Source: an uncultured Paracoccaceae bacterium (GTDB taxonomy: Bacteria > Pseudomonadota > Alphaproteobacteria > Rhodobacterales > Rhodobacteraceae). From it: a DNA stretch of 64,000 nucleotides. The notes below the pieces were generated by a model. It searched no databases and was not told where the DNA came from. It saw only the letters and a program-made list of their open reading frames with translations. Below are positions 1 through 64,000 of the stretch, piece after piece. How positions within the stretch are numbered: the stretch's first letter is position 1; every line of letters begins with the position of its first letter. A program made the position numbers and the translations under genes. The stretch lies in contig CANLND010000013.1 of NCBI GenBank assembly GCA_947492585.1, positions 1 to 64,000 of the forward strand, written 5' to 3'.

Positions 1-54
1 AAGGTCTTCCTGTCAGCCATCGCTCTCGCAGCCATCGTCATCTACTGGCTTTGA
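1..54 (+). CDS. C-terminal end of an unknown protein with a hydrophobic tail (partial)
   Basis: The first 54 bases read in frame 1 as a short basic-then-hydrophobic stretch (KVFLSAIALAAIVIYWL) followed by TGA. This has the composition of a C-terminal transmembrane helix, so it is probably the end of a plus-strand gene whose body lies outside the window. It converges on the DUF1045 gene, whose stop is only 3 bases away. The family cannot be named from 17 residues, and chance openness of so short a frame is possible. Confidence 0.45.
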   Translation, partial: KVFLSAIALAAIVIYWL

Positions 55-57
55 AAC

Positions 58-786
58 TCAATGAGTCCAGACCCTAGCACCGATTGTTGTGCACGGTGCA
101 GTGCCCCCAGTGAGCGCATAGCGTTGGATCAAGTGGAACTGGCCATCCGGCGCTTCTCCAACCAGCGCTATTTCGTTGATGGTAAACGGGGTAGGTAGCA
201 GTGGACATAGTTCTGCGGTGAGGGCGGTCTCGATCAGAGTATGCTCGGCCTTGGGGCGTTTTCCGGTGAGGGTGATGTGAAATCGAAACTGATCCAGCAC
301 ATAAGGGTAACCCCAGCGCGATAACAACGCGTCCTGTTTCGCGTTCAGCCCGCGTGCACGGCGTTTTTCCAGTTCCGCCAGCGTGGCTGTTGCGCGAAAT
401 GGATCCAATTTTGTGACACAATCCGCCGCCAATGCGTTGAGCGTCTCCTCCCCCCCGCAGGGGCGCAACGCAAAAAACCGACCAAGACGGGCGAGCTCTA
501 ATCCTTCCATTTGCACTGGAGCCAATGTTTGAGCCAAATCGCCACAGGCAGTGATCAGATCATCACTGGAGCAGCCCTCCGCCAAGCGGAATGGCGGTTT
601 AAGCGTTGCATGCAGCCCGTATGTGCGCGGTGTGTGCGTGACCTCCGCGAGGTTCAACCCATCGAATTGCGGTTGCGCACAAGATTGACACCGATTCAGA
701 TCCCACCCCAACCACTGGGTCGCCCATTTGCTCCACTCAGCCGAGACAGGTGGAACGTAATAAATTGCATAGCGCGTGAATGTCAC
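58..786 (-). CDS. DUF1045 family protein, 2H phosphoesterase-like
   Basis: A 242-residue soluble protein of the DUF1045 family, which is often found in phosphonate-utilisation (phn) loci and is related to 2H phosphoesterases. Two H-x-T motifs are visible, HATL at residue 59 and HITL at residue 170, the spacing expected for the paired catalytic histidines of that fold. These enzymes act on cyclic or 2',3'-type phosphodiesters; the substrate here is unknown. The start is GTG with a GGAG motif about 7 bases upstream. No phn gene is in the window, so a phosphonate role is only a family association; if the locus exists it would lie to the left. Confidence 0.8.
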   Translation of the reverse strand: MTFTRYAIYYVPPVSAEWSKWATQWLGWDLNRCQSCAQPQFDGLNLAEVTHTPRTYGLHATLKPPFRLAEGCSSDDLITACGDLAQTLAPVQMEGLELARLGRFFALRPCGGEETLNALAADCVTKLDPFRATATLAELEKRRARGLNAKQDALLSRWGYPYVLDQFRFHITLTGKRPKAEHTLIETALTAELCPLLPTPFTINEIALVGEAPDGQFHLIQRYALTGGTAPCTTIGARVWTH

Positions 787-910
787 TGTGGTCTCCGATG
801 TGTGGCGGATCCGGTTGTTGATTAGGTATACATACCCACAGGCGGATGACGTCGACGAGCGTAAACCTTTGGGAGCGCCAGACTGTGCAGGCCCACTGGT
901 CGCTATGTGG

Positions 911-928
911 GGGCGGCTCCTGCCGCCC
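911..928 (-). terminator. GC-rich hairpin after the glycan operon
   Basis: Seven-base arms GGGCGGC and GCCGCCC around a 4-base loop sit exactly at the 3' end of the methyltransferase gene (stop 928-930). On the minus strand no T-run follows, so it is at best a weak or Rho-assisted terminator, or an RNA-stabilising hairpin. Confidence 0.3.
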
Positions 929-1404
929 TATATGTGATAAAAGTGATAGCGATCCTGCGGGATCCCGTCGGGGCCGTGCACAGATCTCAGGCCGTCCAAG
1001 GGCTGGCCTGAGATCACCAAGCCGCCGGGCTGCACGACCTGCGCAATGAGCGGCGATAGGCGTGCGGCTTCGGCAAGGTCTTTGCTTTTGTCACCAAATC
1101 CAAAATCGTAATGGGCTAAGGCGATACGACGTCCCTGTGCAGCCAGCTCCTGTAACATCGGCTCTGCTTCGCCGCATAGGAAATCTTCGTCGGGTGGCAC
1201 GCACGACGGATGGCATTGCAGAACGCGGTCGATGACCCAGACGCGGCGGTTAGGAAACAGTTCGCGCAGGTGATCATAGGTGCGCCCATTGCCAAGCCCC
1301 ATGTCCAGAATGTCTCCGGGCAGGTCGGCGATCTGATCACGACCCCAGTTCAATCCGTCGCGCTGGGCGGTAAAGCGGCGTAGCATGCTGTCGAGGCGGC
1401 TCAT
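928..1404 (-). CDS. Small class I SAM-dependent methyltransferase-like protein, last gene of glycan operon
   Basis: A 158-residue protein with a Rossmann-type glycine motif (LDMGLGNGRTY, residues 33-43) matching motif I of class I methyltransferases, then a compact C-terminal half containing GGLVISG. It is shorter than most stand-alone methyltransferases. The start was put at ATG 1404 because this ATG overlaps the stop of the upstream gene as ATGA, like every other junction of the operon; an upstream in-frame start at 1461 would overlap that gene by 61 bases. It is the last of seven co-oriented genes. The protein at 16508-17008 is a clear paralogue with the same LGNGRTY motif. A substrate is not evident; modification of the glycan made by the operon is an inference. 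Confidence 0.75.
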   Translation of the reverse strand: MSRLDSMLRRFTAQRDGLNWGRDQIADLPGDILDMGLGNGRTYDHLRELFPNRRVWVIDRVLQCHPSCVPPDEDFLCGEAEPMLQELAAQGRRIALAHYDFGFGDKSKDLAEAARLSPLIAQVVQPGGLVISGQPLDGLRSVHGPDGIPQDRYHFYHI

Positions 1405-2201
1405 GAAACGGTCCTTGCGTTCAATAATGTGGAGTTTGGTGCTGTGGTCGAAAATCGCCATGGCTTAGCGGGGCCTGCCAACAGGCGCTCAATCAGCTCT
1501 TCGGTAAAGTCCCAAATGGCGGGGTCGTGCACCAGATGGTGGGTCAGAATGCCATATGGTTCTGTAGCATCCGCGGCCCCGGCCCTGCGGTCCCCTAACT
1601 GACGGGTCAACTGGTCGATCAGGCCTTGGGGATCTGCCAGAGAGCGGCTGCCACGCCAGTCGATTACATCCAGATGGGTGTTGATCTGGTGCAGCCCCGG
1701 CGCGGCCCATTGGGTGTTGCGCGGTGTAAACGTGGAAACGGCACGGTAGCCAAGCGCTCCAAGGGCCGCAGTGACATCGGGGCCAATCCGGTTCCACGGC
1801 GGTACAAACATCGGTTGCAGGCGATCACCAAACAGTTCCGTCAGTCGCGCTAACCCGGCCTGTGCCTCATGCAGGGTGACCGAGGTGGGGCGGTGGTCGC
1901 CAAACTCGGCTTTTTTCTGATCGTATGGTGCATGGCTGTCATGGCTCCAACCGTGCACCACAGGCACAAAGGCCGTGTCCAGCGTGTCGGCAAGAGCGTT
2001 GGTGGCCAATTTTGGAATGACCGCCAGATGCACCGGCAGGCCAAACGTGTTGGAGAGGTTGGCCAGCTGGGTCAGGGCTTTGCTGGGCGCGGTGGCATCA
2101 TCATCGCGCCACCACAGGGGCAATACTCGCCCATCTTGGGCCCAGAGCGCGAGCTCCTGATCTAAGCTGTTCCATGAATATGTGCGTTGGCGCGAGCTCA
2201 T
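1401..2201 (-). CDS. Polysaccharide deacetylase-like protein, no signal peptide
   Basis: A 266-residue protein with NodB-type deacetylase landmarks: an acidic motif WWRDDD (about 30-35), a metal-binding HGWSHDSH motif (H83, H87, H90) and FVPPWNR (about 132-138), corresponding to motifs 1, 2 and 3 of carbohydrate esterase family 4. Such enzymes remove N- or O-acetyl groups from sugars using a divalent metal. Unlike most family members it has no signal peptide or membrane anchor, so it should act in the cytoplasm, presumably on a nucleotide- or lipid-linked precursor. It overlaps its upstream and downstream neighbours by ATGA. Sixth gene of the operon. Confidence 0.8.
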   Translation of the reverse strand: MSSRQRTYSWNSLDQELALWAQDGRVLPLWWRDDDATAPSKALTQLANLSNTFGLPVHLAVIPKLATNALADTLDTAFVPVVHGWSHDSHAPYDQKKAEFGDHRPTSVTLHEAQAGLARLTELFGDRLQPMFVPPWNRIGPDVTAALGALGYRAVSTFTPRNTQWAAPGLHQINTHLDVIDWRGSRSLADPQGLIDQLTRQLGDRRAGAADATEPYGILTHHLVHDPAIWDFTEELIERLLAGPAKPWRFSTTAPNSTLLNARTVS

Positions 2202-3343
2202 ACAGATCTCTTCTCGTTGCGGGCGATGTCACACGCTATTTTCACTGTTTGGGCGGCACCGTCAAATTGCGTCGTGTCAATTTCGCGTGCGGGTGCGCGG
2301 CGTACCTGCGTTAATGCCTTGGTCAGAGACAGGGCCGACAGATCAGCGCTGCGCAGGGTGGTAAAGCCGGGCAGATTTGAAAGAGCCTCACAACGCAGGG
2401 ATTGTTCGACCTCGTTGCCCGCATCAAACGGGACCAGAACCCCGGGCAGTCCTGTCTGCAGCAGGTCCATTGCTGTGTTATAGCCGCACATGCTGACCGA
2501 GGCCTCCGCATGGCGCAGCATCTGGCGAAAATCCGGGCGGGCACGTTCCACAATGGCGGGACTGCCCACAGATCTGTACTCTTGGATCCGCGCCGTTGCG
2601 TCACTGCCTCCGATGAGTAAGCGCCAGGTCAGATCTGGAGTGGCCTGCGCCGCAGAAAGAGCTGCACGATAAAGTGCGTCGCCCACGTTGCCGCCGCCCG
2701 CACTGACCAATATTTCACCGGATCCAGCCTTTTGTGGATGCAGGTTCGGTGCAGGAGGCGCGACAAAACCGGTATAGCGCAGCTTGGCCTGAAGTGCGGG
2801 GGATACCGGCCAGCTGAGGTTCAGCGCGGTGGTTTTGGGGTCGGAATGCACCAGCACCGCGTCGTAATATTGGTCAATGATCGCGTCGGCCTCGATCGCT
2901 TTCTTGGGCTTTGAGGGGGGCGCAAGAATATCGCGGATTGACGCGAGAATTACGGGAGGCTGGGGCAGGGCACGTGCGGTGGTCAGCGCGGCCAGAAACT
3001 CAGCTTTGAGACTGCGACGTCCAAAGGGGTAAAGTTCAGTGATCAGGATGTCAGGATTAAAATCGTGAACGTTTTTAACCAGTTGATCCTGTCGAGCTTG
3101 CAGGTATGCCGCATCGGAAACAGTGCCATCCTGCGCCAAAAGCCGGGTGAAATCGACACCATCTGACCGCAAGGCGGGCAGTTGAACAAAATCCAGATCT
3201 GCGGTGTTCAGCTGTTGCGCTGTGCCGCCCCCTGAGATCAGTTGCACCTGATGCTGCGCCGCTTGAAACGCGCGTGCCAACGTCAAGGCCCGTGACAGGT
3301 GCCCGGTGCCCAACAGGTGGGTGACGATGATTTGAACCTTCAT
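2198..3343 (-). CDS. MurG-like (GT28 fold) glycosyltransferase
   Basis: A 381-residue GT-B glycosyltransferase. The N-terminus has a glycine-rich GTGHLSRALTLARAF element typical of MurG/GT28-like proteins; the C-terminal half has the donor-binding region (SMCGYNTAMDLL, then LPGVLVPFDAGNEVEQ, about residues 285-310) with the GYNT motif of predicted glycosyltransferases related to COG4671. No transmembrane helix is seen. Transfers a sugar from a nucleotide donor to an unknown acceptor. It shares GHL and GYNT landmarks with the first gene of the operon (6253-7482), so the two are probably distant paralogues. ATGA overlaps on both sides. Confidence 0.8.
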   Translation of the reverse strand: MKVQIIVTHLLGTGHLSRALTLARAFQAAQHQVQLISGGGTAQQLNTADLDFVQLPALRSDGVDFTRLLAQDGTVSDAAYLQARQDQLVKNVHDFNPDILITELYPFGRRSLKAEFLAALTTARALPQPPVILASIRDILAPPSKPKKAIEADAIIDQYYDAVLVHSDPKTTALNLSWPVSPALQAKLRYTGFVAPPAPNLHPQKAGSGEILVSAGGGNVGDALYRAALSAAQATPDLTWRLLIGGSDATARIQEYRSVGSPAIVERARPDFRQMLRHAEASVSMCGYNTAMDLLQTGLPGVLVPFDAGNEVEQSLRCEALSNLPGFTTLRSADLSALSLTKALTQVRRAPAREIDTTQFDGAAQTVKIACDIARNEKRSV

Positions 3344-3927
3344 GGCTGGTCTCGTGCGATCAGGCGGACGGGGTCGGGCCAGGGTGTCATGGTGCTGTCG
3401 TCAAGTTCAACAACAAACAGGCGATTGCGTTTGATCCGAAACGGCGCCGGGCCTTCAAAGCTCCAGTTATACGCGCGGGCTAAGATCATGCGCATGATAC
3501 CAATGTGGCAGACCGCAACGGTGTCGGTGGTCAGGCTGTGCAACCACGGTGCAATGCGGGTCCACACCTCGGTTGGGGTTTCGCCGCGCGGTGGGCGATA
3601 GTGCCAGCCCCAGTCTTCGATCGGACGAAAACCGCTGTTTGGATCTGCGGCCAGATCGGTGCCATGTTTGCCTTCCCATGCCCCCCAGTTCATTTCGATC
3701 AGCGCGTCCGAAGTGCGCGGCGTTCGGCCGCTGACCAGCTGCGCCGTTTCACTGGCGCGCCTCAGGGGGCTGGACCACAGATCTGCCGTGTTCCATGGGG
3801 GGGGCAGGCGCAGGTCTGACAAATCGGCGCGGGCGGCGTCATCCAGTGGAATATCGCTGCGCCCCTGAATGCGACCCGCGCGGTTCCAGTCGGTGTGCCC
3901 ATGGCGCAGCACGGCAAGACGGATCAT
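3340..3927 (-). CDS. Histidine phosphatase family protein (phosphoglycerate mutase-like)
   Basis: A 195-residue protein of the histidine phosphatase superfamily: the phospho-acceptor motif LRHGHTDWN is at residues 7-15, a proton-donor region EMNWGAWEG lies mid-protein, and the second catalytic histidine is in AVCHIG near residue 150. Family members hydrolyse small phosphate esters such as sugar phosphates or alpha-ribazole phosphate. ATG 3927 was chosen because it puts RHG in the usual position close to the N-terminus and overlaps the upstream stop as ATGA; the longer frame to 3963 lies inside the upstream gene. Embedded between glycosyltransferases, it may remove phosphate from a sugar-phosphate or glycosyl-phosphate intermediate; that is inference. 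Confidence 0.85.
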   Translation of the reverse strand: MIRLAVLRHGHTDWNRAGRIQGRSDIPLDDAARADLSDLRLPPPWNTADLWSSPLRRASETAQLVSGRTPRTSDALIEMNWGAWEGKHGTDLAADPNSGFRPIEDWGWHYRPPRGETPTEVWTRIAPWLHSLTTDTVAVCHIGIMRMILARAYNWSFEGPAPFRIKRNRLFVVELDDSTMTPWPDPVRLIARDQP

Positions 3928-5018
3928 ATGTGGCCCTCCAGTTGTTGGTTCAACACGCGCCACAATTGGTGCGCCGCAGCTGGGGCAAGGTGATGCCTGG
4001 CGATATATTGCGCTGCTTTGGTGCCCCGGTCCTGCGCTGCGGCACGGTTGGAGGTCAAGTCTGCAATCGCCTGTGCCAGACCTGAACCGCCGTCTGCTAT
4101 CGCGGCCATGGTGGATTTGTTCTGGGGGGACAGCACATCACGCAGGCCGGGACGGTCCTGCGCCACAACGGGCATACCATGGGCTTGGGCTTCTAGATAT
4201 ACCATACCAAAGGCTTCCTTTACGCCGGGCCACAAAAACAAACTGGCGCGGGTATAGGCCTGCTCCAAGGTGGCTGCATCACATTGGCCCAGAAACTGAA
4301 CGCGTGCACCATAGCGTGCCATCAACGCCTCGACCTCGTGCCGCATCGGACCATCACCTGCGATGTCCAGCGACCAGTCGCCGGACAGATGCTGCAACGT
4401 GTCTGCGATCAGGGTGTATGAGGCCAGTTTATCTCCGGCGCGCATCATCCCAACTGACAGCATCGGCCCTGTTAGATCTGAGGTCTGCGGCAGGCTGTCG
4501 CGCGGCAGGAACGGCGCAAGTGGCGCCAAAGTCTGCCCCGTGGGTTTGTCCCGCAGCAGTGCCATATGATCCTGTTCTGTCAGATAAAAAATCACATCAG
4601 CCGCATCGGCTGCCGTATGGGCGGCACGTGCAAAGAGATCCCACCGACCATTCAGGCGTTTTTTGGCGCGGGTGCTTTCGATCTGGACATAGGGAATGCC
4701 ACGGGCCTGCGCGACCTTGGGGCCAATCAGATCGGGCGCCTTGTAGTAGCAGTGGTAGGTGACCCACAGATCGAGCGCAGGCAGATCTTGGATCAGCCGG
4801 TTGGCTTCGGCCTCTGCCTCGGCGATCAGGCGTTGCTGCGTGTCCGGATCTCCCGCCTTGTCGCGGCTGTTAAATTCACTGACAAGCTGGACGTCGGCGT
4901 CAGTTTGCAGCAGCTGTATCAGATTACGCGCCATTGCGCGGTCGCCTGACGGGACCGGATGATGCGGCGATTTCATCGGAGCGTAAAACCCGACGCATTT
5001 GCCGGACGCCCCGGTCAT
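3924..5018 (-). CDS. GT4-family glycosyltransferase
   Basis: A 364-residue GT-B glycosyltransferase. The second domain carries the GT4 donor-binding signature: ASLFLWPGVKEAFGMVYLEA (about 240-260) with the E-x7-E pattern, followed by AHGMPVVAQDRPG. The N-terminal domain starts with a small-residue-rich segment and PHHPVPSGDR, reminiscent of acceptor loops of GT4 enzymes. Soluble, with no membrane helix. Third gene of the operon; its ATG overlaps the stop of the previous gene and its own stop overlaps the next start (ATGA). Substrate unknown. Confidence 0.82.
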   Translation of the reverse strand: MTGASGKCVGFYAPMKSPHHPVPSGDRAMARNLIQLLQTDADVQLVSEFNSRDKAGDPDTQQRLIAEAEAEANRLIQDLPALDLWVTYHCYYKAPDLIGPKVAQARGIPYVQIESTRAKKRLNGRWDLFARAAHTAADAADVIFYLTEQDHMALLRDKPTGQTLAPLAPFLPRDSLPQTSDLTGPMLSVGMMRAGDKLASYTLIADTLQHLSGDWSLDIAGDGPMRHEVEALMARYGARVQFLGQCDAATLEQAYTRASLFLWPGVKEAFGMVYLEAQAHGMPVVAQDRPGLRDVLSPQNKSTMAAIADGGSGLAQAIADLTSNRAAAQDRGTKAAQYIARHHLAPAAAHQLWRVLNQQLEGHI

Positions 5019-6256
5019 GCGGGCGACATCATAGCGGTCAATCGGGATTTTAGCTGCGCTATTCCGGGGTCCATGCCAAAGTCCTGGCGCAGTCGCAGCA
5101 GGGCGGCCTCGGCCATTTCTGCGGCATGGGTGGGGTTTTGGGCCAGATAGACCAGCGCTTTGGCCAATAGGTTGGGGGCGTCTTCGCTCAGGAGCCCATG
5201 GGTGCCCGAGGTGATGAATTCGGGAATGGCCGAAACGGGCGTCGACAGGATCGGCAGGCGTTGTGAGGCGGCTTCCATCAGTACATTGGGCAGGCCGTCG
5301 CGGTCCCCGTCAGCTGCAATGCGGCTGGGCAGGACAAACAGATCACACGCCCGCATGGTTTCGATCACCTCAGGCTGATCACAAGGGCCGCGCCAGGTGA
5401 TGCGATCCATAATTCCGGCGTCTGCCGCACGGGCCTGCATTAGATCCGCAAGGCCCCCGCCGCCGATATGGGTGAAATGCCAATCCAGATCCTGCGGCAG
5501 CAAGGCCAGCGCATCGATGAGGCGGTCAAATCCCTTTTTCTCAACCAGACGCCCAACCGACATCAGGTGCAGGCGATCCCCAACCGCGCGCCAGGTGCGC
5601 TGCGGCGCTTCGGGGAAACGTGACAGGTCCAGCCCGTGATAGATCAAATCAACCGGGGTGCCTTGGGCCATGTCCTGAAGGTGTTTGGCGCCAAACCCGG
5701 TGCAGGTCGCGCCAAAAGCTGCGCCGTGGCTGGTGCTGGACAGTTTTTCCTGCAACTCCCAATCGGGCGAGGTCCAGATATCTTTGGCGTGGGCAGAAAA
5801 GCTCCACGGAAGCGCGCGCATGATCGCGGCATATCGCGCAACAGAGGAGGGCGTGTGCAGGAAATGTGCATAAAGGCCCAATACGGCGTCAGGCATTTCA
5901 GCGGCCAAAACGCAGGCCTGTCCAAAGCGGCGGATGCGGTTTTTGCTGGGATCACGGCGCAGATCCGCGCGCCACACACGATAAGCTTCGGCATAACCGG
6001 GCAAGGCCTGTGCCTGTGCGCGCGCCGCCCACACGCGCTCTGGCTCTTGATATAGGTATTCCGGCAAATACCGGACATTGGCCTGCAGTTGCAGATGCAG
6101 CGGATGGCGTTTTATGTCGGTGGGGTGACGCAGTGACCAGATTTCAAAATCGACATCAGCCTGCTCAAGCGCAACCAATTCCTGGGCGATAAAGGTCTCG
6201 GACAGGCGGGGCCAGCCTTTGACAAGAACCGCCAGAGGCGGAGGCGTAGTGGTCAT
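5015..6256 (-). CDS. GT4-family glycosyltransferase (colanic-acid-type)
   Basis: A 413-residue glycosyltransferase of the type found in colanic acid and other exopolysaccharide loci (WcaL/AmsK-like). The N-terminal KGWPRLSETFIAQEL motif (about 13-27) is typical of that subgroup and recurs in altered form (TYPQPSHSFIRREL) in the protein at 59841-61049. The donor site region contains VGRLVEKKGFDRLIDAL and LFVLPSRIAADGDRDGLPNV, with VLMEA following. Soluble. Second gene of the operon, tied by ATGA overlaps to both neighbours. Confidence 0.85.
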   Translation of the reverse strand: MTTTPPPLAVLVKGWPRLSETFIAQELVALEQADVDFEIWSLRHPTDIKRHPLHLQLQANVRYLPEYLYQEPERVWAARAQAQALPGYAEAYRVWRADLRRDPSKNRIRRFGQACVLAAEMPDAVLGLYAHFLHTPSSVARYAAIMRALPWSFSAHAKDIWTSPDWELQEKLSSTSHGAAFGATCTGFGAKHLQDMAQGTPVDLIYHGLDLSRFPEAPQRTWRAVGDRLHLMSVGRLVEKKGFDRLIDALALLPQDLDWHFTHIGGGGLADLMQARAADAGIMDRITWRGPCDQPEVIETMRACDLFVLPSRIAADGDRDGLPNVLMEAASQRLPILSTPVSAIPEFITSGTHGLLSEDAPNLLAKALVYLAQNPTHAAEMAEAALLRLRQDFGMDPGIAQLKSRLTAMMSPA

Positions 6257-7482
6257 TCTGCCGCCTTTGCAGTGGTGTCTTGCAATAGGGCTGAAACGCG
6301 CGTGGTTACGTAATCCAGACCGTCCAGCAGACCAACCGATATATCCGCCGCTGACGGCGGTTGTTGCCCGGCCAGTGCCTGGATCGCCCGTACCATCGAG
6401 GCGGGAGTGAGCCCGTCACGTTGTTCATCCAGCATGGTGATCAGGCCCAGTTCTTCGGCGCGGCTGGCACGGATCCATTGTTCCAGACGTGGGGTGGTCC
6501 GTGGGACGATCACGGCGGGTTTGTCAAAGGACAGGACTTCGCAAAACGTGTTATAGCCGCCCATGCAAACCACGCCCTGAGCACCCGCAAAGAGGGTCTC
6601 AATCTGGGACTCAAACCCTACAGCTGTGACGCGACCGTTGAGGCGGGCCACGCGGGTTTCGAATTCTTCTCGGGTTTCACCAGACAAGAACGGGCCATAC
6701 ACCAGAACGGCGCGGGGGGTCAGATCGGGCGCTTGTTCATAGGCTGATAACACCAAGTCCACCATCGCGGCGCCATCACCTCCACCGCCCGGAGTGATCA
6801 GCACATAAGGCTGCTCGGGGGGCGGATTAATTTCACCAAGATCGCGCCGCAGATAGCCGGTCCAATGCATCCGCGCCTGCGCTTGCGCGCTGAGCGCCAG
6901 ACCCTGGGTCGGATCATAGACCGAACGGGTGCCGTAAACCCATATTTCGTCATAGAATTTTTCAGTGGCACGCAGAGCGTCCTTGCGGTTCCATTCGGCG
7001 GCCAGCACTTCGGGCTCGTCCAGAACATCGCGCAGGCCGAGAATTAATTTGGCCTTGCCGCGGGTTTTGAGCCGATCCAGCGTTGGCATCAGTTCACCGC
7101 GAAATCCGTTGGGTTCCTTGTCAACGATGAGAACGTCGGGATCATAGCTTTCGGCGGTCGACAGGATCAGGTTTGCGCGCAAATCGGTGGTTTCGTCGAT
7201 GCCCATCCCAAGCGTGCGGGACGCATAAGAGCCATCCGCGCGTTTGATGACGCCGGGCAGGCGCAGATGGTCAACGCGGGTCGGAAAGGCAAATCGCCCT
7301 GCGACCGGCGATCCAGTCAATATCAACGCTGATGCATGTGGAGAGGCAGCCGTGATGGCTGCGGCAAGTGCTCGCGAACGGCGCAGATGACCAAGGCCAA
7401 AGGTGTCATGACTATAAAGCATCACACGCGGACCGCGCGTGATTTGGTCATCCGTTACGCTGAGAGTGTGTTCCGAGGTCAT
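6253..7482 (-). CDS. Predicted glycosyltransferase (COG4671/GT28-like), first gene of glycan operon
   Basis: A 409-residue GT-B protein. Near the N-terminus is MLYSHDTFGLGHLRRSRAL, the GHL motif of GT28-like proteins; the C-terminal domain has VLITPGGGGDGA, VGFESQIETL and VCMGGYNTFCEVLSF (GGYNT donor site) followed by KPAVIVPRTTPRLEQW. These features match predicted glycosyltransferases of COG4671. ATG 7482 is preferred over the frame opening at 7548 because a GGAGG motif lies about 8 bases upstream and the homologous region begins just after it. It heads the seven-gene minus-strand run. The role in the pathway is unknown; as first gene it may act on a soluble or lipid acceptor. Confidence 0.82.
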   Translation of the reverse strand: MTSEHTLSVTDDQITRGPRVMLYSHDTFGLGHLRRSRALAAAITAASPHASALILTGSPVAGRFAFPTRVDHLRLPGVIKRADGSYASRTLGMGIDETTDLRANLILSTAESYDPDVLIVDKEPNGFRGELMPTLDRLKTRGKAKLILGLRDVLDEPEVLAAEWNRKDALRATEKFYDEIWVYGTRSVYDPTQGLALSAQAQARMHWTGYLRRDLGEINPPPEQPYVLITPGGGGDGAAMVDLVLSAYEQAPDLTPRAVLVYGPFLSGETREEFETRVARLNGRVTAVGFESQIETLFAGAQGVVCMGGYNTFCEVLSFDKPAVIVPRTTPRLEQWIRASRAEELGLITMLDEQRDGLTPASMVRAIQALAGQQPPSAADISVGLLDGLDYVTTRVSALLQDTTAKAAE

Positions 7483-7884
7483 AACAGCGGGCCTCCGAGA
7501 GCAGAACCGACATAAAGGCCCAAACGTCCCCCGGCCCAGGGGGTGCAACGATCAAGGAGAGGTTGGACCAAAGTGTGCCCTCTGTTCTCGACCATCTTAC
7601 GCCTCAGTTCACGCAGCCCCAATTGTATGCAGGGTCTGTAATTTTCTGCTGTGCCCGCCTGTGCGGACGCTCAAGTCTCATTTGCAGGTATCCGAACAGT
7701 TTTTGGCCCGATCCGCAAGCTGCTACGGTCTTTGGTAACCGTTTTTCAGCTATATCTGCCCCGGTATTCACATGCAACGAAACAAAGGTCACATATGTTT
7801 GTCTGTTGTAATAGCGATTGGACTATGTACAGGCCCACGATACGATAGATGAAACTTAGGTCTGTTCCAGTAAAGGGGACCGGA
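7483..7884. other. Divergent intergenic region (402 bp) between glycan operon and MscS gene
   Basis: No convincing gene is seen. The right part holds the promoter for the channel gene, listed separately. The left part must hold the promoter of the seven-gene operon, but I could not pick a convincing minus-strand promoter. It contains a small C-rich/G-rich hairpin near 7530-7545. Confidence 0.6.
7818..7846 (+). promoter_or_regulatory. Sigma70-type promoter for mscS
   Basis: TTGGAC at 7818-7823 and TACGAT at 7841-7846 are separated by 17 bases, the optimal spacing of a housekeeping promoter. Transcription would start near 7853, downstream of the ATG at 7849, which supports the ATG at 7885 as the real start of the channel gene. 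Confidence 0.55.
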
Positions 7885-10209
7885 ATGACAAAGCTATTCC
7901 AGCTGTTCTTTAGCATTTTGTTGTGTGGTGTCCTGTCCAGTGAGGGGGCATTGGCCCAGACCTCGGACGTGGGGCAGACGCTGGCAGATGTCATTGCTGA
8001 GGCTGCGGAAAATGGCATCGGTGTTGTTGTTGTCGACAGCACGGGACAGCTTTTGACGACCGCCGATGAGACAGAGCCGGTTGAGACCGAAAACCCCATG
8101 GACAGCCCCTCGTCGCTGATGCGCGCACAGTCCGAAATGGATGAGTTTCGCGAAGAATTGAACAGCAGGCTGGAAGCGCTGCCGTATTCCATCTTTGAGG
8201 TGCGCTATATTTTGCAGCAAACCAGTCCAGATGGCACCACCGGCGCGTATTTGCGGGTGCTGGGCTGGAGCGTGTTGTTTCTGTTAATTGGGCGCTGGCT
8301 GTCGATTGAAATCTACGGAAAACGTATTGCCAAACGCCATGTCGTTGCGCGCATCAAAGCAAAACCCGAGGGCTACGCGGAAAAAGTGCCGTTTTTGGTT
8401 TTCCGCTTTTTCATGGGGGTTGGCGCCACCTTGTTTGCGATGGTGTTTGCCGGTGTAACCTCTCGACTGATTTTTGGTCCGGCCGAGGAAAGCTCCATTG
8501 CCTTTACGGTCACCGCGATATTTACGGCCTATTTCTTGGCCAGTACGGTTTCGGACCTGTGGCGTATGGTTCTGTCGCCGTATCTGAGCCAGTACCGGGT
8601 GCCAATCCTCGCGGATCGTGATGCCAAACGGCTGTATCTTTGGGCGTCATTTCTGGCAACCTACGACATCTGTGCGGTGTTGTTTGCCACATGGGTTGGC
8701 GATTTTGGCCTGAACTACAACGTTTACGCGTTGGTGTATGGGGCGACGGCTTTGGTCGGGACGGTGGGCAATCTGTTGATGATCCTTGTCAACGCCCGTG
8801 CAATTTCGGGTGCAATCCGCGCCGGACGTCGCAAAGAAGACTGCTCGTGGTTGATCCGCATTCTGGCCGTGGCCTGGGCCCCTGTGGTCATGGCCTATAT
8901 GGTGTTTGGCTGGTTTGAACTGGTGTTTGATCTGGTCTTTGAGCGGGATGTTTCGGTGCCGCTGATGGCGGGCACCTACCTGGTGTTGACCTCTATCCTT
9001 GTCGTCTATGGTGTGATCAATTATGTGATCGAGCGTTTCTTTGGTCGTCGCCGTGCGCTTCGCCTGTCGGTCGAAACTGAGATGTATCCAGACGCGGATG
9101 GCGCAATTGAGGGCGCCCCCGACGAGATGGCAGCGGCGCCGGTGGCGGTGCGACATCCGATTGCAACCTACGAAGATCTGGCCCGGCGAGTGGCGGGGAT
9201 TTTGGCCTTTGTGGTTGGGATTTTTGCGCTACTGTTCGTGTGGAACCCCGACGCCGAATGGATGGAGAGCCCGGTTGCGGAGCGGGCGATTGATGTCATT
9301 GTCATCTTGTTCATCGGCTACATCGTCTATCACTGGTTCCGGATCTGGATTGACAGCAAGATCGACGAAGAAACTGGCGATGTCCAAGAGGCAGAGCTGG
9401 GTGACGAAGGTGGCGCGGGTGGGGCGTCACGTCTGGCCACCTTGTTGCCGTTGTTCCGGGGCGCGATCCTGGCGGTGGTGATTGTTTCAATTGGGCTGAT
9501 TGCCCTGCTGGAAATGGGGATTAACGTCAGCCCGCTGTTTGCCGGTGCTGGTGTTGTGGGGCTTGCGGTGGGGTTTGGCTCGCAAACGCTTGTCCGCGAC
9601 ATTTTTTCGGGTGCGTTTTTCCTGGTTGATGATGCGTTTCGCAAAGGCGAGTACATCGACATTGGTGAGGTGAAAGGCACGGTTGAGAAAATCTCTGTCC
9701 GGTCTTTTCAGCTGCGTCACCATTTGGGCGCGCTGCACACCATTCCCTTTGGTGAGATTAAAGTGCTGACCAATTACTCGCGGGATTGGGTGATGATGAA
9801 ACTGCCCCTGCGGGTGACTTATGACACCGATGTTGAAAAGGTCCGTAAGCTGATCAAGGCGCTGGGCAAGGAATTGCTGAGCGATCCGGTGATTGGGGAC
9901 AATTTCATTCAGCCTCTGAAATCACAAGGTGTGATTGAGATGCAGGATTCAGCGATGATTATCCGGGTGAAATTCATGACCAAACCCGGAGATCAATGGC
10001 TGGTGCGTAAAAAGGTGTTTCAGGAGATCCGTGATCTTTTTGCGCGCGAGGGCATTAAATTTGCGCACCGCGAAGTCACAGTACGGCTGGCCTCGGATCA
10101 GGAAGAGAACCTGACACCAAAGCAAAAAGAGGCGGCAGTCGGGGCGGTTCAGGCGGCGATTGATGAGGACATGCTGGATGTACACGGTGAGGGGGGGGGC
10201 GGTGAATGA
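7885..10209 (+). CDS. Large MscS-family mechanosensitive channel
   Basis: A 774-residue inner-membrane channel. It begins with a signal peptide (MTKLFQLFFSILLCGVLSS, cleavage likely after ALA near residue 24), has a periplasmic stretch of about 100 residues, then roughly ten hydrophobic segments; the last, with VSPLFAGAGVVGLAVGFGSQ (about residues 545-565), is the Gly/Ala-packed pore helix of MscS, followed by the beta domain (VDDAFRKGEYIDIGEV, GTVEKISVRSF) and a cytosolic alpha/beta domain. It is far longer than E. coli MscS (286 residues), closer to the YbiO/YjeP class. The ATG at 7885 was chosen over 7849 because of the signal peptide, a GGGGACCGG ribosome site and the promoter position. 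It gates in response to hypo-osmotic shock. The C-terminus ends in a glycine run. Confidence 0.88.
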   Translation: MTKLFQLFFSILLCGVLSSEGALAQTSDVGQTLADVIAEAAENGIGVVVVDSTGQLLTTADETEPVETENPMDSPSSLMRAQSEMDEFREELNSRLEALPYSIFEVRYILQQTSPDGTTGAYLRVLGWSVLFLLIGRWLSIEIYGKRIAKRHVVARIKAKPEGYAEKVPFLVFRFFMGVGATLFAMVFAGVTSRLIFGPAEESSIAFTVTAIFTAYFLASTVSDLWRMVLSPYLSQYRVPILADRDAKRLYLWASFLATYDICAVLFATWVGDFGLNYNVYALVYGATALVGTVGNLLMILVNARAISGAIRAGRRKEDCSWLIRILAVAWAPVVMAYMVFGWFELVFDLVFERDVSVPLMAGTYLVLTSILVVYGVINYVIERFFGRRRALRLSVETEMYPDADGAIEGAPDEMAAAPVAVRHPIATYEDLARRVAGILAFVVGIFALLFVWNPDAEWMESPVAERAIDVIVILFIGYIVYHWFRIWIDSKIDEETGDVQEAELGDEGGAGGASRLATLLPLFRGAILAVVIVSIGLIALLEMGINVSPLFAGAGVVGLAVGFGSQTLVRDIFSGAFFLVDDAFRKGEYIDIGEVKGTVEKISVRSFQLRHHLGALHTIPFGEIKVLTNYSRDWVMMKLPLRVTYDTDVEKVRKLIKALGKELLSDPVIGDNFIQPLKSQGVIEMQDSAMIIRVKFMTKPGDQWLVRKKVFQEIRDLFAREGIKFAHREVTVRLASDQEENLTPKQKEAAVGAVQAAIDEDMLDVHGEGGGGE

Positions 10210-10285
10210 GGAATGTACTTGCTGCCAGATGTGCTCCCGCCGCCCGTCTGCACATCACGTTGTGATGTGGCGGGCGTTGGGCCGG

Positions 10286-10308
10286 GCAGCGCGCCTGCGG
10301 CGCGCTGC
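10286..10308. terminator. GC-rich perfect hairpin between converging genes
   Basis: Ten-base perfect arms GCAGCGCGCC and GGCGCGCTGC around a 3-base loop, placed between the ends of the channel gene and the ABC permease gene. No T-run follows on either strand, so classical intrinsic termination is uncertain. Confidence 0.4.
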
Positions 10309-10352
10309 GGCAGTGTATCCTCGCACGGGTGCGGACTGCGCGGGTTTGACGA

Positions 10353-11510
10353 TCAGTGCTGATAGGGATCGAGACTGTCGCGCAGCCCGTCGCCAAGAAA
10401 ATTGAAGGCCAGCACCACGACCACAATCGGCAGCATCGGGATGGCGGTCCACCAGTAGATTTCGATATTGGCCAGATTTTGGGCATCGTTCAGCATCACA
10501 CCCCAGCTGACAGCGGGCGCCCGCAGGCCCAGGCCAAGGAAGGACAAGGCCGTCTCACCCAGGATCATTGCCGGGATAGAGAGCGTGGCCGAGGCGATCA
10601 GGTGGCTCATGAAGTTGGGCAACAGATGTTTGCGGATCACACGCCCCGAAGATGCGCCCATCATTTCAGCCGCGCGCACGTATTCTTCTTCACGCAGGGA
10701 GAGGAACTTGGCGCGCACAGAGCGCGCCAGCCCCGGCCAATCTAACAGGCCGAGGATGATAGAGATGACAAAGAACACCGCCACAGGTGACCAATTTGAA
10801 GGGACCGCGGCGGACAAGGCCAGCCAGAGCGGGAGTTCTGGCAGCGACCGCAGCACTTCGATCACGCGGTTGATCACCCAGTCGATCGCACCGCCAAAAT
10901 AGCCCGCGACCGCACCAAAGAAGATGCCCAGGACAAAGGACACGGTGATGCCGATCAGCCCGACGGTGAGCGACAGCTGCGCACCATAGAGTATGCGGCT
11001 GAAGACATCGCGCCCCAATCGATCAGAGCCCCAGAGGAAGAATGGGATTTCGGTTTCTGGTGGGCAGAACAAATGGGTGTCGGCAGGGATCAGACCGGCC
11101 AATTTGTAGGGCGCCCCCTCGCAGAAGAAACGCAGTTTCTGGGGGTTTTCGAGGTCGGGGATGAATTCCCACTGGAACGTTTGCAGATTGGCTTCGGATG
11201 TCATCGGATAGATGAAAGGCCCCAGAAATTCGCCCTCGTGGAACAGTTTGATGTGTTGGGGGGGAGAATACAGATGTTCGCTGTTGCGATCGTTGGGGCC
11301 ATAGGGGGCCACAAAGCCGATGAACGGCAGGATCAGATAACAAAACAGCAAGAACGCGCCGGACACCAGCCCCAGCCGGTGGGTTTTGAACTTGCGCCAG
11401 ATCAGCACCCAGTTGGGGGCGTCGAGATCGGTGCGTTCAAGCTGTTGCAAGGCCGCGCTGGCGTCGTAAGGGGCCGTATCGACATAGCGGTCATCCGTGT
11501 GTTGGGTCAT
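10353..11510 (-). CDS. Peptide/opine-type ABC transporter permease (OppC/YejE-like)
   Basis: A 385-residue inner-membrane permease. After a cytosolic N-terminus and a first helix (GLVSGAFLLFCYLILPFIGF, about 48-67) comes a long periplasmic loop of about 100 residues, then five helices of the BPD_transp_1 fold. The EAA-type coupling loop is seen as EYVRAAEMMGASSGRVIRKH and the tail GDGLRDSLDP is typical of OppC/DppC proteins. It pairs with the permease encoded immediately upstream (ATGA overlap at 11507-11510). The long extra loop resembles YejE-type permeases. Substrate unknown; large peptides or oligosaccharide-like solutes are candidates. Confidence 0.88.
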   Translation of the reverse strand: MTQHTDDRYVDTAPYDASAALQQLERTDLDAPNWVLIWRKFKTHRLGLVSGAFLLFCYLILPFIGFVAPYGPNDRNSEHLYSPPQHIKLFHEGEFLGPFIYPMTSEANLQTFQWEFIPDLENPQKLRFFCEGAPYKLAGLIPADTHLFCPPETEIPFFLWGSDRLGRDVFSRILYGAQLSLTVGLIGITVSFVLGIFFGAVAGYFGGAIDWVINRVIEVLRSLPELPLWLALSAAVPSNWSPVAVFFVISIILGLLDWPGLARSVRAKFLSLREEEYVRAAEMMGASSGRVIRKHLLPNFMSHLIASATLSIPAMILGETALSFLGLGLRAPAVSWGVMLNDAQNLANIEIYWWTAIPMLPIVVVVLAFNFLGDGLRDSLDPYQH

Positions 11511-12535
11511 GATTTGCGCCCTTCATAGCGGATCCGGGGGTCCAGAAGGACCAAGAGGACATCAGATACCATTGTTCCGATCAACGTGAGCAGGGCGACA
11601 AACATCAAGACAAAAGCCGACAGGAACATATCTTGGGATTTCAGCGCCTGCAGCAGGTCTGGACCAATGGTTTGCAGGCCGAGCACTACCGATACCAGAA
11701 CTGACCCGGACACCATCGATGGCAGCAGGTTGCCGATGTCCGCAACAAAGGGATTGAATGCAACCCGCAACGGGTATTTGGTGAGCATCTTGCGCGGGGC
11801 CATGCCTTTGGCCACCGCAGTTTCGACGTAGGGCTTTTCCAGCTCATCCAGCATGTTGGCGCGCAGACGTTGCATCATCGCAGATGCGCCCGAGGTGCCG
11901 ATTACAAAGGTTGGTACGATCAGGTGCACCAGAATGGATTTCACCTTGTCCCAGCTCATTGGGGCGTTTTCATAGATCGGATCCATCAGCCCGCCAATGG
12001 GCAGGTCAAAATAGCGGTGCCCATAGTAAAACAGGATCAATGCCAGTAGAAAATTCGGCGTTGCCAATCCGAGGTAGCCCACAAAGGCGGAGGTGTAATC
12101 CACCCATGTGCGTGAACGTGCTGCCGCAAGAACGCCCAACGGCAGGGCCACCATGTAGACAAAGGCCACAGCGGCCAGATTGACCAGTACAGTCATCCAA
12201 AGGCTGTCACCGACAATTTCAGACACCGGCGCGTCAAATTCAAAGGACCAGCCAAAGTTGCCTTGGATCATGCCGGAAAACCCATGTGGGCCGGGCATAA
12301 AGCCCATCCAGATCATATATTGCTGCCACAAGGGGCGATCGAGCGCGTATTCACTGCGCAGAAATTCTGCCTTGGCGACACCTGCGGATTGTCCGGTGGC
12401 TTGCAATTCGGCGATCTGGTTCGACAGAAAATCACCGGGAGGCAGGTTGATGATGGCAAAGACCATCACCGACACCACCAACAAGGTGAGCAGCATGGTG
12501 CCGAAGCGATAGATTGCGTAACGCAGAATTTCCAT
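11507..12535 (-). CDS. Peptide/opine-type ABC transporter permease (OppB/YejB-like)
   Basis: A 342-residue permease with six predicted helices: the first (about 10-30, LLTLLVVSVMVFAIINLPPGD) ends in the PPGD motif usual for OppB/DppB proteins, and the coupling loop YVETAVAKGMAPRKMLTKY is at about 230-250. Forms the heterodimeric pore with the 10353-11510 product. Its start codon shares one base with the stop of the binding-protein gene (TGATG at 12533-12537), suggesting translational coupling. Confidence 0.9.
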   Translation of the reverse strand: MEILRYAIYRFGTMLLTLLVVSVMVFAIINLPPGDFLSNQIAELQATGQSAGVAKAEFLRSEYALDRPLWQQYMIWMGFMPGPHGFSGMIQGNFGWSFEFDAPVSEIVGDSLWMTVLVNLAAVAFVYMVALPLGVLAAARSRTWVDYTSAFVGYLGLATPNFLLALILFYYGHRYFDLPIGGLMDPIYENAPMSWDKVKSILVHLIVPTFVIGTSGASAMMQRLRANMLDELEKPYVETAVAKGMAPRKMLTKYPLRVAFNPFVADIGNLLPSMVSGSVLVSVVLGLQTIGPDLLQALKSQDMFLSAFVLMFVALLTLIGTMVSDVLLVLLDPRIRYEGRKS

Positions 12536-14457
12536 CAGCCTTTGCCACCTTCAAAGAAGAACTCGTCCATACGGTGGATGCCAAAATGCGCGCCGGGATC
12601 CCAGGTCCACATGCCTTTCTTTGGCACGTTGCGCAGGCGTTTGTTGACCACAACGGGCTGCGGCGCGTTGGCGACCAGTCCAATGGCATAAACCTGATCT
12701 GCGTGAATTTTCAGCATCTCGTGCCAGGCCTTGGCGCGCGCTTCGTCCGTTGTGGCACGTTCCCAGTCATGCATCAGTTCCATCAGACGCTTGGCCTCGG
12801 GCATATCAGGGGCTTCACCCACGTCACCGCCAGTTTGGTAATGCTGTCCCCATTTGGGCCAGGCGAGAAAAACCTGATCAGTTGGGGCCAGATAGGCGGG
12901 GGAGGTGTAGGTTTGTGGCAATCCGTTGTCCCATCCATACCAGACCGAGGCCATGGTGGTGCCGGAAAACACCCGGTTGCGCAGGATGTCACGATCCAAG
13001 GGGCGCATTACCATTTTAACGCCAATATCGTGCCAATCGTCCGAAATGATTTGCAGCGCGTTTTCCACCTCTTGCCGCTCACCGGCCGTTTCGACGACCA
13101 GTTCCATTTTGCGTCCGTCGGGCAAAATGCGGATACCATAGGCGTCACGCTGTGTCAGTCCGGCCTCGTCCAGCAACGCGTTGGCGCGTGCGATGTCTTG
13201 TTTGGCCCAGGCCGCGCGCATCTTTGCGTCAAAGAACGGGCTCTTTTCCAGCACGGTCATTGCGCCGGGTTTTGCCAGTTTGAAATAGAGCGCTTTGTTG
13301 ATGGCGCGGCGGTTGATTGCCAGCGACAGCGCACGGCGCACGCGCACATCGCGCAAAATCGGTTTCCAGACGGGATCGGCCACGTTCAGATTGGGATAGA
13401 TGGCGATTTGCGACGCGGCACCGCTGCCCCACAGCAGGGTTTTGTAATTGCCGCCATCCGCCTCGCCTTTGCGCAGGATCGGAATATCGCGAAAGCCCAA
13501 CCCACGGGCCTGAAGGTCGGCCTCACCGGCGTTGGACTTGGCGGCGATCAACCCGCCCGAGACAATTTCCATTTCGACGGTGTCGATATAGGGCAACTGC
13601 ACGCCCTTGCTGTCGATGCGGTGGTAAAAGGGATTGCGCACAAATTGGTGACGGATCTTTTTCCCCGAAGAGGCGTTCATCCACGGTTGCAACGTCGGCA
13701 ATTCGTGATTGTCGAACTTATACATATTGTCGCGTTTATTGTGCAGCGCGGCCCAGGATTTCACACGGGCATGGTTGACCTCGTCTTCGAGGTCTTCGGG
13801 GGGGGTATAAGTTGCGTGGAATTTTTTCAGATAAGCAGAGGGGCGGTAGATGAACGGGGGGCGCGCCTGGGCCAGAACTTGCAGGAATTGCGGGTTGGGA
13901 GAGGCCCATTCAAACACCACCGTGGTATCATCGGGAAAGGTGACCGACGGGAGTTTGCCATTCACGCGCAAAAAATCGGGGGGACCTGCGGGGCTCAGTT
14001 CGGGGTGGTTGGCAACATCGCTCCACCAATAGCGAAAATCTTCTGAAGTAAAGGGCGCACCGTTTGACCAATGGTGCCCGGGGCGCAGCCGCAACGTATA
14101 GCGCAGGTTGTTCTCGTTTTCCGCAGCAAGGAGCAAATCTGGTTTTAGGTTGTAGTTTTCATCATAGCCCATCAATCGGGCGTAGCCATAAACCACCATT
14201 TGCCGGATGTCTTTCGATCGGCTGACCATGGTGTTTAGGGTGCCGCCTTGTATCCCAAATTCGCGGCCCTTTGACGTAAGATCCACCACAAGGGGCGTAT
14301 CTGGCAACCGCTCTGAGATGGGCGGAAGGTGGCCTGCGTTGACTTCGGATCCCCAAAACGCGCCTTCTTGGGCCACAGGTGTGGCCGAGGCCATCAGCGG
14401 GGCGGAGAGGAGCGCCGCAGCAAGGGCAGCGGTTATCTTCTTGGGGATTTCAAACAT
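12535..14457 (-). CDS. Family 5 extracellular solute-binding protein
   Basis: A 640-residue periplasmic binding protein of the oligopeptide-binding (SBP_bac_5) family. Signal peptide MFEIPKKITAALAAALLSAP with cleavage near ASA (about residue 25). The family core is seen in YTLRLRPGHHWSNGAPFTSED (about 115-135) and VRVRRALSLAINRRAI (about 360-375). At 640 residues it is longer than DppA (about 535) and fits the YejA-like length class. It delivers solute to the adjacent permeases. The gene lies between ATPase and permease genes and overlaps the ATPase gene end by 8 bases, an unusual order since binding-protein genes usually come first. Confidence 0.9.
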   Translation of the reverse strand: MFEIPKKITAALAAALLSAPLMASATPVAQEGAFWGSEVNAGHLPPISERLPDTPLVVDLTSKGREFGIQGGTLNTMVSRSKDIRQMVVYGYARLMGYDENYNLKPDLLLAAENENNLRYTLRLRPGHHWSNGAPFTSEDFRYWWSDVANHPELSPAGPPDFLRVNGKLPSVTFPDDTTVVFEWASPNPQFLQVLAQARPPFIYRPSAYLKKFHATYTPPEDLEDEVNHARVKSWAALHNKRDNMYKFDNHELPTLQPWMNASSGKKIRHQFVRNPFYHRIDSKGVQLPYIDTVEMEIVSGGLIAAKSNAGEADLQARGLGFRDIPILRKGEADGGNYKTLLWGSGAASQIAIYPNLNVADPVWKPILRDVRVRRALSLAINRRAINKALYFKLAKPGAMTVLEKSPFFDAKMRAAWAKQDIARANALLDEAGLTQRDAYGIRILPDGRKMELVVETAGERQEVENALQIISDDWHDIGVKMVMRPLDRDILRNRVFSGTTMASVWYGWDNGLPQTYTSPAYLAPTDQVFLAWPKWGQHYQTGGDVGEAPDMPEAKRLMELMHDWERATTDEARAKAWHEMLKIHADQVYAIGLVANAPQPVVVNKRLRNVPKKGMWTWDPGAHFGIHRMDEFFFEGGKG

Positions 14458-16222
14458 GGCAACGTACCTTATGTCCGGGCTCCAGCTGGATGAGCGGGGG
14501 CGCCGTAGGGCCAGAAAAGCGGAACTGCTCCGGCCAATGCTCGGGGGAACCGGCCCCTTGGGCGACCAATTTCAGATCTATGGGGCGGTTGATGTCGGGT
14601 TCGGGCTGCGCAGCGATTAGCGCTTTGGTGTAGGGGTGGCGCGGATTGTAGAACAACGTTTCGGGGGGGGCCTGTTCGACCACCAGCCCGCGCCGCATCA
14701 CGGCGACTTCATCTGCGATGCGGGCGACCACGGCCAGATCGTGGCTGATAAAGAGATAGGACAGGTTTTTGCGATCTCTGATGTCTTCGAGCAGGGTTAG
14801 GATTTGTTCCTGAACCGAGACGTCCAAGGCCGAGGTGGGTTCGTCGCAGACCAAAAGACAGGGATCCAGCATCAATGCCCGTGCAATTGAGAGGCGTTGG
14901 CGCTGGCCACCAGAAAACGCATGCGGATAGCGTTTAAGCATATCCGGTCCCAATCCCACCATGCGCAACATATCTGCCGCGCGCTCGCGGCGTTCGGATG
15001 TGTTGCCAATTCCATGGATTTCCAGCGGTTCCGTTAGGGTGTCCTGAATACGCATACGGGGGCTGAGAGAGGAATAGGGGTCCTGGAATACCATTTGCGC
15101 GTTGCGCTGAAAGGCAAGCCGCGTAGGACGATCCATGGCGTGAACCTGCACGATGGGTGAGTTCGACGGTGGATAAAACGTCACCTCGCCACCGGGATCC
15201 GGACGTTCCGCCCCTAGGGCGATCCGGGCTGCCGTGGTTTTACCTGATCCGCTTTCGCCAACCACGGCCAAGGTTTTACCCCGCGGCAGGGTCAGATCTA
15301 CGCCTTGGCACGCCTGAATGGTGAGAGGGGAGGACCAGGCCTTTCCTGCACGCAGCGTATAGGTTTTGGCCACAGATTTCAGTTCAAGTATCGGATCGTC
15401 CCGTGGTGGAGGAAGTGCCACCACCGCCTGATCTGGTATTTCGGGCGCGGCCGCAAACAAGGCTTTGGTGTAGGGGTGCGCAGGCGCCGATAAAATCGGG
15501 GCTGCGGCTCCGGCCTCCATCACCCGGCCTTTGTGCATAACCACGACCTGTTCTGCCATATTGGCCACCACGCCCAGATCATGTGTCACAAGGATCATCG
15601 CCATGCCGGTTTCGCGTTGCAGATCTTTCATCAGGCCCAGCACCTGCGCCTGTGTGGTGACATCCAGCGCGGTTGTGGGTTCATCTGCGATCAGCAATTT
15701 TGGTTTTGCCACCATGGCCATGGCAATCATCGCGCGCTGGCGCATCCCGCCGGAAAGCTCAAACGGATAGGATTTATAGGTGCGTTCAGGGTCGGGAAAG
15801 CCGACGCGTTCAAAGCACTCCAGTACCTTTCGTTTGGCGGAGGTCTCTGATTTTCCGCCATGCAGCCACAGCACTTCGGACACCTGATTGCCGATCTTGT
15901 GCAGCGGAGACAGTGAGCGCATCGGCTCCTGAAAGATCATCGAAACAGAATTGCCGCGAATGTTGCGCATCTTGCGGTCGTTCAGCTGCGCCAGATCCAC
16001 AGGCCCCGTGCCCAGATCCAGATGCATTTGCCCGGAGGTGATTTGCGCGGCACGCGGCAAAATACGCAGAACCGCACGGCATGACAGGGTTTTTCCAGAT
16101 CCGCTTTCGCCGACCAGCGCCAAGGTTTCGCCGGGAGCGACCGCAAAATTCACGTTTTGCACGACGGGCGTTTGTCCTCCAAACGCAATGCTGAGGTTTT
16201 CAACTGAAAGGAGAGGCGCCAT
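14450..16222 (-). CDS. Dual-domain ABC transporter ATPase (YejF/GsiA-like)
   Basis: A 590-residue ATPase made of two full nucleotide-binding domains, the fused equivalent of OppD and OppF. Domain 1 has Walker A GESGSGKT (about 34-41), signature ELSGGMRQR and Walker B LLIADEPTTALD; domain 2 has GESGSGKT (about 315-322), FSGGQRQRLSIARAL and LLVCDEPTSALD. Each is followed by a HPYTKAL element that typifies the oligopeptide/dipeptide ATPase family. It powers the importer encoded downstream in the same operon, of which it is the first gene. Confidence 0.93.
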   Translation of the reverse strand: MAPLLSVENLSIAFGGQTPVVQNVNFAVAPGETLALVGESGSGKTLSCRAVLRILPRAAQITSGQMHLDLGTGPVDLAQLNDRKMRNIRGNSVSMIFQEPMRSLSPLHKIGNQVSEVLWLHGGKSETSAKRKVLECFERVGFPDPERTYKSYPFELSGGMRQRAMIAMAMVAKPKLLIADEPTTALDVTTQAQVLGLMKDLQRETGMAMILVTHDLGVVANMAEQVVVMHKGRVMEAGAAAPILSAPAHPYTKALFAAAPEIPDQAVVALPPPRDDPILELKSVAKTYTLRAGKAWSSPLTIQACQGVDLTLPRGKTLAVVGESGSGKTTAARIALGAERPDPGGEVTFYPPSNSPIVQVHAMDRPTRLAFQRNAQMVFQDPYSSLSPRMRIQDTLTEPLEIHGIGNTSERRERAADMLRMVGLGPDMLKRYPHAFSGGQRQRLSIARALMLDPCLLVCDEPTSALDVSVQEQILTLLEDIRDRKNLSYLFISHDLAVVARIADEVAVMRRGLVVEQAPPETLFYNPRHPYTKALIAAQPEPDINRPIDLKLVAQGAGSPEHWPEQFRFSGPTAPPLIQLEPGHKVRCHV

Positions 16223-16507
16223 TAACGTTCGTCGCAGTTCTGTCGAAGGGTCTTTGGATGCCCTTTTCGGTGACCTGTCATAATGATCCCATCAATCCCT
16301 ATTTCCCTTAACATCGCGTGACAAAGGGGGCTTCGTCAAACCCTTTGCGGGTTCTTTGGTCTTGGCCAACTTGGCTGTGTGGTGCACCTTGCGAGTGCGA
16401 GCGGACAATCGCAAAGAAAAAAGAACGGCATTTTTCAACACGTTTTCGTCATGCAGGGCGAAACACCCCCAGACTCTTGCTATATTTCACGCCATTGCAA
16501 AAGGATA
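16223..16507. other. Divergent intergenic region (285 bp)
   Basis: Separates the ABC importer operon from the plus-strand methyltransferase-like gene and so must hold both promoters. I did not find a convincing promoter pair or a palindromic operator here, and no small gene. Confidence 0.5.
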
Positions 16508-17008
16508 ATGACTTTGACCACCCGACTTGATCTCTTTATTCACCGAATGGTCTCGCAACGGGCCTGTTTGGACCATGCGATTGCACAGACCGCGGGCATG
16601 GCACAGCCGGTCTTTGAACTTGGATTGGGCAATGGGCGGACCTATCATCATATGCGGGCGCACATCACCGACCGCCCAATCTATGTGTTTGAACGCGCGG
16701 TGGCCTCACATCCTGACAGTCGCCCAACCGAAGAACTGACTGTTTTGGGCGATGTGCGGGACACGCTGCCCGCAGCCGTCACACGTTTCCCGCAGGGGGC
16801 CAGTCTGATCCATGCGGATCTTGGCGGGCATGATCTGGAGAAAAACGACGCGTTTGCCCGGATGATCTCCCCATTGGTGGAGCCTGTGTTGGCTTTCGGT
16901 GGCTTGATGGTGTCGTCGGATCAGATGTATTTTGACGCGCTGGAGCAGCAACCTACACCAGACGGCGCAATAGAGGGGCGGTGTTTCGTCTACAAACGTC
17001 TCGCCTGA
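16508..17008 (+). CDS. Small class I methyltransferase-like protein, paralogue of 928-1404
   Basis: A 166-residue protein with motif I ELGLGNGRTYHHM (about 37-49), nearly the same as in the last gene of the glycan operon, followed by an acidic strand end (FERAVASHPDSRP) and a C-terminal GGLMVSSDQMYF strand. The start at ATG 16508 has AAGGATA just upstream and removes a low-complexity extension present if the frame is read from 16379. Monocistronic as far as can be seen. Function unknown: a SAM-binding fold is likely, but no substrate-specific motif is visible. It may modify the same class of product as its paralogue. Confidence 0.72.
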   Translation: MTLTTRLDLFIHRMVSQRACLDHAIAQTAGMAQPVFELGLGNGRTYHHMRAHITDRPIYVFERAVASHPDSRPTEELTVLGDVRDTLPAAVTRFPQGASLIHADLGGHDLEKNDAFARMISPLVEPVLAFGGLMVSSDQMYFDALEQQPTPDGAIEGRCFVYKRLA

Positions 17009-17113
17009 TTTTTCAGACAAATCTGGTGGCACGGTTGAATGCGGTAATAAACGCATCGTGGGATGTTGGGCTGCTTTGAGTGTAACGCGGTCAGATGCGC
17101 CACGCGCGTGTGG

Positions 17114-17506
17114 TTAGATCAGCGCAAAGGCACACCAGGCCCAGGCCATGCCTACATAGGTGAGCTGGTGCAGCGCCTGATCCGCCCCCATTGCCCACCA
17201 AAACAGCGATTGGGTGGGGGTGAGGTGTTTCGTCTCATTGTAACGTGCTTTGCCGTAATCGATGTGAAAATGCACCACCCATTCGAGCAGGCAAACGACA
17301 ATCAAAAAAACAGGGGCTGCGCCCATCAGCAGGAAAACCAACACACTTCCCAGAAAATGAACCCCTGCGTGCTGGGCCCGCCCCATGTGAAAATACGCTC
17401 CGCGACCAGAAAGCATGCGCGGCGTCTGTAAAAAGAAGTCGGCAAACATATGTTTGACCTGCATGAGGCAAAGCAGAAGGAGCAGGGATCCGACATGATC
17501 AGGCAA
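17114..17506 (-). CDS. DUF3307 family membrane protein
   Basis: A 130-residue inner-membrane protein of the DUF3307 family, function unknown. The N-terminal helix ends in the family hallmark MFADFFLQ (about 20-27); two or three further hydrophobic segments follow, with several histidines (HAGVHFLGS, VVHFHIDYGK) as in other members. An in-frame stop lies 15 bases upstream, so the start is likely the TTG at 17506, which has GAGG about 10 bases ahead. It lies alone between two plus-strand genes. Confidence 0.7.
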   Translation of the reverse strand: MPDHVGSLLLLLCLMQVKHMFADFFLQTPRMLSGRGAYFHMGRAQHAGVHFLGSVLVFLLMGAAPVFLIVVCLLEWVVHFHIDYGKARYNETKHLTPTQSLFWWAMGADQALHQLTYVGMAWAWCAFALI

Positions 17507-17670
17507 AGGGTAAGTCCTCGGTCAGGGGATGTATTCGGTTGAACCTTACGGATTTTTCGTGGGTAGGCCAATAGAACGTTGTGCCGACATATGTGACACA
17601 GTTTATAGACCAGCCCGCCATTGCCTGATCCGGACAATCCGGGGTAGGCACAACAGATATAGTTATTCAC

Positions 17671-20600
17671 TTGAACAGGTGGAGCAGAACCATAGAACGC
17701 ACGCTTTTTCGTTTCATCTGGAAATATTCGAAACGCGACCAGCTGATTTTGCTGCTGGTGACCGCGTGCCTGTTTCCGATTCTGTACCTGACGTTGGAAC
17801 TGCCCAAACGCATTATCAATGACGCCATTGGGTCGCAGACCGGAATGGTCGAATTTATGGGGCAAAGCTTTGAGCAGCTTACCTTTTTATGGATGCTGTG
17901 CGGGGCTTTCCTGTTGTCTGTGCTGACCCACGGCCTGTTGAAAATGCGCATCAACACCATGAAAGGTGTTCTGGCCGAACGTATGCTGCGCCGTTTTCGC
18001 TTTCAGCTGATTGCTCGTGTTTTGCGGTTCCCTCAGCCCTATTTTGAACGGGTTAGTCAGGGGGAGCTGGTGTCGATGGTGACCTCAGAAAGCGAGCCAA
18101 TGGGCGGGCTGATGGGCGATGCGGTCAGCCAGCCGGTGCTGCAGGCCGGGCAGATGCTGACCATTTTGTATTTTCTGTTTTTACAAAACTTTTGGTTTGG
18201 CATGGCTGCAATTGCGCTGATTCCGCTGCAAGGTTGGCTGATCCCACTGTTGCAGCGACGGATCAATCTGCTGAACAAAAAACGCATTCAGCAGGTGCGC
18301 GCGCTGGCCTCAGAAATTGGTGAAAGCGCGGTGGGGGCGTCCACCCTGCGTCTGAACGGCGGCTGGAGGTATCGGATGGCGGTGATCACCGCCCGTCTGG
18401 GACGGCTTTACGATATTCGCTTTGAGATCTACCAGAAAAAGTTTTTTATGAAGTTTCTCAATAACTTCATTTCCCAACTCACGCCGTTCTTTTTCTATTC
18501 GGTTGGCGGATTTCTGGTTCTGCAGGGCAAGGTGTCACTGGGCGCGCTGGTCGCGGCATTGGCTGCCTACAAAGATCTGGCGTCGCCATGGAAAGAGCTG
18601 TTGGCCTATTACAATCAGACCCAAGACATGAGCCTGCGTTGGGAGGTGATCTTGGAACGATTTGCCCCGCAGGGCATGGTTCGTGAGGCGTTGATGGACG
18701 GTGAGCCGGACGAGGTTGTTCGGCTCAAAGGGGATGTGGTGCTGGAGAATGTCACTGTGCGTGACGCAGATGGAAATTTGGTTCTGGAAGATCTCAATGC
18801 CAATTTGCCCGCAGGCAAGGTGATCGGTATTGCGGCCCCATCCGAAGAAGACCGGCGCGCCCTTGCTGAACTTTTGACCCGTGAAATTTTACCGACCAGT
18901 GGTCGTGTGACCACTGCAGGTCATAACCTGAGCGATTTGCATCAGGCGGTCATTGCCGGTCGCATTGGCCATGCCACCTCTCGCCCGGTGCTGTTTCAGG
19001 GGTCGTTTGGGGACAACGTGATGATGCCAATGCGCACGCGCCCCCAGGGCGCGGCAGCAGATCCAAAGGCGCTGGCAGATGCGGTACGGGCAGGCAACAG
19101 CGCCGATCCCTTTGACGCGCCGTGGTTAGATCCGGGATTGGCTGGGTTCTCGAACGAAATGGAGCTGAGCAACTGGTGGCTGAAGCTGGTCGAAGGAATA
19201 GGCTCTGACACGGCATTGTTCCGTCGTGGGGTCGAGCAAAAATTTGATGTGTTGCGGCATCCAAAGTTGGCTGAGCAGCTGATCACGTTGCGCCCCATCG
19301 TACAGGCCGCCATCCGACAAAGTTGCCGTGATGGCCAAGTTTATTTCTTTGAGGACGACGCCTATAATCCCGCCATGCCAGTGGGTGAGAACCTGTTGTT
19401 TGCGACGCTCAGTCAGCCGATCACCGAAGACATGGTACGGCAGCAGGTTACATTTCTGGATCGTTTGATTGGGTTGAAACTGGACGACGATCTGGTCGCT
19501 TTGACCCGTGATGTTGTGGATGTGTTGCGTCAAATTTTTGGATTGGATGGCACCGATCATCCCTTGTTCCGCAAGTTGGGGCTGGATGTGTCGGCATATG
19601 AAGCCGCGTTGGCGTTGGTGGACAAAACCCGTGAAGAAGGCGCAGTCGCCCTAAGCCGGGATGAGCTGGCACGCCTGTTGATCGTGCCCTTTAGTATTTC
19701 GGCGGAACAGATCGGCCCGGCGTTTAGCGAAGAGATGAAAAACCGCATCTTAGGCTTCCGTCGCAATCATGGCTCCGAACTTTTGGCGGCCCTTGGACAA
19801 AGTTTCACGCCGATCCGCGCTGATCGTATTGCGCCTGGGTTGACGGTTCTCGAAAACGCGATGTTTGGAAAAATTTCCGACGCTGCCGGGGCCAAAGGTG
19901 AAGAACTGCGCAAGCTGGTGTCTGATATTTTGGTTGAAAACGGCCTGCGTGATCTGGTGGTCCAGCTGATTTTCGATCTGCCAATTTCGGTGGGCGGGCA
20001 GGGGTTGGCTGCCAGTTTCGCGGAACCTCTGGCCTTTTCGCGGGCCTCGATCAAACGTCCTGACATTTTGATCCTCGACAGCGCCATGGCCAGCTATGAT
20101 ATCGAAACCCGTGTGGCGGTGCATAAGAACCTGCGCAAATTGTTACCTGAGACCACGCTGATCTATCTCAGTCCCACCTTTGCCCGTCCCGACGTGTTTG
20201 ATGTGTTTTATGAAATGCGTCAGGGCCGACTGGTCAGTGATAAGGCGCAAGAGATCAGCAGCGAGGATGGAGCTGCCAGTGCGGATCTGGCCCGCAAGCT
20301 GCGCGCGCTGGAACAGACAGAGCTGTTCTCTGGGCTGAACCGTCGCCAGCTGCGCCTTCTGGCCTTTGGCGCGCGCTGGTACACGGCCGAGGCAGGGCAA
20401 GCGGTGTTTCGCAAGGATGATGAAGCCTCGGATGGCGCTTATATGATCCTGGAGGGTGAGGCAGAGTTTTATTTGCCACAAGAGGATGAACCGGATCGGC
20501 TCATTGTAACCTTGGGGCCGGGGCGTCTGGTCGGAGAGTTGGGACTGATCCGTCAGGAACCCCGTGCGCTGACCATGGTGGCCAAAACCAAACTGACCTG

Positions 20601-20700
20601 TCTGCGGATTGGTGAAGAAGAGTTCTTTGCCGTGGTCGAACACGACGCCTCGACTGCATTTAAGCTGCTCCAGGTGGTGGCGGGATATGTGTCCAGTTAA
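17671..20700 (+). CDS. ABC exporter-like membrane protein with degenerate NBD and C-terminal cyclic-nucleotide-binding domain
   Basis: A 1009-residue protein. Residues 1-330 form an ABC exporter-type membrane domain (helices at about 25-45, 70-90, 160-180, 265-285). An NBD-like part starts near 350, but the Walker A position reads IGIAAPSEEDRRA (about 385) instead of GxxGxGKS/T, the signature reads PISVGGQGLAAS (about 770), Walker B is ILILDSAMAS (Ser in place of the catalytic Glu), and the switch histidine is missing (TLIYLSPTF). Walker A to signature spans about 385 residues instead of about 110. From about 877 to the end is a cNMP domain with a VGELGLIRQEPRALTM phosphate cassette. ATP hydrolysis is unlikely; signalling or a regulated scaffold role is inferred. 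TTG 17671 is the apparent start; no better one is visible. Confidence 0.8.
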   Translation: MNRWSRTIERTLFRFIWKYSKRDQLILLLVTACLFPILYLTLELPKRIINDAIGSQTGMVEFMGQSFEQLTFLWMLCGAFLLSVLTHGLLKMRINTMKGVLAERMLRRFRFQLIARVLRFPQPYFERVSQGELVSMVTSESEPMGGLMGDAVSQPVLQAGQMLTILYFLFLQNFWFGMAAIALIPLQGWLIPLLQRRINLLNKKRIQQVRALASEIGESAVGASTLRLNGGWRYRMAVITARLGRLYDIRFEIYQKKFFMKFLNNFISQLTPFFFYSVGGFLVLQGKVSLGALVAALAAYKDLASPWKELLAYYNQTQDMSLRWEVILERFAPQGMVREALMDGEPDEVVRLKGDVVLENVTVRDADGNLVLEDLNANLPAGKVIGIAAPSEEDRRALAELLTREILPTSGRVTTAGHNLSDLHQAVIAGRIGHATSRPVLFQGSFGDNVMMPMRTRPQGAAADPKALADAVRAGNSADPFDAPWLDPGLAGFSNEMELSNWWLKLVEGIGSDTALFRRGVEQKFDVLRHPKLAEQLITLRPIVQAAIRQSCRDGQVYFFEDDAYNPAMPVGENLLFATLSQPITEDMVRQQVTFLDRLIGLKLDDDLVALTRDVVDVLRQIFGLDGTDHPLFRKLGLDVSAYEAALALVDKTREEGAVALSRDELARLLIVPFSISAEQIGPAFSEEMKNRILGFRRNHGSELLAALGQSFTPIRADRIAPGLTVLENAMFGKISDAAGAKGEELRKLVSDILVENGLRDLVVQLIFDLPISVGGQGLAASFAEPLAFSRASIKRPDILILDSAMASYDIETRVAVHKNLRKLLPETTLIYLSPTFARPDVFDVFYEMRQGRLVSDKAQEISSEDGAASADLARKLRALEQTELFSGLNRRQLRLLAFGARWYTAEAGQAVFRKDDEASDGAYMILEGEAEFYLPQEDEPDRLIVTLGPGRLVGELGLIRQEPRALTMVAKTKLTCLRIGEEEFFAVVEHDASTAFKLLQVVAGYVSS

Positions 20701-20993
20701 GCGCGCGCCGGATATAGCGTCTGGGCAAGCTGAACAAGTGCGGCGATGTTTTGGTCTCGCAGGCTGTAAAAAATGGTCTTGCCCGACCGGCGGGGATACA
20801 CCAGCCCATCGTCGCGCAGGCGGGTCAGCATCTGGCTGACTGCCGCCTGACGCAGCTCTAGCGCGGCTTCCAATTCCCCGACCGAGTGTTCGCCGTTTAA
20901 CAAATGGCACAGCAACGCCAGCCGCCCGTCATGGCCCAGCGTTTTGAAAACTGCCGCCGCGGTAGAGACATCAAGAGGAAGTGGCGCGGACAT
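20697..20993 (-). CDS. ArsR/SmtB-family transcriptional regulator
   Basis: A 98-residue winged-helix repressor. The fold is clear: VFKTLGHDGRLALLCHLL (helix 1-2), SVGELEAALELRQAAVSQML (recognition helix region, about 37-56) and the wing GLVYPRRSGKTIFYSL. The sequence resembles the BigR/YgaV/SqrR sulfide-responsive group, with one cysteine in LLCHLL, but the C-terminal partner cysteine of that group is absent (tail LAQTLYPARA), so a dithiol switch is not available. Its stop overlaps the stop of the ABC/cNMP gene in convergent orientation. The target is not evident. Confidence 0.85.
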   Translation of the reverse strand: MSAPLPLDVSTAAAVFKTLGHDGRLALLCHLLNGEHSVGELEAALELRQAAVSQMLTRLRDDGLVYPRRSGKTIFYSLRDQNIAALVQLAQTLYPARA

Positions 20994-21112
20994 AGGCGCT
21001 CCGTTGGTTGGGGTAAAGACTGTGCATTATATGCCCTTGCCCCTGCTGTGCTGCCAAGGGGCACGGACCGTTTCTCTTGTCTTTCCGATATGCCGCGCGC
21101 GTGCCGCTTGAT

Positions 21113-22213
21113 CTACGTCGGCTGAAAAACCTTTGCGCGGGTGGCAAAATCCTGCGCTTGTGTGCGCGCTTGAGCCAGCAGGTCCGCAGAGATTTGATCA
21201 CCCGCAAGCGCAGAGATGTTGGGGGCGAGACCCGCGATCAGCTGGCGCGCACTTTGGGCGGTGGTTGCAGCCCCGAGAGCAATGTGAGGCAGGTTCATCC
21301 GCTCGCTGTAGTGTGCGGCCTCGGGGCTGCTGAGTTGTGTTCCAGCGTGCAATGCGGTGATCAGTGCGGCGCCCTGATGTGCCATCGCTGTCAGCATCGA
21401 CAGCGATGCTGGCGGAGTGTCCGGGGCCAGCATCAGGCGTTCCGATTGCGACAGTCCGTCCTGGCCCAAGGTGCCAAGCACTCGTGCCACGCCTTGCATC
21501 CAGTCTGCCAGCTCCAGAACCGCGCGACGATCTGAAGGCCAGTCACATTTGGGATCGATCAAGGCCAAGCCTTTTGCGAGATCCACGCGAATCTGGGGCA
21601 CCTGCCCCTGCAAATCCACCGGAGCATCTGGTGCGCCTGCAAAGGATACAATCAGGCAGCGTGCACGCAGGCTCTGCAGATCCTCAAGAAGATCAATAAT
21701 CGGCGCGCCCCAACCGGCGGCCACCGCACCAAATGTAGACGGGCCTTGATCGGGCCGGGCGTAGGCGAGATCGGCGTGGGTTTGCGCCAATACTCCCAGC
21801 CGCGTCACCACGGCTTTTAGATCGGTTTCGATCAGGGTCAAAACCTGACGCAGACGCAACATCAATGCGGTGTCAGTGACGTCCTGCGTCGAGGCGCCCC
21901 AATGGATGAATTGCGCATGTTCTGGGGCATTCATTTCACTGCGCAACGCCGCCACCAACGCCGGGACCGGAGTACCGTCTTGTCGCGTGCCATTGTGTAG
22001 GGCGCCGGGGTCAATTGCGACCTCCATCACCGCGCGCCCGATGGCGTCAGCGCTGTCTTGTGGGATTATACCCAGAGCGCCTTGGGCCTTGGCCACGGCG
22101 CCTTCGACCAGCAACATGGCACGTACTTCGGCGCTGTCGGAAAACAGGCGCGAGACCTCTCCTGCGGAAAAGAGCGATCCAAATAGTTGGCTGTCAAAAA
22201 GCGAAGCGGCCAT
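21113..22213 (-). CDS. pcaB: 3-carboxy-cis,cis-muconate cycloisomerase-like lyase
   Basis: A 366-residue member of the fumarase/aspartase superfamily closest to PcaB, which cyclises carboxymuconate in the protocatechuate branch of the beta-ketoadipate pathway. SLFDSQLFGSLFS at the start and FIHWGASTQDVTDTALMLRL (about 105-124) are typical. However, the loop normally reading GSSxMPHKxNP is replaced around residue 270 by LSQSERLMLAPDTPP, and the protein is about 80 residues shorter than pseudomonad PcaB. Start ATG 22213 has a strong AGGAGG site and avoids a non-homologous extension. It follows pcaD by 49 bases. It could be a short roseobacter-type PcaB or a diverged relative; activity is uncertain. 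Confidence 0.75.
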   Translation of the reverse strand: MAASLFDSQLFGSLFSAGEVSRLFSDSAEVRAMLLVEGAVAKAQGALGIIPQDSADAIGRAVMEVAIDPGALHNGTRQDGTPVPALVAALRSEMNAPEHAQFIHWGASTQDVTDTALMLRLRQVLTLIETDLKAVVTRLGVLAQTHADLAYARPDQGPSTFGAVAAGWGAPIIDLLEDLQSLRARCLIVSFAGAPDAPVDLQGQVPQIRVDLAKGLALIDPKCDWPSDRRAVLELADWMQGVARVLGTLGQDGLSQSERLMLAPDTPPASLSMLTAMAHQGAALITALHAGTQLSSPEAAHYSERMNLPHIALGAATTAQSARQLIAGLAPNISALAGDQISADLLAQARTQAQDFATRAKVFQPT

Positions 22214-22262
22214 GGGGCCTCCTGATGTGATGAGGGGCGTAGGGGGATGTGAGCAAACGTGA

Positions 22263-23060
22263 TCAGACGCGGACAAGATGCCCGGTGTTGTTTAGAAATT
22301 CTGCCAGCAGGTCTGCGTAGGCTTGAGGTTGTTCAACGCAGGGCAAATGGCCGGCGCGGCGGATCAATGCAAATTGGCTGCCGGGGATCAGATCAACGGT
22401 TTCGCGCACCAGATCTGCCGGAGTGGATCCATCCTCACTGCCGACGATACCTAGGGTGGGTAATCGCAGGCCACTGGTGGGCGTATAAAAATCGGTGCCT
22501 GCGATGGCGGCGCAGCAGCCAGCATAGCCCTCAATGGATTGGGCCAAAAACCGGTCCCGCCAATAGGGCAATGCATCGCTGCGACGAAAGCTGCGCGAAA
22601 ACCAACGCTCCATCGTGACATCAACCAGTCCGGCCATGCCCTCATGACGGATGATGTTCACCCGGTCTTGCCACATGTGCGGCATGCCAAGTTTGGCTGA
22701 GGTGTTTGACAGCACCAATGCCCGCACCAGATCCAGCCGTTTGACCGCCAGACCCTGCGCAATCATGCCGCCAATCGACAGGCCCACAAACAGGCATTCG
22801 CGTAGGTTTAGGTGATCCAGAAGCTGTTCGGTGTCGCGCACCAACGCCCCCATGCTGTAGGGCGCAGGCGGGCAGGAGGAGCGTCCGTGCCCGCGCAGAT
22901 CATAGCGCAGAACACGCAAACCTTTGGGCAACAGGGGTAAGAGATCATCCCAGACATGCATATCGGTGCCCAGAGCATGGGCAAACACGATGACGGGGCC
23001 ATCGTCTGGACCTTCAAGCGCGTAGTGAAGCTGGACATCGCCGAGATCTGCGATCTGCAT
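22263..23060 (-). CDS. pcaD: 3-oxoadipate enol-lactonase
   Basis: A 265-residue alpha/beta hydrolase. The oxyanion-hole region FAHALGTDMHVWDDLLP (about 26-42), nucleophile elbow VGLSIGGM (Ser 95) and late catalytic histidine AGHLPCVEQP match PcaD enzymes, which open 3-oxoadipate enol-lactone to 3-oxoadipate in aromatic catabolism. ATG 23060 puts the conserved start at the N-terminus. Directly upstream of the pcaB-like gene on the same strand, which supports the assignment. No pcaC, pcaG or pcaH gene is in the window. Confidence 0.85.
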   Translation of the reverse strand: MQIADLGDVQLHYALEGPDDGPVIVFAHALGTDMHVWDDLLPLLPKGLRVLRYDLRGHGRSSCPPAPYSMGALVRDTEQLLDHLNLRECLFVGLSIGGMIAQGLAVKRLDLVRALVLSNTSAKLGMPHMWQDRVNIIRHEGMAGLVDVTMERWFSRSFRRSDALPYWRDRFLAQSIEGYAGCCAAIAGTDFYTPTSGLRLPTLGIVGSEDGSTPADLVRETVDLIPGSQFALIRRAGHLPCVEQPQAYADLLAEFLNNTGHLVRV

Positions 23061-23127
23061 GAGGTGGGGCCTTTTGTTGTCTGCGCCGTGTCCTAACGGG
23101 TTTGGCGCAGGCATGCAAAGCCTTGGA

Positions 23128-24333
23128 TCACGTGCGCAGCTCCATATGGGCCATGATCTGTCCGTGGTCGGAGGCCAATTTGTTATAGGGGGCTTCGGGG
23201 TGGCTGCCGTCGGTCAGGTGGTCGTTCAAGACGCTGTAATACTGCATTTCGCCAATGGCATTTTTCCATGCAGGGTCAAAATGACGCGACATGTAAATCT
23301 GATCGATGCTTTCATGCACCCCGCCAAATGCAGTGGTATAGACCACATCACGCAGGGATTTGCGCAAGAACATCTTCTCGGCGGAGCGCAGGCGCACGGC
23401 GTCAATCGCATCATGGATCTGGAGATTTTCGTCATGGCTGTAACGATCGTTGCGGGTGTGAGCGTCGTGGCGCAGCATCCACGCATAGTTGCGAAAGGGT
23501 GTCTCGCCGCTGATGATTTCGCTGCTGACCGCATGTTCGCCGTCGTTGAAATCGCCCAGCACCATCACCGGGTGTCCGTGTTCCAGTTCGGCCACCACCG
23601 CGCGGCGCAGTACATAGGCTTCGGCCATCCGTCGCAGCGCGGCGCGCAAGGCCCCAAGCGCGCGACCGGGCGCGTCATAGGCGGTCAGATCTGCTTCGGG
23701 GGCAAACTCAGCACCTTCGGGCGTGATGAATTCGCCCAGTTTCGATTTGAGATGACAGTTAAACACGGTGATGACCTGATCGCCCACCGGGATACGGGCC
23801 TTTAGGATGGGGCGTGACAAGGTTTCGACCCGGTAACTGCCGGTCTGGGCGCTGTCGCCGGTTAAGGCCGTCATGGGAATATCCAGCGGGGTCTCAAGCT
23901 GCTGGATGACCTCGGGCGGGCTGGCAAACCCAAACCGCGATAAGATTGCCAAACCAGGGCGGCGTTGGCCCGCGCGACCGGTGTCCTTGACATTGGGGGC
24001 AAAAGCCAGCGCGGCGTCGGTGTAGGGCGTGTAGGCCAGTTTGCGAAAAATGGCGCGCCGGTGATAGCGTTTGGAACTGTCGGGCACTGTGGCTGCATTG
24101 CTCAATGCGCCGCGGTGGTCGGCCTGATTGATCACATCGCGCAGCGCGTCTTCTTCAAATATTTCCTGAAATCCAAGAATGTCGGCGTCCAATGACAAGA
24201 TCTGATCTGCCATCCAATCCGCCTTCCATGCGTATTCCTCCGGCGTGTAGCTTTGGAACCGATAGTATTCTTTGTCTGCGCCAATCAGGTTTTTGACGTT
24301 GAATGAGGCGATGGTGAAACGGGTCATAGTCAT
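23128..24333 (-). CDS. Endonuclease/exonuclease/phosphatase family protein
   Basis: A 401-residue protein of the DNase I-like metal-dependent phosphodiesterase superfamily. Visible motifs are IASFNVKNL (about 8-16), LGFQEIFEE (metal-binding Glu, about 54-62), VFNCHLKSK (about 190), VMVLGDFND (about 255-263) and a final SDHGQIMAHM with the catalytic DH pair. No signal peptide. It could hydrolyse nucleic acid or a small phosphodiester. Its start overlaps the stop of the dehydratase gene as ATGA, so it belongs to the same transcript. Confidence 0.85.
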   Translation of the reverse strand: MTMTRFTIASFNVKNLIGADKEYYRFQSYTPEEYAWKADWMADQILSLDADILGFQEIFEEDALRDVINQADHRGALSNAATVPDSSKRYHRRAIFRKLAYTPYTDAALAFAPNVKDTGRAGQRRPGLAILSRFGFASPPEVIQQLETPLDIPMTALTGDSAQTGSYRVETLSRPILKARIPVGDQVITVFNCHLKSKLGEFITPEGAEFAPEADLTAYDAPGRALGALRAALRRMAEAYVLRRAVVAELEHGHPVMVLGDFNDGEHAVSSEIISGETPFRNYAWMLRHDAHTRNDRYSHDENLQIHDAIDAVRLRSAEKMFLRKSLRDVVYTTAFGGVHESIDQIYMSRHFDPAWKNAIGEMQYYSVLNDHLTDGSHPEAPYNKLASDHGQIMAHMELRT

Positions 24334-25325
24334 GGGTCCTCAGCCGGGGTGTCCAAAAAGGTCAGCGCGCGTTTGAAGGTGTCGGCCTCAACATTGCCGC
24401 CGCTGGCGATGGCGATCACGGTATCGCTGTAAATGGCGTCGCGGTGAAACAAGGCCGCCGCCAGCGCCACGGCACCGCCGGGTTCGACCACGATTTTTAG
24501 ATGCTGATAGGCCAGCGCCATTGCGTGCAACGCTTCGTCGTCACGGACCACCAAACCGGGGCCTGCCAGACGTGACAGGATGGGAAAGGTCATCTGCCCG
24601 GGATGCGGGGTTAGGATTGCATCGCAGATAGATCCGGTAAGGCGCTGATTGGATTTGATGTCTTGGGCCACAAGGGAGCGCGCCATATCGTCAAACCCGT
24701 CGGGCTCTACCGGGCGCACGCGCATGTTGGGGGCGTGATCTTCCAGGGCCAGCGCAACGCCCGACGATAGGCCACCACCGCCGCAGCACACCAGAACCTC
24801 GGCGTGGCTGATGCCTAGATCTGCCGCTTGCTGTGCGATTTCCAGCCCCGTGGTGCCCTGACCTGCAATGACCTGTTCATCGTCGAATGGGGGGATCAGG
24901 GTTAGGCTGCGCTGTTGTGCCAATGCGTTGCCAATGGCCTCGCGGCTTTCGCCGCCTGCGCGGTCATACAGGACCACCTCTGCTCCCAGCGCACGGGTGT
25001 TCAAGATCTTTAGCTGCGGCGCGTCCTGCGGCATTACGATGACGGCTGACGTACCGTGCGCTTTGGCGGCCAGAGCCACGGCTTGGGCATGGTTGCCACT
25101 GGAATAAGCGAGTACACCACGCGCCCGAACGTCGGCGGACAGGGCCGACACGGCAGACCAGCCGCCGCGAAATTTGAATGATCCAGTATGTTGCAGGCAC
25201 TCGGCCTTCACCAAAAGATGCCGCCCGGCGATCTGATCCAACACGGGCGATGACAACAGAGGCGTGGTCCGCACACGCCCTGCCAGACGGTCGGCCGCAG
25301 CGTGGATTAAAGCGAGTGAGGTCAT
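24330..25325 (-). CDS. PLP-dependent threonine/serine dehydratase family protein
   Basis: A 331-residue fold-type II PLP enzyme. The Schiff-base lysine is in GSFKFRGG (Lys 51), the substrate loop is SSGNHAQA (about 95-102), and the phosphate-binding glycine loop is CCGGGGLSSG (about 185). The protein has no C-terminal ACT domain, as in catabolic dehydratases (TdcB) and serine racemases. It likely deaminates L-threonine or L-serine, or a hydroxylated aspartate analogue; the exact substrate cannot be read from the sequence. ATGA overlaps with both neighbours. Confidence 0.85.
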   Translation of the reverse strand: MTSLALIHAAADRLAGRVRTTPLLSSPVLDQIAGRHLLVKAECLQHTGSFKFRGGWSAVSALSADVRARGVLAYSSGNHAQAVALAAKAHGTSAVIVMPQDAPQLKILNTRALGAEVVLYDRAGGESREAIGNALAQQRSLTLIPPFDDEQVIAGQGTTGLEIAQQAADLGISHAEVLVCCGGGGLSSGVALALEDHAPNMRVRPVEPDGFDDMARSLVAQDIKSNQRLTGSICDAILTPHPGQMTFPILSRLAGPGLVVRDDEALHAMALAYQHLKIVVEPGGAVALAAALFHRDAIYSDTVIAIASGGNVEADTFKRALTFLDTPAEDP

Positions 25326-26152
25326 TGCAACTGCTCCATCACGCTGTGAATGACAGCCAATGCGTCAGGTTCATCCAGAAACGGGACATGCCCGCGATTG
25401 GCAATTTCAGCGTGTCTCATTTGGGGGAGGCGTGTTTGCATCTGCGCAAAGGTTTCTGCCGTCAAAATGTCAGAGTTCGCGCCGCGCAGCACGCCAACTG
25501 GCAGACCGTCCAGGGCCATGAACACAGGCCAGAGATCTGGAACGGGTCCCTGTTTCGCCTGTTCCAGCAGCGCATCGCGTAATTTCGGATCATACCGCAA
25601 ACGCAAGCCATCGGTGTCTTGGTCATAAAAGGTCTGGGCTTCTTCGTGCCAGCGGGCGGCGGGGATGTCTGGAAAGGCGGGCGCCATAAAGGTTTGCAAC
25701 TGGTGCGCTGCGGTCTCCACTGTTTTGGCATTGGGAGCGCGCCCGACATATTCCATGATCCGCTGCATGCCAGCGGCGGGGATCTCGGGTCCGATGTCAT
25801 TAAGGATAACGGCGGACAGGCGGTCCTTGTTCCTTGCGGCCAGTGTCATCGCGACAAGTCCCCCCCGTGAGGTGCCCAATATCGCAGTTTGTTGCAGCGC
25901 CAGATGATCCAGCAGTTCGATCACATCCTGCGCCTCGCGCACAACATTGTAGTTCATAATGTTTGGATCATATTGTGACTGACCGCGCCCGCGCGCATCC
26001 AGCGTGATCCTGCGGTAAGGCGCGGCAAAGGGGGCGAAATAGCGAAAATCGCGACTGCACCGGGTCAGCCCGGGCAAGCAGAGAAGCGGCGCGCCGCCAC
26101 CCTGATCTGTGTAGTACAGGGAGAGGCCATCTGAAGTTGTGAAATGCGGCAT
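25322..26152 (-). CDS. Alpha/beta hydrolase
   Basis: A 276-residue alpha/beta hydrolase. Oxyanion region CLPGLTRCSRDF (about 25-36), LDARGRGQS (about 51-59), nucleophile elbow GTSRGGL with Ser 95, and catalytic histidine in NRGHVPFLDEPDAL near the end. Probably an esterase or lactonase of small substrates. Stop and start overlap with the dehydratase gene (ATGA) and the dehalogenase gene ends 3 bases upstream, so the three are almost surely co-transcribed. Confidence 0.85.
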   Translation of the reverse strand: MPHFTTSDGLSLYYTDQGGGAPLLCLPGLTRCSRDFRYFAPFAAPYRRITLDARGRGQSQYDPNIMNYNVVREAQDVIELLDHLALQQTAILGTSRGGLVAMTLAARNKDRLSAVILNDIGPEIPAAGMQRIMEYVGRAPNAKTVETAAHQLQTFMAPAFPDIPAARWHEEAQTFYDQDTDGLRLRYDPKLRDALLEQAKQGPVPDLWPVFMALDGLPVGVLRGANSDILTAETFAQMQTRLPQMRHAEIANRGHVPFLDEPDALAVIHSVMEQLQ

Positions 26153-26155
26153 AGA

Positions 26156-26839
26156 TTAAGATACCAAATCGGGAATAGAAGAAAGATCGCTGAGAATGTG
26201 GTCTGGACGCCAGGGGAGGCGGTCCACAGGTTCGTTTGCACGGTTCACCCACGCGGTGGTAAAACCGTACCCCGCGGCCCCGGCTGCATCCCAGCCATTT
26301 GAGGAGACAAACAAGACCTCCCGTGCGGTGCAGCCAAATCGGGTGCCGATCATGTCATATACACGGGTGGCTGGTTTGAAAACGCCGACATTTTCCACCG
26401 ACAGCACCGCATCCAGATCGCCGCCAACTCCCGCAGATTGTACCGCGCCGTCGAGCATTGCCGGGGAGCCGTTGGACAGAATGGCGGTTGTCAGCCCTGC
26501 GGATTTGAGCGTGCGCAGCATCGATGGCACTTCGGGGTAGGCTTGAAGCTGCCAATACAGATCCAGCAGCCGTTTGCGCAATTTTGGATCCCCGGCCAGA
26601 CCGGTGGCGTCCAGCGCCCAATCCAGTGCGTCCTGTGTCACCAGCCAAAAATCTGTATGTGCATCGGTGATTGCGCGCAGCCAGGTGTATTGCAGCTGTT
26701 TTAGGCGCCAGTGGTTGGCCAGCTGTTGCCAATTGTCCAAAAGGTGGGGGAATTCCACTTCTTGGGCGACCTGTCGGGCGGCGGCTGTGACATCAAATAG
26801 GGTGCCGTAAGCATCAAAGACACAGGTGGTGATCGGCAT
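26156..26839 (-). CDS. L-2-haloacid dehalogenase (type II)
   Basis: A 227-residue HAD-superfamily enzyme. The nucleophile aspartate is Asp 9 in VFDAYGTLFDV; motif II is AILSNGSP, the lysine motif is VGVFKPATRVY, and VSSNGWDAAGAAGYGF matches the SSNxWD-type acidic motif of L-2-haloacid dehalogenases. These convert L-2-haloalkanoates to D-2-hydroxyalkanoates. The ATG at 26839 has GAGGAG upstream; the open frame beyond it is not protein-like. It is the first gene of a minus-strand run reaching pcaB. Confidence 0.88.
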   Translation of the reverse strand: MPITTCVFDAYGTLFDVTAAARQVAQEVEFPHLLDNWQQLANHWRLKQLQYTWLRAITDAHTDFWLVTQDALDWALDATGLAGDPKLRKRLLDLYWQLQAYPEVPSMLRTLKSAGLTTAILSNGSPAMLDGAVQSAGVGGDLDAVLSVENVGVFKPATRVYDMIGTRFGCTAREVLFVSSNGWDAAGAAGYGFTTAWVNRANEPVDRLPWRPDHILSDLSSIPDLVS

Positions 26840-26979
26840 AAAGGGCTCCTCTCTGCGGCAGAGTTGCATACGGAATTGTAGCGTCAAAGACGAAATTTGT
26901 ACCGAGGGTAGGTTTACTTGGCGCTGTGAGTGTTTAGGGTGACGCCCTTTCATTCCAAAGACATCGGATCGGAGTAAAA

Positions 26980-27408
26980 ATGACCGAAGTGAAGAACGGC
27001 GACACGGCGCGCATTCATTATACTGGCAAGCTGACTGACGGGTCGGTCTTTGACAGTTCAGAAGGGCGTGAACCGCTGGAATTTGCCGTGGGCTCTGGTC
27101 AGGTGATCCCCGGTATGGATGCGGGTATGCTGGGCATGGCCGTTGGCGATAAAAAGGTGCTGGAGATCCCCGCAATGGAGGCCTATGGCCCGGTCAATCC
27201 TGACGCGCGCCAGGCGATCCCGCGTGAGAGCATCCCGGCGGACATTCCACTGGAAATTGGAACGCAGTTGCAGATGCAGACCCCTGACGGTCAGGCGTTG
27301 CCAGTGACCGTGGTTGAGGTGAGTGAGGACAGTGTGACTTTGGACGCGAACCACTTTTTGGCGGGTAAGGATCTGATCTTTGACGTCGAGCTGGTTTCCA
27401 TCAACTAA
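26980..27408 (+). CDS. FKBP-type peptidyl-prolyl isomerase (SlyD/SlpA-like)
   Basis: A 142-residue cytosolic isomerase. The FKBP domain is seen in ARIHYTGKLTDGSVFDSS (about 10-27) and SGQVIPGMDAGMLGM, with the insert-in-flap chaperone domain between about residues 70 and 122 and the closing strand NHFLAGKDLIFDVELV. It lacks the His/Cys-rich metal-binding tail of E. coli SlyD. GGAGT lies ahead of the ATG. A strongly structured stretch follows the stop (see 27420-27567). Confidence 0.92.
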   Translation: MTEVKNGDTARIHYTGKLTDGSVFDSSEGREPLEFAVGSGQVIPGMDAGMLGMAVGDKKVLEIPAMEAYGPVNPDARQAIPRESIPADIPLEIGTQLQMQTPDGQALPVTVVEVSEDSVTLDANHFLAGKDLIFDVELVSIN

Positions 27409-27419
27409 GCCACGCGCAC

Positions 27420-27519
27420 GAGAGAGGCGGCGGGGCGCTCCCGCCCATTGCGGTACAAACCCTTTGGTTTGATCCTCATTGGTTGGGCCCGGCACCGCTG
27501 AGGCGGTGCAGCGTCTCTC
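27420..27519 (+). ncRNA. Candidate multi-branched RNA structure after the FKBP gene
   Basis: An outer stem GAGAGA (27420-27425) with TCTCTC (27514-27519) encloses three perfect hairpins: GGCGGG/CCCGCC (27429-27445), CAAACC/GGTTTG (27456-27471) and GCACCGC/GCGGTGC (27492-27509). This is more structure than a terminator needs, and a separate terminator follows. It could be the 3' UTR, an intergenic repeat unit or a small RNA. Confidence 0.35.
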
Positions 27520-27541
27520 ACAGCCGCAGCGTCAGAAATGA

Positions 27542-27567
27542 AAAAGGCACCCAATTGGGTGCCTTTT
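27542..27567. terminator. Bidirectional intrinsic terminator (FKBP gene / fabI)
   Basis: A perfect palindrome of two 13-base arms (AAAAGGCACCCAA and its complement) gives a GC stem flanked by A and T runs on both strands, placed between the converging FKBP and fabI genes. Confidence 0.88.
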
Positions 27568-27592
27568 ATCATCTAGAGCAAACGCCAGTGGA

Positions 27593-28381
27593 TCACAGGT
27601 GGTCCGGTTGTGGCATGCCCAAGGCATGGAAGCCGCCATCCACGCGAATGATTTCGCCTGTTGTGCAGGCTCCGGCATCCGATGCCAGATAGACTGCCGT
27701 GCCACCAACCGCTTCAAGCGTTGCGTTGGAGCGCAGGGGGGCATTTTGATCGGTGTGTTTGAAGGTTTTGCGCGCACCGCCAATGGCTGCACCGGCCAGC
27801 GTTTTCATGGGGCCAGGAGAAATGGCATTGACGCGAATACCTTCGGGGCCGAGATCATTTGCCAGATAGCGTGTTGCGGATTCCAGCGCTGCCTTGGCGA
27901 CACCCATTACGTTGTAATTGGGCACAACCCGGTTGGACCCCAGATAGGTCAGTGTCAGCAGTGTACCACCGTTGTCCTTCATCAGAGGATGCGCGCGGCG
28001 GGCCACTTCGATGAACGAATAGGCGGAAATATCCATTGAATTCTTAAAGTTCGCACGGCTGGTGTCTAGAAACCGCCCCGTTAGTTCGTTCTTGTCCGAA
28101 TAGGCAATCGCATGCACGACAAAGTCGATGGTGGGCCAACGGCCAGACAGCTGATCAAAGGCACGGTCCAGTGACGCATCATCGGTGACATCCACGTCCA
28201 CCATAAAGTCGCTGCCGATGCTTTCGGCGAGCGGTTTCAGGCGGTTTCCAAAGGCTTCACCCTGATAGGTGAACGCCAGTTCCGCGCCAGCTTTGGCCAT
28301 GGCTTTGGCGATGCCCCAAGCGATAGAACGTTCATTGGCCACACCCATGATGAGACCGCGTTTTCCGGAAAGTGCGTGCAT
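27593..28381 (-). CDS. fabI: Enoyl-[acyl-carrier-protein] reductase (NADH)
   Basis: A 262-residue short-chain dehydrogenase-fold enzyme that reduces trans-2-enoyl-ACP in fatty acid elongation. The FabI-type nucleotide motif is GLIMGVANERSIAWGIA (about 9-25), and the catalytic pair is in YNVMGVAK (Tyr-x6-Lys), with the second FabI tyrosine in LTYLGS ten residues earlier. ISPGPMKTLAG is the substrate-loop region. The target class of triclosan. fabB and fabA lie further right on the same strand, separated by unrelated genes. Confidence 0.95.
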   Translation of the reverse strand: MHALSGKRGLIMGVANERSIAWGIAKAMAKAGAELAFTYQGEAFGNRLKPLAESIGSDFMVDVDVTDDASLDRAFDQLSGRWPTIDFVVHAIAYSDKNELTGRFLDTSRANFKNSMDISAYSFIEVARRAHPLMKDNGGTLLTLTYLGSNRVVPNYNVMGVAKAALESATRYLANDLGPEGIRVNAISPGPMKTLAGAAIGGARKTFKHTDQNAPLRSNATLEAVGGTAVYLASDAGACTTGEIIRVDGGFHALGMPQPDHL

Positions 28382-28418
28382 GGTAATTCCTCAAAATTTA
28401 ACTGCTGGATAGGCCTAT

Positions 28419-28883
28419 TTAGTCGGGAAGGTCAAGGTCACGCCGGTCATCCAGAAATTGGCCTAGCCGGGTCAGTGCTTGGGTGAGGTGGTGCAGATCC
28501 TCAGTTGGCCACTCTGTGAGAAAGGCGCCAAGGTCTGGCATAGTGCTGCGTTGCACGTTGATCAGATGCTCACCACCCGCTTTGGTGATCTGTGCCAGTT
28601 TACTACGCCGGTCGACAGAGGAGGCGATGAAAACGACCCACCCAGCCTGTTCGAACTTCGTCAGTATTTTGGTGGCAGCGGGCTGGCCGATCTGAACCGC
28701 TGTCGCAATATCGGTCACCCGCTGCGGTGCACGCGCGCGCGCGATGTGTGAAAGAACATTAAGCTGTGCAGGGGTTAGGCCATGTGGAGCCAGCCGGGTT
28801 TCTAGAAACGATTGAAACAATTGCGACGCGATCCCAAAGCGGGTGAGGCATTCGATGACTTCGGGAGATGGGCGTGTGGTCAC
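28419..28883 (-). CDS. MarR-family transcriptional regulator
   Basis: A 154-residue winged-helix regulator: LTPAQLNVLSHIARA (helix 2), VTDIATAVQIGQPAATKIL (recognition helix, about 55-73) and the wing VVFIASSVDRRSKLAQITKAG with the DxR signature. It is divergent from the membrane-protein gene at 28959, with a strong palindrome between them; autoregulation and control of that neighbour is the simplest reading. No ligand can be inferred. Confidence 0.88.
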   Translation of the reverse strand: MTTRPSPEVIECLTRFGIASQLFQSFLETRLAPHGLTPAQLNVLSHIARARAPQRVTDIATAVQIGQPAATKILTKFEQAGWVVFIASSVDRRSKLAQITKAGGEHLINVQRSTMPDLGAFLTEWPTEDLHHLTQALTRLGQFLDDRRDLDLPD

Positions 28884-28910
28884 GGAGTATCCTGTAGGTT
28901 GACTTGCAGT

Positions 28911-28942
28911 CCGTGGAATGTAATTTATATTCCACGGAATAT
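28911..28942. promoter_or_regulatory. Palindromic operator between marR and membrane protein gene
   Basis: CCGTGGAAT (28911-28919) and ATTCCACGG (28929-28937) form a 9-base inverted repeat with 9-base spacer; in addition ATATTCC-AC-GGAATAT (28927-28942) is a perfect 16-base palindrome. Both probably bind MarR dimers. The site sits 17-48 bases ahead of the plus-strand ATG at 28959, where binding would block transcription. Confidence 0.65.
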
Positions 28943-28958
28943 AAATAGGGATTCGTTT

Positions 28959-29525
28959 ATGTTGTTTCGGAACATTCTTGCCTTACCCATCTGGCTCCAC
29001 CGTTTTGCTGTTGTACTGTCCTTTGGAGGGGTGCGTGTTGCGCAATCCCGCCTTGAGGGGCTGTATGCGGCCAGTAAGCATCCTGTCGATTACGCCACCG
29101 GCCAAACAACGTTTGATGCGGACGCGATCCAAGGCTTCTATGCGCATATGATCGATGCTGGGACGCTGGACATCTATGTCGCGACGCAGCGGTTCGATTT
29201 TGTCTTTATGCTTATGGTCGCGCTGTTTGGCGTTTTACTCGGAACGCTGATTGCACGCACGGGCGCGCCGGGGTCATGGGGCTATCGATTTGGAATTTGG
29301 GCCGCATGTAGCGCCATCTTGGGGGCGAGTTTGGATGCGTGTGAAAACTTGGTGTCTTTTGTCATGCTCGCCGATCCGCTGACCTTTGCGTCGTGGTTGG
29401 CCTATCCCTACTCGGGGTTTGCAGTTGCGAAGTTTAGTGTTCTGAACTGCGCCATGGGGCTGGCAGTGTTGGGGTTTGTGACAGCTGTTTTGGGCCGGGT
29501 TATTAAAAAACCCGCGCTGGGCTAA
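28959..29525 (+). CDS. Unknown small integral membrane protein under MarR control
   Basis: A 188-residue protein I do not recognise. Hydrophobic segments appear at about residues 8-25, 85-103, 112-130 and 160-180, with a predicted non-membrane loop of about 50 residues after the first helix. The start is ATG 28959; the frame extends upstream only through the regulatory palindrome. Since many MarR regulators control a divergently encoded exporter or stress protein, a role in lipid or solvent stress is conceivable but unsupported. A bidirectional terminator separates it from fabB. Confidence 0.75.
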   Translation: MLFRNILALPIWLHRFAVVLSFGGVRVAQSRLEGLYAASKHPVDYATGQTTFDADAIQGFYAHMIDAGTLDIYVATQRFDFVFMLMVALFGVLLGTLIARTGAPGSWGYRFGIWAACSAILGASLDACENLVSFVMLADPLTFASWLAYPYSGFAVAKFSVLNCAMGLAVLGFVTAVLGRVIKKPALG

Positions 29526-29542
29526 GCCGAAGCTCGCAACAA

Positions 29543-29578
29543 AAAAAGGCCAGAGCACTTGAGTGCTCTGGCCTTTTT
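29543..29578. terminator. Bidirectional intrinsic terminator (membrane protein / fabB)
   Basis: Seventeen-base perfect arms beginning AAAAAGGCCAGAGCACT with a 2-base loop, ending in a T-run on both strands. One of the strongest terminators in the window. Confidence 0.92.
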
Positions 29579-29599
29579 GCGTGCAGATGTGTGGTGCAG

Positions 29600-30829
29600 T
29601 TAGCTGCGGTACTTGGACAGGACCATGGATCCATTGGTGCCGCCAAAGCCAAAGCTGTTGGTCATCACACTATCAAGCCCCGCATTTTCCACCAGTTTGG
29701 TGGCAATTTCACCTTCGTTGATCCCCTCGGCGAGGGTTTCAACGTTGATCGAAGGGGTGATGAAGTCATTGTCCAGCATCAACAGGCAGAAGATCGCTTC
29801 CATCGCGCCGGCGGCGCCTTGGCCGTGGCCCGTCATAGATTTGGTAGAGCTGATCGGAGGCGTGTTGCCGGCCCCAAATACGCGCCGCACCGCTTCGACT
29901 TCGCCGACATCGCCGACGGGGGTCGAGGTGCCATGCGCGTTGATATAGCTGACTTTGCGGCCTTCGGGCAGGGTTTGCAGTGCCAGACGCATCGCGCGTT
30001 CACCGCCTTCACCTGACGGCGCAACCATATCGTGCCCGTCGGAGGTCGCGGCAAAGCCGGTCACTTCTGCGTAGATTTTGGCACCGCGTGCCAGCGCGTG
30101 GTCCAGATCTTCGAGCACCACAATGCCACCGCCGCCAGTGATCACAAAACCATCGCGGTCTTGGTCAAAGGCACGCGAAGCTTTGGTTGGATCGTCGTTC
30201 TTTTTGGAGGACATCGCGCCCATGGCATCAAACAGGCACGAGAGGGTCCAGTCCAGCTCCTCGCCGCCGCCCGCAAACATCACGTCCTGCTTGCCCATCA
30301 TGATCTGCTCAGCCGCGTTGCCGATGCAGTGCAGTGAGGTCGAGCACGCCGAGGTGATCGAGTAATTGATGCCCTTGATTTTGTAAGCCGTCGCCAGGTT
30401 TGCGGAGATGGTCGAAGACATGCATTTTGGCACGGCAAAGGGACCAATACGTTTGGTCGCGCCGGTCTTGGCTACAGTTTGGTGGGCGGTCAGCATGGCA
30501 GACGTCGATGGGCCGCCGGACCCCGCCACCAGACCGGTGCGTTCGTTGACGACCTGGTCTTCTTTTAGGCCCGCATCTGCGATGGCTTGGCCCATCGCAA
30601 TATAGGCATAGGCCGCGCCTGCACCCATGAAACGGAGTGCGCGTTTGTCGACATGCTCTTTGATGTCGAGTTTCAGCGTTCCGGCAACTTGACTTCGAAA
30701 CCCATGTTCTGTCATTTCCGGGCTGGTTTCGATACCGGATTTACCGGTTTTGAGAGAGGCCAGAACCTCTTCGGCATTGTTCCCGATGGACGAAACGATC
30801 CCCAGACCGGTGACGACGACGCGACGCAT
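29600..30829 (-). CDS. fabB: Beta-ketoacyl-ACP synthase I
   Basis: A 409-residue thiolase-fold condensing enzyme of fatty acid synthesis, elongating acyl chains with malonyl-ACP and needed for unsaturated fatty acids. Active-site cysteine in SACSTSLHCIG (about 160-170), the two histidines in NAHGTSTPVGD (about 297) and KSMTGHGQGAAGA (about 332). The glycine-rich tail SFGFGGTNGS is present. FabB rather than FabF is favoured by the start MRRVVVTGLGIVSS and by the fabA/fabI context. In related genomes fabA and fabB are usually adjacent; here a diguanylate cyclase gene lies between them on the opposite strand. Confidence 0.93.
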   Translation of the reverse strand: MRRVVVTGLGIVSSIGNNAEEVLASLKTGKSGIETSPEMTEHGFRSQVAGTLKLDIKEHVDKRALRFMGAGAAYAYIAMGQAIADAGLKEDQVVNERTGLVAGSGGPSTSAMLTAHQTVAKTGATKRIGPFAVPKCMSSTISANLATAYKIKGINYSITSACSTSLHCIGNAAEQIMMGKQDVMFAGGGEELDWTLSCLFDAMGAMSSKKNDDPTKASRAFDQDRDGFVITGGGGIVVLEDLDHALARGAKIYAEVTGFAATSDGHDMVAPSGEGGERAMRLALQTLPEGRKVSYINAHGTSTPVGDVGEVEAVRRVFGAGNTPPISSTKSMTGHGQGAAGAMEAIFCLLMLDNDFITPSINVETLAEGINEGEIATKLVENAGLDSVMTNSFGFGGTNGSMVLSKYRS

Positions 30830-31080
30830 GCGTGCACTCCCTTGTTTGCTTAAGCCTTAGTAGGCTTTGAAAGGAGCGTGCGCAAGATGAGTTGGCGCGT
30901 GTAATGTGGCGTGTGTTGCGCGACCGGAGTGCTGTTGGAAATTTCAAGCATATATTCAGCGTCTCGTATTTTTCGGGGAGTAAGCACAATTTTCGCTTCT
31001 CAAAACGTTGCACTTTTCCAATGGTTTAACCTTTTTGCCTGACGGTGGCGGCAGTACTACCCATTGTTCAGGACATTCGC

Positions 31081-32880
31081 GTGCTACATAAAATTTCCAA
31101 ATTTTCGCTTCTTGCGCTCCTATGTGTCGGTGTATCAGTCGCCGTCATCTTTCTTGTGCAGCGGGTATCTGTGCCGATTGTTGAGCATTTGATGGAGGTC
31201 GACGCCCGTAAGCAGTCACAATTGTGGCATCGCCGGGTTATCCTGCATCTTGATGATCCTACGCGCGTGTTTGAAGAAAACACACTTTCACCAACGGATG
31301 TGAAATACATGACGCTGCTGCCCGAGGCATCAGACATTTATCGCTTCAAGCTTTATGATGTGGGCGGAAACGTGATTTGGTCGACGCGGTCAGAGGAAAT
31401 TGGAAGTGTTGCGCCGTCGTATTATTCGGCAGAAAAAAATTCCGCGGGAAAAATCGTATATCATCGTGAGCAGGCCCTGGCGTCGGACATTGACGGCTTG
31501 GCCTTGCATGCGTTGTCACAGGGCGTGGCGGTTCACGAAGTTGCAGAGATATTTGTACCGGTGATCACAGAAGGGCGCGTGATCGGCGCGATGGAATTTT
31601 TCACTGACATCACCGATGTACGCGAAACATTTTTGATTCGTGTCAGGCTCTTGTTGAGTGGTCTTTCGATGCTTGCCTTGGTGACTATCGGTTTTGTGGT
31701 CGCGATTTTGTATCGTGCGAACCGCGGGCAGTACGCGGCGCTCATGCAGAGGTCCGACAGCGAAAAAGAGCTGTTGGGAGAGCAGCTTAGATTGTCGCGC
31801 GATGTTAAGCTATTGGGAGAGCTGAACGAATGGCTGCAATCCAGTCGTTCGCTAGATGAATTGTTTGACATGGTTGGTCGGTTTATGACCCATATTTTGC
31901 CCAACGCTGAGGGCAGTGTGTACGTGTATTCGAACTCTCGGGATGTCTTGGATGGCTGGGCCAGCTGGAACGGGGGGACACATAAGGACCACATCCATCC
32001 AGAAGAATGCTGGGGTTTGCGGCGGGGGCGTACCTATGAATACGGCACGAGCGAAATAAATTTCACCTGCGAACATGCCGAACCACACAATGATCATCCT
32101 TATTTCTGTTTTCCTATTCTGGCGCATGGCGAAACGGTTGGCTTGTTGCATTTGCGTTCCAAGGAGGCTTGCCCCGAAAAGTTTTACGCCAATCGTAGTC
32201 TTGCACAGATGTGCTCTGAACAGATTTCGATGGCGATCGCAAACGTGCGCATGCGCGATGAACTGCATGATCAGTCGGTGCGGGATCCGCTGACGGGTTT
32301 GTTCAATCGCCGCCATATGACGGAAGCGCTGCGGAAGGCGATAAATGATTGCGAACGCTCAGGAGACACGTTTGCAGCGATTGCGATTGATGTGGATCAC
32401 TTTAAAAAATTCAATGATACGCATGGGCATGATGCTGGTGATATGGTGCTTCGGGCCGTGGGGGGCGCTTTGCAACAAGACTGTGATGGAGACGACGTCG
32501 CCTGCCGACCGGGCGGCGAAGAATTTACCGTGATTTTGCCAAGATGTGACACCCAGAAGGCCTTGGCACGTGCCGAAGGGCTGCGCTGTGCGGTTGAAAA
32601 AATTAAAGTCAGATACGGCGACAAAACCCTGCCACGTGTGACCATTTCCGTTGGAGTTGCACTCTATCCGGCGCATGGCACCCTGCCGCAAATTCTGTTG
32701 CGTACCGCTGATGAGGCGCTTTATCGCGCCAAAGACCTTGGACGAAATCGCGTCGTTATAGCCGGTGGCATGAGCTCAATTGACGAGGTCGGTGAGCCAC
32801 AAATCCCATCCGACACCCCCAATGAATGGGCGTGTCCTGAAGCGCTGGATACGATAGAAGATCAGCCCAAGGCTGGCTAG
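31081..32880 (+). CDS. Membrane diguanylate cyclase with periplasmic sensor, GAF and GGDEF domains
   Basis: About 599 residues. A first helix (ISKFSLLALLCVGVSVAVIF) and a second near residue 200 bracket a periplasmic sensor of about 150 residues; then a GAF-like domain with ECWGLRRGR and CEHAEP motifs, and a C-terminal GGDEF domain (DPLTGLFNRRHM, active loop RPGGEEF). GGEEF is catalytically competent, so it should make cyclic di-GMP. I see no RxxD inhibitory site immediately upstream of the loop. Start: GTG at 31081 has AGGA ahead of it; a GTG at 31045 would add 12 residues. It converges on fabA and runs opposite to fabA and fabB. Confidence 0.88.
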   Translation: MLHKISKFSLLALLCVGVSVAVIFLVQRVSVPIVEHLMEVDARKQSQLWHRRVILHLDDPTRVFEENTLSPTDVKYMTLLPEASDIYRFKLYDVGGNVIWSTRSEEIGSVAPSYYSAEKNSAGKIVYHREQALASDIDGLALHALSQGVAVHEVAEIFVPVITEGRVIGAMEFFTDITDVRETFLIRVRLLLSGLSMLALVTIGFVVAILYRANRGQYAALMQRSDSEKELLGEQLRLSRDVKLLGELNEWLQSSRSLDELFDMVGRFMTHILPNAEGSVYVYSNSRDVLDGWASWNGGTHKDHIHPEECWGLRRGRTYEYGTSEINFTCEHAEPHNDHPYFCFPILAHGETVGLLHLRSKEACPEKFYANRSLAQMCSEQISMAIANVRMRDELHDQSVRDPLTGLFNRRHMTEALRKAINDCERSGDTFAAIAIDVDHFKKFNDTHGHDAGDMVLRAVGGALQQDCDGDDVACRPGGEEFTVILPRCDTQKALARAEGLRCAVEKIKVRYGDKTLPRVTISVGVALYPAHGTLPQILLRTADEALYRAKDLGRNRVVIAGGMSSIDEVGEPQIPSDTPNEWACPEALDTIEDQPKAG

Positions 32881-32943
32881 TGAGGACACGTCGCTGCGGT
32901 CGGTGATGCCGTCGCGTGTAACGGAAAAACAGGCGCTCTAGAC

Positions 32944-32970
32944 AAAAAAACAGAGGCCCATTGGCCTCTG
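32944..32970 (-). terminator. Intrinsic terminator of fabA
   Basis: CAGAGGCC and GGCCTCTG arms (32951-32970) around a 4-base loop, followed on the minus strand by seven T residues (A-run at 32944-32950). It lies 27 bases past the fabA stop, making fabA transcription end before the neighbouring gene. Confidence 0.88.
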
Positions 32971-32997
32971 CTCGAATTTCTTGATGCTGTATTTGTC

Positions 32998-33507
32998 TTA
33001 GCTCTCAGACAGGGCGACTTTCATGTCTTTGACTTCATACGCCAATTCGCCGTCCACTTTTACGATGCCGTCCGCCACACCCATGGTCAGGCGGCGGGTT
33101 TGCACAGCTTTGGTAAAGTCGATCTCATAGGTGAGGAGCTTGGCGTCTGGTCGCACCATCGCCTTGAGCTTGATCTCGCCAACGCCCAAGGCATAACCGC
33201 GACCTTGCCAGCCGCGCCAGCCTAGGTTGAAACCCGTCAGCTGCCACAGACCGTCGAGGCCCAAACAGCCGGGCATGATTGGGTTGCCGGGGAAATGGCA
33301 ATCAAAGAACCACAGGTCCGGGGTGATGTCGAATTCCGCCAGAACGTGGCCTTTGCCATGGGCGCCACCATCACCGGAAATCTCGGTGATGCGGTCCATC
33401 ATCAGCATGGGCGGAGCTGGCAGCTGCGCGTTGCCGGGGCCAAAAAGCTCGCCGCGGGCGCATTTCAGAAGGTCTTCCTTGTCAAAGCTGCTGGGGTAGT
33501 CGGCCAT
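32998..33507 (-). CDS. fabA: 3-hydroxydecanoyl-ACP dehydratase/isomerase
   Basis: A 169-residue hot-dog-fold enzyme that dehydrates 3-hydroxyacyl-ACP and isomerises trans-2 to cis-3-decenoyl-ACP, the branch point to unsaturated fatty acids. Catalytic histidine in [13 protein letters not shown] (about 68-80) and the aspartate in [13 protein letters not shown]. Length fits E. coli FabA (172). It is divergent from irr, as often seen in this order, with a 182-base shared promoter region. Confidence 0.95.
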
Positions 33508-33689
33508 GCTGGCTCTTCTCCTGCTAAGTAACGTCTTGTTTCATTGCGTGTAACACTCGGAAAACCGGTCCTGCAAGTGCTGTAACTCGGTCGCGATGGG
33601 GATTGCCGCGCCAGTTGCGAGTGAAATTCATTTGAAATTGCCCGTCCCCTGCGCCTATATTTGAAAAGCCATATCAGCCAGGATTGAAC

Positions 33690-34130
33690 ATGACGCCAGA
33701 TCGCGCGGCACCAGCACAACAGACTGCTACACAGACGGCGACCCACTGGTTGGTGAACGCTGGCCTGCGCCCCACGCGGCAGCGGGTGGCGTTGGCTGAA
33801 TTGTTGGTGGGGGACGGCAAACACCGTCACGTCACCGCCGAAAGCCTGTTTGAAGCGGCCAAAAGCGAAGGCGCAGCGGTGTCTTTGGCGACAGTCTACA
33901 ATACGCTGAGCGCCTTCTGTGACGCAGGTATATTGCAAGAAATCACGGTCGACGGATCCAAGAGCTATTTTGATACCAACACGCATGACCATCCGCATTT
34001 TTTCTGGGAAGACGAAGGTCGTCTGACAGATGCGCCGTCGGATCAACTGGTGATCAAACAACTGCCGGATGCGCCCGAAGGGGTTGAGATTGCATCAGTT
34101 GATGTGGTGATCCGCCTGCGCAAGGTCTGA
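33690..34130 (+). CDS. irr: Iron response regulator Irr (Fur family)
   Basis: A 146-residue Fur-superfamily protein. Winged helix: LRPTRQRVALAELL and HVTAESLFEAA, with recognition region SLATVYNTLSAFCDAGIL (about 64-81). The Irr hallmark HDHPHFF (His-rich metal/haem region, about 100-106) follows SYFDTNT. Irr proteins control iron and haem genes in Rhizobiales and Rhodobacterales and are sensitive to haem or haem precursors. ATG 33690 is preferred over TTG 33684 because AGGA is well spaced for it. Divergent from fabA. Confidence 0.9.
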   Translation: MTPDRAAPAQQTATQTATHWLVNAGLRPTRQRVALAELLVGDGKHRHVTAESLFEAAKSEGAAVSLATVYNTLSAFCDAGILQEITVDGSKSYFDTNTHDHPHFFWEDEGRLTDAPSDQLVIKQLPDAPEGVEIASVDVVIRLRKV

Positions 34131-34210
34131 CACCGGATATAACAGTACTTGTGTGTCCGGCCGTCAGACTCCGACTGTTTCCCCGTGTGATCTGTCGTAA
34201 AATAGTCCGG

Positions 34211-35077
34211 CTAAAACCACTGTCCTGGTTCCATCAGTCCAAGATCCAGCAGCTGGCGGGAATTCCATTCAAACGGGGCGGAGTTGTGCCAGCGGAAACT
34301 GTGAATCTGATCGCGGGATCCGGGGTTGCGTTTTAGGGCCTTGGCTATGCGAAAAGAGCAGATGGCCGCCGTGAGGTTGTGGTGCCATGGACAGGCAAAT
34401 GTATTGTATTCTTGATCGTTGAACGTGTGATCGTCACGCAGTTCAAGGCCGGGCTTGGCGCGAAACAGTGCGATTCGATCAATTTTACGGCTGGCTGCGG
34501 GGATGTGTTCTTCAAACCGCCAGCGTACGCCACCAAAGAAATCCAGCTGTCTGTCATGGGGTTGGTTGTTGCCGTCATGGCGGGCCTGCGCATAATAGCC
34601 GGATTTGTCCAGATAGGCGTGTTCCAGCGATACCGCGTCCGGGATCTGATCCAGGGGATCCGCATACAGATCGATCACATACGACAGCATGGCGTCGCGC
34701 CGTTCTTCGCTGTGGAAGGTCAACATTTCAGCCACGCTGCGCGTTTCGCAGAACGGATAAAATAGGTATTCGGCATTAAAACAATAATACAGCCAGCACC
34801 CGGGGGTTGCGGCCCTGATGATCTTGTTTATGGCGTCAAACACCTGTGTGGTTGGGGTGCAGTCAAAGGGAATGCGGTGGACTTTGTCCTGTAATTCGTA
34901 GGCCAGCGAAAAGGTGCTGGGCATCAGCGCAATCACATCCGAGAACCCCGATTGCAGGTGATGGTGTAACGTGGTGGCGATCTCAACGTCGTCTTCGACG
35001 AACACCAAGGCCACCGGACCTTTGGCCAGTACTGATTTAGCAGTCGAAAGAAAGTCATCTAAGGAGGTGTAGATCAT
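34211..35077 (-). CDS. Unrecognised conserved-looking cytosolic protein
   Basis: A 288-residue protein I cannot assign with confidence. It has no signal peptide or membrane helix. The N-terminal half alternates hydrophobic strands and helices (VALVFVEDDVEIATTLHHHL, CWLYYCFNAEYLFYPF), which fits a nucleotide-sugar-transferase-like (GT-A) Rossmann fold; the C-terminal half is rich in His, Arg and aromatic residues (DNLTAAIC-like FACPWHHNLTAA, DQIHSFRWHNSAPFEWN). A glycosyltransferase family 2 relation is possible but no DxD motif stands out apart from VEDD. Located between irr and miaB, divergent from miaB. Confidence 0.6.
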   Translation of the reverse strand: MIYTSLDDFLSTAKSVLAKGPVALVFVEDDVEIATTLHHHLQSGFSDVIALMPSTFSLAYELQDKVHRIPFDCTPTTQVFDAINKIIRAATPGCWLYYCFNAEYLFYPFCETRSVAEMLTFHSEERRDAMLSYVIDLYADPLDQIPDAVSLEHAYLDKSGYYAQARHDGNNQPHDRQLDFFGGVRWRFEEHIPAASRKIDRIALFRAKPGLELRDDHTFNDQEYNTFACPWHHNLTAAICSFRIAKALKRNPGSRDQIHSFRWHNSAPFEWNSRQLLDLGLMEPGQWF

Positions 35078-35201
35078 CTATGTGTGGCCCGGTTTTCTGG
35101 CATTTCGTGTCAAAGTCCGGTAAATGGCTCTGCATTGCAAGCCGCCCTGTTTCCCGTTATGTGCGGCGGCTGATCCCACCCGGCATGAAAGGCAGCCTAC
35201 G

Positions 35202-36521
35202 ATGAGCGCTCCGAAGAAGCTTTTTATCAAAACCTATGGCTGTCAGATGAACGTCTATGACAGTGAACGCATGGCGGAGGCGCTGGGCGGACAGGGGTAT
35301 GAGGAAACCAAATCGGCTGATGATGCCGATATGATCCTGATGAACACGTGTCACATTCGAGAAAAAGCCGCCGAGAAAGTTTACTCGGAACTGGGCCGTT
35401 TCAAAAAGCTGAAAGCAAAGAACCCGGATTTGAAAATCGGCGTTGCGGGCTGTGTCGCGCAAGCTGAAGGCGAAGAAATCATGCGCCGTCAGCCCATCGT
35501 CGATCTGGTGGTGGGTCCGCAAAGCTATCATCGCCTGCCCGAGATGGAGAGCAAGGCGCGCGAAGGGAAAAAAGTGCTCGACACCGATTTTCCCGAAGAA
35601 GACAAATTCGAAAAGCTCAAAAGCCGCCCCAAAGCCAAACGCGGCCCGGCTGCATTTTTGACTGTGCAAGAGGGCTGCGACAAGTTTTGCGCCTTTTGCG
35701 TCGTGCCATACACCCGTGGTGCCGAAGTATCGCGTCCGGCGGATCGCATTTTGCGCGAAGCGCAAGATCTGGTTGAACGCGGTGTGCGGGAAATCACCCT
35801 GTTGGGCCAGAATGTGAATGCATATCACGGGGCAGGGGCCACTGGCGATGTGACCCTGGCACAGTTGATCTGGGAGCTGAACAAGGTCGATGGGCTTGAG
35901 CGCATCCGTTTTACCACCAGCCACCCGAACGATATGCAGGATGATCTGATCGAAGCCCTTGGCAGCTGTGCCAAACTGATGCCTTATCTGCACCTGCCAG
36001 TTCAGGCGGGGTCGGACAAAATCCTGAAACGCATGAATCGCAGCCACACAGCCGAAAGCTATTTGCGCCTGATTGAGCGGATCCGCGAAGCACGTCCCGA
36101 CATTCTGATCTCTGGCGATTTCATTGTGGGCTTCCCGGAAGAGACCGAAGAAGATTTCCAAGCCACGTTGGATCTGGTGGAAGAGGTGCGTTATGGCACC
36201 GCATATTCCTTTAAGTACTCTACGCGTCCAGGCACGCCTGCTGCGGAACGTCCATTGGTCGACCCCGCGGAAGCGGATGAGCGTTTGCAACGTCTGCAGG
36301 CCCTGTTGACGCGCCAACAGCGTGAAATTCAGGACAGCATGGTTGGCCGTGAAGTGGGGGTTCTGTTAGAAAAACCGGGCCGTTTCGACGGGCAGATGGT
36401 GGGCAAATCTGATTATTTGCACGCGGTGCATGTTGCCGACTGTGACCGCCCCGTTGGGGATCTCGCGCGGGTTCGGATCGTTTCGTCTGGTACAAATTCC
36501 CTGGGCGGCGTGTTGATCTGA
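35202..36521 (+). CDS. miaB: tRNA-2-methylthio-N6-dimethylallyladenosine synthase
   Basis: A 439-residue radical-SAM methylthiotransferase that adds the methylthio group to i6A37 of tRNAs reading UNN codons. N-terminal MTTase domain with [25 protein letters not shown] and [10 protein letters not shown] (the three cysteines of the auxiliary cluster), radical SAM cluster CDKFCAFC near residue 160, and a C-terminal TRAM domain. ATG 35202 starts the conserved protein; the earlier in-frame codons are not homologous. A terminator follows. Confidence 0.96.
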
Positions 36522-36559
36522 TCGGCGCCACCGCTGGTCCAGACACAAGTGAATCACCT

Positions 36560-36588
36560 AGCCGTCGCAGTTTGCGGCGGCTTTTTTT
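36560..36588 (+). terminator. Intrinsic terminator of miaB
   Basis: AGCCGTCGCA and GCGGCGGCT arms (with one mismatch) around a GTTT-type loop, followed by seven T residues, 38 bases after the miaB stop. Confidence 0.85.
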
Positions 36589-36706
36589 ATGGACGCTTTT
36601 TTGAAAAGTGACTCTTGATTGCATCGGTCTGCGCAACAATTTCTTTAAAATTCTTTCAGTGTTTTGCGGAGTCGACTAAATTCGTACAGAAATTTGCATT
36701 CGCGGA

Positions 36707-36776
36707 CGTCAGCGGGTTTTGTATCGCATAGACTGCGCCCGAAATCGCGCGTTTACACTGTTCAGGCGTCAGCGGG
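36707..36776. repeat. Two direct repeats upstream of ompA-like gene
   Basis: The core CGTCAGCGGG occurs at 36707-36716 and again at 36767-36776, exactly 60 bases apart; similarity extends on both sides (GG before, TTGT and TCG after), giving repeat units of about 21 bases. They lie 54-123 bases ahead of the OmpA-like gene and may be regulator-binding sites. Confidence 0.55.
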
Positions 36777-36829
36777 GATTGTTTCGGGGGAAATTGAGTG
36801 AAGGATAACGGGTTGTGTTGAGTAAGACG

Positions 36830-37384
36830 ATGAAAAAGCTGCCTGCGCTTGTGGCTGCTGCGACCATGGTTCTGGCGATTTCAGGCGCAAGTGTTTCGGC
36901 ACAACAGCGCACGATTATCGGCGAACGTTATGTACCCACCATTTGGGTTGATCCGGATGGGTGTGAACACTGGGTGATGGATGATGGGGCCGAAGGTTTC
37001 ATGACGCCCCATGTCACACCAGATGGCAAACCTGTCTGCCGCCGTGGACAGCTGTGTGGGATGATGCCCACCGACCAGTTTTTTGCGACCGACAAACACT
37101 ACATCAATGCGGCTGGCCGTGGGCGCCTTCAGGAGTTCTTTAACTCCAAGAAAGGTGACTTCCGTGGGTTTGTCATTGCAGGTCACACCGACAGCCGCGC
37201 GTCGGACGAGTACAACATCGCCCTGTCGCAGCGCCGAGCAAATGCTGTAGCAAAGGTCGCACGGTCTGTTGGCGCGCGTTTGTTCGCCGTGCGGGCTTAT
37301 GGTGAACGTGATCCGCGCGTGGACAACACCAGCGCTCATAACATGTCGCAGAACCGACGTGTTGAAATTTACTGCCTGCGCTAA
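36830..37384 (+). CDS. OmpA-family peptidoglycan-binding protein with an N-terminal GCEHW module
   Basis: A 184-residue exported protein. Signal peptide MKKLPALVAAATMVLAISG, cleavage after VSA near residue 24. Then a small module (IWVDPDGCEHWVMDDG, later TPDGKPVC, about 36-70) and an OmpA C-terminal domain (VIAGHTDSRASDEYNIALSQ, NRRVEIYCLR) that binds diaminopimelate in peptidoglycan. There is no beta-barrel, so it is a periplasmic or surface-attached factor. ATG 36830 gives a clean signal peptide; upstream GTG/TTG codons in frame are alternatives. The downstream lipoprotein carries the same module, 13 bases away. Confidence 0.85.
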   Translation: MKKLPALVAAATMVLAISGASVSAQQRTIIGERYVPTIWVDPDGCEHWVMDDGAEGFMTPHVTPDGKPVCRRGQLCGMMPTDQFFATDKHYINAAGRGRLQEFFNSKKGDFRGFVIAGHTDSRASDEYNIALSQRRANAVAKVARSVGARLFAVRAYGERDPRVDNTSAHNMSQNRRVEIYCLR

Positions 37385-37397
37385 GGGAGAAAAGTGC

Positions 37398-37709
37398 ATG
37401 AAACCGACCAAAGTAATTGCTCTTGTCGCCTTGGCTGGGCTGGTCTCAGCCTGTTCTGCGAACCACCGGGTTGTTGGGTCTGATAAAACCCGCGATCGGG
37501 GCACAGATGTCAAAGATCTGTCACACCTAAAGGCGGGTATCTGGGTTGACCCGCGTGGGTGTGAACACTGGATCATTGATGACGGCGTTGAAGGTTATGC
37601 GGACATTCGCCGCACGCCAGATGGCAAACCGGTGTGTAACAGCGAGCTGCCGCGCAATGTGGCCACAGGCCCATTCAAACAAGGGTCAAATATCGCAGAT
37701 TCATTGTGA
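37398..37709 (+). CDS. Small lipoprotein sharing the GCEHW module
   Basis: A 103-residue predicted lipoprotein: signal sequence MKPTKVIALVALAGLVSAC with lipobox VSAC (Cys 19). The mature part carries IWVDPRGCEHWIIDDGVEG and TPDGKPVC, nearly the same as residues 36-70 of the OmpA-family protein encoded just upstream. GGGAGA lies 8 bases before the ATG. The two genes form an operon ended by a terminator at 37733. Function unknown; the shared two-cysteine module suggests that both proteins act in one envelope complex, or arose by domain duplication. Confidence 0.82.
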   Translation: MKPTKVIALVALAGLVSACSANHRVVGSDKTRDRGTDVKDLSHLKAGIWVDPRGCEHWIIDDGVEGYADIRRTPDGKPVCNSELPRNVATGPFKQGSNIADSL

Positions 37710-37732
37710 TGTTGTGACATAATTCGTGATTT

Positions 37733-37757
37733 GGCCGCCCCTTGGGGCGGCCATTTT
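37733..37757 (+). terminator. Intrinsic terminator of the OmpA/lipoprotein operon
   Basis: Perfect 9-base arms GGCCGCCCC and GGGGCGGCC around a 2-base loop, then ATTTTG, 24 bases after the lipoprotein stop. Confidence 0.8.
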
Positions 37758-37849
37758 GTTTCAATTGCGTGAAATATCGCATGCGACGCTTGCAGGTTGC
37801 GCGCCGCACCGGCACACTAAAGGGGAACTGCCAGGAACAGGAGAGCCGC

Positions 37850-38860
37850 TTGGCCATTGGTGCCCCGACCCCGACCGAAGATCCCGCCACATTACATGAA
37901 GTGGTATTGGAATTTCCCGACAACCGACTGTTGATCGATCTTTGCGGCGAATTTGATCGCCATCTGGCTGAAGTCGAGCAAAAATTGACAGTGCAAATCA
38001 TTCGCCGTGGCAATCAGCTGGCGGTGATTGGTGACGCAGAGATGCGTGAACAGGCCGCTGGCGTATTAACGGCGCTCTATGATCGTCTCGAAACAGGTCG
38101 CAGCGTTGAGGCTGCGGATGTGGACCGCGAACTTCGTATGGATACAGCTCCCAACGACGAGGACGCGGGTGGCCAGCTTGAAATGTTTCGCGGCGGCAAA
38201 GTTGAAATCAAAACCCGCAAGAAACTGGTCGAGCCGCGCACCGATGCGCAAAAAGCCTACGTTCAATCCTTGTTTGAACACGAACTTGCCTTTGGCATTG
38301 GTCCTGCGGGCACGGGGAAAACCTATTTGGCGGTCGCGGTTGGTGTTTCGATGTTCATCACTGGGCACGTGGACAAGATCATCCTCAGCCGTCCTGCGGT
38401 CGAAGCCGGGGAAAAGCTGGGCTATTTGCCGGGTGATATGAAAGACAAAGTCGACCCGTATATGCAGCCACTTTATGATGCGCTGAATGACTTCCTGCCG
38501 GGCAAGCAACTGGCCAAGCTGATGGAAGAAAAGCGGATCGAGATCGCGCCGCTGGCCTTTATGCGCGGGCGCACGCTGGCCAACGCTTATGTGGTCCTGG
38601 ACGAGGCACAGAACGCCACAACCATGCAGATGAAAATGTTCCTGACCCGTCTGGGCGAGGGCTCGCGTATGGTGATTACTGGCGACCGTAGTCAGGTTGA
38701 TCTGCCACGCGGCGTGCAATCAGGCCTGCGGGATGCCGAACGCCTGCTGAACCATATTCCCAAGATCAGCTTTAATTACTTTACCTCACGGGATGTGGTG
38801 CGCCATCCGCTTGTAGCGGCGATCATCGAGGCGTATGAGGCCGATGACCCGCAGGCCTAA
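37850..38860 (+). CDS. phoH: PhoH-like ATPase
   Basis: A 336-residue protein with an N-terminal nucleic-acid-binding (KH-like) part and a PhoH ATPase domain: Walker A GIGPAGTGKTYLA (near residue 145), KIILSRPAVEAGEKLGYLPG, Walker B VVLDEAQNAT and GDRSQVDLP. PhoH/YbeZ works with YbeY in ribosome and RNA maturation, matching the neighbour. The start is uncertain: TTG 37850 has GGAGA seven bases ahead and gives the usual length; an ATG at 37781 would add 23 residues. Confidence 0.9.
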   Translation: MAIGAPTPTEDPATLHEVVLEFPDNRLLIDLCGEFDRHLAEVEQKLTVQIIRRGNQLAVIGDAEMREQAAGVLTALYDRLETGRSVEAADVDRELRMDTAPNDEDAGGQLEMFRGGKVEIKTRKKLVEPRTDAQKAYVQSLFEHELAFGIGPAGTGKTYLAVAVGVSMFITGHVDKIILSRPAVEAGEKLGYLPGDMKDKVDPYMQPLYDALNDFLPGKQLAKLMEEKRIEIAPLAFMRGRTLANAYVVLDEAQNATTMQMKMFLTRLGEGSRMVITGDRSQVDLPRGVQSGLRDAERLLNHIPKISFNYFTSRDVVRHPLVAAIIEAYEADDPQA

Positions 38861-38887
38861 AAGGCCTGCGCCCGCGGCGAAAGGCCT

Positions 38888-39412
38888 ATGATGTTGGATA
38901 TTGAATGCGAAGACGATCGCTGGCTGGCCGCAGGGTTGGAAGATCTCGCGACCCAAGCAGCGACGGCGGCGTTGGCACACCTTGGGTTGGATCTGGAAGA
39001 GTGTGAGCTTGCCGTTCTGGCCTGTTCAGATGCACGAATTGCCGAACTGAATGCCGAATTTCGCGACAAACCTGCGCCCACCAATGTGCTGAGCTGGCCT
39101 GCGGAAGACCTGGCCGCTGAAGCTCCCGGCGGAACGCCCGAGAGACCCGAACCGGATTTCACCGGTGAATGTACCTTGGGTGACATCGCTATCGCCTATG
39201 ACACGTGTTTGCGCGAATCGCAGGCGGCGGACAAACCTTTTGCGGACCATGTTCGCCATTTGGTTGTTCACGGAACATTGCATCTATTGGGCTATGATCA
39301 CATTCGTGACCAAGACGCCACTTTAATGGAGTCATTGGAGATTGAGATACTTGGCAAACTGGGGGTCGAAGACCCATATATGTTAGAGGACGGCCCCTCG
39401 TCGGGGTCATAA
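38888..39412 (+). CDS. ybeY: Endoribonuclease YbeY
   Basis: A 174-residue metal-dependent endoribonuclease for 16S rRNA 3' maturation and ribosome quality control. The zinc site is HGTLHLLGYDH (H-x3-H-x5-H), and FRDKPAPTNVLSWP is the family's substrate-groove motif. It lies between phoH and corC, the standard order. Start codons are tandem ATGs; either may be used. Confidence 0.95.
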   Translation: MMLDIECEDDRWLAAGLEDLATQAATAALAHLGLDLEECELAVLACSDARIAELNAEFRDKPAPTNVLSWPAEDLAAEAPGGTPERPEPDFTGECTLGDIAIAYDTCLRESQAADKPFADHVRHLVVHGTLHLLGYDHIRDQDATLMESLEIEILGKLGVEDPYMLEDGPSSGS

Positions 39413-39424
39413 CGGATAGGACAA

Positions 39425-40324
39425 ATGGGCGACATCGAAGGCAGTTCTAACGCAGCGCACAGCGCGCTGCAGAACGTAAGCAGCACCGCAGAAGCTGAGG
39501 CTGCACAAAAAACCGGATTATTGGGCCGAATTTTCGGATCCATTTCCACAAATGACACCCGCGATGAAACCGCCAACAGTGATGTTGCACCACAGAGCCA
39601 GCCTCTGCACGGTATGATCAATCTGCGCCGTATGCGTGTGGAAGATGTGGCAATTCCGGTGGCAGAAATCGTTTCTGTTTCGGCCACGTCCAGCAAAGAA
39701 GAGCTGGTACAGGTTTTTCGTGACAGTGGGTACACCCGAATTCCGGTTTATGATGGGACGCTGGACAAACCGATTGGTCTTGCGCACCTCAAAGATTTCG
39801 CGCTGACACATGGGTTCAATTGCGACGAAGAACCCTTTGATCTGGCAAAAATTGTCAGGCCTTTGTTGTTTGTGCCGCCGTCGATGACCATCGGCGTATT
39901 GCTGACCAAAATGCAGGCTGAACGCCGTCACATGGCACTGGTCATTGACGAATATGGCGGTGTCGACGGTCTGGTGACCATCGAAGATCTGATTGAACAG
40001 GTTGTCGGAGAAATTGTCGACGAACATGACACCGATGAAACCCAAACATGGTTCCTTGAAAAACCGGGGTGTTTTGTGGCGCAGTCGCGTACGCCCTTGC
40101 CTGAATTTGAGGCAGAGATCGGACATGCGTTATCGGCCCATGAAGACGTCGATGAAGAAGAAATCGACACCCTTGGTGGGTTGGTCTTTATGCTGTCAGG
40201 TCGCGTTCCCGCACGGGGTGAGGTGATCGTACACCCAGATGGCACCGAGTTTGAGGTGATGGACGCGGATCCGCGCCGTATCAAACGTTTGCGCGTGCGA
40301 CTGCCGCAGGCCGCAGCGGAATGA
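39425..40324 (+). CDS. corC: CorC/YbeX-type CBS-domain protein
   Basis: A 299-residue cytosolic protein with two CBS domains (about 70-190; RIPVYDGTLDKPIG and MALVIDEYGGVDGLVTIEDL) and a C-terminal CorC_HlyC domain (about 205-290). There is no DUF21 membrane domain, so it is the short YbeX type, linked to magnesium/cobalt handling and to ribosome metabolism. Its stop overlaps the lnt start (ATGA at 40321-40324). Confidence 0.92.
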   Translation: MGDIEGSSNAAHSALQNVSSTAEAEAAQKTGLLGRIFGSISTNDTRDETANSDVAPQSQPLHGMINLRRMRVEDVAIPVAEIVSVSATSSKEELVQVFRDSGYTRIPVYDGTLDKPIGLAHLKDFALTHGFNCDEEPFDLAKIVRPLLFVPPSMTIGVLLTKMQAERRHMALVIDEYGGVDGLVTIEDLIEQVVGEIVDEHDTDETQTWFLEKPGCFVAQSRTPLPEFEAEIGHALSAHEDVDEEEIDTLGGLVFMLSGRVPARGEVIVHPDGTEFEVMDADPRRIKRLRVRLPQAAAE

Positions 40325-41871
40325 TCTCAGCGTTTGGCACGTCGCGGCCTGACCGGGTCGCGGTGTTGTCGCTGGCGCTGATTTTTGGCGCAGGCGTGTT
40401 GATGGCACAGGGCTTGGCCCCGCACAATTGGATCTGGGCGAGCGTTGTGGCGTTGGTCTTTTTGGGGGATCGCGCGCTGCGTTGCGTCACAGCCAAACAA
40501 GCCGCGTTGACAGGCTGGTTGTTTGGGTTCGGCTATTTTGTGAACGGGCTGCAATGGGTTGTTGAACCTTTTCAGGTGGATGCGCAGGCGCACGCCTGGA
40601 TGGCGCCGTTTGCACTGTTACTTCTGGCAGCGGGCCTTGCCCTGTTCTGGGGGGCTGCCTTGGGGTTGGCGCAGCGCTTTGCGCATGGCTCCTGGCGCGT
40701 TCTGGCCCTGATCGGTTGGTGGGCGCTGATGGAATTTCTGCGGGCGTATGCGCTCACTGGGTTTCCTTGGGCTGGCTTGGCTCAGCTGTCTGCGGGGGCC
40801 ACAGCCATGTCATTGCTGCCCTTTGTTGGCCCACATGGTCTGGGGCTGTTGTGGTTGATCGTGACGCTCCCGGTTGCGTTGTTCTGGCACGCCAAGAGGC
40901 TGGCGGGTGCCATTGTTGCTGGTGGGCTGTGTCTTGTGCTGTTTGGTGTTGCCAGTGGGCCGATGTGGACCCGCGCCCCCGCGGCTGATGATGTCGCCTT
41001 GACCCCACACATGGTTCGTTTGGTCCAGCCCAACGCCCCCCAGAACGAAAAATGGGATCCCGACAAACGCTGGGACTTTGTGCGCCGACAGGTGGCATTT
41101 TCTGCGGAAACGCCGCGGCCGGATTTGATTGTCTGGCCCGAAACTTCGGTGCCGCAACTGTTAGAGCATGCTGCTGAAACATTCGAAGTGATCGCGGAGT
41201 CTGCAAACAATGTACCGGTGTTTTTGGGCATTCAGCGTCGGGATGCGTCGGGGTATTACAACTCGGCCGTTTTGTTGGATGCGCAGGGGCAGGTGGCGCA
41301 GGTCTATGATAAGGCCCATTTGGTGCCCTTTGGGGAATATGTACCTTTTGGTGAACGTCTTGCCAAACTGGGCATACACGGGCTGGCCTCGCAAAACGGC
41401 GCGGGCTATGTGCCAGGGCGCCACGCGATGGTTGTGGAGTCGCCGGTAGGGCGCATGCTGCCCTTGATCTGTTACGAGGCCGTGTTTCCGCAGGACATTT
41501 ATCAGGTCGCGGAGCGTCCAGCTGTTCTGACGCAAATCACCAATGATGCGTGGTTCGGCACGCGATCAGGGCCCCAGCAACATCTGGTGCAGGCACGTAT
41601 GCGCGCCGCAGAACAGGGGCTGCCGATGATCCGTGTGGCCAATACGGGCATTTCAGGGATGATCGACCCCTATGGGCGGCTGCGAGAAAACTTACCGCTG
41701 GGGGTTTCCGGGTATGTTGACGCCGCATTGCCCGCCGCGTTGCCTGCAACGCTTTACAGTCGAACAGGTGATTGGCCCGCGTTCATTATTGCATTGCTTT
41801 TTACATGTCTTGCAGCCGCGGCATCAAAGTATTTGCGTCAACGTCATATCGGCTTAATGTTTAGCTGGTAG
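40321..41871 (+). CDS. lnt: Apolipoprotein N-acyltransferase
   Basis: A 516-residue inner-membrane enzyme that N-acylates the cysteine of lipoproteins. About seven hydrophobic segments precede a nitrilase-like periplasmic domain with the triad Glu 274 (WPETSVP), Lys 331 ([12 protein letters not shown]) and Cys 384 (LICYEAVFP). A final helix lies near the C-terminus. Last gene of the phoH-ybeY-corC-lnt operon, with ATGA coupling to corC. Confidence 0.95.
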
Positions 41872-41916
41872 GAATTGACGAATTCACCTGCGCCGCATAT
41901 TGCGGGGCCAATCTTT

Positions 41917-41966
41917 GTCACAACGGCTTCCTGGCGTGGCAGAGCAAACACAATGGAGCAATTTTC
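41917..41966 (+). promoter_or_regulatory. SAM/SAH riboswitch ahead of metK
   Basis: The run GTCACAACGGCTTCCTGGCG begins at 41917, continues into a short hairpin and ends in AATGGAGCA at 41952-41960, just before the metK ATG at 41967. This matches from memory the compact SAM/SAH riboswitch known from Rhodobacterales metK leaders, an H-type pseudoknot in which GGAGCA pairs with the loop so that ligand binding hides the ribosome site. It should lower MetK translation when SAM is high. Confidence 0.88.
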
Positions 41967-43148
41967 ATGACACGACAAAACTACACCTTCACTTCGGAGT
42001 CCGTATCCGAAGGGCACCCAGACAAGGTCTGTGACCGTATCTCGGACGCTGTACTGGATGCTTTTCTTTCTGAGGAACCCGAAGCGCGTGTCGCTGCGGA
42101 AACTTTCGCCACCACAGACCGTGTGGTTATTGGCGGCGAAGTTGGCCTGTCGGATCAGGCCAAGTTGAAAGACTACATGGGCCGTATCGACGAGATCGCG
42201 CGTGCCTGTATCAAAGACATCGGTTACGAGCAGGATAAATTTCACCACGAGACCGTGGAAATCACCAACCTGCTGCACGAACAATCCGCACATATCGCCC
42301 AGGGCGTAGATGCAGCCGCTGACAAAGACGAAGGCGCTGGCGATCAGGGGATCATGTTTGGGTATGCGACCAAAGAAACACCAGCGCTTATGCCTGCGCC
42401 CATTCAGTACAGCCACGCCATCCTGCGTCGTCTGGCTGAGGTGCGTAAAAACGGCACCGAGCCGGCGCTGGGCCCGGATGCAAAATCGCAGCTGTCAGTA
42501 ATATACCGTGATGGAAAACCCGTCGGTGTGAGCTCGCTGGTGCTGTCGACCCAGCACCTGGACGAAAGCCTGACCTCCGGCGATATCCGCGCCATGGTAG
42601 AGCCTTACATTCGCGAAGTGCTGCCCGAAGGCTGGCTCACAACTGAAACCGAATGGCACGTGAACCCCACCGGGAAATTTGTCATCGGGGGTCCTGATGG
42701 CGATGCCGGGCTAACCGGTCGTAAGATCATCGTTGATACCTATGGCGGGGCCGCGCCTCATGGCGGCGGTGCGTTTTCGGGTAAAGATCCAACCAAAGTT
42801 GATCGCTCAGCGGCCTATGCGGCGCGCTATCTTGCGAAAAACGTTGTGGCTGCCGGACTGGCGGACAAATGCACCATTCAGCTGTCGTATGCGATTGGCG
42901 TGTCCAAGCCACTGTCAATCTACGCAGATACCTTTGGCACCGGGCAGACCGATCCGGCTGCGATTGAACGGGCGATTGATCAGGTAATGGACCTGACACC
43001 GCGCGGCATTCGCGAACATCTCAGCCTGAACAAGCCTATATATCAGCGCACCGCGGCGTATGGTCACTTTGGCCGTGAACCGGATGCGGATGGGGGCTTC
43101 AGCTGGGAGCGGACAGATCTGGTTGAGGCGCTGCAAAAAGCCCTGTGA
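41967..43148 (+). CDS. metK: S-adenosylmethionine synthetase
   Basis: A 393-residue enzyme making SAM from ATP and methionine. Characteristic motifs: [17 protein letters not shown] (about 11-27, ATP/methionine site), [12 protein letters not shown] (about 125-136) and [19 protein letters not shown] (about 266-284). Cytosolic tetramer in the family. It follows the riboswitch described above and ends with a terminator. Confidence 0.97.
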
Positions 43149-43168
43149 CTTTGATCTGATACACGGTT

Positions 43169-43198
43169 TAAAACGGGCTGTTTTCAGCCCGTTTTTTT
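43169..43198 (+). terminator. Intrinsic terminator of metK
   Basis: AAACGGGCTG and CAGCCCGTTT arms around a TTTT loop with a seven-T tail, 22 bases after the metK stop. Confidence 0.92.
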
Positions 43199-43263
43199 GT
43201 GGGCTTTTCCGTGCAGCTTCCTTCCCGAATTGGTCCAAATCTTACCGCAGATGCGCGCGGGCG

Positions 43264-44409
43264 CTATGGCGTGCCCACGATAAAACTACCGCTCAGCGCA
43301 TGCGTGACCAAAGTGGGATTTGACTGGCTGCGGTTGGCCATACGTTCCAGATTGACAATGGTCGACAACATGATGCGGTCATGGCTCCAGTCCCCGGGGC
43401 GCTGCAACAACAAAGCACTGTAGAACACAGCAGCAATCAATGTCGTCGTAACCACAGCCCATGTGACAGGCATGGCGGATGGAGTGCGAGGCATGGTGAC
43501 GACAAAGATACGCTGGGCCAATGCGCTTTTGCGGCCGATTTCGCGCTGATTGACCAGCGGAACAACCGGGCTGCGCCGGAAAAACAAGCTGGGGCGCGCT
43601 ATCGCATCAGCACAGGCTCGGATAAGACATTCACAATATTGGCGAGGATCAAATCCAGCGCGCCGCATCAATACCTGATCACAGGCAAACTCGCGCAAGG
43701 CCCGGACATCGCGCCGCCATAGGAAATAAGCCGGATTCCAAAATAGGATTGGGCGCATCAGTTCGAGCAGAAATTCGTATTCGATATCGTGATGGCGAAA
43801 ATGTTGAAGCTCATGGGCGATGGTCATCTTTAGATCTGCGGGCCGGGTGATCAGGGCTGCTGGTAAGACCACATACCGGCGCCGCAGGCCGCGCGTCGAA
43901 AATGCTACCTGTGTGGTATGCGAAATGCGCAGTTCAACCTGTCCGATACGTTTGTAGATGAAACTTGAACGCAGGACACGATTCAGATGCCACAGCGACA
44001 AAACAAACGCGCCAAGGCAGGTCAGCGCACCAAGGATGATGCTATATGTCAGGGCTCGGGCCCAGGGCGCCTGTTGCAGGGTTAATTCCCGGACCAAATC
44101 TTCACGCAGTCCCAACAATGTTTCGAATTTTGTCGCACTTATGTTCACATTGCCTTGCAGGTATTGGGCCACCAACAGATCCGAAATATTTGCAGGTGGA
44201 GGAACATTGACGCCAGACAGCAGCAGTACAACAAATGGCGCAAGCGGCAGCAGCACGGTCAATACATTCAGCAGGCGCAACTGTGGAACAAAAGACTGCC
44301 CGGCGCGCGTTGCCGACAGGGCACGGCGCATCGCCAGCCACAGCAGCACCGCCGCCAAAAACAGAAGGTTCAGGTCGATATAGGCATTCAGCAGTACATC
44401 AGCGTTCAT
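43264..44409 (-). CDS. M56-family (BlaR1/MecR1-like) membrane metallopeptidase
   Basis: A 381-residue inner-membrane protein. Four hydrophobic segments (about 8-25, 48-66, 123-142, 318-338) surround a cytosolic zinc protease domain with HELQH (HExxH, near residue 200) and the downstream acidic residue in LREFACDQ. BlaR1-type proteins sense a signal and cleave the partner BlaI repressor. Here the C-terminal penicillin-binding sensor domain is missing, so the signal differs from beta-lactams. Its gene overlaps the blaI-like gene by 11 bases, confirming the pair. Confidence 0.85.
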   Translation of the reverse strand: MNADVLLNAYIDLNLLFLAAVLLWLAMRRALSATRAGQSFVPQLRLLNVLTVLLPLAPFVVLLLSGVNVPPPANISDLLVAQYLQGNVNISATKFETLLGLREDLVRELTLQQAPWARALTYSIILGALTCLGAFVLSLWHLNRVLRSSFIYKRIGQVELRISHTTQVAFSTRGLRRRYVVLPAALITRPADLKMTIAHELQHFRHHDIEYEFLLELMRPILFWNPAYFLWRRDVRALREFACDQVLMRRAGFDPRQYCECLIRACADAIARPSLFFRRSPVVPLVNQREIGRKSALAQRIFVVTMPRTPSAMPVTWAVVTTTLIAAVFYSALLLQRPGDWSHDRIMLSTIVNLERMANRSQSNPTLVTHALSGSFIVGTP

Positions 44410-44815
44410 TGTCCCCCAGCCTTTCAGTCAAAAGCGCTCGCATTTCCTCGAGCATCTCATCGGTGATGTCCTCATCATCCACCAGTCGTGCGACCAGCGC
44501 TGCGGGGGCACCATTAAACAATTTGCTCGAGAGATTTTTGAGAGAAGTTTTCTGATAATCTGCCTTTGGAACCGCTGGGCGATAGACCAAAGAACGCTCC
44601 ACACGCTCACTGGTGACAAACCCTTTTTGTTCCATGATCTTCAGGACTGTGGCCACTGACGTATAGGCGCGTTCCTGCACCTTGTTCAGCTGGGCCAGAA
44701 TTTCATGCACCGTCCCAGATCCGATGTCCCAGACAACGGTCATAAATTCCAGTTCCACCTCTGTCAGCAGCGATTTATCCTGTTTCTTGCGCATAAGATC
44801 TGTGGTCCGGTCCAT
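44399..44815 (-). CDS. BlaI/MecI/CopY-family repressor
   Basis: A 138-residue winged-helix repressor with LTEVELEFMTVVWDIGSGTV (about 17-36) and the recognition region AYTSVATVLKIMEQKG, followed by the C-terminal dimerisation helix that M56 proteases cut. ATG 44815 has AGGAA upstream. No beta-lactamase or penicillin-binding protein gene is near; the regulated gene may be the operon itself or elsewhere. Confidence 0.88.
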   Translation of the reverse strand: MDRTTDLMRKKQDKSLLTEVELEFMTVVWDIGSGTVHEILAQLNKVQERAYTSVATVLKIMEQKGFVTSERVERSLVYRPAVPKADYQKTSLKNLSSKLFNGAPAALVARLVDDEDITDEMLEEMRALLTERLGDNER

Positions 44816-44956
44816 TTGAAGTTCCTGATATGCTAGGGGGTGAAATAGACTTTGGGAATAGAAATTATATCTCAGCAGGGGCAGAGGTCTGTGCGCTGCC
44901 CCCGGTCTTCTTTTTGGCCGGTAAATACCCCGGGGTGAATGCGCGCCGCGCGCGTA

Positions 44957-44972
44957 GAGGGGCTGGCCCCTC
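44957..44972 (-). terminator. Short hairpin at the end of the glycerol operon
   Basis: GAGGGGC and GCCCCTC arms with a 2-base loop sit across the stop codon of the last operon gene. No T-run follows, so termination efficiency is doubtful. Confidence 0.3.
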
Positions 44973-45249
44973 AGACCTTCCAGAAGCAGAAGATGCCCCA
45001 GCCAATTGACAGGCCCAGAGGGGTCCACAAGGGCATTCCAATCAGGCCCAGCCAGGCGAGGAAAATATATGATGTGCCCAATAGGGTGATAAACAAGCGA
45101 TCCCCGCGTGTGGTTTCTAGTCCCAATACACCTTTGCGCAGGTCACCGCCGGGGCGACGGACTTCCAGCGCGATCATCAGACCGATGGCGCTGAAAATTC
45201 CAACAAACAACAGGGCCGTGGGCCAGGTCCAAGCCATCCATGACAACAT
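44971..45249 (-). CDS. glpU: DUF2160 small membrane protein of the glycerol ABC transporter (GlpU-like)
   Basis: A 92-residue membrane protein with three hydrophobic stretches (WTWPTALLFVGIFSAIGLMI; FITLLGTSYIFLAWLGLIG; LGLSIGWGIFCFW). DUF2160 proteins accompany the glycerol importer GlpSTPQUV described in Rhizobium leguminosarum; their exact task is not known. It starts one base after the glpQ stop, so it is translated with the permease. Confidence 0.82.
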   Translation of the reverse strand: MLSWMAWTWPTALLFVGIFSAIGLMIALEVRRPGGDLRKGVLGLETTRGDRLFITLLGTSYIFLAWLGLIGMPLWTPLGLSIGWGIFCFWKV

Positions 45250-45250
45250 A

Positions 45251-46048
45251 TCAAACTCTCCCCATCGCAAAGCCTTTTGCGATGTAATTTCGGACAAAAT
45301 AGATCACGATGGCGCCCGGAATGATGGTCAGCGTACCCGCTGCCGCCAACAGTCCCAATTCATAGCCTGCGCTTGATGCGGTTTTGGTCATGGTTGCGGC
45401 AATGGGTTTGGCGGCAACGGCCGTCAGGGTTTTGGCCAAAAGCAGCTCGACCCATGAGAACATGAAGCAGAAGAACGCAGCCACACCCACACCGGCCTTG
45501 ATCGATGGAATAAAGATCGTGGCAAAGAAACGCGGGAAGGAATAGCCATCCACATAAGCCGTCTCATCCAGCTCTTTGGGGATGCCGCCCATGAAGCCTT
45601 CCAAAATCCACACCGACAGGGGGATGTTGAACAGGCAATGCGCCAGCGCCACAGCCAGATAGGTGTCAAACAGTTCCACCGCTGAATACAGCTGAAAGAA
45701 GGGCAGGGCAAACACCGCGGCCGGGGCCATCCGGTTGGTCAGCAACCAAAAAAACAGCTGCTTGTCCCCCAAAAAACGATACCGAGAGAACGCATAGGCG
45801 GCGGGCAGGGCCACTGTGATCGAAATTATGGTGTTGATCGTCACATAAGAGATCGAGTTGATATAGCCCCAATACCAGGTTGGATCGGTAAAGATCGTCT
45901 TGTAGTTTTCCAGAGTGAAGGTCTGGGGGAACAGTGAAAATCCTGACAGGATTTCATTGGTTGTCTTAAAGCTCATCGCCACCAGCCAGTAGATGGGCAG
46001 CATGAGAAACAGGATATAGATGATGGGGACGATGGTACGTTTTTGCAT
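45251..46048 (-). CDS. glpQ: Glycerol ABC transporter permease GlpQ
   Basis: A 265-residue inner-membrane permease of the MalG/UgpE type with six predicted helices; the EAA coupling motif is seen in ELDETAYVDGYSFPRFF (about 170-186). The gene starts 14 bases after the end of glpP. The assignment to glycerol rests on the whole operon (dual ATPases, DUF2160 protein and a large binding protein). Confidence 0.88.
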   Translation of the reverse strand: MQKRTIVPIIYILFLMLPIYWLVAMSFKTTNEILSGFSLFPQTFTLENYKTIFTDPTWYWGYINSISYVTINTIISITVALPAAYAFSRYRFLGDKQLFFWLLTNRMAPAAVFALPFFQLYSAVELFDTYLAVALAHCLFNIPLSVWILEGFMGGIPKELDETAYVDGYSFPRFFATIFIPSIKAGVGVAAFFCFMFSWVELLLAKTLTAVAAKPIAATMTKTASSAGYELGLLAAAGTLTIIPGAIVIYFVRNYIAKGFAMGRV

Positions 46049-46062
46049 GCGCGTGTCCTCCT

Positions 46063-46926
46063 TTAATTTTGGTCATCTTTGGTCATGACTGTGTAGAACA
46101 GCCAGCTGACCAGAAGGGTGATTGCAAAGTAGATCAGGCTCATCGCGGCCGCGGGTCCCAGATCAAACTGACCCAGCGCGATTTTCACCAGATCGATGGA
46201 CAACAACGTGGTCGAATTGCCGGGACCACCGCCTGTCAGAACAAAGGGTTCGGTGTAGATGTTAAAACTGTCCATGAACCGCAACAGGATCGCGATGGTC
46301 AGAACGGTTTTCATCTTGGGCAGTTGAATGAACCGGAACACGCTCCAGTTTGAGGCACCGTCGATTTTGGCCGCCTGATAATAGGCATCCGGGATCGACA
46401 CGAGGCCCGCATAAGACAGCAGCACCACAAGCGAGGTCCAGTGCCAGACATCCATGGTGATGATGGTCACCCAGGCGGCCAGCGGATCTTGGGTCATGTC
46501 ATAATTGATGCCCAGAACGTGGTTCAGGAAATACCCCAAAAGGCCGATATCGGGCAGGGTGAAAATGTTCCACATCGCGCCAACCACGTTCCATGGGATC
46601 AGCATAGGCAGGGCCATCAGAACCAGACAAACAGGCACCCAAAACCCTTTGCGCGGCATCGACAGGGCAATGGCAATGCCCAATGGAATTTCGATGATCA
46701 GGATCAAAAAGGTGAACAGAAACTGGCGACCCAAGGCGGCGTGAAAGCGATCTGAACGCAGGATTTGCTGGAACCAGTCCAATCCCTGCCAGAAAAAGAT
46801 ATTGTCGCCAAAGGTTTCCTGAACAGAATAGTTCACCACCGTCATCATCGGGATCAGCGCGTTGAACGCGACCAGCAAAAGGACGGGGAGGACAAAGAAC
46901 CAGGCTTTTTGGTTTTCGGTTTTCAT
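46063..46926 (-). CDS. glpP: Glycerol ABC transporter permease GlpP
   Basis: A 287-residue permease of the MalF/UgpA type: helices at about 10-30, 72-92, 100-120, 150-172, 200-222 and 258-280, with a coupling loop around SIPDAYYQAAKIDGASNWSV. Partner of GlpQ. ATGA overlap with the upstream ATPase gene glpT. Confidence 0.88.
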   Translation of the reverse strand: MKTENQKAWFFVLPVLLLVAFNALIPMMTVVNYSVQETFGDNIFFWQGLDWFQQILRSDRFHAALGRQFLFTFLILIIEIPLGIAIALSMPRKGFWVPVCLVLMALPMLIPWNVVGAMWNIFTLPDIGLLGYFLNHVLGINYDMTQDPLAAWVTIITMDVWHWTSLVVLLSYAGLVSIPDAYYQAAKIDGASNWSVFRFIQLPKMKTVLTIAILLRFMDSFNIYTEPFVLTGGGPGNSTTLLSIDLVKIALGQFDLGPAAAMSLIYFAITLLVSWLFYTVMTKDDQN

Positions 46927-48008
46927 GCCGCAACCTCCTGCGCGGATGTGGCCAGCCAGTCATCGACATAGAGCCGGGTCTGATCTTGACGGAAATTCAA
47001 ATGCACTGCGGTGCCACGTTCGGGCGCTTGGCCCTCAATGATGGCATTGATGCGCTGGCCTTGCGCCTCGCATTCCACAACGATGTGGCGGCCAACGTCG
47101 GACACTTTGGTGACGGTGGCGGGTAGCCCGGTGGAGCTGATGGAGACAAATTCAGGCCGGATGCCGATCTCGGTCTTGCCGGTGGGATTTCCCTGAAGAG
47201 GGCCTTCCAGCGCAATAGGCTGATCGCCAAAAAGGGCGATGCCACCTTGTAACCTACAGGGCAGGATGTTCATGCCGGGCGAGCCGATGAAATGTCCCAC
47301 AAAGGTATGCGCGGGGCGTTCAAACAGTTCTACCGGGGAGCCGATCTGCACAACTTCGCCCTGCTGCATAACCACCACCTGATCCGCAAAGGTCAGCGCT
47401 TCGGTCTGGTCGTGGGTTACGTAAATCATCGTGGCTTTGACGCGTTGATGCAGTTCCTTCAGTTTGGACCGCAGCTTCCATTTCAGATGCGGGTCAATCA
47501 CGGTGAGCGGTTCATCGAACATCACCACATTGACGTCTTCGCGCACCAACCCACGCCCCATTGAGATTTTTTGTTTGTTGTCCGGGCTAAGCCCCGCCGC
47601 GCGGGTGGTCAGCATGTCGGTGACTTCCAGCATCTCGGCAATGGCCAGGACGCGCTCGCGGATCATTTCCTCATCCCGGCCGCGGTTGCGCAGCGGAAAG
47701 GCAAGGTTGTCGTAAACCGTCATCGTGTCGTAGATCACCGGGAACTGGAACACCTGCGCAATGTTGCGCTGATCCGGGGGAAGGGCGGTCACGTCTTGAC
47801 CATCAAACAGGATCTGACCTTCCGACGGCACCAACAGGCCTGAAATGATGTTCAACAGGGTGGATTTGCCACAGCCGGATGGGCCCAGCAGCGCATAGGC
47901 GCCGCCGTCGGTCCAGTCCAGATCGATCTCCTTCAGCGCGTAATCCGAGGGGGATTGCGGGTTCGGAGCATAGCTGTGACGCAGTTTTGAGAGAGTAATT
48001 TTTGCCAT
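46923..48008 (-). CDS. glpT: Glycerol ABC transporter ATPase GlpT, degenerate signature motif
   Basis: A 361-residue MalK-type ATPase. Walker A GPSGCGKST (about 44-52), Q-loop VFQFPVIYDTM, Walker B VVMFDEPL and H-loop YVTHDQTEAL are intact, but the ABC signature reads GLSPDNKQKIS in place of LSGGQ. The C-terminal regulatory (TOBE-like) domain covers about 240-361. It should pair with GlpS; see the separate finding on their complementary losses. Start at ATG 48008, 8 bases after the glpS stop. Confidence 0.9.
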   Translation of the reverse strand: MAKITLSKLRHSYAPNPQSPSDYALKEIDLDWTDGGAYALLGPSGCGKSTLLNIISGLLVPSEGQILFDGQDVTALPPDQRNIAQVFQFPVIYDTMTVYDNLAFPLRNRGRDEEMIRERVLAIAEMLEVTDMLTTRAAGLSPDNKQKISMGRGLVREDVNVVMFDEPLTVIDPHLKWKLRSKLKELHQRVKATMIYVTHDQTEALTFADQVVVMQQGEVVQIGSPVELFERPAHTFVGHFIGSPGMNILPCRLQGGIALFGDQPIALEGPLQGNPTGKTEIGIRPEFVSISSTGLPATVTKVSDVGRHIVVECEAQGQRINAIIEGQAPERGTAVHLNFRQDQTRLYVDDWLATSAQEVAA

Positions 48009-48016
48009 GATTGACC

Positions 48017-49087
48017 TCAGGCCACGCGAGAGCCGTCGGGTGCAAAGAAGTAGCACGCGGACGGGTCCATATAAAAATCATGCAGTTCGCCAACCTCGTA
48101 AGGATGCACGCCTGCGGCCAGCGACACCCAGCTGGTGTTTCCGTGGCCTTGGTCGAAATGTGCTGAGCTTTCAGAACCAGACAGTTCTGTCACCTGCACG
48201 CGACCTTGCAATCGAACGGTGCAGCCATTGTGGACAACCGGCAGCACGTGGTGGGGGCGGATCGCAACGGTATAGTTGCCGTCGGCCAGATTTGCCGCAT
48301 CGCCGGCCAGATCCCACTGCACATCCGCGCCCATTTGGGCGATCTGGCCGCGTTTGGTGATGGTCGCCGTGTTGATAGGCGGGTCGGAAAACACCTGCGC
48401 CGCCTGCACATTGGCCGGGTTGCGGTAGATATCAGCGGTAGGGCCAAACTGCGTTACGTGGCCGTCGTTCATCAGCGCGGTTTTGCCGCCTAACAACAGT
48501 GCCTCTTCGGGTTCAGACGTGGCATACACCACAACTGCGCCGCGCCCGGAAAACAGCTCTGGCAGCTGGTCGCGCAGCTCTTCACGCAGTTTGTAGTCGA
48601 GGTTGGCCAAAGGTTCGTCCAGAAACACCGCCTGGCTTTCCTTGGCAATGGCGCGGGCCAAGGCGCAGCGTTGTTGCTGCCCACCGGACAATTCGTGGGG
48701 ACGGCGGTGCAACATCGGGCGCAGCTGCAAAATATCTGCGGCCTCTTCAACGCGGCCCTGAATTTCCGACTTGGCCATGCCTGCAACCTTTAAGGGGGAG
48801 GCGATGTTATCGTAGACCGTCATATGCGGGTAGTTGATGAAAAACTGGTGCACCAGACTGATGTTGCGCCTTTGCGTGCTCAGCTTGGTGACATCCTGAT
48901 CTTCCATCAGAATTTGACCACTGGCCATGGGATCAAGCCCGGCCATCAATTTGATTAATGAGGTCTTGCCCGACCCGGTGGCGCCCAGAAGGACGTTGAA
49001 GTGACCGGCTTCCAATATCAAAGAGGTCTCTTTGATATGCTGGACCGCGCCGACGCGTTTGGTCACGTTTCGTAGCTCAAGTGCCAT
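48017..49087 (-). CDS. glpS: Glycerol ABC transporter ATPase GlpS, H-loop histidine absent
   Basis: A 356-residue MalK-type ATPase. Walker A GATGSGKTS (about 36-44), Q-loop SLVHQFFINYPHMTV, signature ELSGGQQQR and Walker B AVFLDEPLANLD are intact, while the switch region reads VYATSEPEEAL where VTHDQxEA is expected, so the H-loop histidine is Ser. The ATG at 49087 begins the conserved MALELRNVTKRVG; the longer frame to 49222 runs through the intergenic hairpins. First ATPase gene after glpV. Confidence 0.9.
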   Translation of the reverse strand: MALELRNVTKRVGAVQHIKETSLILEAGHFNVLLGATGSGKTSLIKLMAGLDPMASGQILMEDQDVTKLSTQRRNISLVHQFFINYPHMTVYDNIASPLKVAGMAKSEIQGRVEEAADILQLRPMLHRRPHELSGGQQQRCALARAIAKESQAVFLDEPLANLDYKLREELRDQLPELFSGRGAVVVYATSEPEEALLLGGKTALMNDGHVTQFGPTADIYRNPANVQAAQVFSDPPINTATITKRGQIAQMGADVQWDLAGDAANLADGNYTVAIRPHHVLPVVHNGCTVRLQGRVQVTELSGSESSAHFDQGHGNTSWVSLAAGVHPYEVGELHDFYMDPSACYFFAPDGSRVA

Positions 49088-49226
49088 CTTATTCTGACTT
49101 TCTGGCAAGAGGTTTGCGCCACGCCCGGCCGGGCGCGATGCGAAAACGGGATGTGAGGGTGGAGAGGGCCCCCGAAGCGTCAGTGACGCCCCGGAGGAGG
49201 CCGGGCCAAGGGGGGTGACCAAGGCC

Positions 49227-49243
49227 CGGTCAGGAGGACCGGT
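49227..49243 (-). terminator. Hairpin after glpV, likely attenuator
   Basis: CCGGTC and GACCGG arms with a 5-base loop directly after the glpV stop codon, inside the 156-base glpV-glpS gap, which has other GC-rich dyads. Such hairpins behind binding-protein genes often protect the upstream mRNA and reduce downstream expression, giving excess binding protein over ATPase. Confidence 0.5.
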
Positions 49244-50977
49244 TTAGTTGTTGGCCCAGCGGGCTACCAGCTCGTCATAGTTGACCGTCTGACCAGCGGG
49301 TTTCTCGTTTTCCAGCGGGGGCTTGGCGCCGCCATTGGCATACCAGAACTCCGCGGATTTCTCTTCGTTCAGACGTGGGCCACAGCCACCGTAGATTTCG
49401 GCCTGCTCGTCTGCGCGCTGCATCCGGGCCATGGTGATGTCCATTTCTTGCGCCAGACGATCCATCGCTTCTTGTGGTGTAAATGCGCCCGAGTTCACGT
49501 CGCCAATTTGTTGCCACCAGATTTGGGCCAGCTTTGGATAATCAGGAACGTTCACACCCGTGGGCGACCATGCCACACGATCCGGCGAGCGGTAGAATTC
49601 TACCAGACCACCCAATTTTGGCGCGCGCTCAGTAAAGCTTGCGTGGTTGATCGAGCTGTCACGGATGAAGGTCAAACCCACGTGGGATTTCTTCACATCA
49701 ACCGTTTTGGACACAACGAACTGCGCATAAAGCCATGCGGCCTGTGCACGATCCAGAGGGGTGGATTTCAGGAAGGTCCAAGAACCCACGTCCTGATAGC
49801 CAACTTTCTGGCCTTCTTCCCAATAGGGACCATGGGGCGAAGGCGCCATGCGCCACAGCGGGGTGCCTTGAGCGTCAACTGTGTTGTTGCCTTCAGACTG
49901 GGGTTTTACCATGTCGGCGGTAAAAGCAGTGTACCAGAAGATCTGCTGGGCCACGTTGCCCTGGGCCAGGGCGGGCAGAGACTGGTAAAAGTCATACGAC
50001 GCCGCACCAGGAGGGGCGTAGGCGCGCAGCCATTCGTCCCATTTGCGGATCGCATAGACCGCCGCTGGACCGTTTGCGGCCCCACCACGGGTGACACTTG
50101 CGCCCGCAGGGTTACACGAACCGGCTTCCATACGGATGCCCCATTCATCAATTGGGATACCGTTGGGTTCACCCACCGAACCAGCACCCGCCATAGACAG
50201 CCAGGCATCGGTCATCCGCCAGCCCAGATCGGGCGCGCGTTTGCCGTAATCCATGTGGCCATAGATCGCGGTGCCGTCGATTTCTTTTACGTCCTTGGAG
50301 AAGAACTCGGCGATGTCTTCGTAGGCCGACCAGTTAACCGGAACGCCCAGATCATAGCCGTATTTGGCTTTGAACGCCTCTTGCAGATCTGCGCGGTCAA
50401 ACCAATCTTTGCGGAACCAATACAGGTTGGCAAACTGTTGGTCGGGCAGCTGATACAGATCACCGTCCGGGCCCGTGGTGAACTGGGTGCCCATAAAGTC
50501 GGCCAGATCCAATTCGGGGTTTGTTACGTCGCTGAAGTCGCCCGCCATCATGTCAGTCAGGTTGTAAGCCAGCTGCAAACGCGAGTGTGTGCCGATCAGG
50601 TCGCTGTCGTTGACATAGGCGTCATACAGGTTCCGTTTGGTCTGCATCTGAGTTTGCACCGCTTGCACAACCTCACCTTCGCCCAGAATCTGGTGATTCA
50701 CCTTGATACCGGTGATGTCCTCAAAGGCTTTGGTGAGAACTTCAGATTCGTAAGAATGGGTGGGGATGCCTTCGGACAGGACATTGATTTCCATGCCCTT
50801 GTATGGCGCAGCCGCGTTGATGAACCAGTTCATCTCTGCCAGCTGCTCGTCTTTTGTCAGAACCGAAGGTTGAAATTCTTCGTCGATCCATTTCTTAGCG
50901 GCCATTTCATCGGCAACAGCCATTGACCCCGCAACCACGGCACCAACCGCGGCAGCGGACATAAGATACCTACGCAT
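49244..50977 (-). CDS. glpV: Glycerol ABC transporter substrate-binding protein GlpV
   Basis: A 577-residue periplasmic binding protein of the family 1 (sugar-type) fold; signal peptide MRRYLMSAAAVGAVVAGSMA, cleavage after AVA near residue 22. Long for the family (usually 400-450), as is typical of the GlpV group. DLYQLPDQQFANLYWFRKDW and WDEWLRAYAPPGAASYDFYQ are conserved-looking ligand-cleft regions. It is the first gene of the operon here, with a likely promoter in the AT-rich region 51060-51120. No glpD, glpK or glpR gene is in the window. Confidence 0.87.
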   Translation of the reverse strand: MRRYLMSAAAVGAVVAGSMAVADEMAAKKWIDEEFQPSVLTKDEQLAEMNWFINAAAPYKGMEINVLSEGIPTHSYESEVLTKAFEDITGIKVNHQILGEGEVVQAVQTQMQTKRNLYDAYVNDSDLIGTHSRLQLAYNLTDMMAGDFSDVTNPELDLADFMGTQFTTGPDGDLYQLPDQQFANLYWFRKDWFDRADLQEAFKAKYGYDLGVPVNWSAYEDIAEFFSKDVKEIDGTAIYGHMDYGKRAPDLGWRMTDAWLSMAGAGSVGEPNGIPIDEWGIRMEAGSCNPAGASVTRGGAANGPAAVYAIRKWDEWLRAYAPPGAASYDFYQSLPALAQGNVAQQIFWYTAFTADMVKPQSEGNNTVDAQGTPLWRMAPSPHGPYWEEGQKVGYQDVGSWTFLKSTPLDRAQAAWLYAQFVVSKTVDVKKSHVGLTFIRDSSINHASFTERAPKLGGLVEFYRSPDRVAWSPTGVNVPDYPKLAQIWWQQIGDVNSGAFTPQEAMDRLAQEMDITMARMQRADEQAEIYGGCGPRLNEEKSAEFWYANGGAKPPLENEKPAGQTVNYDELVARWANN

Positions 50978-51061
50978 CTTTATCCTCCCTAAGTGTATGT
51001 TGTCTGGCCACCTCCCAGTGTACCCGACTGTCCAATTACATTCACTTCATAATGCTTTCTG

Positions 51062-51118
51062 TCAAACTAATTTTATAGTAGTTGAGTTAGTGAATTGTTT
51101 TCAAACGAAAACTAATTA
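51062..51118. repeat. AT-rich repeated half-sites upstream of glpV
   Basis: AAACTAATT occurs at 51064-51072 and 51109-51117, and AATTGTTTTC (51093-51102) faces GAAAACTAATT (51107-51117) as an imperfect inverted repeat. The stretch is much richer in A+T than the surroundings and lies 85-140 bases ahead of glpV, as expected for promoter and operator. The regulator is unknown (a DeoR-type GlpR is a guess). Confidence 0.45.
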
Positions 51119-51239
51119 TTTAGATGGCGTGCCAATTGTCATGTGCGCGTCAAATCTCGACGCTGCATTGCAGAAAGCTGTGCCACTATTCGTGGCGTTT
51201 AGGGATCGAAGCCCCGTGCATTTGTGGATAAGAAGGGGC

Positions 51240-52376
51240 ATGGATACAGTATCAGATTTCGAAATTTTCCTCACCGCCCCGCCCGGATTGGAGCAAGCGC
51301 TTTTAAAAGAGGTGGGTGCACTGGGCTTTGCCTCGGCGAAATCCATGCCTGGGGGTGTCACTGTCATGGGGGGGTGGTCCGACGTTTGGCGGGCGAACTT
51401 GTGTTTGCGTGGGGCCGCGCGTGTCTTGGCACGGATCGGAGAATTTCGCGCGTTTCATCTGGCGCAGCTCGACAAACGAGCACGTAAATTTCCCTGGGGG
51501 GACGTATTGCGTCCGGATGTGCCGATAAGGGTCGAAGTTTCGACCAATAAGAAATCAAAGATCTATCATGCAGGGGCAGCCACCGAGCGGGTGGAACGTG
51601 CGCTCACCGAAAGTTTTGGCGCGACTTTGGCCAAAGGTGAAGACGGTCCAGCCGGGGTGACGCTGAAACTACGGATTGATGACAACAATTGTGTGTTCAG
51701 CGTGGATACATCTGGCGAAGGTCTCCACAAACGCGGTCACAAGGTCGCGGTTGGCAAAGCGCCCATGCGGGAAAACCTCGCGGCCATGTTCTTGCGTGAC
51801 TGTGGGTACGATGGCACCGAACCGGTGGTCGACCCTATGTGCGGGTCCGGCACCTTTGTGCTCGAGGCGGCCGAGATCGCACTTGGACTGATGCCGGGGC
51901 GCAGCCGTCGTTTTGCATTTGAGGATCTGGCGACGTTTGATGCCACGGCGTTTGAGGCGCTCAAGGGGGGCGACCATCAACAAGCACCGCAAGACCTGCC
52001 GCGCTTTTACGGTTCTGACCGCAATGCTGGCGCGGTGGATATGGCCACAGCCAATGCCGCCCGCTCCGGGGTGAGCGCGCTGGTGCACTTTCATCAGGCG
52101 GCTGTCAGTGATCTTATGCCCCCCGAAGGCCCAAAGGGACTGGTGATCGTCAACCCGCCTTATGGTGCGCGCATAGGCAATAAAAAACTGCTGTATGCAC
52201 TGTATGCGGCGTTGGGGCAGACGCTTAAAACACGGTTCAAGGGATGGCGCGTTGGTATCGTAACCAGCGAAACCGGGCTGGCCACCGCCACAAACCTACC
52301 GTTCCGTCCTTACGGTGCACCGGTGGCGCATGGCGGACTGAAGATCAGATTGTTTCAAACCGATCCGCTCAAATAA
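51240..52376 (+). CDS. THUMP-domain class I RNA methyltransferase (RlmL N-terminal-like)
   Basis: A 378-residue protein: ferredoxin-like/THUMP region at about 1-160, then an N2-guanine methyltransferase domain with VVDPMCGSGTFVLEAAEIA (motif I, about 198-216), FYGSDRNAGAV and the catalytic VNPPYG (about 305). This architecture fits enzymes making m2G in 23S rRNA (RlmL first half) or tRNA. ATG 51240 has AAGGGG upstream; the frame extends to 50997 but overlaps the glpV promoter area. A terminator follows. Confidence 0.9.
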   Translation: MDTVSDFEIFLTAPPGLEQALLKEVGALGFASAKSMPGGVTVMGGWSDVWRANLCLRGAARVLARIGEFRAFHLAQLDKRARKFPWGDVLRPDVPIRVEVSTNKKSKIYHAGAATERVERALTESFGATLAKGEDGPAGVTLKLRIDDNNCVFSVDTSGEGLHKRGHKVAVGKAPMRENLAAMFLRDCGYDGTEPVVDPMCGSGTFVLEAAEIALGLMPGRSRRFAFEDLATFDATAFEALKGGDHQQAPQDLPRFYGSDRNAGAVDMATANAARSGVSALVHFHQAAVSDLMPPEGPKGLVIVNPPYGARIGNKKLLYALYAALGQTLKTRFKGWRVGIVTSETGLATATNLPFRPYGAPVAHGGLKIRLFQTDPLK

Positions 52377-52387
52377 GTTTGCACAAA

Positions 52388-52417
52388 GCCCGTGCAGGAT
52401 ATGCACGGGCCTTTTTT
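52388..52417 (+). terminator. Intrinsic terminator of the RNA methyltransferase gene
   Basis: Perfect arms GCCCGTGCA and TGCACGGGC around a 5-base loop with a six-T tail. It lies in the gap to the converging DgoK-like gene. Confidence 0.9.
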
Positions 52418-52421
52418 GCCA

Positions 52422-53246
52422 TCAGGACGCTGTTTTGACCTTGTGCAAACCGGCCTGTAGCACGCGGGTTGGGCTTGCAATTGTCACGGGCAGATATTGC
52501 GCCTCAAACGCAGTGACATAGGCCTGCTCCAGATCAGCTGAGGTGATCAGCGCAAGGTTCTGCCCCAGCCAATAGGGACGTGTGGCGGCCAGTTCTGACC
52601 CCAACAAATGCCCCCAAAGGCGCGCGGTGGTTTCAGGCCAGCTCACCTGTCCCCTTTGTTGTAGTGCAGCAGCTTCGCCAAAACGGGCTGCCATCAGCTC
52701 TGGTTTTGACAGGCTGTCTTGCACCGCATCAGCCGACAGCGCAGCCAATGGCACCGGCGCACCCAGGCCTGACGCGATGGCAGGCGTCATGCAGCTTTGG
52801 AGGCTGATCACCTCATCCGCGCTGACCAATACCCAATGACTGTGAGTAGAGCCGGGCAGGCACAGTACGCCATCCCACTTTGGGTTCATCGACAAAAACC
52901 CAATCACCCGTGCGACATCCGATTGTAGCATGGCAGCAGGGCTGTCCTGCACCAGCGCGGGCAATAGGCTGACGGACCACGCGTCAATCTGAACAGTCTC
53001 GCAGGGCAGCTGCATCACGTTTGCTGGGAGTTTTACGCTGCGACCGGCAAAGCCGCTGGCAAAGACCGGTACACAAGGCGCCGCGTGTTCGCGCAACAGG
53101 GCCTCCAGATCCGTCAGCTGGGGCGTGGCGGTCAGCGTGATCTCATGGGTGCTGACAGTTTGGGAACTCTGCATGATCCAAACTGTGATAGACTGGGCCG
53201 TAGCTTCGGCAGCGATCCAATTGGGGAAAGGGGGGGGATTGGACAT
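52422..53246 (-). CDS. Diverged 2-dehydro-3-deoxygalactonokinase-like protein
   Basis: A 274-residue protein resembling DgoK, which phosphorylates 2-dehydro-3-deoxygalactonate. The family core CLPGSTHSHWVLV (about 128-140, usually CLPGTHSKW), ISLQSCMTPAI and RARLWG-like TTARLWGHLLGSELAATRPYW are recognisable. The N-terminal phosphate-binding motif DxGTTxxR is missing: the position reads WIAAEATAQSITVW. Kinase activity is therefore doubtful. Start ATG 53246 with AGAGG upstream. It stands alone; no other galactonate gene is near. Confidence 0.7.
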   Translation of the reverse strand: MSNPPPFPNWIAAEATAQSITVWIMQSSQTVSTHEITLTATPQLTDLEALLREHAAPCVPVFASGFAGRSVKLPANVMQLPCETVQIDAWSVSLLPALVQDSPAAMLQSDVARVIGFLSMNPKWDGVLCLPGSTHSHWVLVSADEVISLQSCMTPAIASGLGAPVPLAALSADAVQDSLSKPELMAARFGEAAALQQRGQVSWPETTARLWGHLLGSELAATRPYWLGQNLALITSADLEQAYVTAFEAQYLPVTIASPTRVLQAGLHKVKTAS

Positions 53247-53624
53247 CCTGTCGGACCTCTGTGATGCAGCATTTTGCCTTTCATACCTTTGGGACCTTGG
53301 CAGGTAAACCAAAGGTGAGGCCTCATCTATCCGAATAGAGCAGACGCCTCATATCAAAAGTGTCAAGCGTCTGACCCTCGGTGGGTCACCTCTGCCTTTG
53401 CGTGGTTTCTTGCGCCGTAAGAGCGGCCAGCCGCCGTTGATTGCGACACTCCAAAGCGTATCCTGATCTTACAAATGGAGGCGTAGCCCGCTCAGATATT
53501 TCCGCCGCTGCGCCACAACTCTTCTTTGGTATTCGAGGTGATCGACGCATGCACCGGGCCCATTGGGCCGGACGAAGGCTGCGCGCCGCCTTGACCACAG
53601 AACACGGATCAAAAGGACGACACG
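53247..53624. other. Divergent intergenic region (378 bp) with small dyads
   Basis: No gene is seen. It contains ACCTTTGG (53285-53292) facing CCAAAGGT (53309-53316) and TGACCC (53372-53377) facing GGGTCA (53383-53388), plus GCCTCAT repeated at 53319 and 53351. These may be operators for the DgoK-like or AraC-family gene. Confidence 0.45.
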
Positions 53625-54626
53625 ATGCCTTTAGACCTGAACGATCATTCTGCGGTTTTTATGCAGCTCATGTCGCGCGTGTTAATCGCCCAGGGCTGCG
53701 ATCCCGATGAGCTGTTCGAAAACGATGCGCACCAGGACCTTATCCTGAACACGTCGGCGCCCCGACAAACGTTTCGTCAGATTGCGGGTTTTTTCGAACA
53801 GGCCGCGCAGGTCGCCCAGGATCCAATGCTGGGATTGCGGCACGGCCGACAACAAGATTTTCGCCCAGCCGGATTGATCGCATATGCCGGGTCGAGCGCT
53901 GAAACTCTTGGGGGATTTATGGCCAATGTCGCGCGGTACTTTCCGATTTACGCTCCGTCGGTGCGGGTGCAATTTGGCACGGATCGTGGCCTGCAGTTGC
54001 ATATTCACGAGCCGTCGTCGCTAAAAAAACGCCACTATATGGAGTTCTTGATGGCGCTGTTGATGCGGGCTGCCCGGCATTACACGGGCAGCGATCTTCA
54101 GGCCCGCGACGTTCGTTTTACGCATCAGGCCCCCGCCGGCCGGGATGAGTTGAATGTGTTTTTTGGCTGTGATGTGAGCTTTCACGCAGACGTAACTTCA
54201 CTTGTGCTGCCAAGCAGCGCGTTGCAACGTCCGCTGACGACGGCGGACCCATATTTGCATGACCTAATTTGTTCGCTGGGGGATGATCTTTTGGCGCTTC
54301 AATCGGCGAGGCGTGGCTCGTTTGTCACCCGGCTTGAACACGAAATTGCGGCGGCCTTGCCATCCGGAAAAATCTGCCAGAAACGGATATCAGAGACAAT
54401 GGGATTGAGCGCGCGCACCCTGTCACGGCGACTGGCGCAGCATGAGACCAGTTTCTTTGCGGTGCTGGATGGTCTGCGGCACGAACTGGCGCTGACTTAT
54501 CTATCATACGGTGACATGAACCTGACCGAAATCGCGCATGCGCTGGGCTATTCTGGGCACAGCAGTTTTTCCGAAGCGTTTAAACGCTGGACGGGGCATT
54601 CGCCGGGGCGTTTCCGAAATTTGTGA
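53625..54626 (+). CDS. AraC-family transcriptional regulator
   Basis: A 333-residue regulator with an N-terminal arabinose-binding-like (Arabinose_bd/OruR-type) domain (about 15-200) and a C-terminal AraC HTH: MGLSARTLSRRLAQHETSF (first HTH, about 260-280) and LTEIAHALGYSGHSSFSEAF, ending in FKRWTGHSPGRFR. This N-terminal type occurs in regulators of ornithine, choline or lipid catabolism. AAGGACG precedes the ATG. Divergent from the DgoK-like gene; whether it controls the adjacent exopolysaccharide locus is open. Confidence 0.88.
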   Translation: MPLDLNDHSAVFMQLMSRVLIAQGCDPDELFENDAHQDLILNTSAPRQTFRQIAGFFEQAAQVAQDPMLGLRHGRQQDFRPAGLIAYAGSSAETLGGFMANVARYFPIYAPSVRVQFGTDRGLQLHIHEPSSLKKRHYMEFLMALLMRAARHYTGSDLQARDVRFTHQAPAGRDELNVFFGCDVSFHADVTSLVLPSSALQRPLTTADPYLHDLICSLGDDLLALQSARRGSFVTRLEHEIAAALPSGKICQKRISETMGLSARTLSRRLAQHETSFFAVLDGLRHELALTYLSYGDMNLTEIAHALGYSGHSSFSEAFKRWTGHSPGRFRNL

Positions 54627-54716
54627 CCGCAAACATATGCGCCAAAGGAGCTGAACTTTGCATTGCGTAAAATCTAAAGACGGATTCTATCCGATTGCGC
54701 GTGGCTGAAGGTATTA

Positions 54717-54755
54717 GCGTAAACAGTTGCTATCCAGAACGGCAACTGTTCACGC
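54717..54755. promoter_or_regulatory. 14-base inverted repeat, candidate operator
   Basis: GCGTAAACAGTTGC (54717-54730) and GCAACTGTTCACGC (54742-54755) are inverted repeats with a single mismatch and an 11-base spacer, about 260 bases before the priming transferase gene. The arm-spacer geometry fits a dimeric regulator site; a transcript hairpin is possible as well. Confidence 0.6.
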
Positions 54756-54781
54756 AATAGTCTACGATTTTAACCAATTTC

Positions 54782-54807
54782 ATCTCAATACTGACCCAAA
54801 TTGAGAT
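54782..54807. promoter_or_regulatory. Second inverted repeat, candidate operator
   Basis: ATCTCAAT (54782-54789) and ATTGAGAT (54800-54807) are perfect 8-base arms with a 10-base spacer, 27 bases after the first inverted repeat. Confidence 0.45.
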
Positions 54808-55013
54808 TTCGCAAAACATCTTCGAATTTTATCTTAAATAGATCTTACTCGCGTTGGAGATCGTCGGCGACCCCGCCTTTGTAACCACGCGCCCAACGGG
54901 TGTTGCCGTTTGGGGGCCAGGAGAACAGTTTGATCGCTTGCACAAGCGCCTTTGTCGGGCGCAGAGCAGGACAAAGAGCAGAGCCTCAACACCGGGGCAT
55001 CAGGAGCCGAAGC

Positions 55014-55802
55014 ATGAAAGACGTATGCGACACAGAGGGCGGATTTGCGATGACCCAAGGGCAAAACCGTTTCGAAACAGCGGCCACCGTTGCGCCTGTC
55101 CTGTCTGTCTCTACGGGATCTGTGGTGTCTATGGCAGGCGCGGCCTCTCCTTTTGAACCGTTACAGGCGCGCAGCGGCAAGAAACAGCGCCCCGCACGCT
55201 ATGGTGTCTATGGCAAGCGCTGCCTTGATCTGCTGATTGTCGTGTTGAGCCTGCCGTTTACACTTGTGGTGGTTGGTCTGTGCGCGATGGCCCTATGGCT
55301 GGAAGGCGGCGCTCCATTTTACCGGCAAGAACGATTGGGGCAGGGAGGAAAGGTCTTTTCGATCTTGAAACTACGGACCATGGTGCGTGATGCGGATACC
55401 ATGTTGGCGTATTTTCTGGACAACGATCCAGCGATGCGCGCGGAATGGGAGCAAACTCAAAAGCTCAAGAAAGATCCGCGTGTTACAAAAGTCGGCCGGG
55501 TCTTGCGGGTGACATCTTTGGATGAATTGCCACAGCTGTGGAACGTGCTGAAAGGGGAGATGAGCCTGGTTGGGCCGCGCCCCATGATGCCAGAACAACT
55601 GCCCCTGTACGGCGATCCGTCGGCCTATTTTGCACTGCGCCCTGGGATCACCGGCCTGTGGCAGGTTTCGGCTCGCAACGAAAGCAGTTTTGCCGCCCGC
55701 AATGAACTGGATCGCCGCTATCTGGAAATCCAGTCGCTGCGCACCGACGCGACGTTGATACAACGCACTTTTGGCGTGGTGTTCAAAGGCACCGGATATT
55801 AA
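55014..55802 (+). CDS. Exopolysaccharide priming sugar-phosphate transferase
   Basis: A 262-residue polyprenyl-phosphate sugar-1-phosphate transferase (bacterial sugar transferase, WcaJ/ExoY core). One membrane helix (CLDLLIVVLSLPFTLVVVGL, about 75-95) precedes the catalytic domain with FYRQERLGQGGKVFSILKLR, SLDELPQLWNVLKGEMSLVG and PRPMMPEQ. It starts exopolysaccharide repeat-unit assembly on undecaprenyl phosphate at the inner membrane. ATG 55014 has AGGAG seven bases upstream; ATG 55050 with GAGGGCGG is an alternative. Confidence 0.9.
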   Translation: MKDVCDTEGGFAMTQGQNRFETAATVAPVLSVSTGSVVSMAGAASPFEPLQARSGKKQRPARYGVYGKRCLDLLIVVLSLPFTLVVVGLCAMALWLEGGAPFYRQERLGQGGKVFSILKLRTMVRDADTMLAYFLDNDPAMRAEWEQTQKLKKDPRVTKVGRVLRVTSLDELPQLWNVLKGEMSLVGPRPMMPEQLPLYGDPSAYFALRPGITGLWQVSARNESSFAARNELDRRYLEIQSLRTDATLIQRTFGVVFKGTGY

Positions 55803-55872
55803 CCTAGGCCATGGTGATATGGACCGCTGGTCCACGCGCCCGTGCGGTCTCTAAAACGATGGAGTGTTCGAC

Positions 55873-56919
55873 ATGAATGACCTATCAAAATCGTCAAAGC
55901 CGACGCAGATGTTTGCGGGGGGGCAGGCGGCCGCGCCAGTGGAAGAGAAAGATAAGACTTTGGTCAATGAAAACGGGATCAAGCGATTTCATCGCCGCCG
56001 CGATGCTGAGCCAGTGACGTCCAGCCCTCAGGCTGCGCCGGTGCAGGATTTGGATGCGGATTTCGAAGACGATGAGCTGCCAGATACGCAGTTGCCGCTT
56101 CTGATGGACATTGAGCCTGCCGCAGAGGGTGCAAAATCCGAAATCGAACCGCCCTCTACGATCCCATCAAAGCCCGCCCGTGAGGATCGGCTGCTTGTAG
56201 AGCCCGCGCCACAGCTGCCCAGCCGAATCGCTCCGCTGTGGGATCGTATTCCGCGCATTTCCATTGATGTCAAAACCGCGCGAAAACGTCGGATGCCATG
56301 GGTTGATCTGTTTCGTGCCTCGGACAGTGCCAAGGCTGTTGATCTGTTGCGCACTCGCCTATTGCACACATTGCGCGCGCAGGGGTGGAAACGGGTCGCG
56401 ATTGCATCGCCCACCAGCGGCGGCGGCGCCACGTTTTCCACTATCAATCTGGCGCAAAGCCTCGCACGGGTACCAGATTCGCGCACCTTGGTGATGGATA
56501 TGAATTTCAGAACCCCCGGTGTGGCACAGGCGCTGGGGATGTCCGCAACCGGGGACATGGCCGAGTTGTTGCAAGGGAAGACACGCCCGCAGGATCATTT
56601 GTTGCGTGTTGCCAATGGGTTGGCTGTAGGTTTGAATGGTGCAAAACGAACCGATGCCGCCGAGATTTTGCATGGCCCGCAGACCGCAGATGTGATTGAT
56701 CAGATGGTGGATGAAACCCGCGCGGATGTTGCACTGTTTGATCTGGCCCCGGTGCTGGAACATGATGATTTGTCCGCTTTTCTGCCTCAGGTTGACGGAG
56801 TGTTGCTGATTGCCGACGGAACACGCACAACCGCCAAGGATCTGGCGGCTTGCGAAAAAATTCTGTCGGGGCATACGCAGCTTCTTGGCGTGGTCCTGAA
56901 CCGGGCGCGCGCGGCCTGA
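55873..56919 (+). CDS. BY-kinase/MinD-like ATPase homologue with altered P-loop
   Basis: A 348-residue cytosolic protein. A disordered, acidic N-terminal half (to about 130) precedes a CpsD/CapB/Wzc-type domain. The Walker A position reads SPTSGGGATFS (lysine replaced by Ala), Walker A' reads LVMDMNFRTPG (second acidic residue is Asn) and Walker B reads VALFDLAPVLEHDD. There is no C-terminal tyrosine cluster (tail LGVVLNRARAA). So it belongs to the tyrosine-kinase family by fold but lacks nucleotide-binding and autophosphorylation features. ATG 55873 has GGAG 8 bases upstream. It sits between the priming transferase and the Wzz-like gene. Confidence 0.8.
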   Translation: MNDLSKSSKPTQMFAGGQAAAPVEEKDKTLVNENGIKRFHRRRDAEPVTSSPQAAPVQDLDADFEDDELPDTQLPLLMDIEPAAEGAKSEIEPPSTIPSKPAREDRLLVEPAPQLPSRIAPLWDRIPRISIDVKTARKRRMPWVDLFRASDSAKAVDLLRTRLLHTLRAQGWKRVAIASPTSGGGATFSTINLAQSLARVPDSRTLVMDMNFRTPGVAQALGMSATGDMAELLQGKTRPQDHLLRVANGLAVGLNGAKRTDAAEILHGPQTADVIDQMVDETRADVALFDLAPVLEHDDLSAFLPQVDGVLLIADGTRTTAKDLAACEKILSGHTQLLGVVLNRARAA

Positions 56920-57040
56920 GCCCTGAGGCGGTTGTTCATTTTGGTACCCGTCACAGTTTCGCCAGTTTAATATGGTGAAATTGCTTTGGACCAAATATGC
57001 GTTTGGTTCCGTATGACACCTTGAAGAATAGAGCCGCTAA

Positions 57041-58306
57041 ATGGGTCCGATTTATTCGTTTCTGGATTTGCTGGATATGCTGCGCCGTCGAGCGCTGCTG
57101 ATCCTTGTTGTCACCTGCCTTGGCAGTTTGATTGGGTTGGCTTTTGCAGCGCAACAGGCGCATGAATACGAATCCTCGGTGGTTATTCAGGTCACCCAGC
57201 CGCAAATTGCTGACGATCTGGCCAAATCCACTGTTGATGGCTCTTCTGCGCGGCGTATTCAATTGATTGAACAGCGGTTGATGGCGCGTGGCACGCTGCT
57301 GGAAATTGTCGAACAGTTTGGCATCTACTCAGGTTTGGCGTTGCGCCCGTCGGAAACCGTGGATCTGATGCGTCAGTCGATCGCCATCACCGGTGTGGCT
57401 GCCGCGCGCGAAGGGTTTGCAGATGACGGTACGATCTCGGTGCTGACCATCACCGCCCGGATGAGCACGCCCGAATTGGCGCAGCAGGTGGCCAATGAAT
57501 TCGCCAAACGTACAATTGACCTGAGCACCCAAAGCCGAATTGAACAAGCGCGTGAGACATTGCAGTTCTTCGCTGAAAAAGAGCGTGCTTTGGCTGAGGC
57601 TTTGTCGCGTATGGAAGAACAAATTGCCGCGTATCGTGACGCCAATGATCTGACCCTGCCGGGTGGTGTTGAACTGCGCCGCAACGAAGTCGCCCAGATC
57701 AACGAGACATTGTTGGTACTGGCGCGCGATCAGATTGCGTTGCGCCGTGCGGCAGATCAGGCTGCGGCCAATGATCGCCCGGCCACCGCGCGTCGAAAGA
57801 TCGCGGAATTCAACGATCAGATGGCCAGTTTAGACGAACAGATGGCATTGCTGGCCACGCGTAAGGACGAGCTTGAAAACTCGTTGCAAACCTCGCCGCA
57901 GGTGGAGCGACAGCTGGGGGCCTTTGCCCGGCAGATGGAGCAGCTCCAGGGCGAACACAATCAGATTATCCAGCGCCGCAACGAGGCTGAGGTTGGATTT
58001 CGGCTCGAAAACTCCAGCCAGTCGGAACGCCTGACCATCATTGAAACGGCTCCAGTCCCGGATTATCCGGTGACGGGAGGGCGCAAACGATTGGTGCTCA
58101 TGGGGGTCATGGGCAGTTTTGTTGTGTCGATCGCCATCGCCTTTGTGATGGAGCTGATGCAGCCGGTTTTGCGCACCGCTGAACAGATCGAACGCGAGAC
58201 CGGTCTGGTGCCAGTTGCCGTCATTCCAGAGCTGACCACCGAAGCGCCGCGGCGCAGCTGGCTGTCTTTTTTGCGCGGGCGCAAAAGGGGAACTGCACGG
58301 GTGTGA
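57041..58306 (+). CDS. Wzz/GNVR-type polysaccharide co-polymerase
   Basis: A 421-residue inner-membrane chain-length/co-polymerase protein. First helix ALLILVVTCLGSLIGLAFAA (about 18-37), a long periplasmic coiled-coil-rich region (about 160-330, many E/Q/R heptads), and a second helix LVLMGVMGSFVVSIAIAFVM (about 350-370) after the family PVPDYPVTGGRKRL motif. It has no kinase domain; the partner is presumably the upstream P-loop-altered protein. It ends at the base before the converging flippase gene. Confidence 0.88.
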   Translation: MGPIYSFLDLLDMLRRRALLILVVTCLGSLIGLAFAAQQAHEYESSVVIQVTQPQIADDLAKSTVDGSSARRIQLIEQRLMARGTLLEIVEQFGIYSGLALRPSETVDLMRQSIAITGVAAAREGFADDGTISVLTITARMSTPELAQQVANEFAKRTIDLSTQSRIEQARETLQFFAEKERALAEALSRMEEQIAAYRDANDLTLPGGVELRRNEVAQINETLLVLARDQIALRRAADQAAANDRPATARRKIAEFNDQMASLDEQMALLATRKDELENSLQTSPQVERQLGAFARQMEQLQGEHNQIIQRRNEAEVGFRLENSSQSERLTIIETAPVPDYPVTGGRKRLVLMGVMGSFVVSIAIAFVMELMQPVLRTAEQIERETGLVPVAVIPELTTEAPRRSWLSFLRGRKRGTARV

Positions 58307-59674
58307 TCAGGGGCGCATCTGCTGAAACAGATCCGCAATCTCCTGCCAATGCAGGTGCAGGGCGATGCCGCCAACCGTAAGGGTGATCACAAAACACACC
58401 AGATCATGTTGCGGATCCCACACTTGATGTTTGCGTGCCAGATGCAAAATGACGGGATAGGTCACCACCATCGCCCCCCCCATCGCGAGAACTCCGCCGG
58501 GCAGCCCCAACCACAGAACACCGGCTAAAAACAGGCTGGTCTGGGCAATGGCGCGCACGGCGTTCAACACAAAAAACAAACGGCTGTCGCCCGCAGCCAG
58601 AGCCGCCTGATCATAAGTCATGACAATCACCGCAGGTGCGGTACACAACGCCAAAATCACGATGATAGGTCCGGCAAGCTCATAGCGTGCATCATATAAC
58701 AGTCCAACCAGCCACGGCCCGGCCACTGCCAAGGTAAACAAAAGCGACAGCAATCCGCCGCTCAACCCGGCGCGCAGCATCCGCTGTTTGCGCCGATTGC
58801 TGGGGTCTGCATGGGCGGGTTTGTCGCGGTAAATAGGGATCATCAGTTTCTGGTTTACCGCATAGCCCAAAGCCATCGGAAAACTCGCCAGGAAAAAGGC
58901 GATGTTGTAGATGCCCAGTGTTTCCAGCGGGACAAATTTCCCCAGAATTGCCCGATCTCCCTGCGAGGTGATGAACCAAAACGCGGTCGACAGGAAAATC
59001 CATTTTCCAAATCGGATCAGCTCGTCAGCGGCCGTTTTGTTCCAGTGCAGTCGGTTGCGATGCCCCGGCAACAGGCGTTGGGCCAGCAGCAGTTTCACCG
59101 CCGATTGCAGCACGCCGCCCACCACCAGCGCCAAAACAGATTGCGTCACCACAGCCAGAACAACCATGGCAATAAGGCTCAGAAGTTGGCTGGCCAGATC
59201 AACCGCGGTGACACGCCCGACCAACAGATGTCGATGCGCTGTTTCAATCCGCGTTGGATTAAATCCTGCTATCGCCAGTGCACTGCCCGCAATCGGCAGA
59301 TAGAGCATCAAATCGGGGGCGGCATAAAACTGTGCAATGGGCCATGCCAGCACAAAGGTCAGCGCCCACAGGATCCCACCTCGGATTACTTGCAGCGTCC
59401 ACGCGGTGTCCAGAAATACCGGATCATCCCCGCGCGGGCTTTGTGCGATGGATGGACCCACGCCAATATCGGAAAACAGCGCCAATCCCACGGTGATTAC
59501 GGTGACCAGCGCCATCATGCCAAAAGCTTCGGGAAACAGCAGACGCGTCAGGATCAGGTTTGACGCCAGCCGCAACGCTTGACTGCCACCATAGCCGATC
59601 AGCAGCCACGAGGCCGAGCGAAGCACGCGCGCCATTAGCCCTGCACCCTGAAAGTGTCCCAGAATTTTGGTCAT
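58307..59674 (-). CDS. Wzx-like oligosaccharide flippase
   Basis: A 455-residue inner-membrane protein of the polysaccharide_synt/MOP superfamily with about 12-14 predicted helices. The amino-terminal SASWLLIGYGGSQALRLASN (about 20-39) followed by LILTRLLFPEAFGMMALV is the family entry signature. It should flip the lipid-linked repeat unit across the inner membrane. Start at ATG 59674; an internal ATG 13 codons later (MARVLRSASW) is an alternative. Convergent with the Wzz-like gene, with no gap. Confidence 0.88.
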   Translation of the reverse strand: MTKILGHFQGAGLMARVLRSASWLLIGYGGSQALRLASNLILTRLLFPEAFGMMALVTVITVGLALFSDIGVGPSIAQSPRGDDPVFLDTAWTLQVIRGGILWALTFVLAWPIAQFYAAPDLMLYLPIAGSALAIAGFNPTRIETAHRHLLVGRVTAVDLASQLLSLIAMVVLAVVTQSVLALVVGGVLQSAVKLLLAQRLLPGHRNRLHWNKTAADELIRFGKWIFLSTAFWFITSQGDRAILGKFVPLETLGIYNIAFFLASFPMALGYAVNQKLMIPIYRDKPAHADPSNRRKQRMLRAGLSGGLLSLLFTLAVAGPWLVGLLYDARYELAGPIIVILALCTAPAVIVMTYDQAALAAGDSRLFFVLNAVRAIAQTSLFLAGVLWLGLPGGVLAMGGAMVVTYPVILHLARKHQVWDPQHDLVCFVITLTVGGIALHLHWQEIADLFQQMRP

Positions 59675-59840
59675 GCCCGCCTCGTGCCTGTTTTGCGCAG
59701 GCTATGCTGTCGCGCGGGGTAGGGTCAATCAATGCGGCGGGTTTGGTTAGAATAATCGGGCAAATGTCGCGCGATCCCTTTGCACAGGACGCGTCTGGCG
59801 ATAGCGTGCTGAAAAACGTCTTTGCCGGGATCGAGTTGTT

Positions 59841-61049
59841 GTGAAAATTGCCTATGTTCTGAACACTTACCCGCAGCCGTCGCACAGTTTCATTCGTCGT
59901 GAGCTTCACGCGCTGGAGCGTCAGGGGCTGCGTGTTCTCCGTCTGCCTATGCGCCCCAGCGACGCGCCATTGGTGGATCCGGGCGATCAGGCTGAGGCGG
60001 CGAAATGTGTGTATGTTTTGCACCGCGGCAAGGGCACTTTGATCAGGGCCCTATTGGGTGAACTGCGACAGCCCAAGCGGCTCGTTGACGCCCTGTGTCT
60101 GGCGGTTCGTCTGGGGCGGCGCGCCGACACCGGTGTGCTGCGGCATCTGATTTATCTGGTTGAGGCGGCCTATGTGAAGCAGCGCTGCGCCGCCGATGGT
60201 GTCCAGCATATGCACGCTCATTTTGGCACCAATGCCACTGCCGTTGCCTTGCTTGCACACGCGCTTGGCGGGCCCACTTACAGTTTTACCACCCATGGCC
60301 CCGAAGAATTTGATGCCCCAGTTGCGCTGTCTTTGGGGGAGAAGGCCAACCGCGCGGCCTTTGCCGTTGCGATCAGCAGTTTTGGCCGCAGCCAGCTGGC
60401 CCGCTGGGCTGAGTTTGGCGCTTGGGAGCGATTAAAGGTGGTACATTGCGGTATTGAACCCGCCAAATTTGACGCGCCTGCGCCGCTGCCGGACGGAGAT
60501 CTGCGGCTGGCCGCAATTGGTCGATTTGTTGAGCAAAAAGGCCAGATGGTGCTGGTGCAGGCCTTGGCCGATCTGGTGAAAACCCACCCGCGCGTGCGCC
60601 TGTCTTTGATCGGCGATGGTGAGATGCGCGCCGATCTTGAAGCTGCGATTTCTGCCAACGGCTTGCAGGATCACGTCACCCTGACCGGTTGGTTGGCCGA
60701 AGCTGAGGTACGCGCAGAACTGGCGCGTGCACAGGCGCTTGTTATGCCGTCTTTTGCCGAGGGCCTGCCTATGGTGGTGATGGAGGCGATGGCCGCCGCG
60801 CGCCCCGTGGTCGCGACCTATGTTGCGGGCACGCCGGAACTGGTGCTGGCGGGGGAAACCGGGTGGTTGGTGCCTGCCGGGGACCCTGTTTTGCTGGCCG
60901 AGGCATTGCGCGAGGTGGCCGAGACCCCCCATGCAGACCTTGTTCAGATGGGACAACTGGCCCGCGCGCGCGTGTTGCAACGCCATGACTGTGATGTAGA
61001 GGCAGCCAAACTGGCCACGTTGTTTCGTGACGCCGTTGCGCGAGGTTAG
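59841..61049 (+). CDS. GT4-family glycosyltransferase (colanic-acid-type)
   Basis: A 402-residue glycosyltransferase. N-terminal TYPQPSHSFIRRELHAL (about 9-25) is the subgroup signature; the acceptor/donor interface includes HMHAHFGTNATAVA and FTTHGPEEF, and the donor motif is ALVMPSFAEGLPMVVMEAMA (about 294-313) with the E-x7-E pair, then VVATYVAGTPELV. Soluble. Starts with GTG. Divergent from the flippase gene; ends overlap with the converging GT2 gene. Confidence 0.9.
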   Translation: MKIAYVLNTYPQPSHSFIRRELHALERQGLRVLRLPMRPSDAPLVDPGDQAEAAKCVYVLHRGKGTLIRALLGELRQPKRLVDALCLAVRLGRRADTGVLRHLIYLVEAAYVKQRCAADGVQHMHAHFGTNATAVALLAHALGGPTYSFTTHGPEEFDAPVALSLGEKANRAAFAVAISSFGRSQLARWAEFGAWERLKVVHCGIEPAKFDAPAPLPDGDLRLAAIGRFVEQKGQMVLVQALADLVKTHPRVRLSLIGDGEMRADLEAAISANGLQDHVTLTGWLAEAEVRAELARAQALVMPSFAEGLPMVVMEAMAAARPVVATYVAGTPELVLAGETGWLVPAGDPVLLAEALREVAETPHADLVQMGQLARARVLQRHDCDVEAAKLATLFRDAVARG

Positions 61050-61879
61050 CGGCCTCGTGCCCATGCTGATTGGCTGCGAAACAGCGGAGATTTTACGGCC
61101 AGCGCCACGATCACATAGATCACAAAACCAAACGGAGTCCGCGCCAGTAGCTGCAACATGTGCGCCGGTGATGGGGGCGGTTTGTCATCGTTGTGCAACA
61201 ACTGTGGGTAAAGAGCGGCGATTTGCGCCACGCCCTGATTTTGCCGTCGTCGCACCTGCACCAGATTGCGAAAGCCTTCGACCAATGGCCAACGGTAGGT
61301 CGCAGCCACACGAATGCGTTCGTTTGGGGTGAAATTCAGCCGGGCAAAGGTATCGTCAGCGATAATTTCGGGCCAGGCGTGCCACCGCGCGCGGCCGACG
61401 CGGTTCATCGCAAACAACCCAAATCCCGGCACCCCTGTGGTGACAAACGGTAATTGTCGCCACAGACGACCATATGCGGCGCTTATCAACGAACGCGCCG
61501 GGGCCAGCTGTGGTGTGCCCGATCCATACCGCGGCGCATCAACGTCGAGCGCGGCAATCAGTTGCGGTAACACCGCAGGTGTCAGCCGTACATCCGCGTC
61601 CAGATAGGCCAGAATATCCCCAGTAGCGGCCTCATCGCCCGCGTTCAGAGCCGCCAATTTGCCACCTTGGCGCTGTTCTAACACGCGGATCTGCCACCCC
61701 TGAGGCGGGGCAACAGCGCGTGCCAGATCCGCTGTGTTGTCCGTGCAGCCGTTGGCCAGCACCAACACCTCAGCCGAGACGCCATCGGGCAGCGGGGAGC
61801 TGGCAAAAACTGCGGCAAGGCAGGCTTGAATATGCTGCGCCTCATTATGGGCAGGGATTAGCACCGACAGCCGCGTCAT
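61046..61879 (-). CDS. GT2-family glycosyltransferase
   Basis: A 277-residue GT-A glycosyltransferase: SVLIPAHNEAQHIQACLAA (about 4-22), nucleotide-sugar DxD in LAYLDADVRL (about 95-104), and an acceptor-site EDD-like EIIADDTFARL (about 173-183). The C-terminus has one or two hydrophobic stretches (FGFVIYVIVALAV) that may tether it to the membrane. ATG 61879 overlaps the stop of the upstream hydrolase gene (ATGA). Confidence 0.88.
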   Translation of the reverse strand: MTRLSVLIPAHNEAQHIQACLAAVFASSPLPDGVSAEVLVLANGCTDNTADLARAVAPPQGWQIRVLEQRQGGKLAALNAGDEAATGDILAYLDADVRLTPAVLPQLIAALDVDAPRYGSGTPQLAPARSLISAAYGRLWRQLPFVTTGVPGFGLFAMNRVGRARWHAWPEIIADDTFARLNFTPNERIRVAATYRWPLVEGFRNLVQVRRRQNQGVAQIAALYPQLLHNDDKPPPSPAHMLQLLARTPFGFVIYVIVALAVKSPLFRSQSAWARGR

Positions 61880-64000
61880 TTGGCGGCCTCCAATGCCGAC
61901 CAGCGCGGGTTGCTGTCGGTTAAGCTGCGTAAAGCCCCCCAACTGCCCCATTTGCTGGGCGCGTAAACGTCTGCATAGGCCGTGAACAGTTTCCCGCCAG
62001 CGGTTTTCCACCCGCGCAATAGATCCTGATACAGGGTGCCCATTTCTGGCGTATAGTTAAAATGAGTAAAGAACGCGGTCAGGTCTGGATCGTCCACATT
62101 GGCGCCTACGCCCACCACGTGGCTGCCACCTTCATACATGATCAAATCCAGATCATGACGCCGGGCGATGTCGGCGTGGTAGGGCAGGATGCGGGTCAGG
62201 AAGTCGGCCAGCGTGTCGGCCTCTTCGCCGGAAATCAGCCCGTCGCTCAGTTCTGCGTGCGCTTGTGCCGTGGCGACGTCAAATTGATGTGCCTTTACAA
62301 ATTCGCGCAGCGCGGCGCCGGTCAGATCTTTGGATCGGCCCAAGGTTTCGGCATGTGTCCGACTGTCGGCAAGCCACGCCCGCACGACATCAGATTGTTC
62401 GGGCAGTCCCAGAACGCCACCAAAATAGCCGGTGATGGCATAGGCATCAAAATAGCTGTGCGGGGCGCGCCGATTGCCTTTTTCCGCGGTCCACAAAGGC
62501 GCGGTTAGCACGTCTTGTTCAAGTCCCAGCCAGCCGGTTTGGGTGGCAATTACTTTGATCAGGCGCGCGTCGGCCTCGTTGTTAAATACCTTATCCCAGA
62601 TCTGCGCCATCTCAGCCGCGCGGCCGCCGTTGAACTGCATCCACAGATCTTTACCGCCCCAACGCGCCTGTGCCTGATGTTCCGCCCATTGGGCTTGCTG
62701 AAACTGCCAGTTCCAGACCTCATTTGAAAATTCAACATAGGCGGTAAGATCCGGGTTCAACAGCTGGTGCGTCATTCTGGCAAAATTCCGCATATAGCTG
62801 TCGTCGCTCATATGCGGCATGGAGAACCACGGATGCGTGCCAAGTTCATTGGCCAGCCGGATTAAAATCTCGGCGGGTACGCCTGTGCGTGCCCATGTGT
62901 AATCTGTGGCAAGCGGGCGATCCTCCCAGCCAATCTGGGTGGAATCATTGGTGTGCATCCAATCCATGAACCGCAACACGGAGAACCCATTCAGAATGTC
63001 GAGCCAACGTGGGTTGAATACGTCACCCGCAGCAAAGGCATCGATGTGTTCTTGTTTCACCACAGTGACGTTGCGGACATAGTCGCCGGTTCCGGCGCGG
63101 TCAGTGCGTTGGATTCGAATGTCAACAAAACCGGGGCCGGGGGTGAAATCGAACCAGATCTCGCCGGGGCGGTATCGAACATTCTGTGCGCGTCCGCCCA
63201 CTTCGATGATGCCGTCCCCTTGAAATTGCAGGCGGTATCGGCCTGCCAGACTACGGGCCGTTTCGGGCTGATCAGTGAGCACAACAGTGCCGATAGACCC
63301 CAATTCGGGGGGGATGGACGTGGGCCAGCCATCGGGATCAAGATAGCCTGCCGCGCGCAATTCAGCTTCGTTGATGCCACCCCAACGCCCAGCAATATGC
63401 CCGATCCAAGGGCGGGTGGTTTTAAAATGATCCAAAAAAGGCGCCTGCGGCGACCAGTCGGCAATGGCGGCAAGGTTCATCGCGATCGGTTGGCGGTAAT
63501 CTGCGGCGGCGACAGTTGGGACCGGGGCGGACACGGAGGTGTTTAAGGCCACCGCTTGTGGATCCTGAGGCAGCGGGCCGGGACCTTTGGGCAGCACGGT
63601 GTGTTGGCTTTCCCCTCGGGCGGCACGTTCGGCTATGATCTGCAACCGGCGGGCCAGTTCTGGTGTGGGGGCGGCATAGGATTTACCCCAGCGATCCACA
63701 AGGTCAATGGGGAGGTTTTTGGGGTTTTGCCCCGTCATAACAGCATATTGAAACAAGCTGATAAAATAAAACCCCAATGCATTGGGGTGAATGTCATCCG
63801 TGAAAAAGTCATCAATGGCGCGCACCCCTGGCACGGTTCCCGCCCGGATTGCATCGTCTAAACGGGCCAGTGCTTGACCGGCTTGCAACAACTGGATGTC
63901 TCCGCCGGTCAGATCCCGGGCCTTGTCGACAGCGGCCTGCCATTTGGGCAAGTCCTGCTCCAGCCGCTCGCGCCATGGTGTTCCCATGCCATCGTCAAAT
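61876..64000 (-). CDS. Large SGNH-end plus glycosidase-like protein (5' end outside window)
   Basis: At least 707 residues; the frame is open at the window edge, so the N-terminus is missing. The first visible part ends with DDIHPNALGFYF (about 69-80 from the ATG at 63987), which looks like block V (D-x-x-H) of an SGNH hydrolase. After a linker there is a long glycosidase-like region with YVEFSNEVWNWQF (about 410-422; NE pair of clan A-type acid/base) and LIMYEGGSHVVG (about 615-625; Glu as possible nucleophile). A two-domain enzyme that trims or deacylates exopolysaccharide, or modifies a surface glycan, is inferred. Located in the exopolysaccharide locus, coupled to the GT2 gene. Confidence 0.7.
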   Translation of the reverse strand, partial: FDDGMGTPWRERLEQDLPKWQAAVDKARDLTGGDIQLLQAGQALARLDDAIRAGTVPGVRAIDDFFTDDIHPNALGFYFISLFQYAVMTGQNPKNLPIDLVDRWGKSYAAPTPELARRLQIIAERAARGESQHTVLPKGPGPLPQDPQAVALNTSVSAPVPTVAAADYRQPIAMNLAAIADWSPQAPFLDHFKTTRPWIGHIAGRWGGINEAELRAAGYLDPDGWPTSIPPELGSIGTVVLTDQPETARSLAGRYRLQFQGDGIIEVGGRAQNVRYRPGEIWFDFTPGPGFVDIRIQRTDRAGTGDYVRNVTVVKQEHIDAFAAGDVFNPRWLDILNGFSVLRFMDWMHTNDSTQIGWEDRPLATDYTWARTGVPAEILIRLANELGTHPWFSMPHMSDDSYMRNFARMTHQLLNPDLTAYVEFSNEVWNWQFQQAQWAEHQAQARWGGKDLWMQFNGGRAAEMAQIWDKVFNNEADARLIKVIATQTGWLGLEQDVLTAPLWTAEKGNRRAPHSYFDAYAITGYFGGVLGLPEQSDVVRAWLADSRTHAETLGRSKDLTGAALREFVKAHQFDVATAQAHAELSDGLISGEEADTLADFLTRILPYHADIARRHDLDLIMYEGGSHVVGVGANVDDPDLTAFFTHFNYTPEMGTLYQDLLRGWKTAGGKLFTAYADVYAPSKWGSWGALRSLTDSNPRWSALEAAK

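Follow-up and report, generated by a model that had tools for sequence, protein, structure and literature searches.

A seven-gene glycosyltransferase operon of a Paracoccaceae bacterium is one module of a larger conserved gene set with its own exporter-like protein and importer

The window, i.e., the whole stretch of DNA analysed here (64,000 nucleotides of an uncultured Paracoccaceae bacterium, contig CANLND010000013.1), carries on its minus strand an operon of seven genes at positions 928–7482, named here from A, the first, to G, the last. Genes A (6253..7482) and E (2198..3343) encode GT28/MurG-like glycosyltransferases (PF04101, 26.6 and 31.5 bits, respectively, with the cut-off at 22), and their products are mutually homologous (27% identity, E 4e-19), which had been overlooked in the first-pass annotation. 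Genes B (5015..6256) and C (3924..5018) encode GT4 glycosyltransferases (PF13692/PF00534); the best NCBIfam model for B is EpsE, well below its cut-off. Gene D (3340..3927) encodes a branch 1 histidine phosphatase (PF00300, His_Phos_1, 118.5 bits) with the RHG motif and the second catalytic His present; in an alignment of 20 rows, R8, H9, E78, and H141 are among the invariant residues, and Gly of the RHG motif is not. Gene G (928..1404) encodes a Methyltransf_17 SAM methyltransferase (PF12692, 234 bits).

The remaining gene, F (1401..2201), has no match in Pfam or NCBIfam and is predicted from its structural model (pLDDT 92.6) to encode a CE4/NodB-fold carbohydrate deacetylase, the best PDB matches of the model being CE4 esterases, chitin and peptidoglycan deacetylases. 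Residues D34, D35, H83, H87, W136, H221, and H222 are invariant in 36 sequences, D34/D35, H83, and H87 forming a candidate Asp–His–His metal site in this alignment. The model of A (pLDDT 84.1) matches GT-B folds, e.g., MurG (1nlm) and plant UGTs. Searches of PDB sequences with F, the F profile, and the A profile yielded no match, and a single-sequence search with A yielded UDP-glycosyltransferases (best E 7.7e-4) and also TALE repeats, the latter taken as chance. Low-molecular-weight thiol and aminoglycoside pathways also combine a GT4 enzyme with a deacetylase, of the PIG-L-type fold unlike CE4; a pathway of this kind was rejected because of the predicted CE4 fold of F and the absence of a ligase among the 14 genes at 928–20700 described below.

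All seven open reading frames and all six ATGA overlaps that had been reported to join them are present in the sequence (1401–1404, 2198–2201, 3340–3343, 3924–3927, 5015–5018, and 6253–6256). The 4-bp overlap is not rare in this genome, as it occurs in five out of nine other same-strand neighbour pairs, picked by us within the window (a tenth listed pair was left out, not being same-strand). It is the conservation of the overlaps across loci, not the overlaps themselves, that sets the operon apart: among 37 loci, the D/E junction allows a 4-bp overlap in 36, C/D in 32, A/B in 31, and B/C in 24, with 26 out of 34 for E/F and 14 out of 25 for F/G. Together with the conserved gene order, this supports the earlier proposal of a tightly coupled enzyme set serving a single pathway. 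Kyte–Doolittle profiles likewise suggest, as had been claimed, that none of the proteins A–G has a membrane helix, the maximum 19-residue mean over all seven being 1.42. No Rfam match was found in positions 1–24000 of the window; a promoter scan found three candidates vs. a mean of 2.8, and a terminator scan, ten vs. 6.1.

Divergent from A is a gene for a MscS/YbiO-like mechanosensitive channel (7849..10209, plus strand; PF00924, PF21082, PF21088), which holds this place upstream of A in 62 out of 71 named loci with enough room, and in 29 out of 29 Rhodobacterales regions. Next come, on the minus strand, the genes of an Opp-type importer, namely, permease 2 (10353..11510; PF00528, PF12911), permease 1 (11507..12535; PF00528, PF19300), the substrate-binding protein (12535..14457; PF00496, 180 bits), and a fused double ATPase, YejF-like (14450..16222; PF00005 in two stretches), whose best NCBIfam model is YejF, below its cut-off. 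The set comprises a family-5 binding protein, two permeases, and an ATPase with the oligo_HPY domain, as is typical for Opp-type importers. The plus strand then carries a second Methyltransf_17 gene (16472..17008; PF12692, 205 bits), whose product is a close relative of PDB 3iht (E 7e-77 over 161 residues), and the gene of a MsbA-like ABC exporter-type protein with a C-terminal cyclic-nucleotide-binding domain (17671..20700; PF00664, PF00027). The importer and ABC genes lie 3 to 13 kb from the operon, and the 14 genes of 928–20700 (operon, MscS channel, Opp importer, second Methyltransf_17, ABC protein) look like one system.

The ABC protein (1009 residues) combines a MsbA-like transmembrane region (PF00664; TIGR02203, 120.7 bits, E 6e-35, below cut-off; chvA model, 44.4 bits, also below cut-off) with a degenerate nucleotide-binding domain, for which PF00005 stays below its cut-off. 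ABC exporters of the MsbA/PglK/ChvA type, which move lipid-linked or cyclic glycans, resemble the set in the window in having such a transmembrane region and clustered glycosyltransferases. The window-type ABC proteins differ in that neither canonical Walker A nor Walker B was found by pattern in any of 15 sequences, in a long insertion in the nucleotide-binding domain of the aligned sequences, and in a cyclic-nucleotide-binding domain fused to or encoded beside the ABC protein. Since the catalytic motifs are absent, transport by this protein may not be driven by ATP.

Across 292 genomes of the order, gene A is present in 83 (E < 1e-100, a threshold set after the gap from 2.5e-104 to 5.8e-74 was visible); 52 genomes with weaker matches, nine of them at 34–41% identity, were left out of the A-positive count. 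The Opp binding protein (E <= 1e-80) occurs in exactly the same 83 genomes and in no other; in this restriction to A-positive genomes its lineage differs from the YejABEF/Opp importers, built of the same parts (family-5 binding protein, two permeases, fused ATPase). The ABC protein (E <= 1e-60) is found in 82 of the 83 and as a partial match in one other genome, two first-look candidates per genome having been scored for it and four for the binding protein. PF12692 is found in 74 out of 292 genomes, all A-positive, and is absent from nine of the 83. As a control, the DUF1045/phosphonate gene, adjacent to the operon in many loci, occurs in 79 of the 83 A-positive but also in 144 out of 209 A-negative genomes, and was rejected as a member of the system. 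In 46 of 82 genomes, over 17 genera, the best-scoring ABC copy lies at a distance of over 60 kb or on a different contig, hence close linkage is not the sole cause of the co-occurrence; “best-scoring” here means first-listed, many genomes having two copies, and draft contigs can mask linkage. As the genomes are related, they do not represent 292 independent tests, and Fisher values overstate the significance.

These observations do not support the first-pass view that the operon has no exporter, nor the soluble product deduced from that absence: the MsbA-like ABC protein and the Opp importer co-occur with A almost invariably, and in other families they adjoin the operon. A soluble cytosolic or nucleotide-linked glycan without export, as in the mycobacterial polymethylated polysaccharides, would agree with seven soluble-looking proteins and with methyltransferases and a phosphatase alongside glycosyltransferases; the methylmannose-polysaccharide mannosyltransferase 7qsg is also among the fold matches of A, but only at rank 49, behind many unrelated GT-B enzymes, and near-perfect co-occurrence with an exporter-like protein and an importer makes this reading very improbable. 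The strict co-occurrence of the binding protein, the most faithful partner of A (83 out of 83), could instead mean that uptake comes first, i.e., that Opp takes up a glycoside or peptidoglycan fragment from outside, the operon then remodelling it in the cytosol to salvage or detoxify it; the Opp ATPase is nearest to YejF, whose family also imports peptides and peptide conjugates. We regard this as improbable, given four glycosyltransferases, no glycoside hydrolase, sugar kinase, or catabolic enzyme among the 14 genes, and a MsbA-like partner that points outward.

In relatives, B adjoins A in all 80 named loci (neighbour counts omit loci without enough flank, with room downstream in 64 and upstream in 71 of the 80). 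In a check of relatives for scattered genes or for attachment to an exopolysaccharide or LPS locus with a defined product, the seven genes mostly stay together; the exceptions are L143, where the operon is split between C and D–E, and L101, with D–G and no A–C in the fetched stretch. D, F, and G are each absent from some clusters. Azospirillum and a Rhodospirillum MAG have A–F in one cluster together with Opp and the ABC gene. In rhizobia, the cluster groups A, B, an E-like gene, Opp, and the ABC gene; in Sinorhizobium meliloti and R. daejeonense it has C and F close by, and no gene D was found in the rhizobial stretches fetched. Also present in the rhizobial clusters are genes for a nucleotidyl cyclase and for a cyclic-nucleotide-binding (Crp-like) protein, and the S. 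meliloti methyltransferase at the corresponding place has no Pfam match. In ten A-bearing regions of a phylum sample with room downstream, A is followed by D in five and by F in eight. Among 20 F regions picked from 34 F-positive genomes (including both F copies of one genome), A is present at 43.5% identity or more in 12, with the Opp ATPase in 11 and the ABC protein in ten of these within the stretch; the other eight have no A at this level, F thus also occurring without the cluster. Two loci of another class encode fusions of F relatives with a GlcNAc-type glycosyltransferase (PF11397) and a methyltransferase domain.

A looser, sister type of cluster has A at about 33–41% identity, and its gene row includes an ABC exporter whose Walker A is intact, the A–B pair thus again being tied to export. 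Its A–B–GT4–ABC–APH row (L086–L094, L256) shares homologous A and B and a MsbA-family exporter with the window set. It differs in APH-type kinases (L086, L225, L256) and in the ABC motifs (Walker A in six out of six checked, Walker B in five out of six); no Opp ATPase of at least 43% identity was found in the stretches scanned.

The S. meliloti cluster appears to adjoin a predicted sulfated-polysaccharide locus, itself without a defined product. From the tags in the available part of PMC12542648, which lists a glycosyltransferase (SMb21250), a truncated adenylate cyclase (SMb21257), and exoF3 (SMb21245) near 813.5 kb, we infer that the cluster extends from about SMb21251 onward. The tags smb20804/smb20805, guessed by position, were rejected as a source of a phenotype, as the accessible text of PMC5539429 assigns them to capsule genes. 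Excerpts of PMC6180224, PMC10945364, PMC2701930, PMC4961836, and PMC6843515 contain nothing on the S. meliloti cluster, and narrow literature searches yielded no description of the glycan system.

Several of these relatives bear on a further explanation, according to which the product is an exopolysaccharide or capsule of uronic or aminouronic acid, secreted by the ABC protein or another exporter, trimmed by a lyase, and imported as fragments by Opp. The S. meliloti and R. daejeonense clusters contain a PF14099 polysaccharide lyase and a nucleotide-sugar dehydrogenase, the rhizobial dehydrogenase being nearer to UDP-HexNAc than to UDP-glucose models; a sister cluster on an E. coli plasmid has a PF13372 alginate-export-like protein and a UDP-glucose-type dehydrogenase; and a TviB-like dehydrogenase adjoins A in L095. 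The dehydrogenase, the lyase, and the sister-type alginate-export-like protein suit a glycolipid and a secreted polymer equally well. We consider this explanation somewhat unlikely: in the window, the 14 genes include no polymerase, chain-length, or outer-membrane export gene, PF14099 was not found in the genome, and a separate exopolysaccharide locus, according to our reading of the ORFs, lies at about 54.9–64 kb. The operon was also rejected as a stray part of that locus, which is about 47 kb away.

No priming transferase, flippase/polymerase, KpsMT-type pair, or export genes of a Wzx/Wzy- or ABC-dependent surface polysaccharide locus were found among the 14 genes. Nod-factor assembly, with the NodB deacetylase, the NodS methyltransferase, and NodIJ ABC export, shares the common logic of a glycosyltransferase, a NodB-fold deacetylase, a methyltransferase, and an ABC transporter. 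In contrast to it, the 14 genes include neither a NodC-type (chitin) synthase nor a NodA acyltransferase; F belongs to no Pfam family, G to PF12692, and four enzymes are of the GT-B type.

The seven-gene operon belongs as a module to a larger gene set that is widely conserved, and as this set brings an exporter-like protein and an importer, the sugar product probably crosses the inner membrane. We tentatively favour, at slightly less than even chances, the reading of the operon as the module for cytosolic assembly within a dedicated glycan system, in which the ABC protein moves the product and the Opp importer takes it back. Against this reading speak the loss of D, F, or G from some clusters, the occurrence of F outside the cluster, the lack of a Pfam match for the S. 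meliloti methyltransferase, and the missing catalytic motifs of the ABC protein. The two GT28-like and two GT4 enzymes would add sugars stepwise at the membrane's inner face, with a lipid as the most likely acceptor, by analogy with the mode of action of related glycosyltransferases: MurG and many GT4 enzymes work on lipid acceptors. F would take an acetyl group off an N-acetylhexosamine, one or both Methyltransf_17 enzymes would methylate the product, and D may dephosphorylate a donor, an intermediate, or a by-product. The best reading of the product is a cytosolically assembled, deacetylated, and methylated glycan containing N-acetylhexosamine. The finished glycan would be passed to the MsbA-like ABC protein, putatively gated by its cyclic-nucleotide-binding domain, and the Opp-type importer would return the glycan or its fragments. 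A more specific scheme, which we consider rather unlikely, is a cyclic-nucleotide-controlled circuit, where a MsbA-family pseudo-ATPase, equipped with a cyclic-nucleotide sensor and lacking a functional nucleotide-binding site, would transport or retain a modified amino-sugar glycan produced by the translationally coupled soluble enzymes, and a matched Opp importer would sense the glycan or reclaim it; to our knowledge, a pseudo-ATPase glycan transporter and a feedback loop of this type have not been described so far.

If the favoured reading is true, 83 out of 292 sampled genomes of the order would hold a so far unrecognised system for an envelope glycan, complete with an importer of its own, the same system would be carried by records of Rhizobium, Sinorhizobium, and Azospirillum, and the ABC protein would lend itself naturally to testing whether an exporter-type fold works without ATP hydrolysis.

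Reading of the sequence bears out the seven minus-strand ORFs of the operon, their order and the six ATGA overlaps, all at the positions claimed in the first-pass annotation: two GT28/MurG-like genes, A (6253..7482) and E (2198..3343), the GT4 genes B (5015..6256) and C (3924..5018), the histidine phosphatase gene D (3340..3927), the deacetylase gene F (1401..2201), and the Methyltransf_17 gene G (928..1404). The proposed absence of membrane helices also holds, as none of the seven proteins has a typical hydrophobic stretch (top 19-residue mean 1.42). Pfam and NCBIfam support the initial family assignments for six out of seven genes; F has no match in either collection and is seen as a deacetylase by its fold, the AlphaFold2 model (pLDDT 92.6) matching CE4 esterases, chitin or peptidoglycan deacetylases. 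The model of A (pLDDT 84.1) is a GT-B enzyme, and A and E are homologues of each other. A 4-bp overlap is found in five out of nine other same-strand neighbour pairs picked in the window; such overlaps are not special per se, but they are conserved across loci, being available for D–E in 36 out of 37, C–D in 32 out of 37, A–B in 31 out of 37, E–F in 26 out of 34, B–C in 24 out of 37, and F–G in 14 out of 25.

In the 80 named loci retrieved with A, the best of 589 confirmed stretches (these and other loci carry L-numbers below), B adjoins A in every case, C, D, E, and F all lie downstream in 59 of the 64 loci with room, joined by G in 47 of these 64, and a divergent MscS channel gene lies upstream in 62 of the 71 with room. 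The 29 Rhodobacterales regions drawn from a search of the order have the divergent MscS gene in 29 and C–F downstream in 26. Departures from this order are seen in L143, whose A–C and D–E parts flank the second methyltransferase gene together with Opp and MscS genes, and in L101, with D–G present and A–C absent within the fetched stretch. An MscS-type gene (L258, 14579-16699; 43% identity over 269 residues) lies beside the Sinorhizobium meliloti cluster, and therefore the link between channel and cluster may extend beyond Rhodobacterales. Two records, titled Nocardioides marinus and Oceanobacillus (L125, L185), carry loci of the Rhodobacterales type and are probably mislabelled. In L164 (4823-5560) and L169 (4862-5587), a copy of F immediately follows the Opp permeases, and L164 has a second copy after E.

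In other families, all or most of the operon has genes for an Opp-type importer and for a long MsbA-like ABC protein as neighbours; examples are Azospirillum (L175, L177, L178, L252), a Rhodospirillum MAG (L176), and further families (L096, L097, L221, L223, L226, L229–L231). In most of these loci, a cyclic-nucleotide-binding region is in the ABC protein ORF or the next one, and a Methyltransf_17 gene is often present. Since the same genes (importer, Methyltransf_17, ABC protein) occupy 10353-20700 of the window, the region 928-20700 reads, from its ORFs, as a single set of 14 consecutive genes. The second Methyltransf_17 has the 3iht structure as a close relative. A CoA-transferase gene stands between MscS and the Opp genes in Ruegeria sp. 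TM1040. Beside the operon, at 58-786, lies a DUF1045/TIGR03223 phosphonate-associated gene, whose counterpart in Ruegeria sp. TM1040 neighbours C–P lyase genes. At 54900-64000, the ORFs read as an ordinary-looking exopolysaccharide locus with priming sugar transferase, chain-length/tyrosine-kinase-like, flippase-like, GT4, and GT2 genes.

In a sample of 292 genomes of the order, A (E < 1e-100) is present in 83 genomes and 27 out of 112 genera. The Opp substrate-binding protein is found in exactly these 83 genomes and none of the others, the ABC protein in 82 of them, with a partial match in one more genome, and PF12692 in 74 genomes, all A-positive; the control DUF1045 gene occurs in 79 out of 83 A-positive versus 144 out of 209 A-negative genomes. 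Nominal p values for this co-occurrence are inflated by shared ancestry. In 46 of the 82 genomes, the ABC copy with the best score is more than 60 kb distant or on a different contig. Within two genera (g46, g52), some genomes (G224, G250, G068) have neither A nor the ABC protein nor the binding protein.

The transmembrane region of the ABC protein (17671..20700) is MsbA-like (PF00664; TIGR02203 below its cut-off), and the present system would work in the manner of ABC-dependent glycan assembly. By the patterns used, no canonical Walker A or Walker B occurs in any of 15 ABC sequences; two out of the 11 aligned (L097, L229) keep the lysine and not the following Ser/Thr, and between the Walker A and signature regions there is a long insertion. 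As it lacks a defining feature of active MsbA-type exporters, looked for by these patterns, we do not class the ABC protein with them. Sister-type ABC proteins (L086, L087, L091, L224, L225, L256) have Walker A in six out of six and Walker B in five out of six; they belong to looser clusters of A, B, GT4, and MsbA-type ABC genes (L086–L094, L224, L225, L256), among which L086, L225, and L256 have APH kinases, L224 has a heparinase-II/III-like protein, and several have, from ORF reading, a response-regulator/sensor-like pair upstream. Rhizobium leguminosarum encodes the cyclic-nucleotide-binding domain in a gene of its own, and rhizobial clusters contain a nucleotidyl-cyclase gene (PF00211 in L254; depositor naming in L255 and L257); we infer that the ABC protein may be gated by cyclic nucleotide. 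The cyclase gene is in two frames in S. meliloti 1021 (L253, 5300-6645) and in one in strain Ak57.

Partly narrow literature searches found no description of the product of the cluster. The S. meliloti nodP2–smb21248 locus is assigned to a putative sulfated polysaccharide whose structure is not known (PMC5498481); judging by gene order, the present cluster would lie just past it. SMb21250 and SMb21257, listed with changed levels in another report (PMC12542648), would be beside or in the cluster.

As to chemistry, in L218 (9294-11714) and L220 (3039-5516) a single ORF joins an F-type deacetylase region with a methyltransferase domain and a GlcNAc-type glycosyltransferase (PF11397), repeating enzyme types of the operon within one chain; this fusion favours N-acetylhexosamine as the substrate. 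For the nucleotide-sugar dehydrogenases encoded close to the cluster in L095, L221, L254, and L257, UDP-HexNAc models outscore UDP-glucose ones, all below the equivalog cut-offs; that of the Escherichia coli plasmid sister cluster is UDP-glucose-like. The source genome has, on a different contig, a homologue of such a cluster dehydrogenase (37% identity). The clusters of S. meliloti and R. daejeonense include a PF14099 lyase, which a search of the source genome did not find, and no Pfam family matches the methyltransferase encoded in the cluster of S. meliloti.

The operon noticed initially is real and larger than was stated. The proposed soluble product made without export is unlikely, given that the operon adjoins an Opp-type importer and an MsbA-like ABC protein in relatives; the proposal of a single pathway remains likely, with an amino-sugar glycan as the favoured product.
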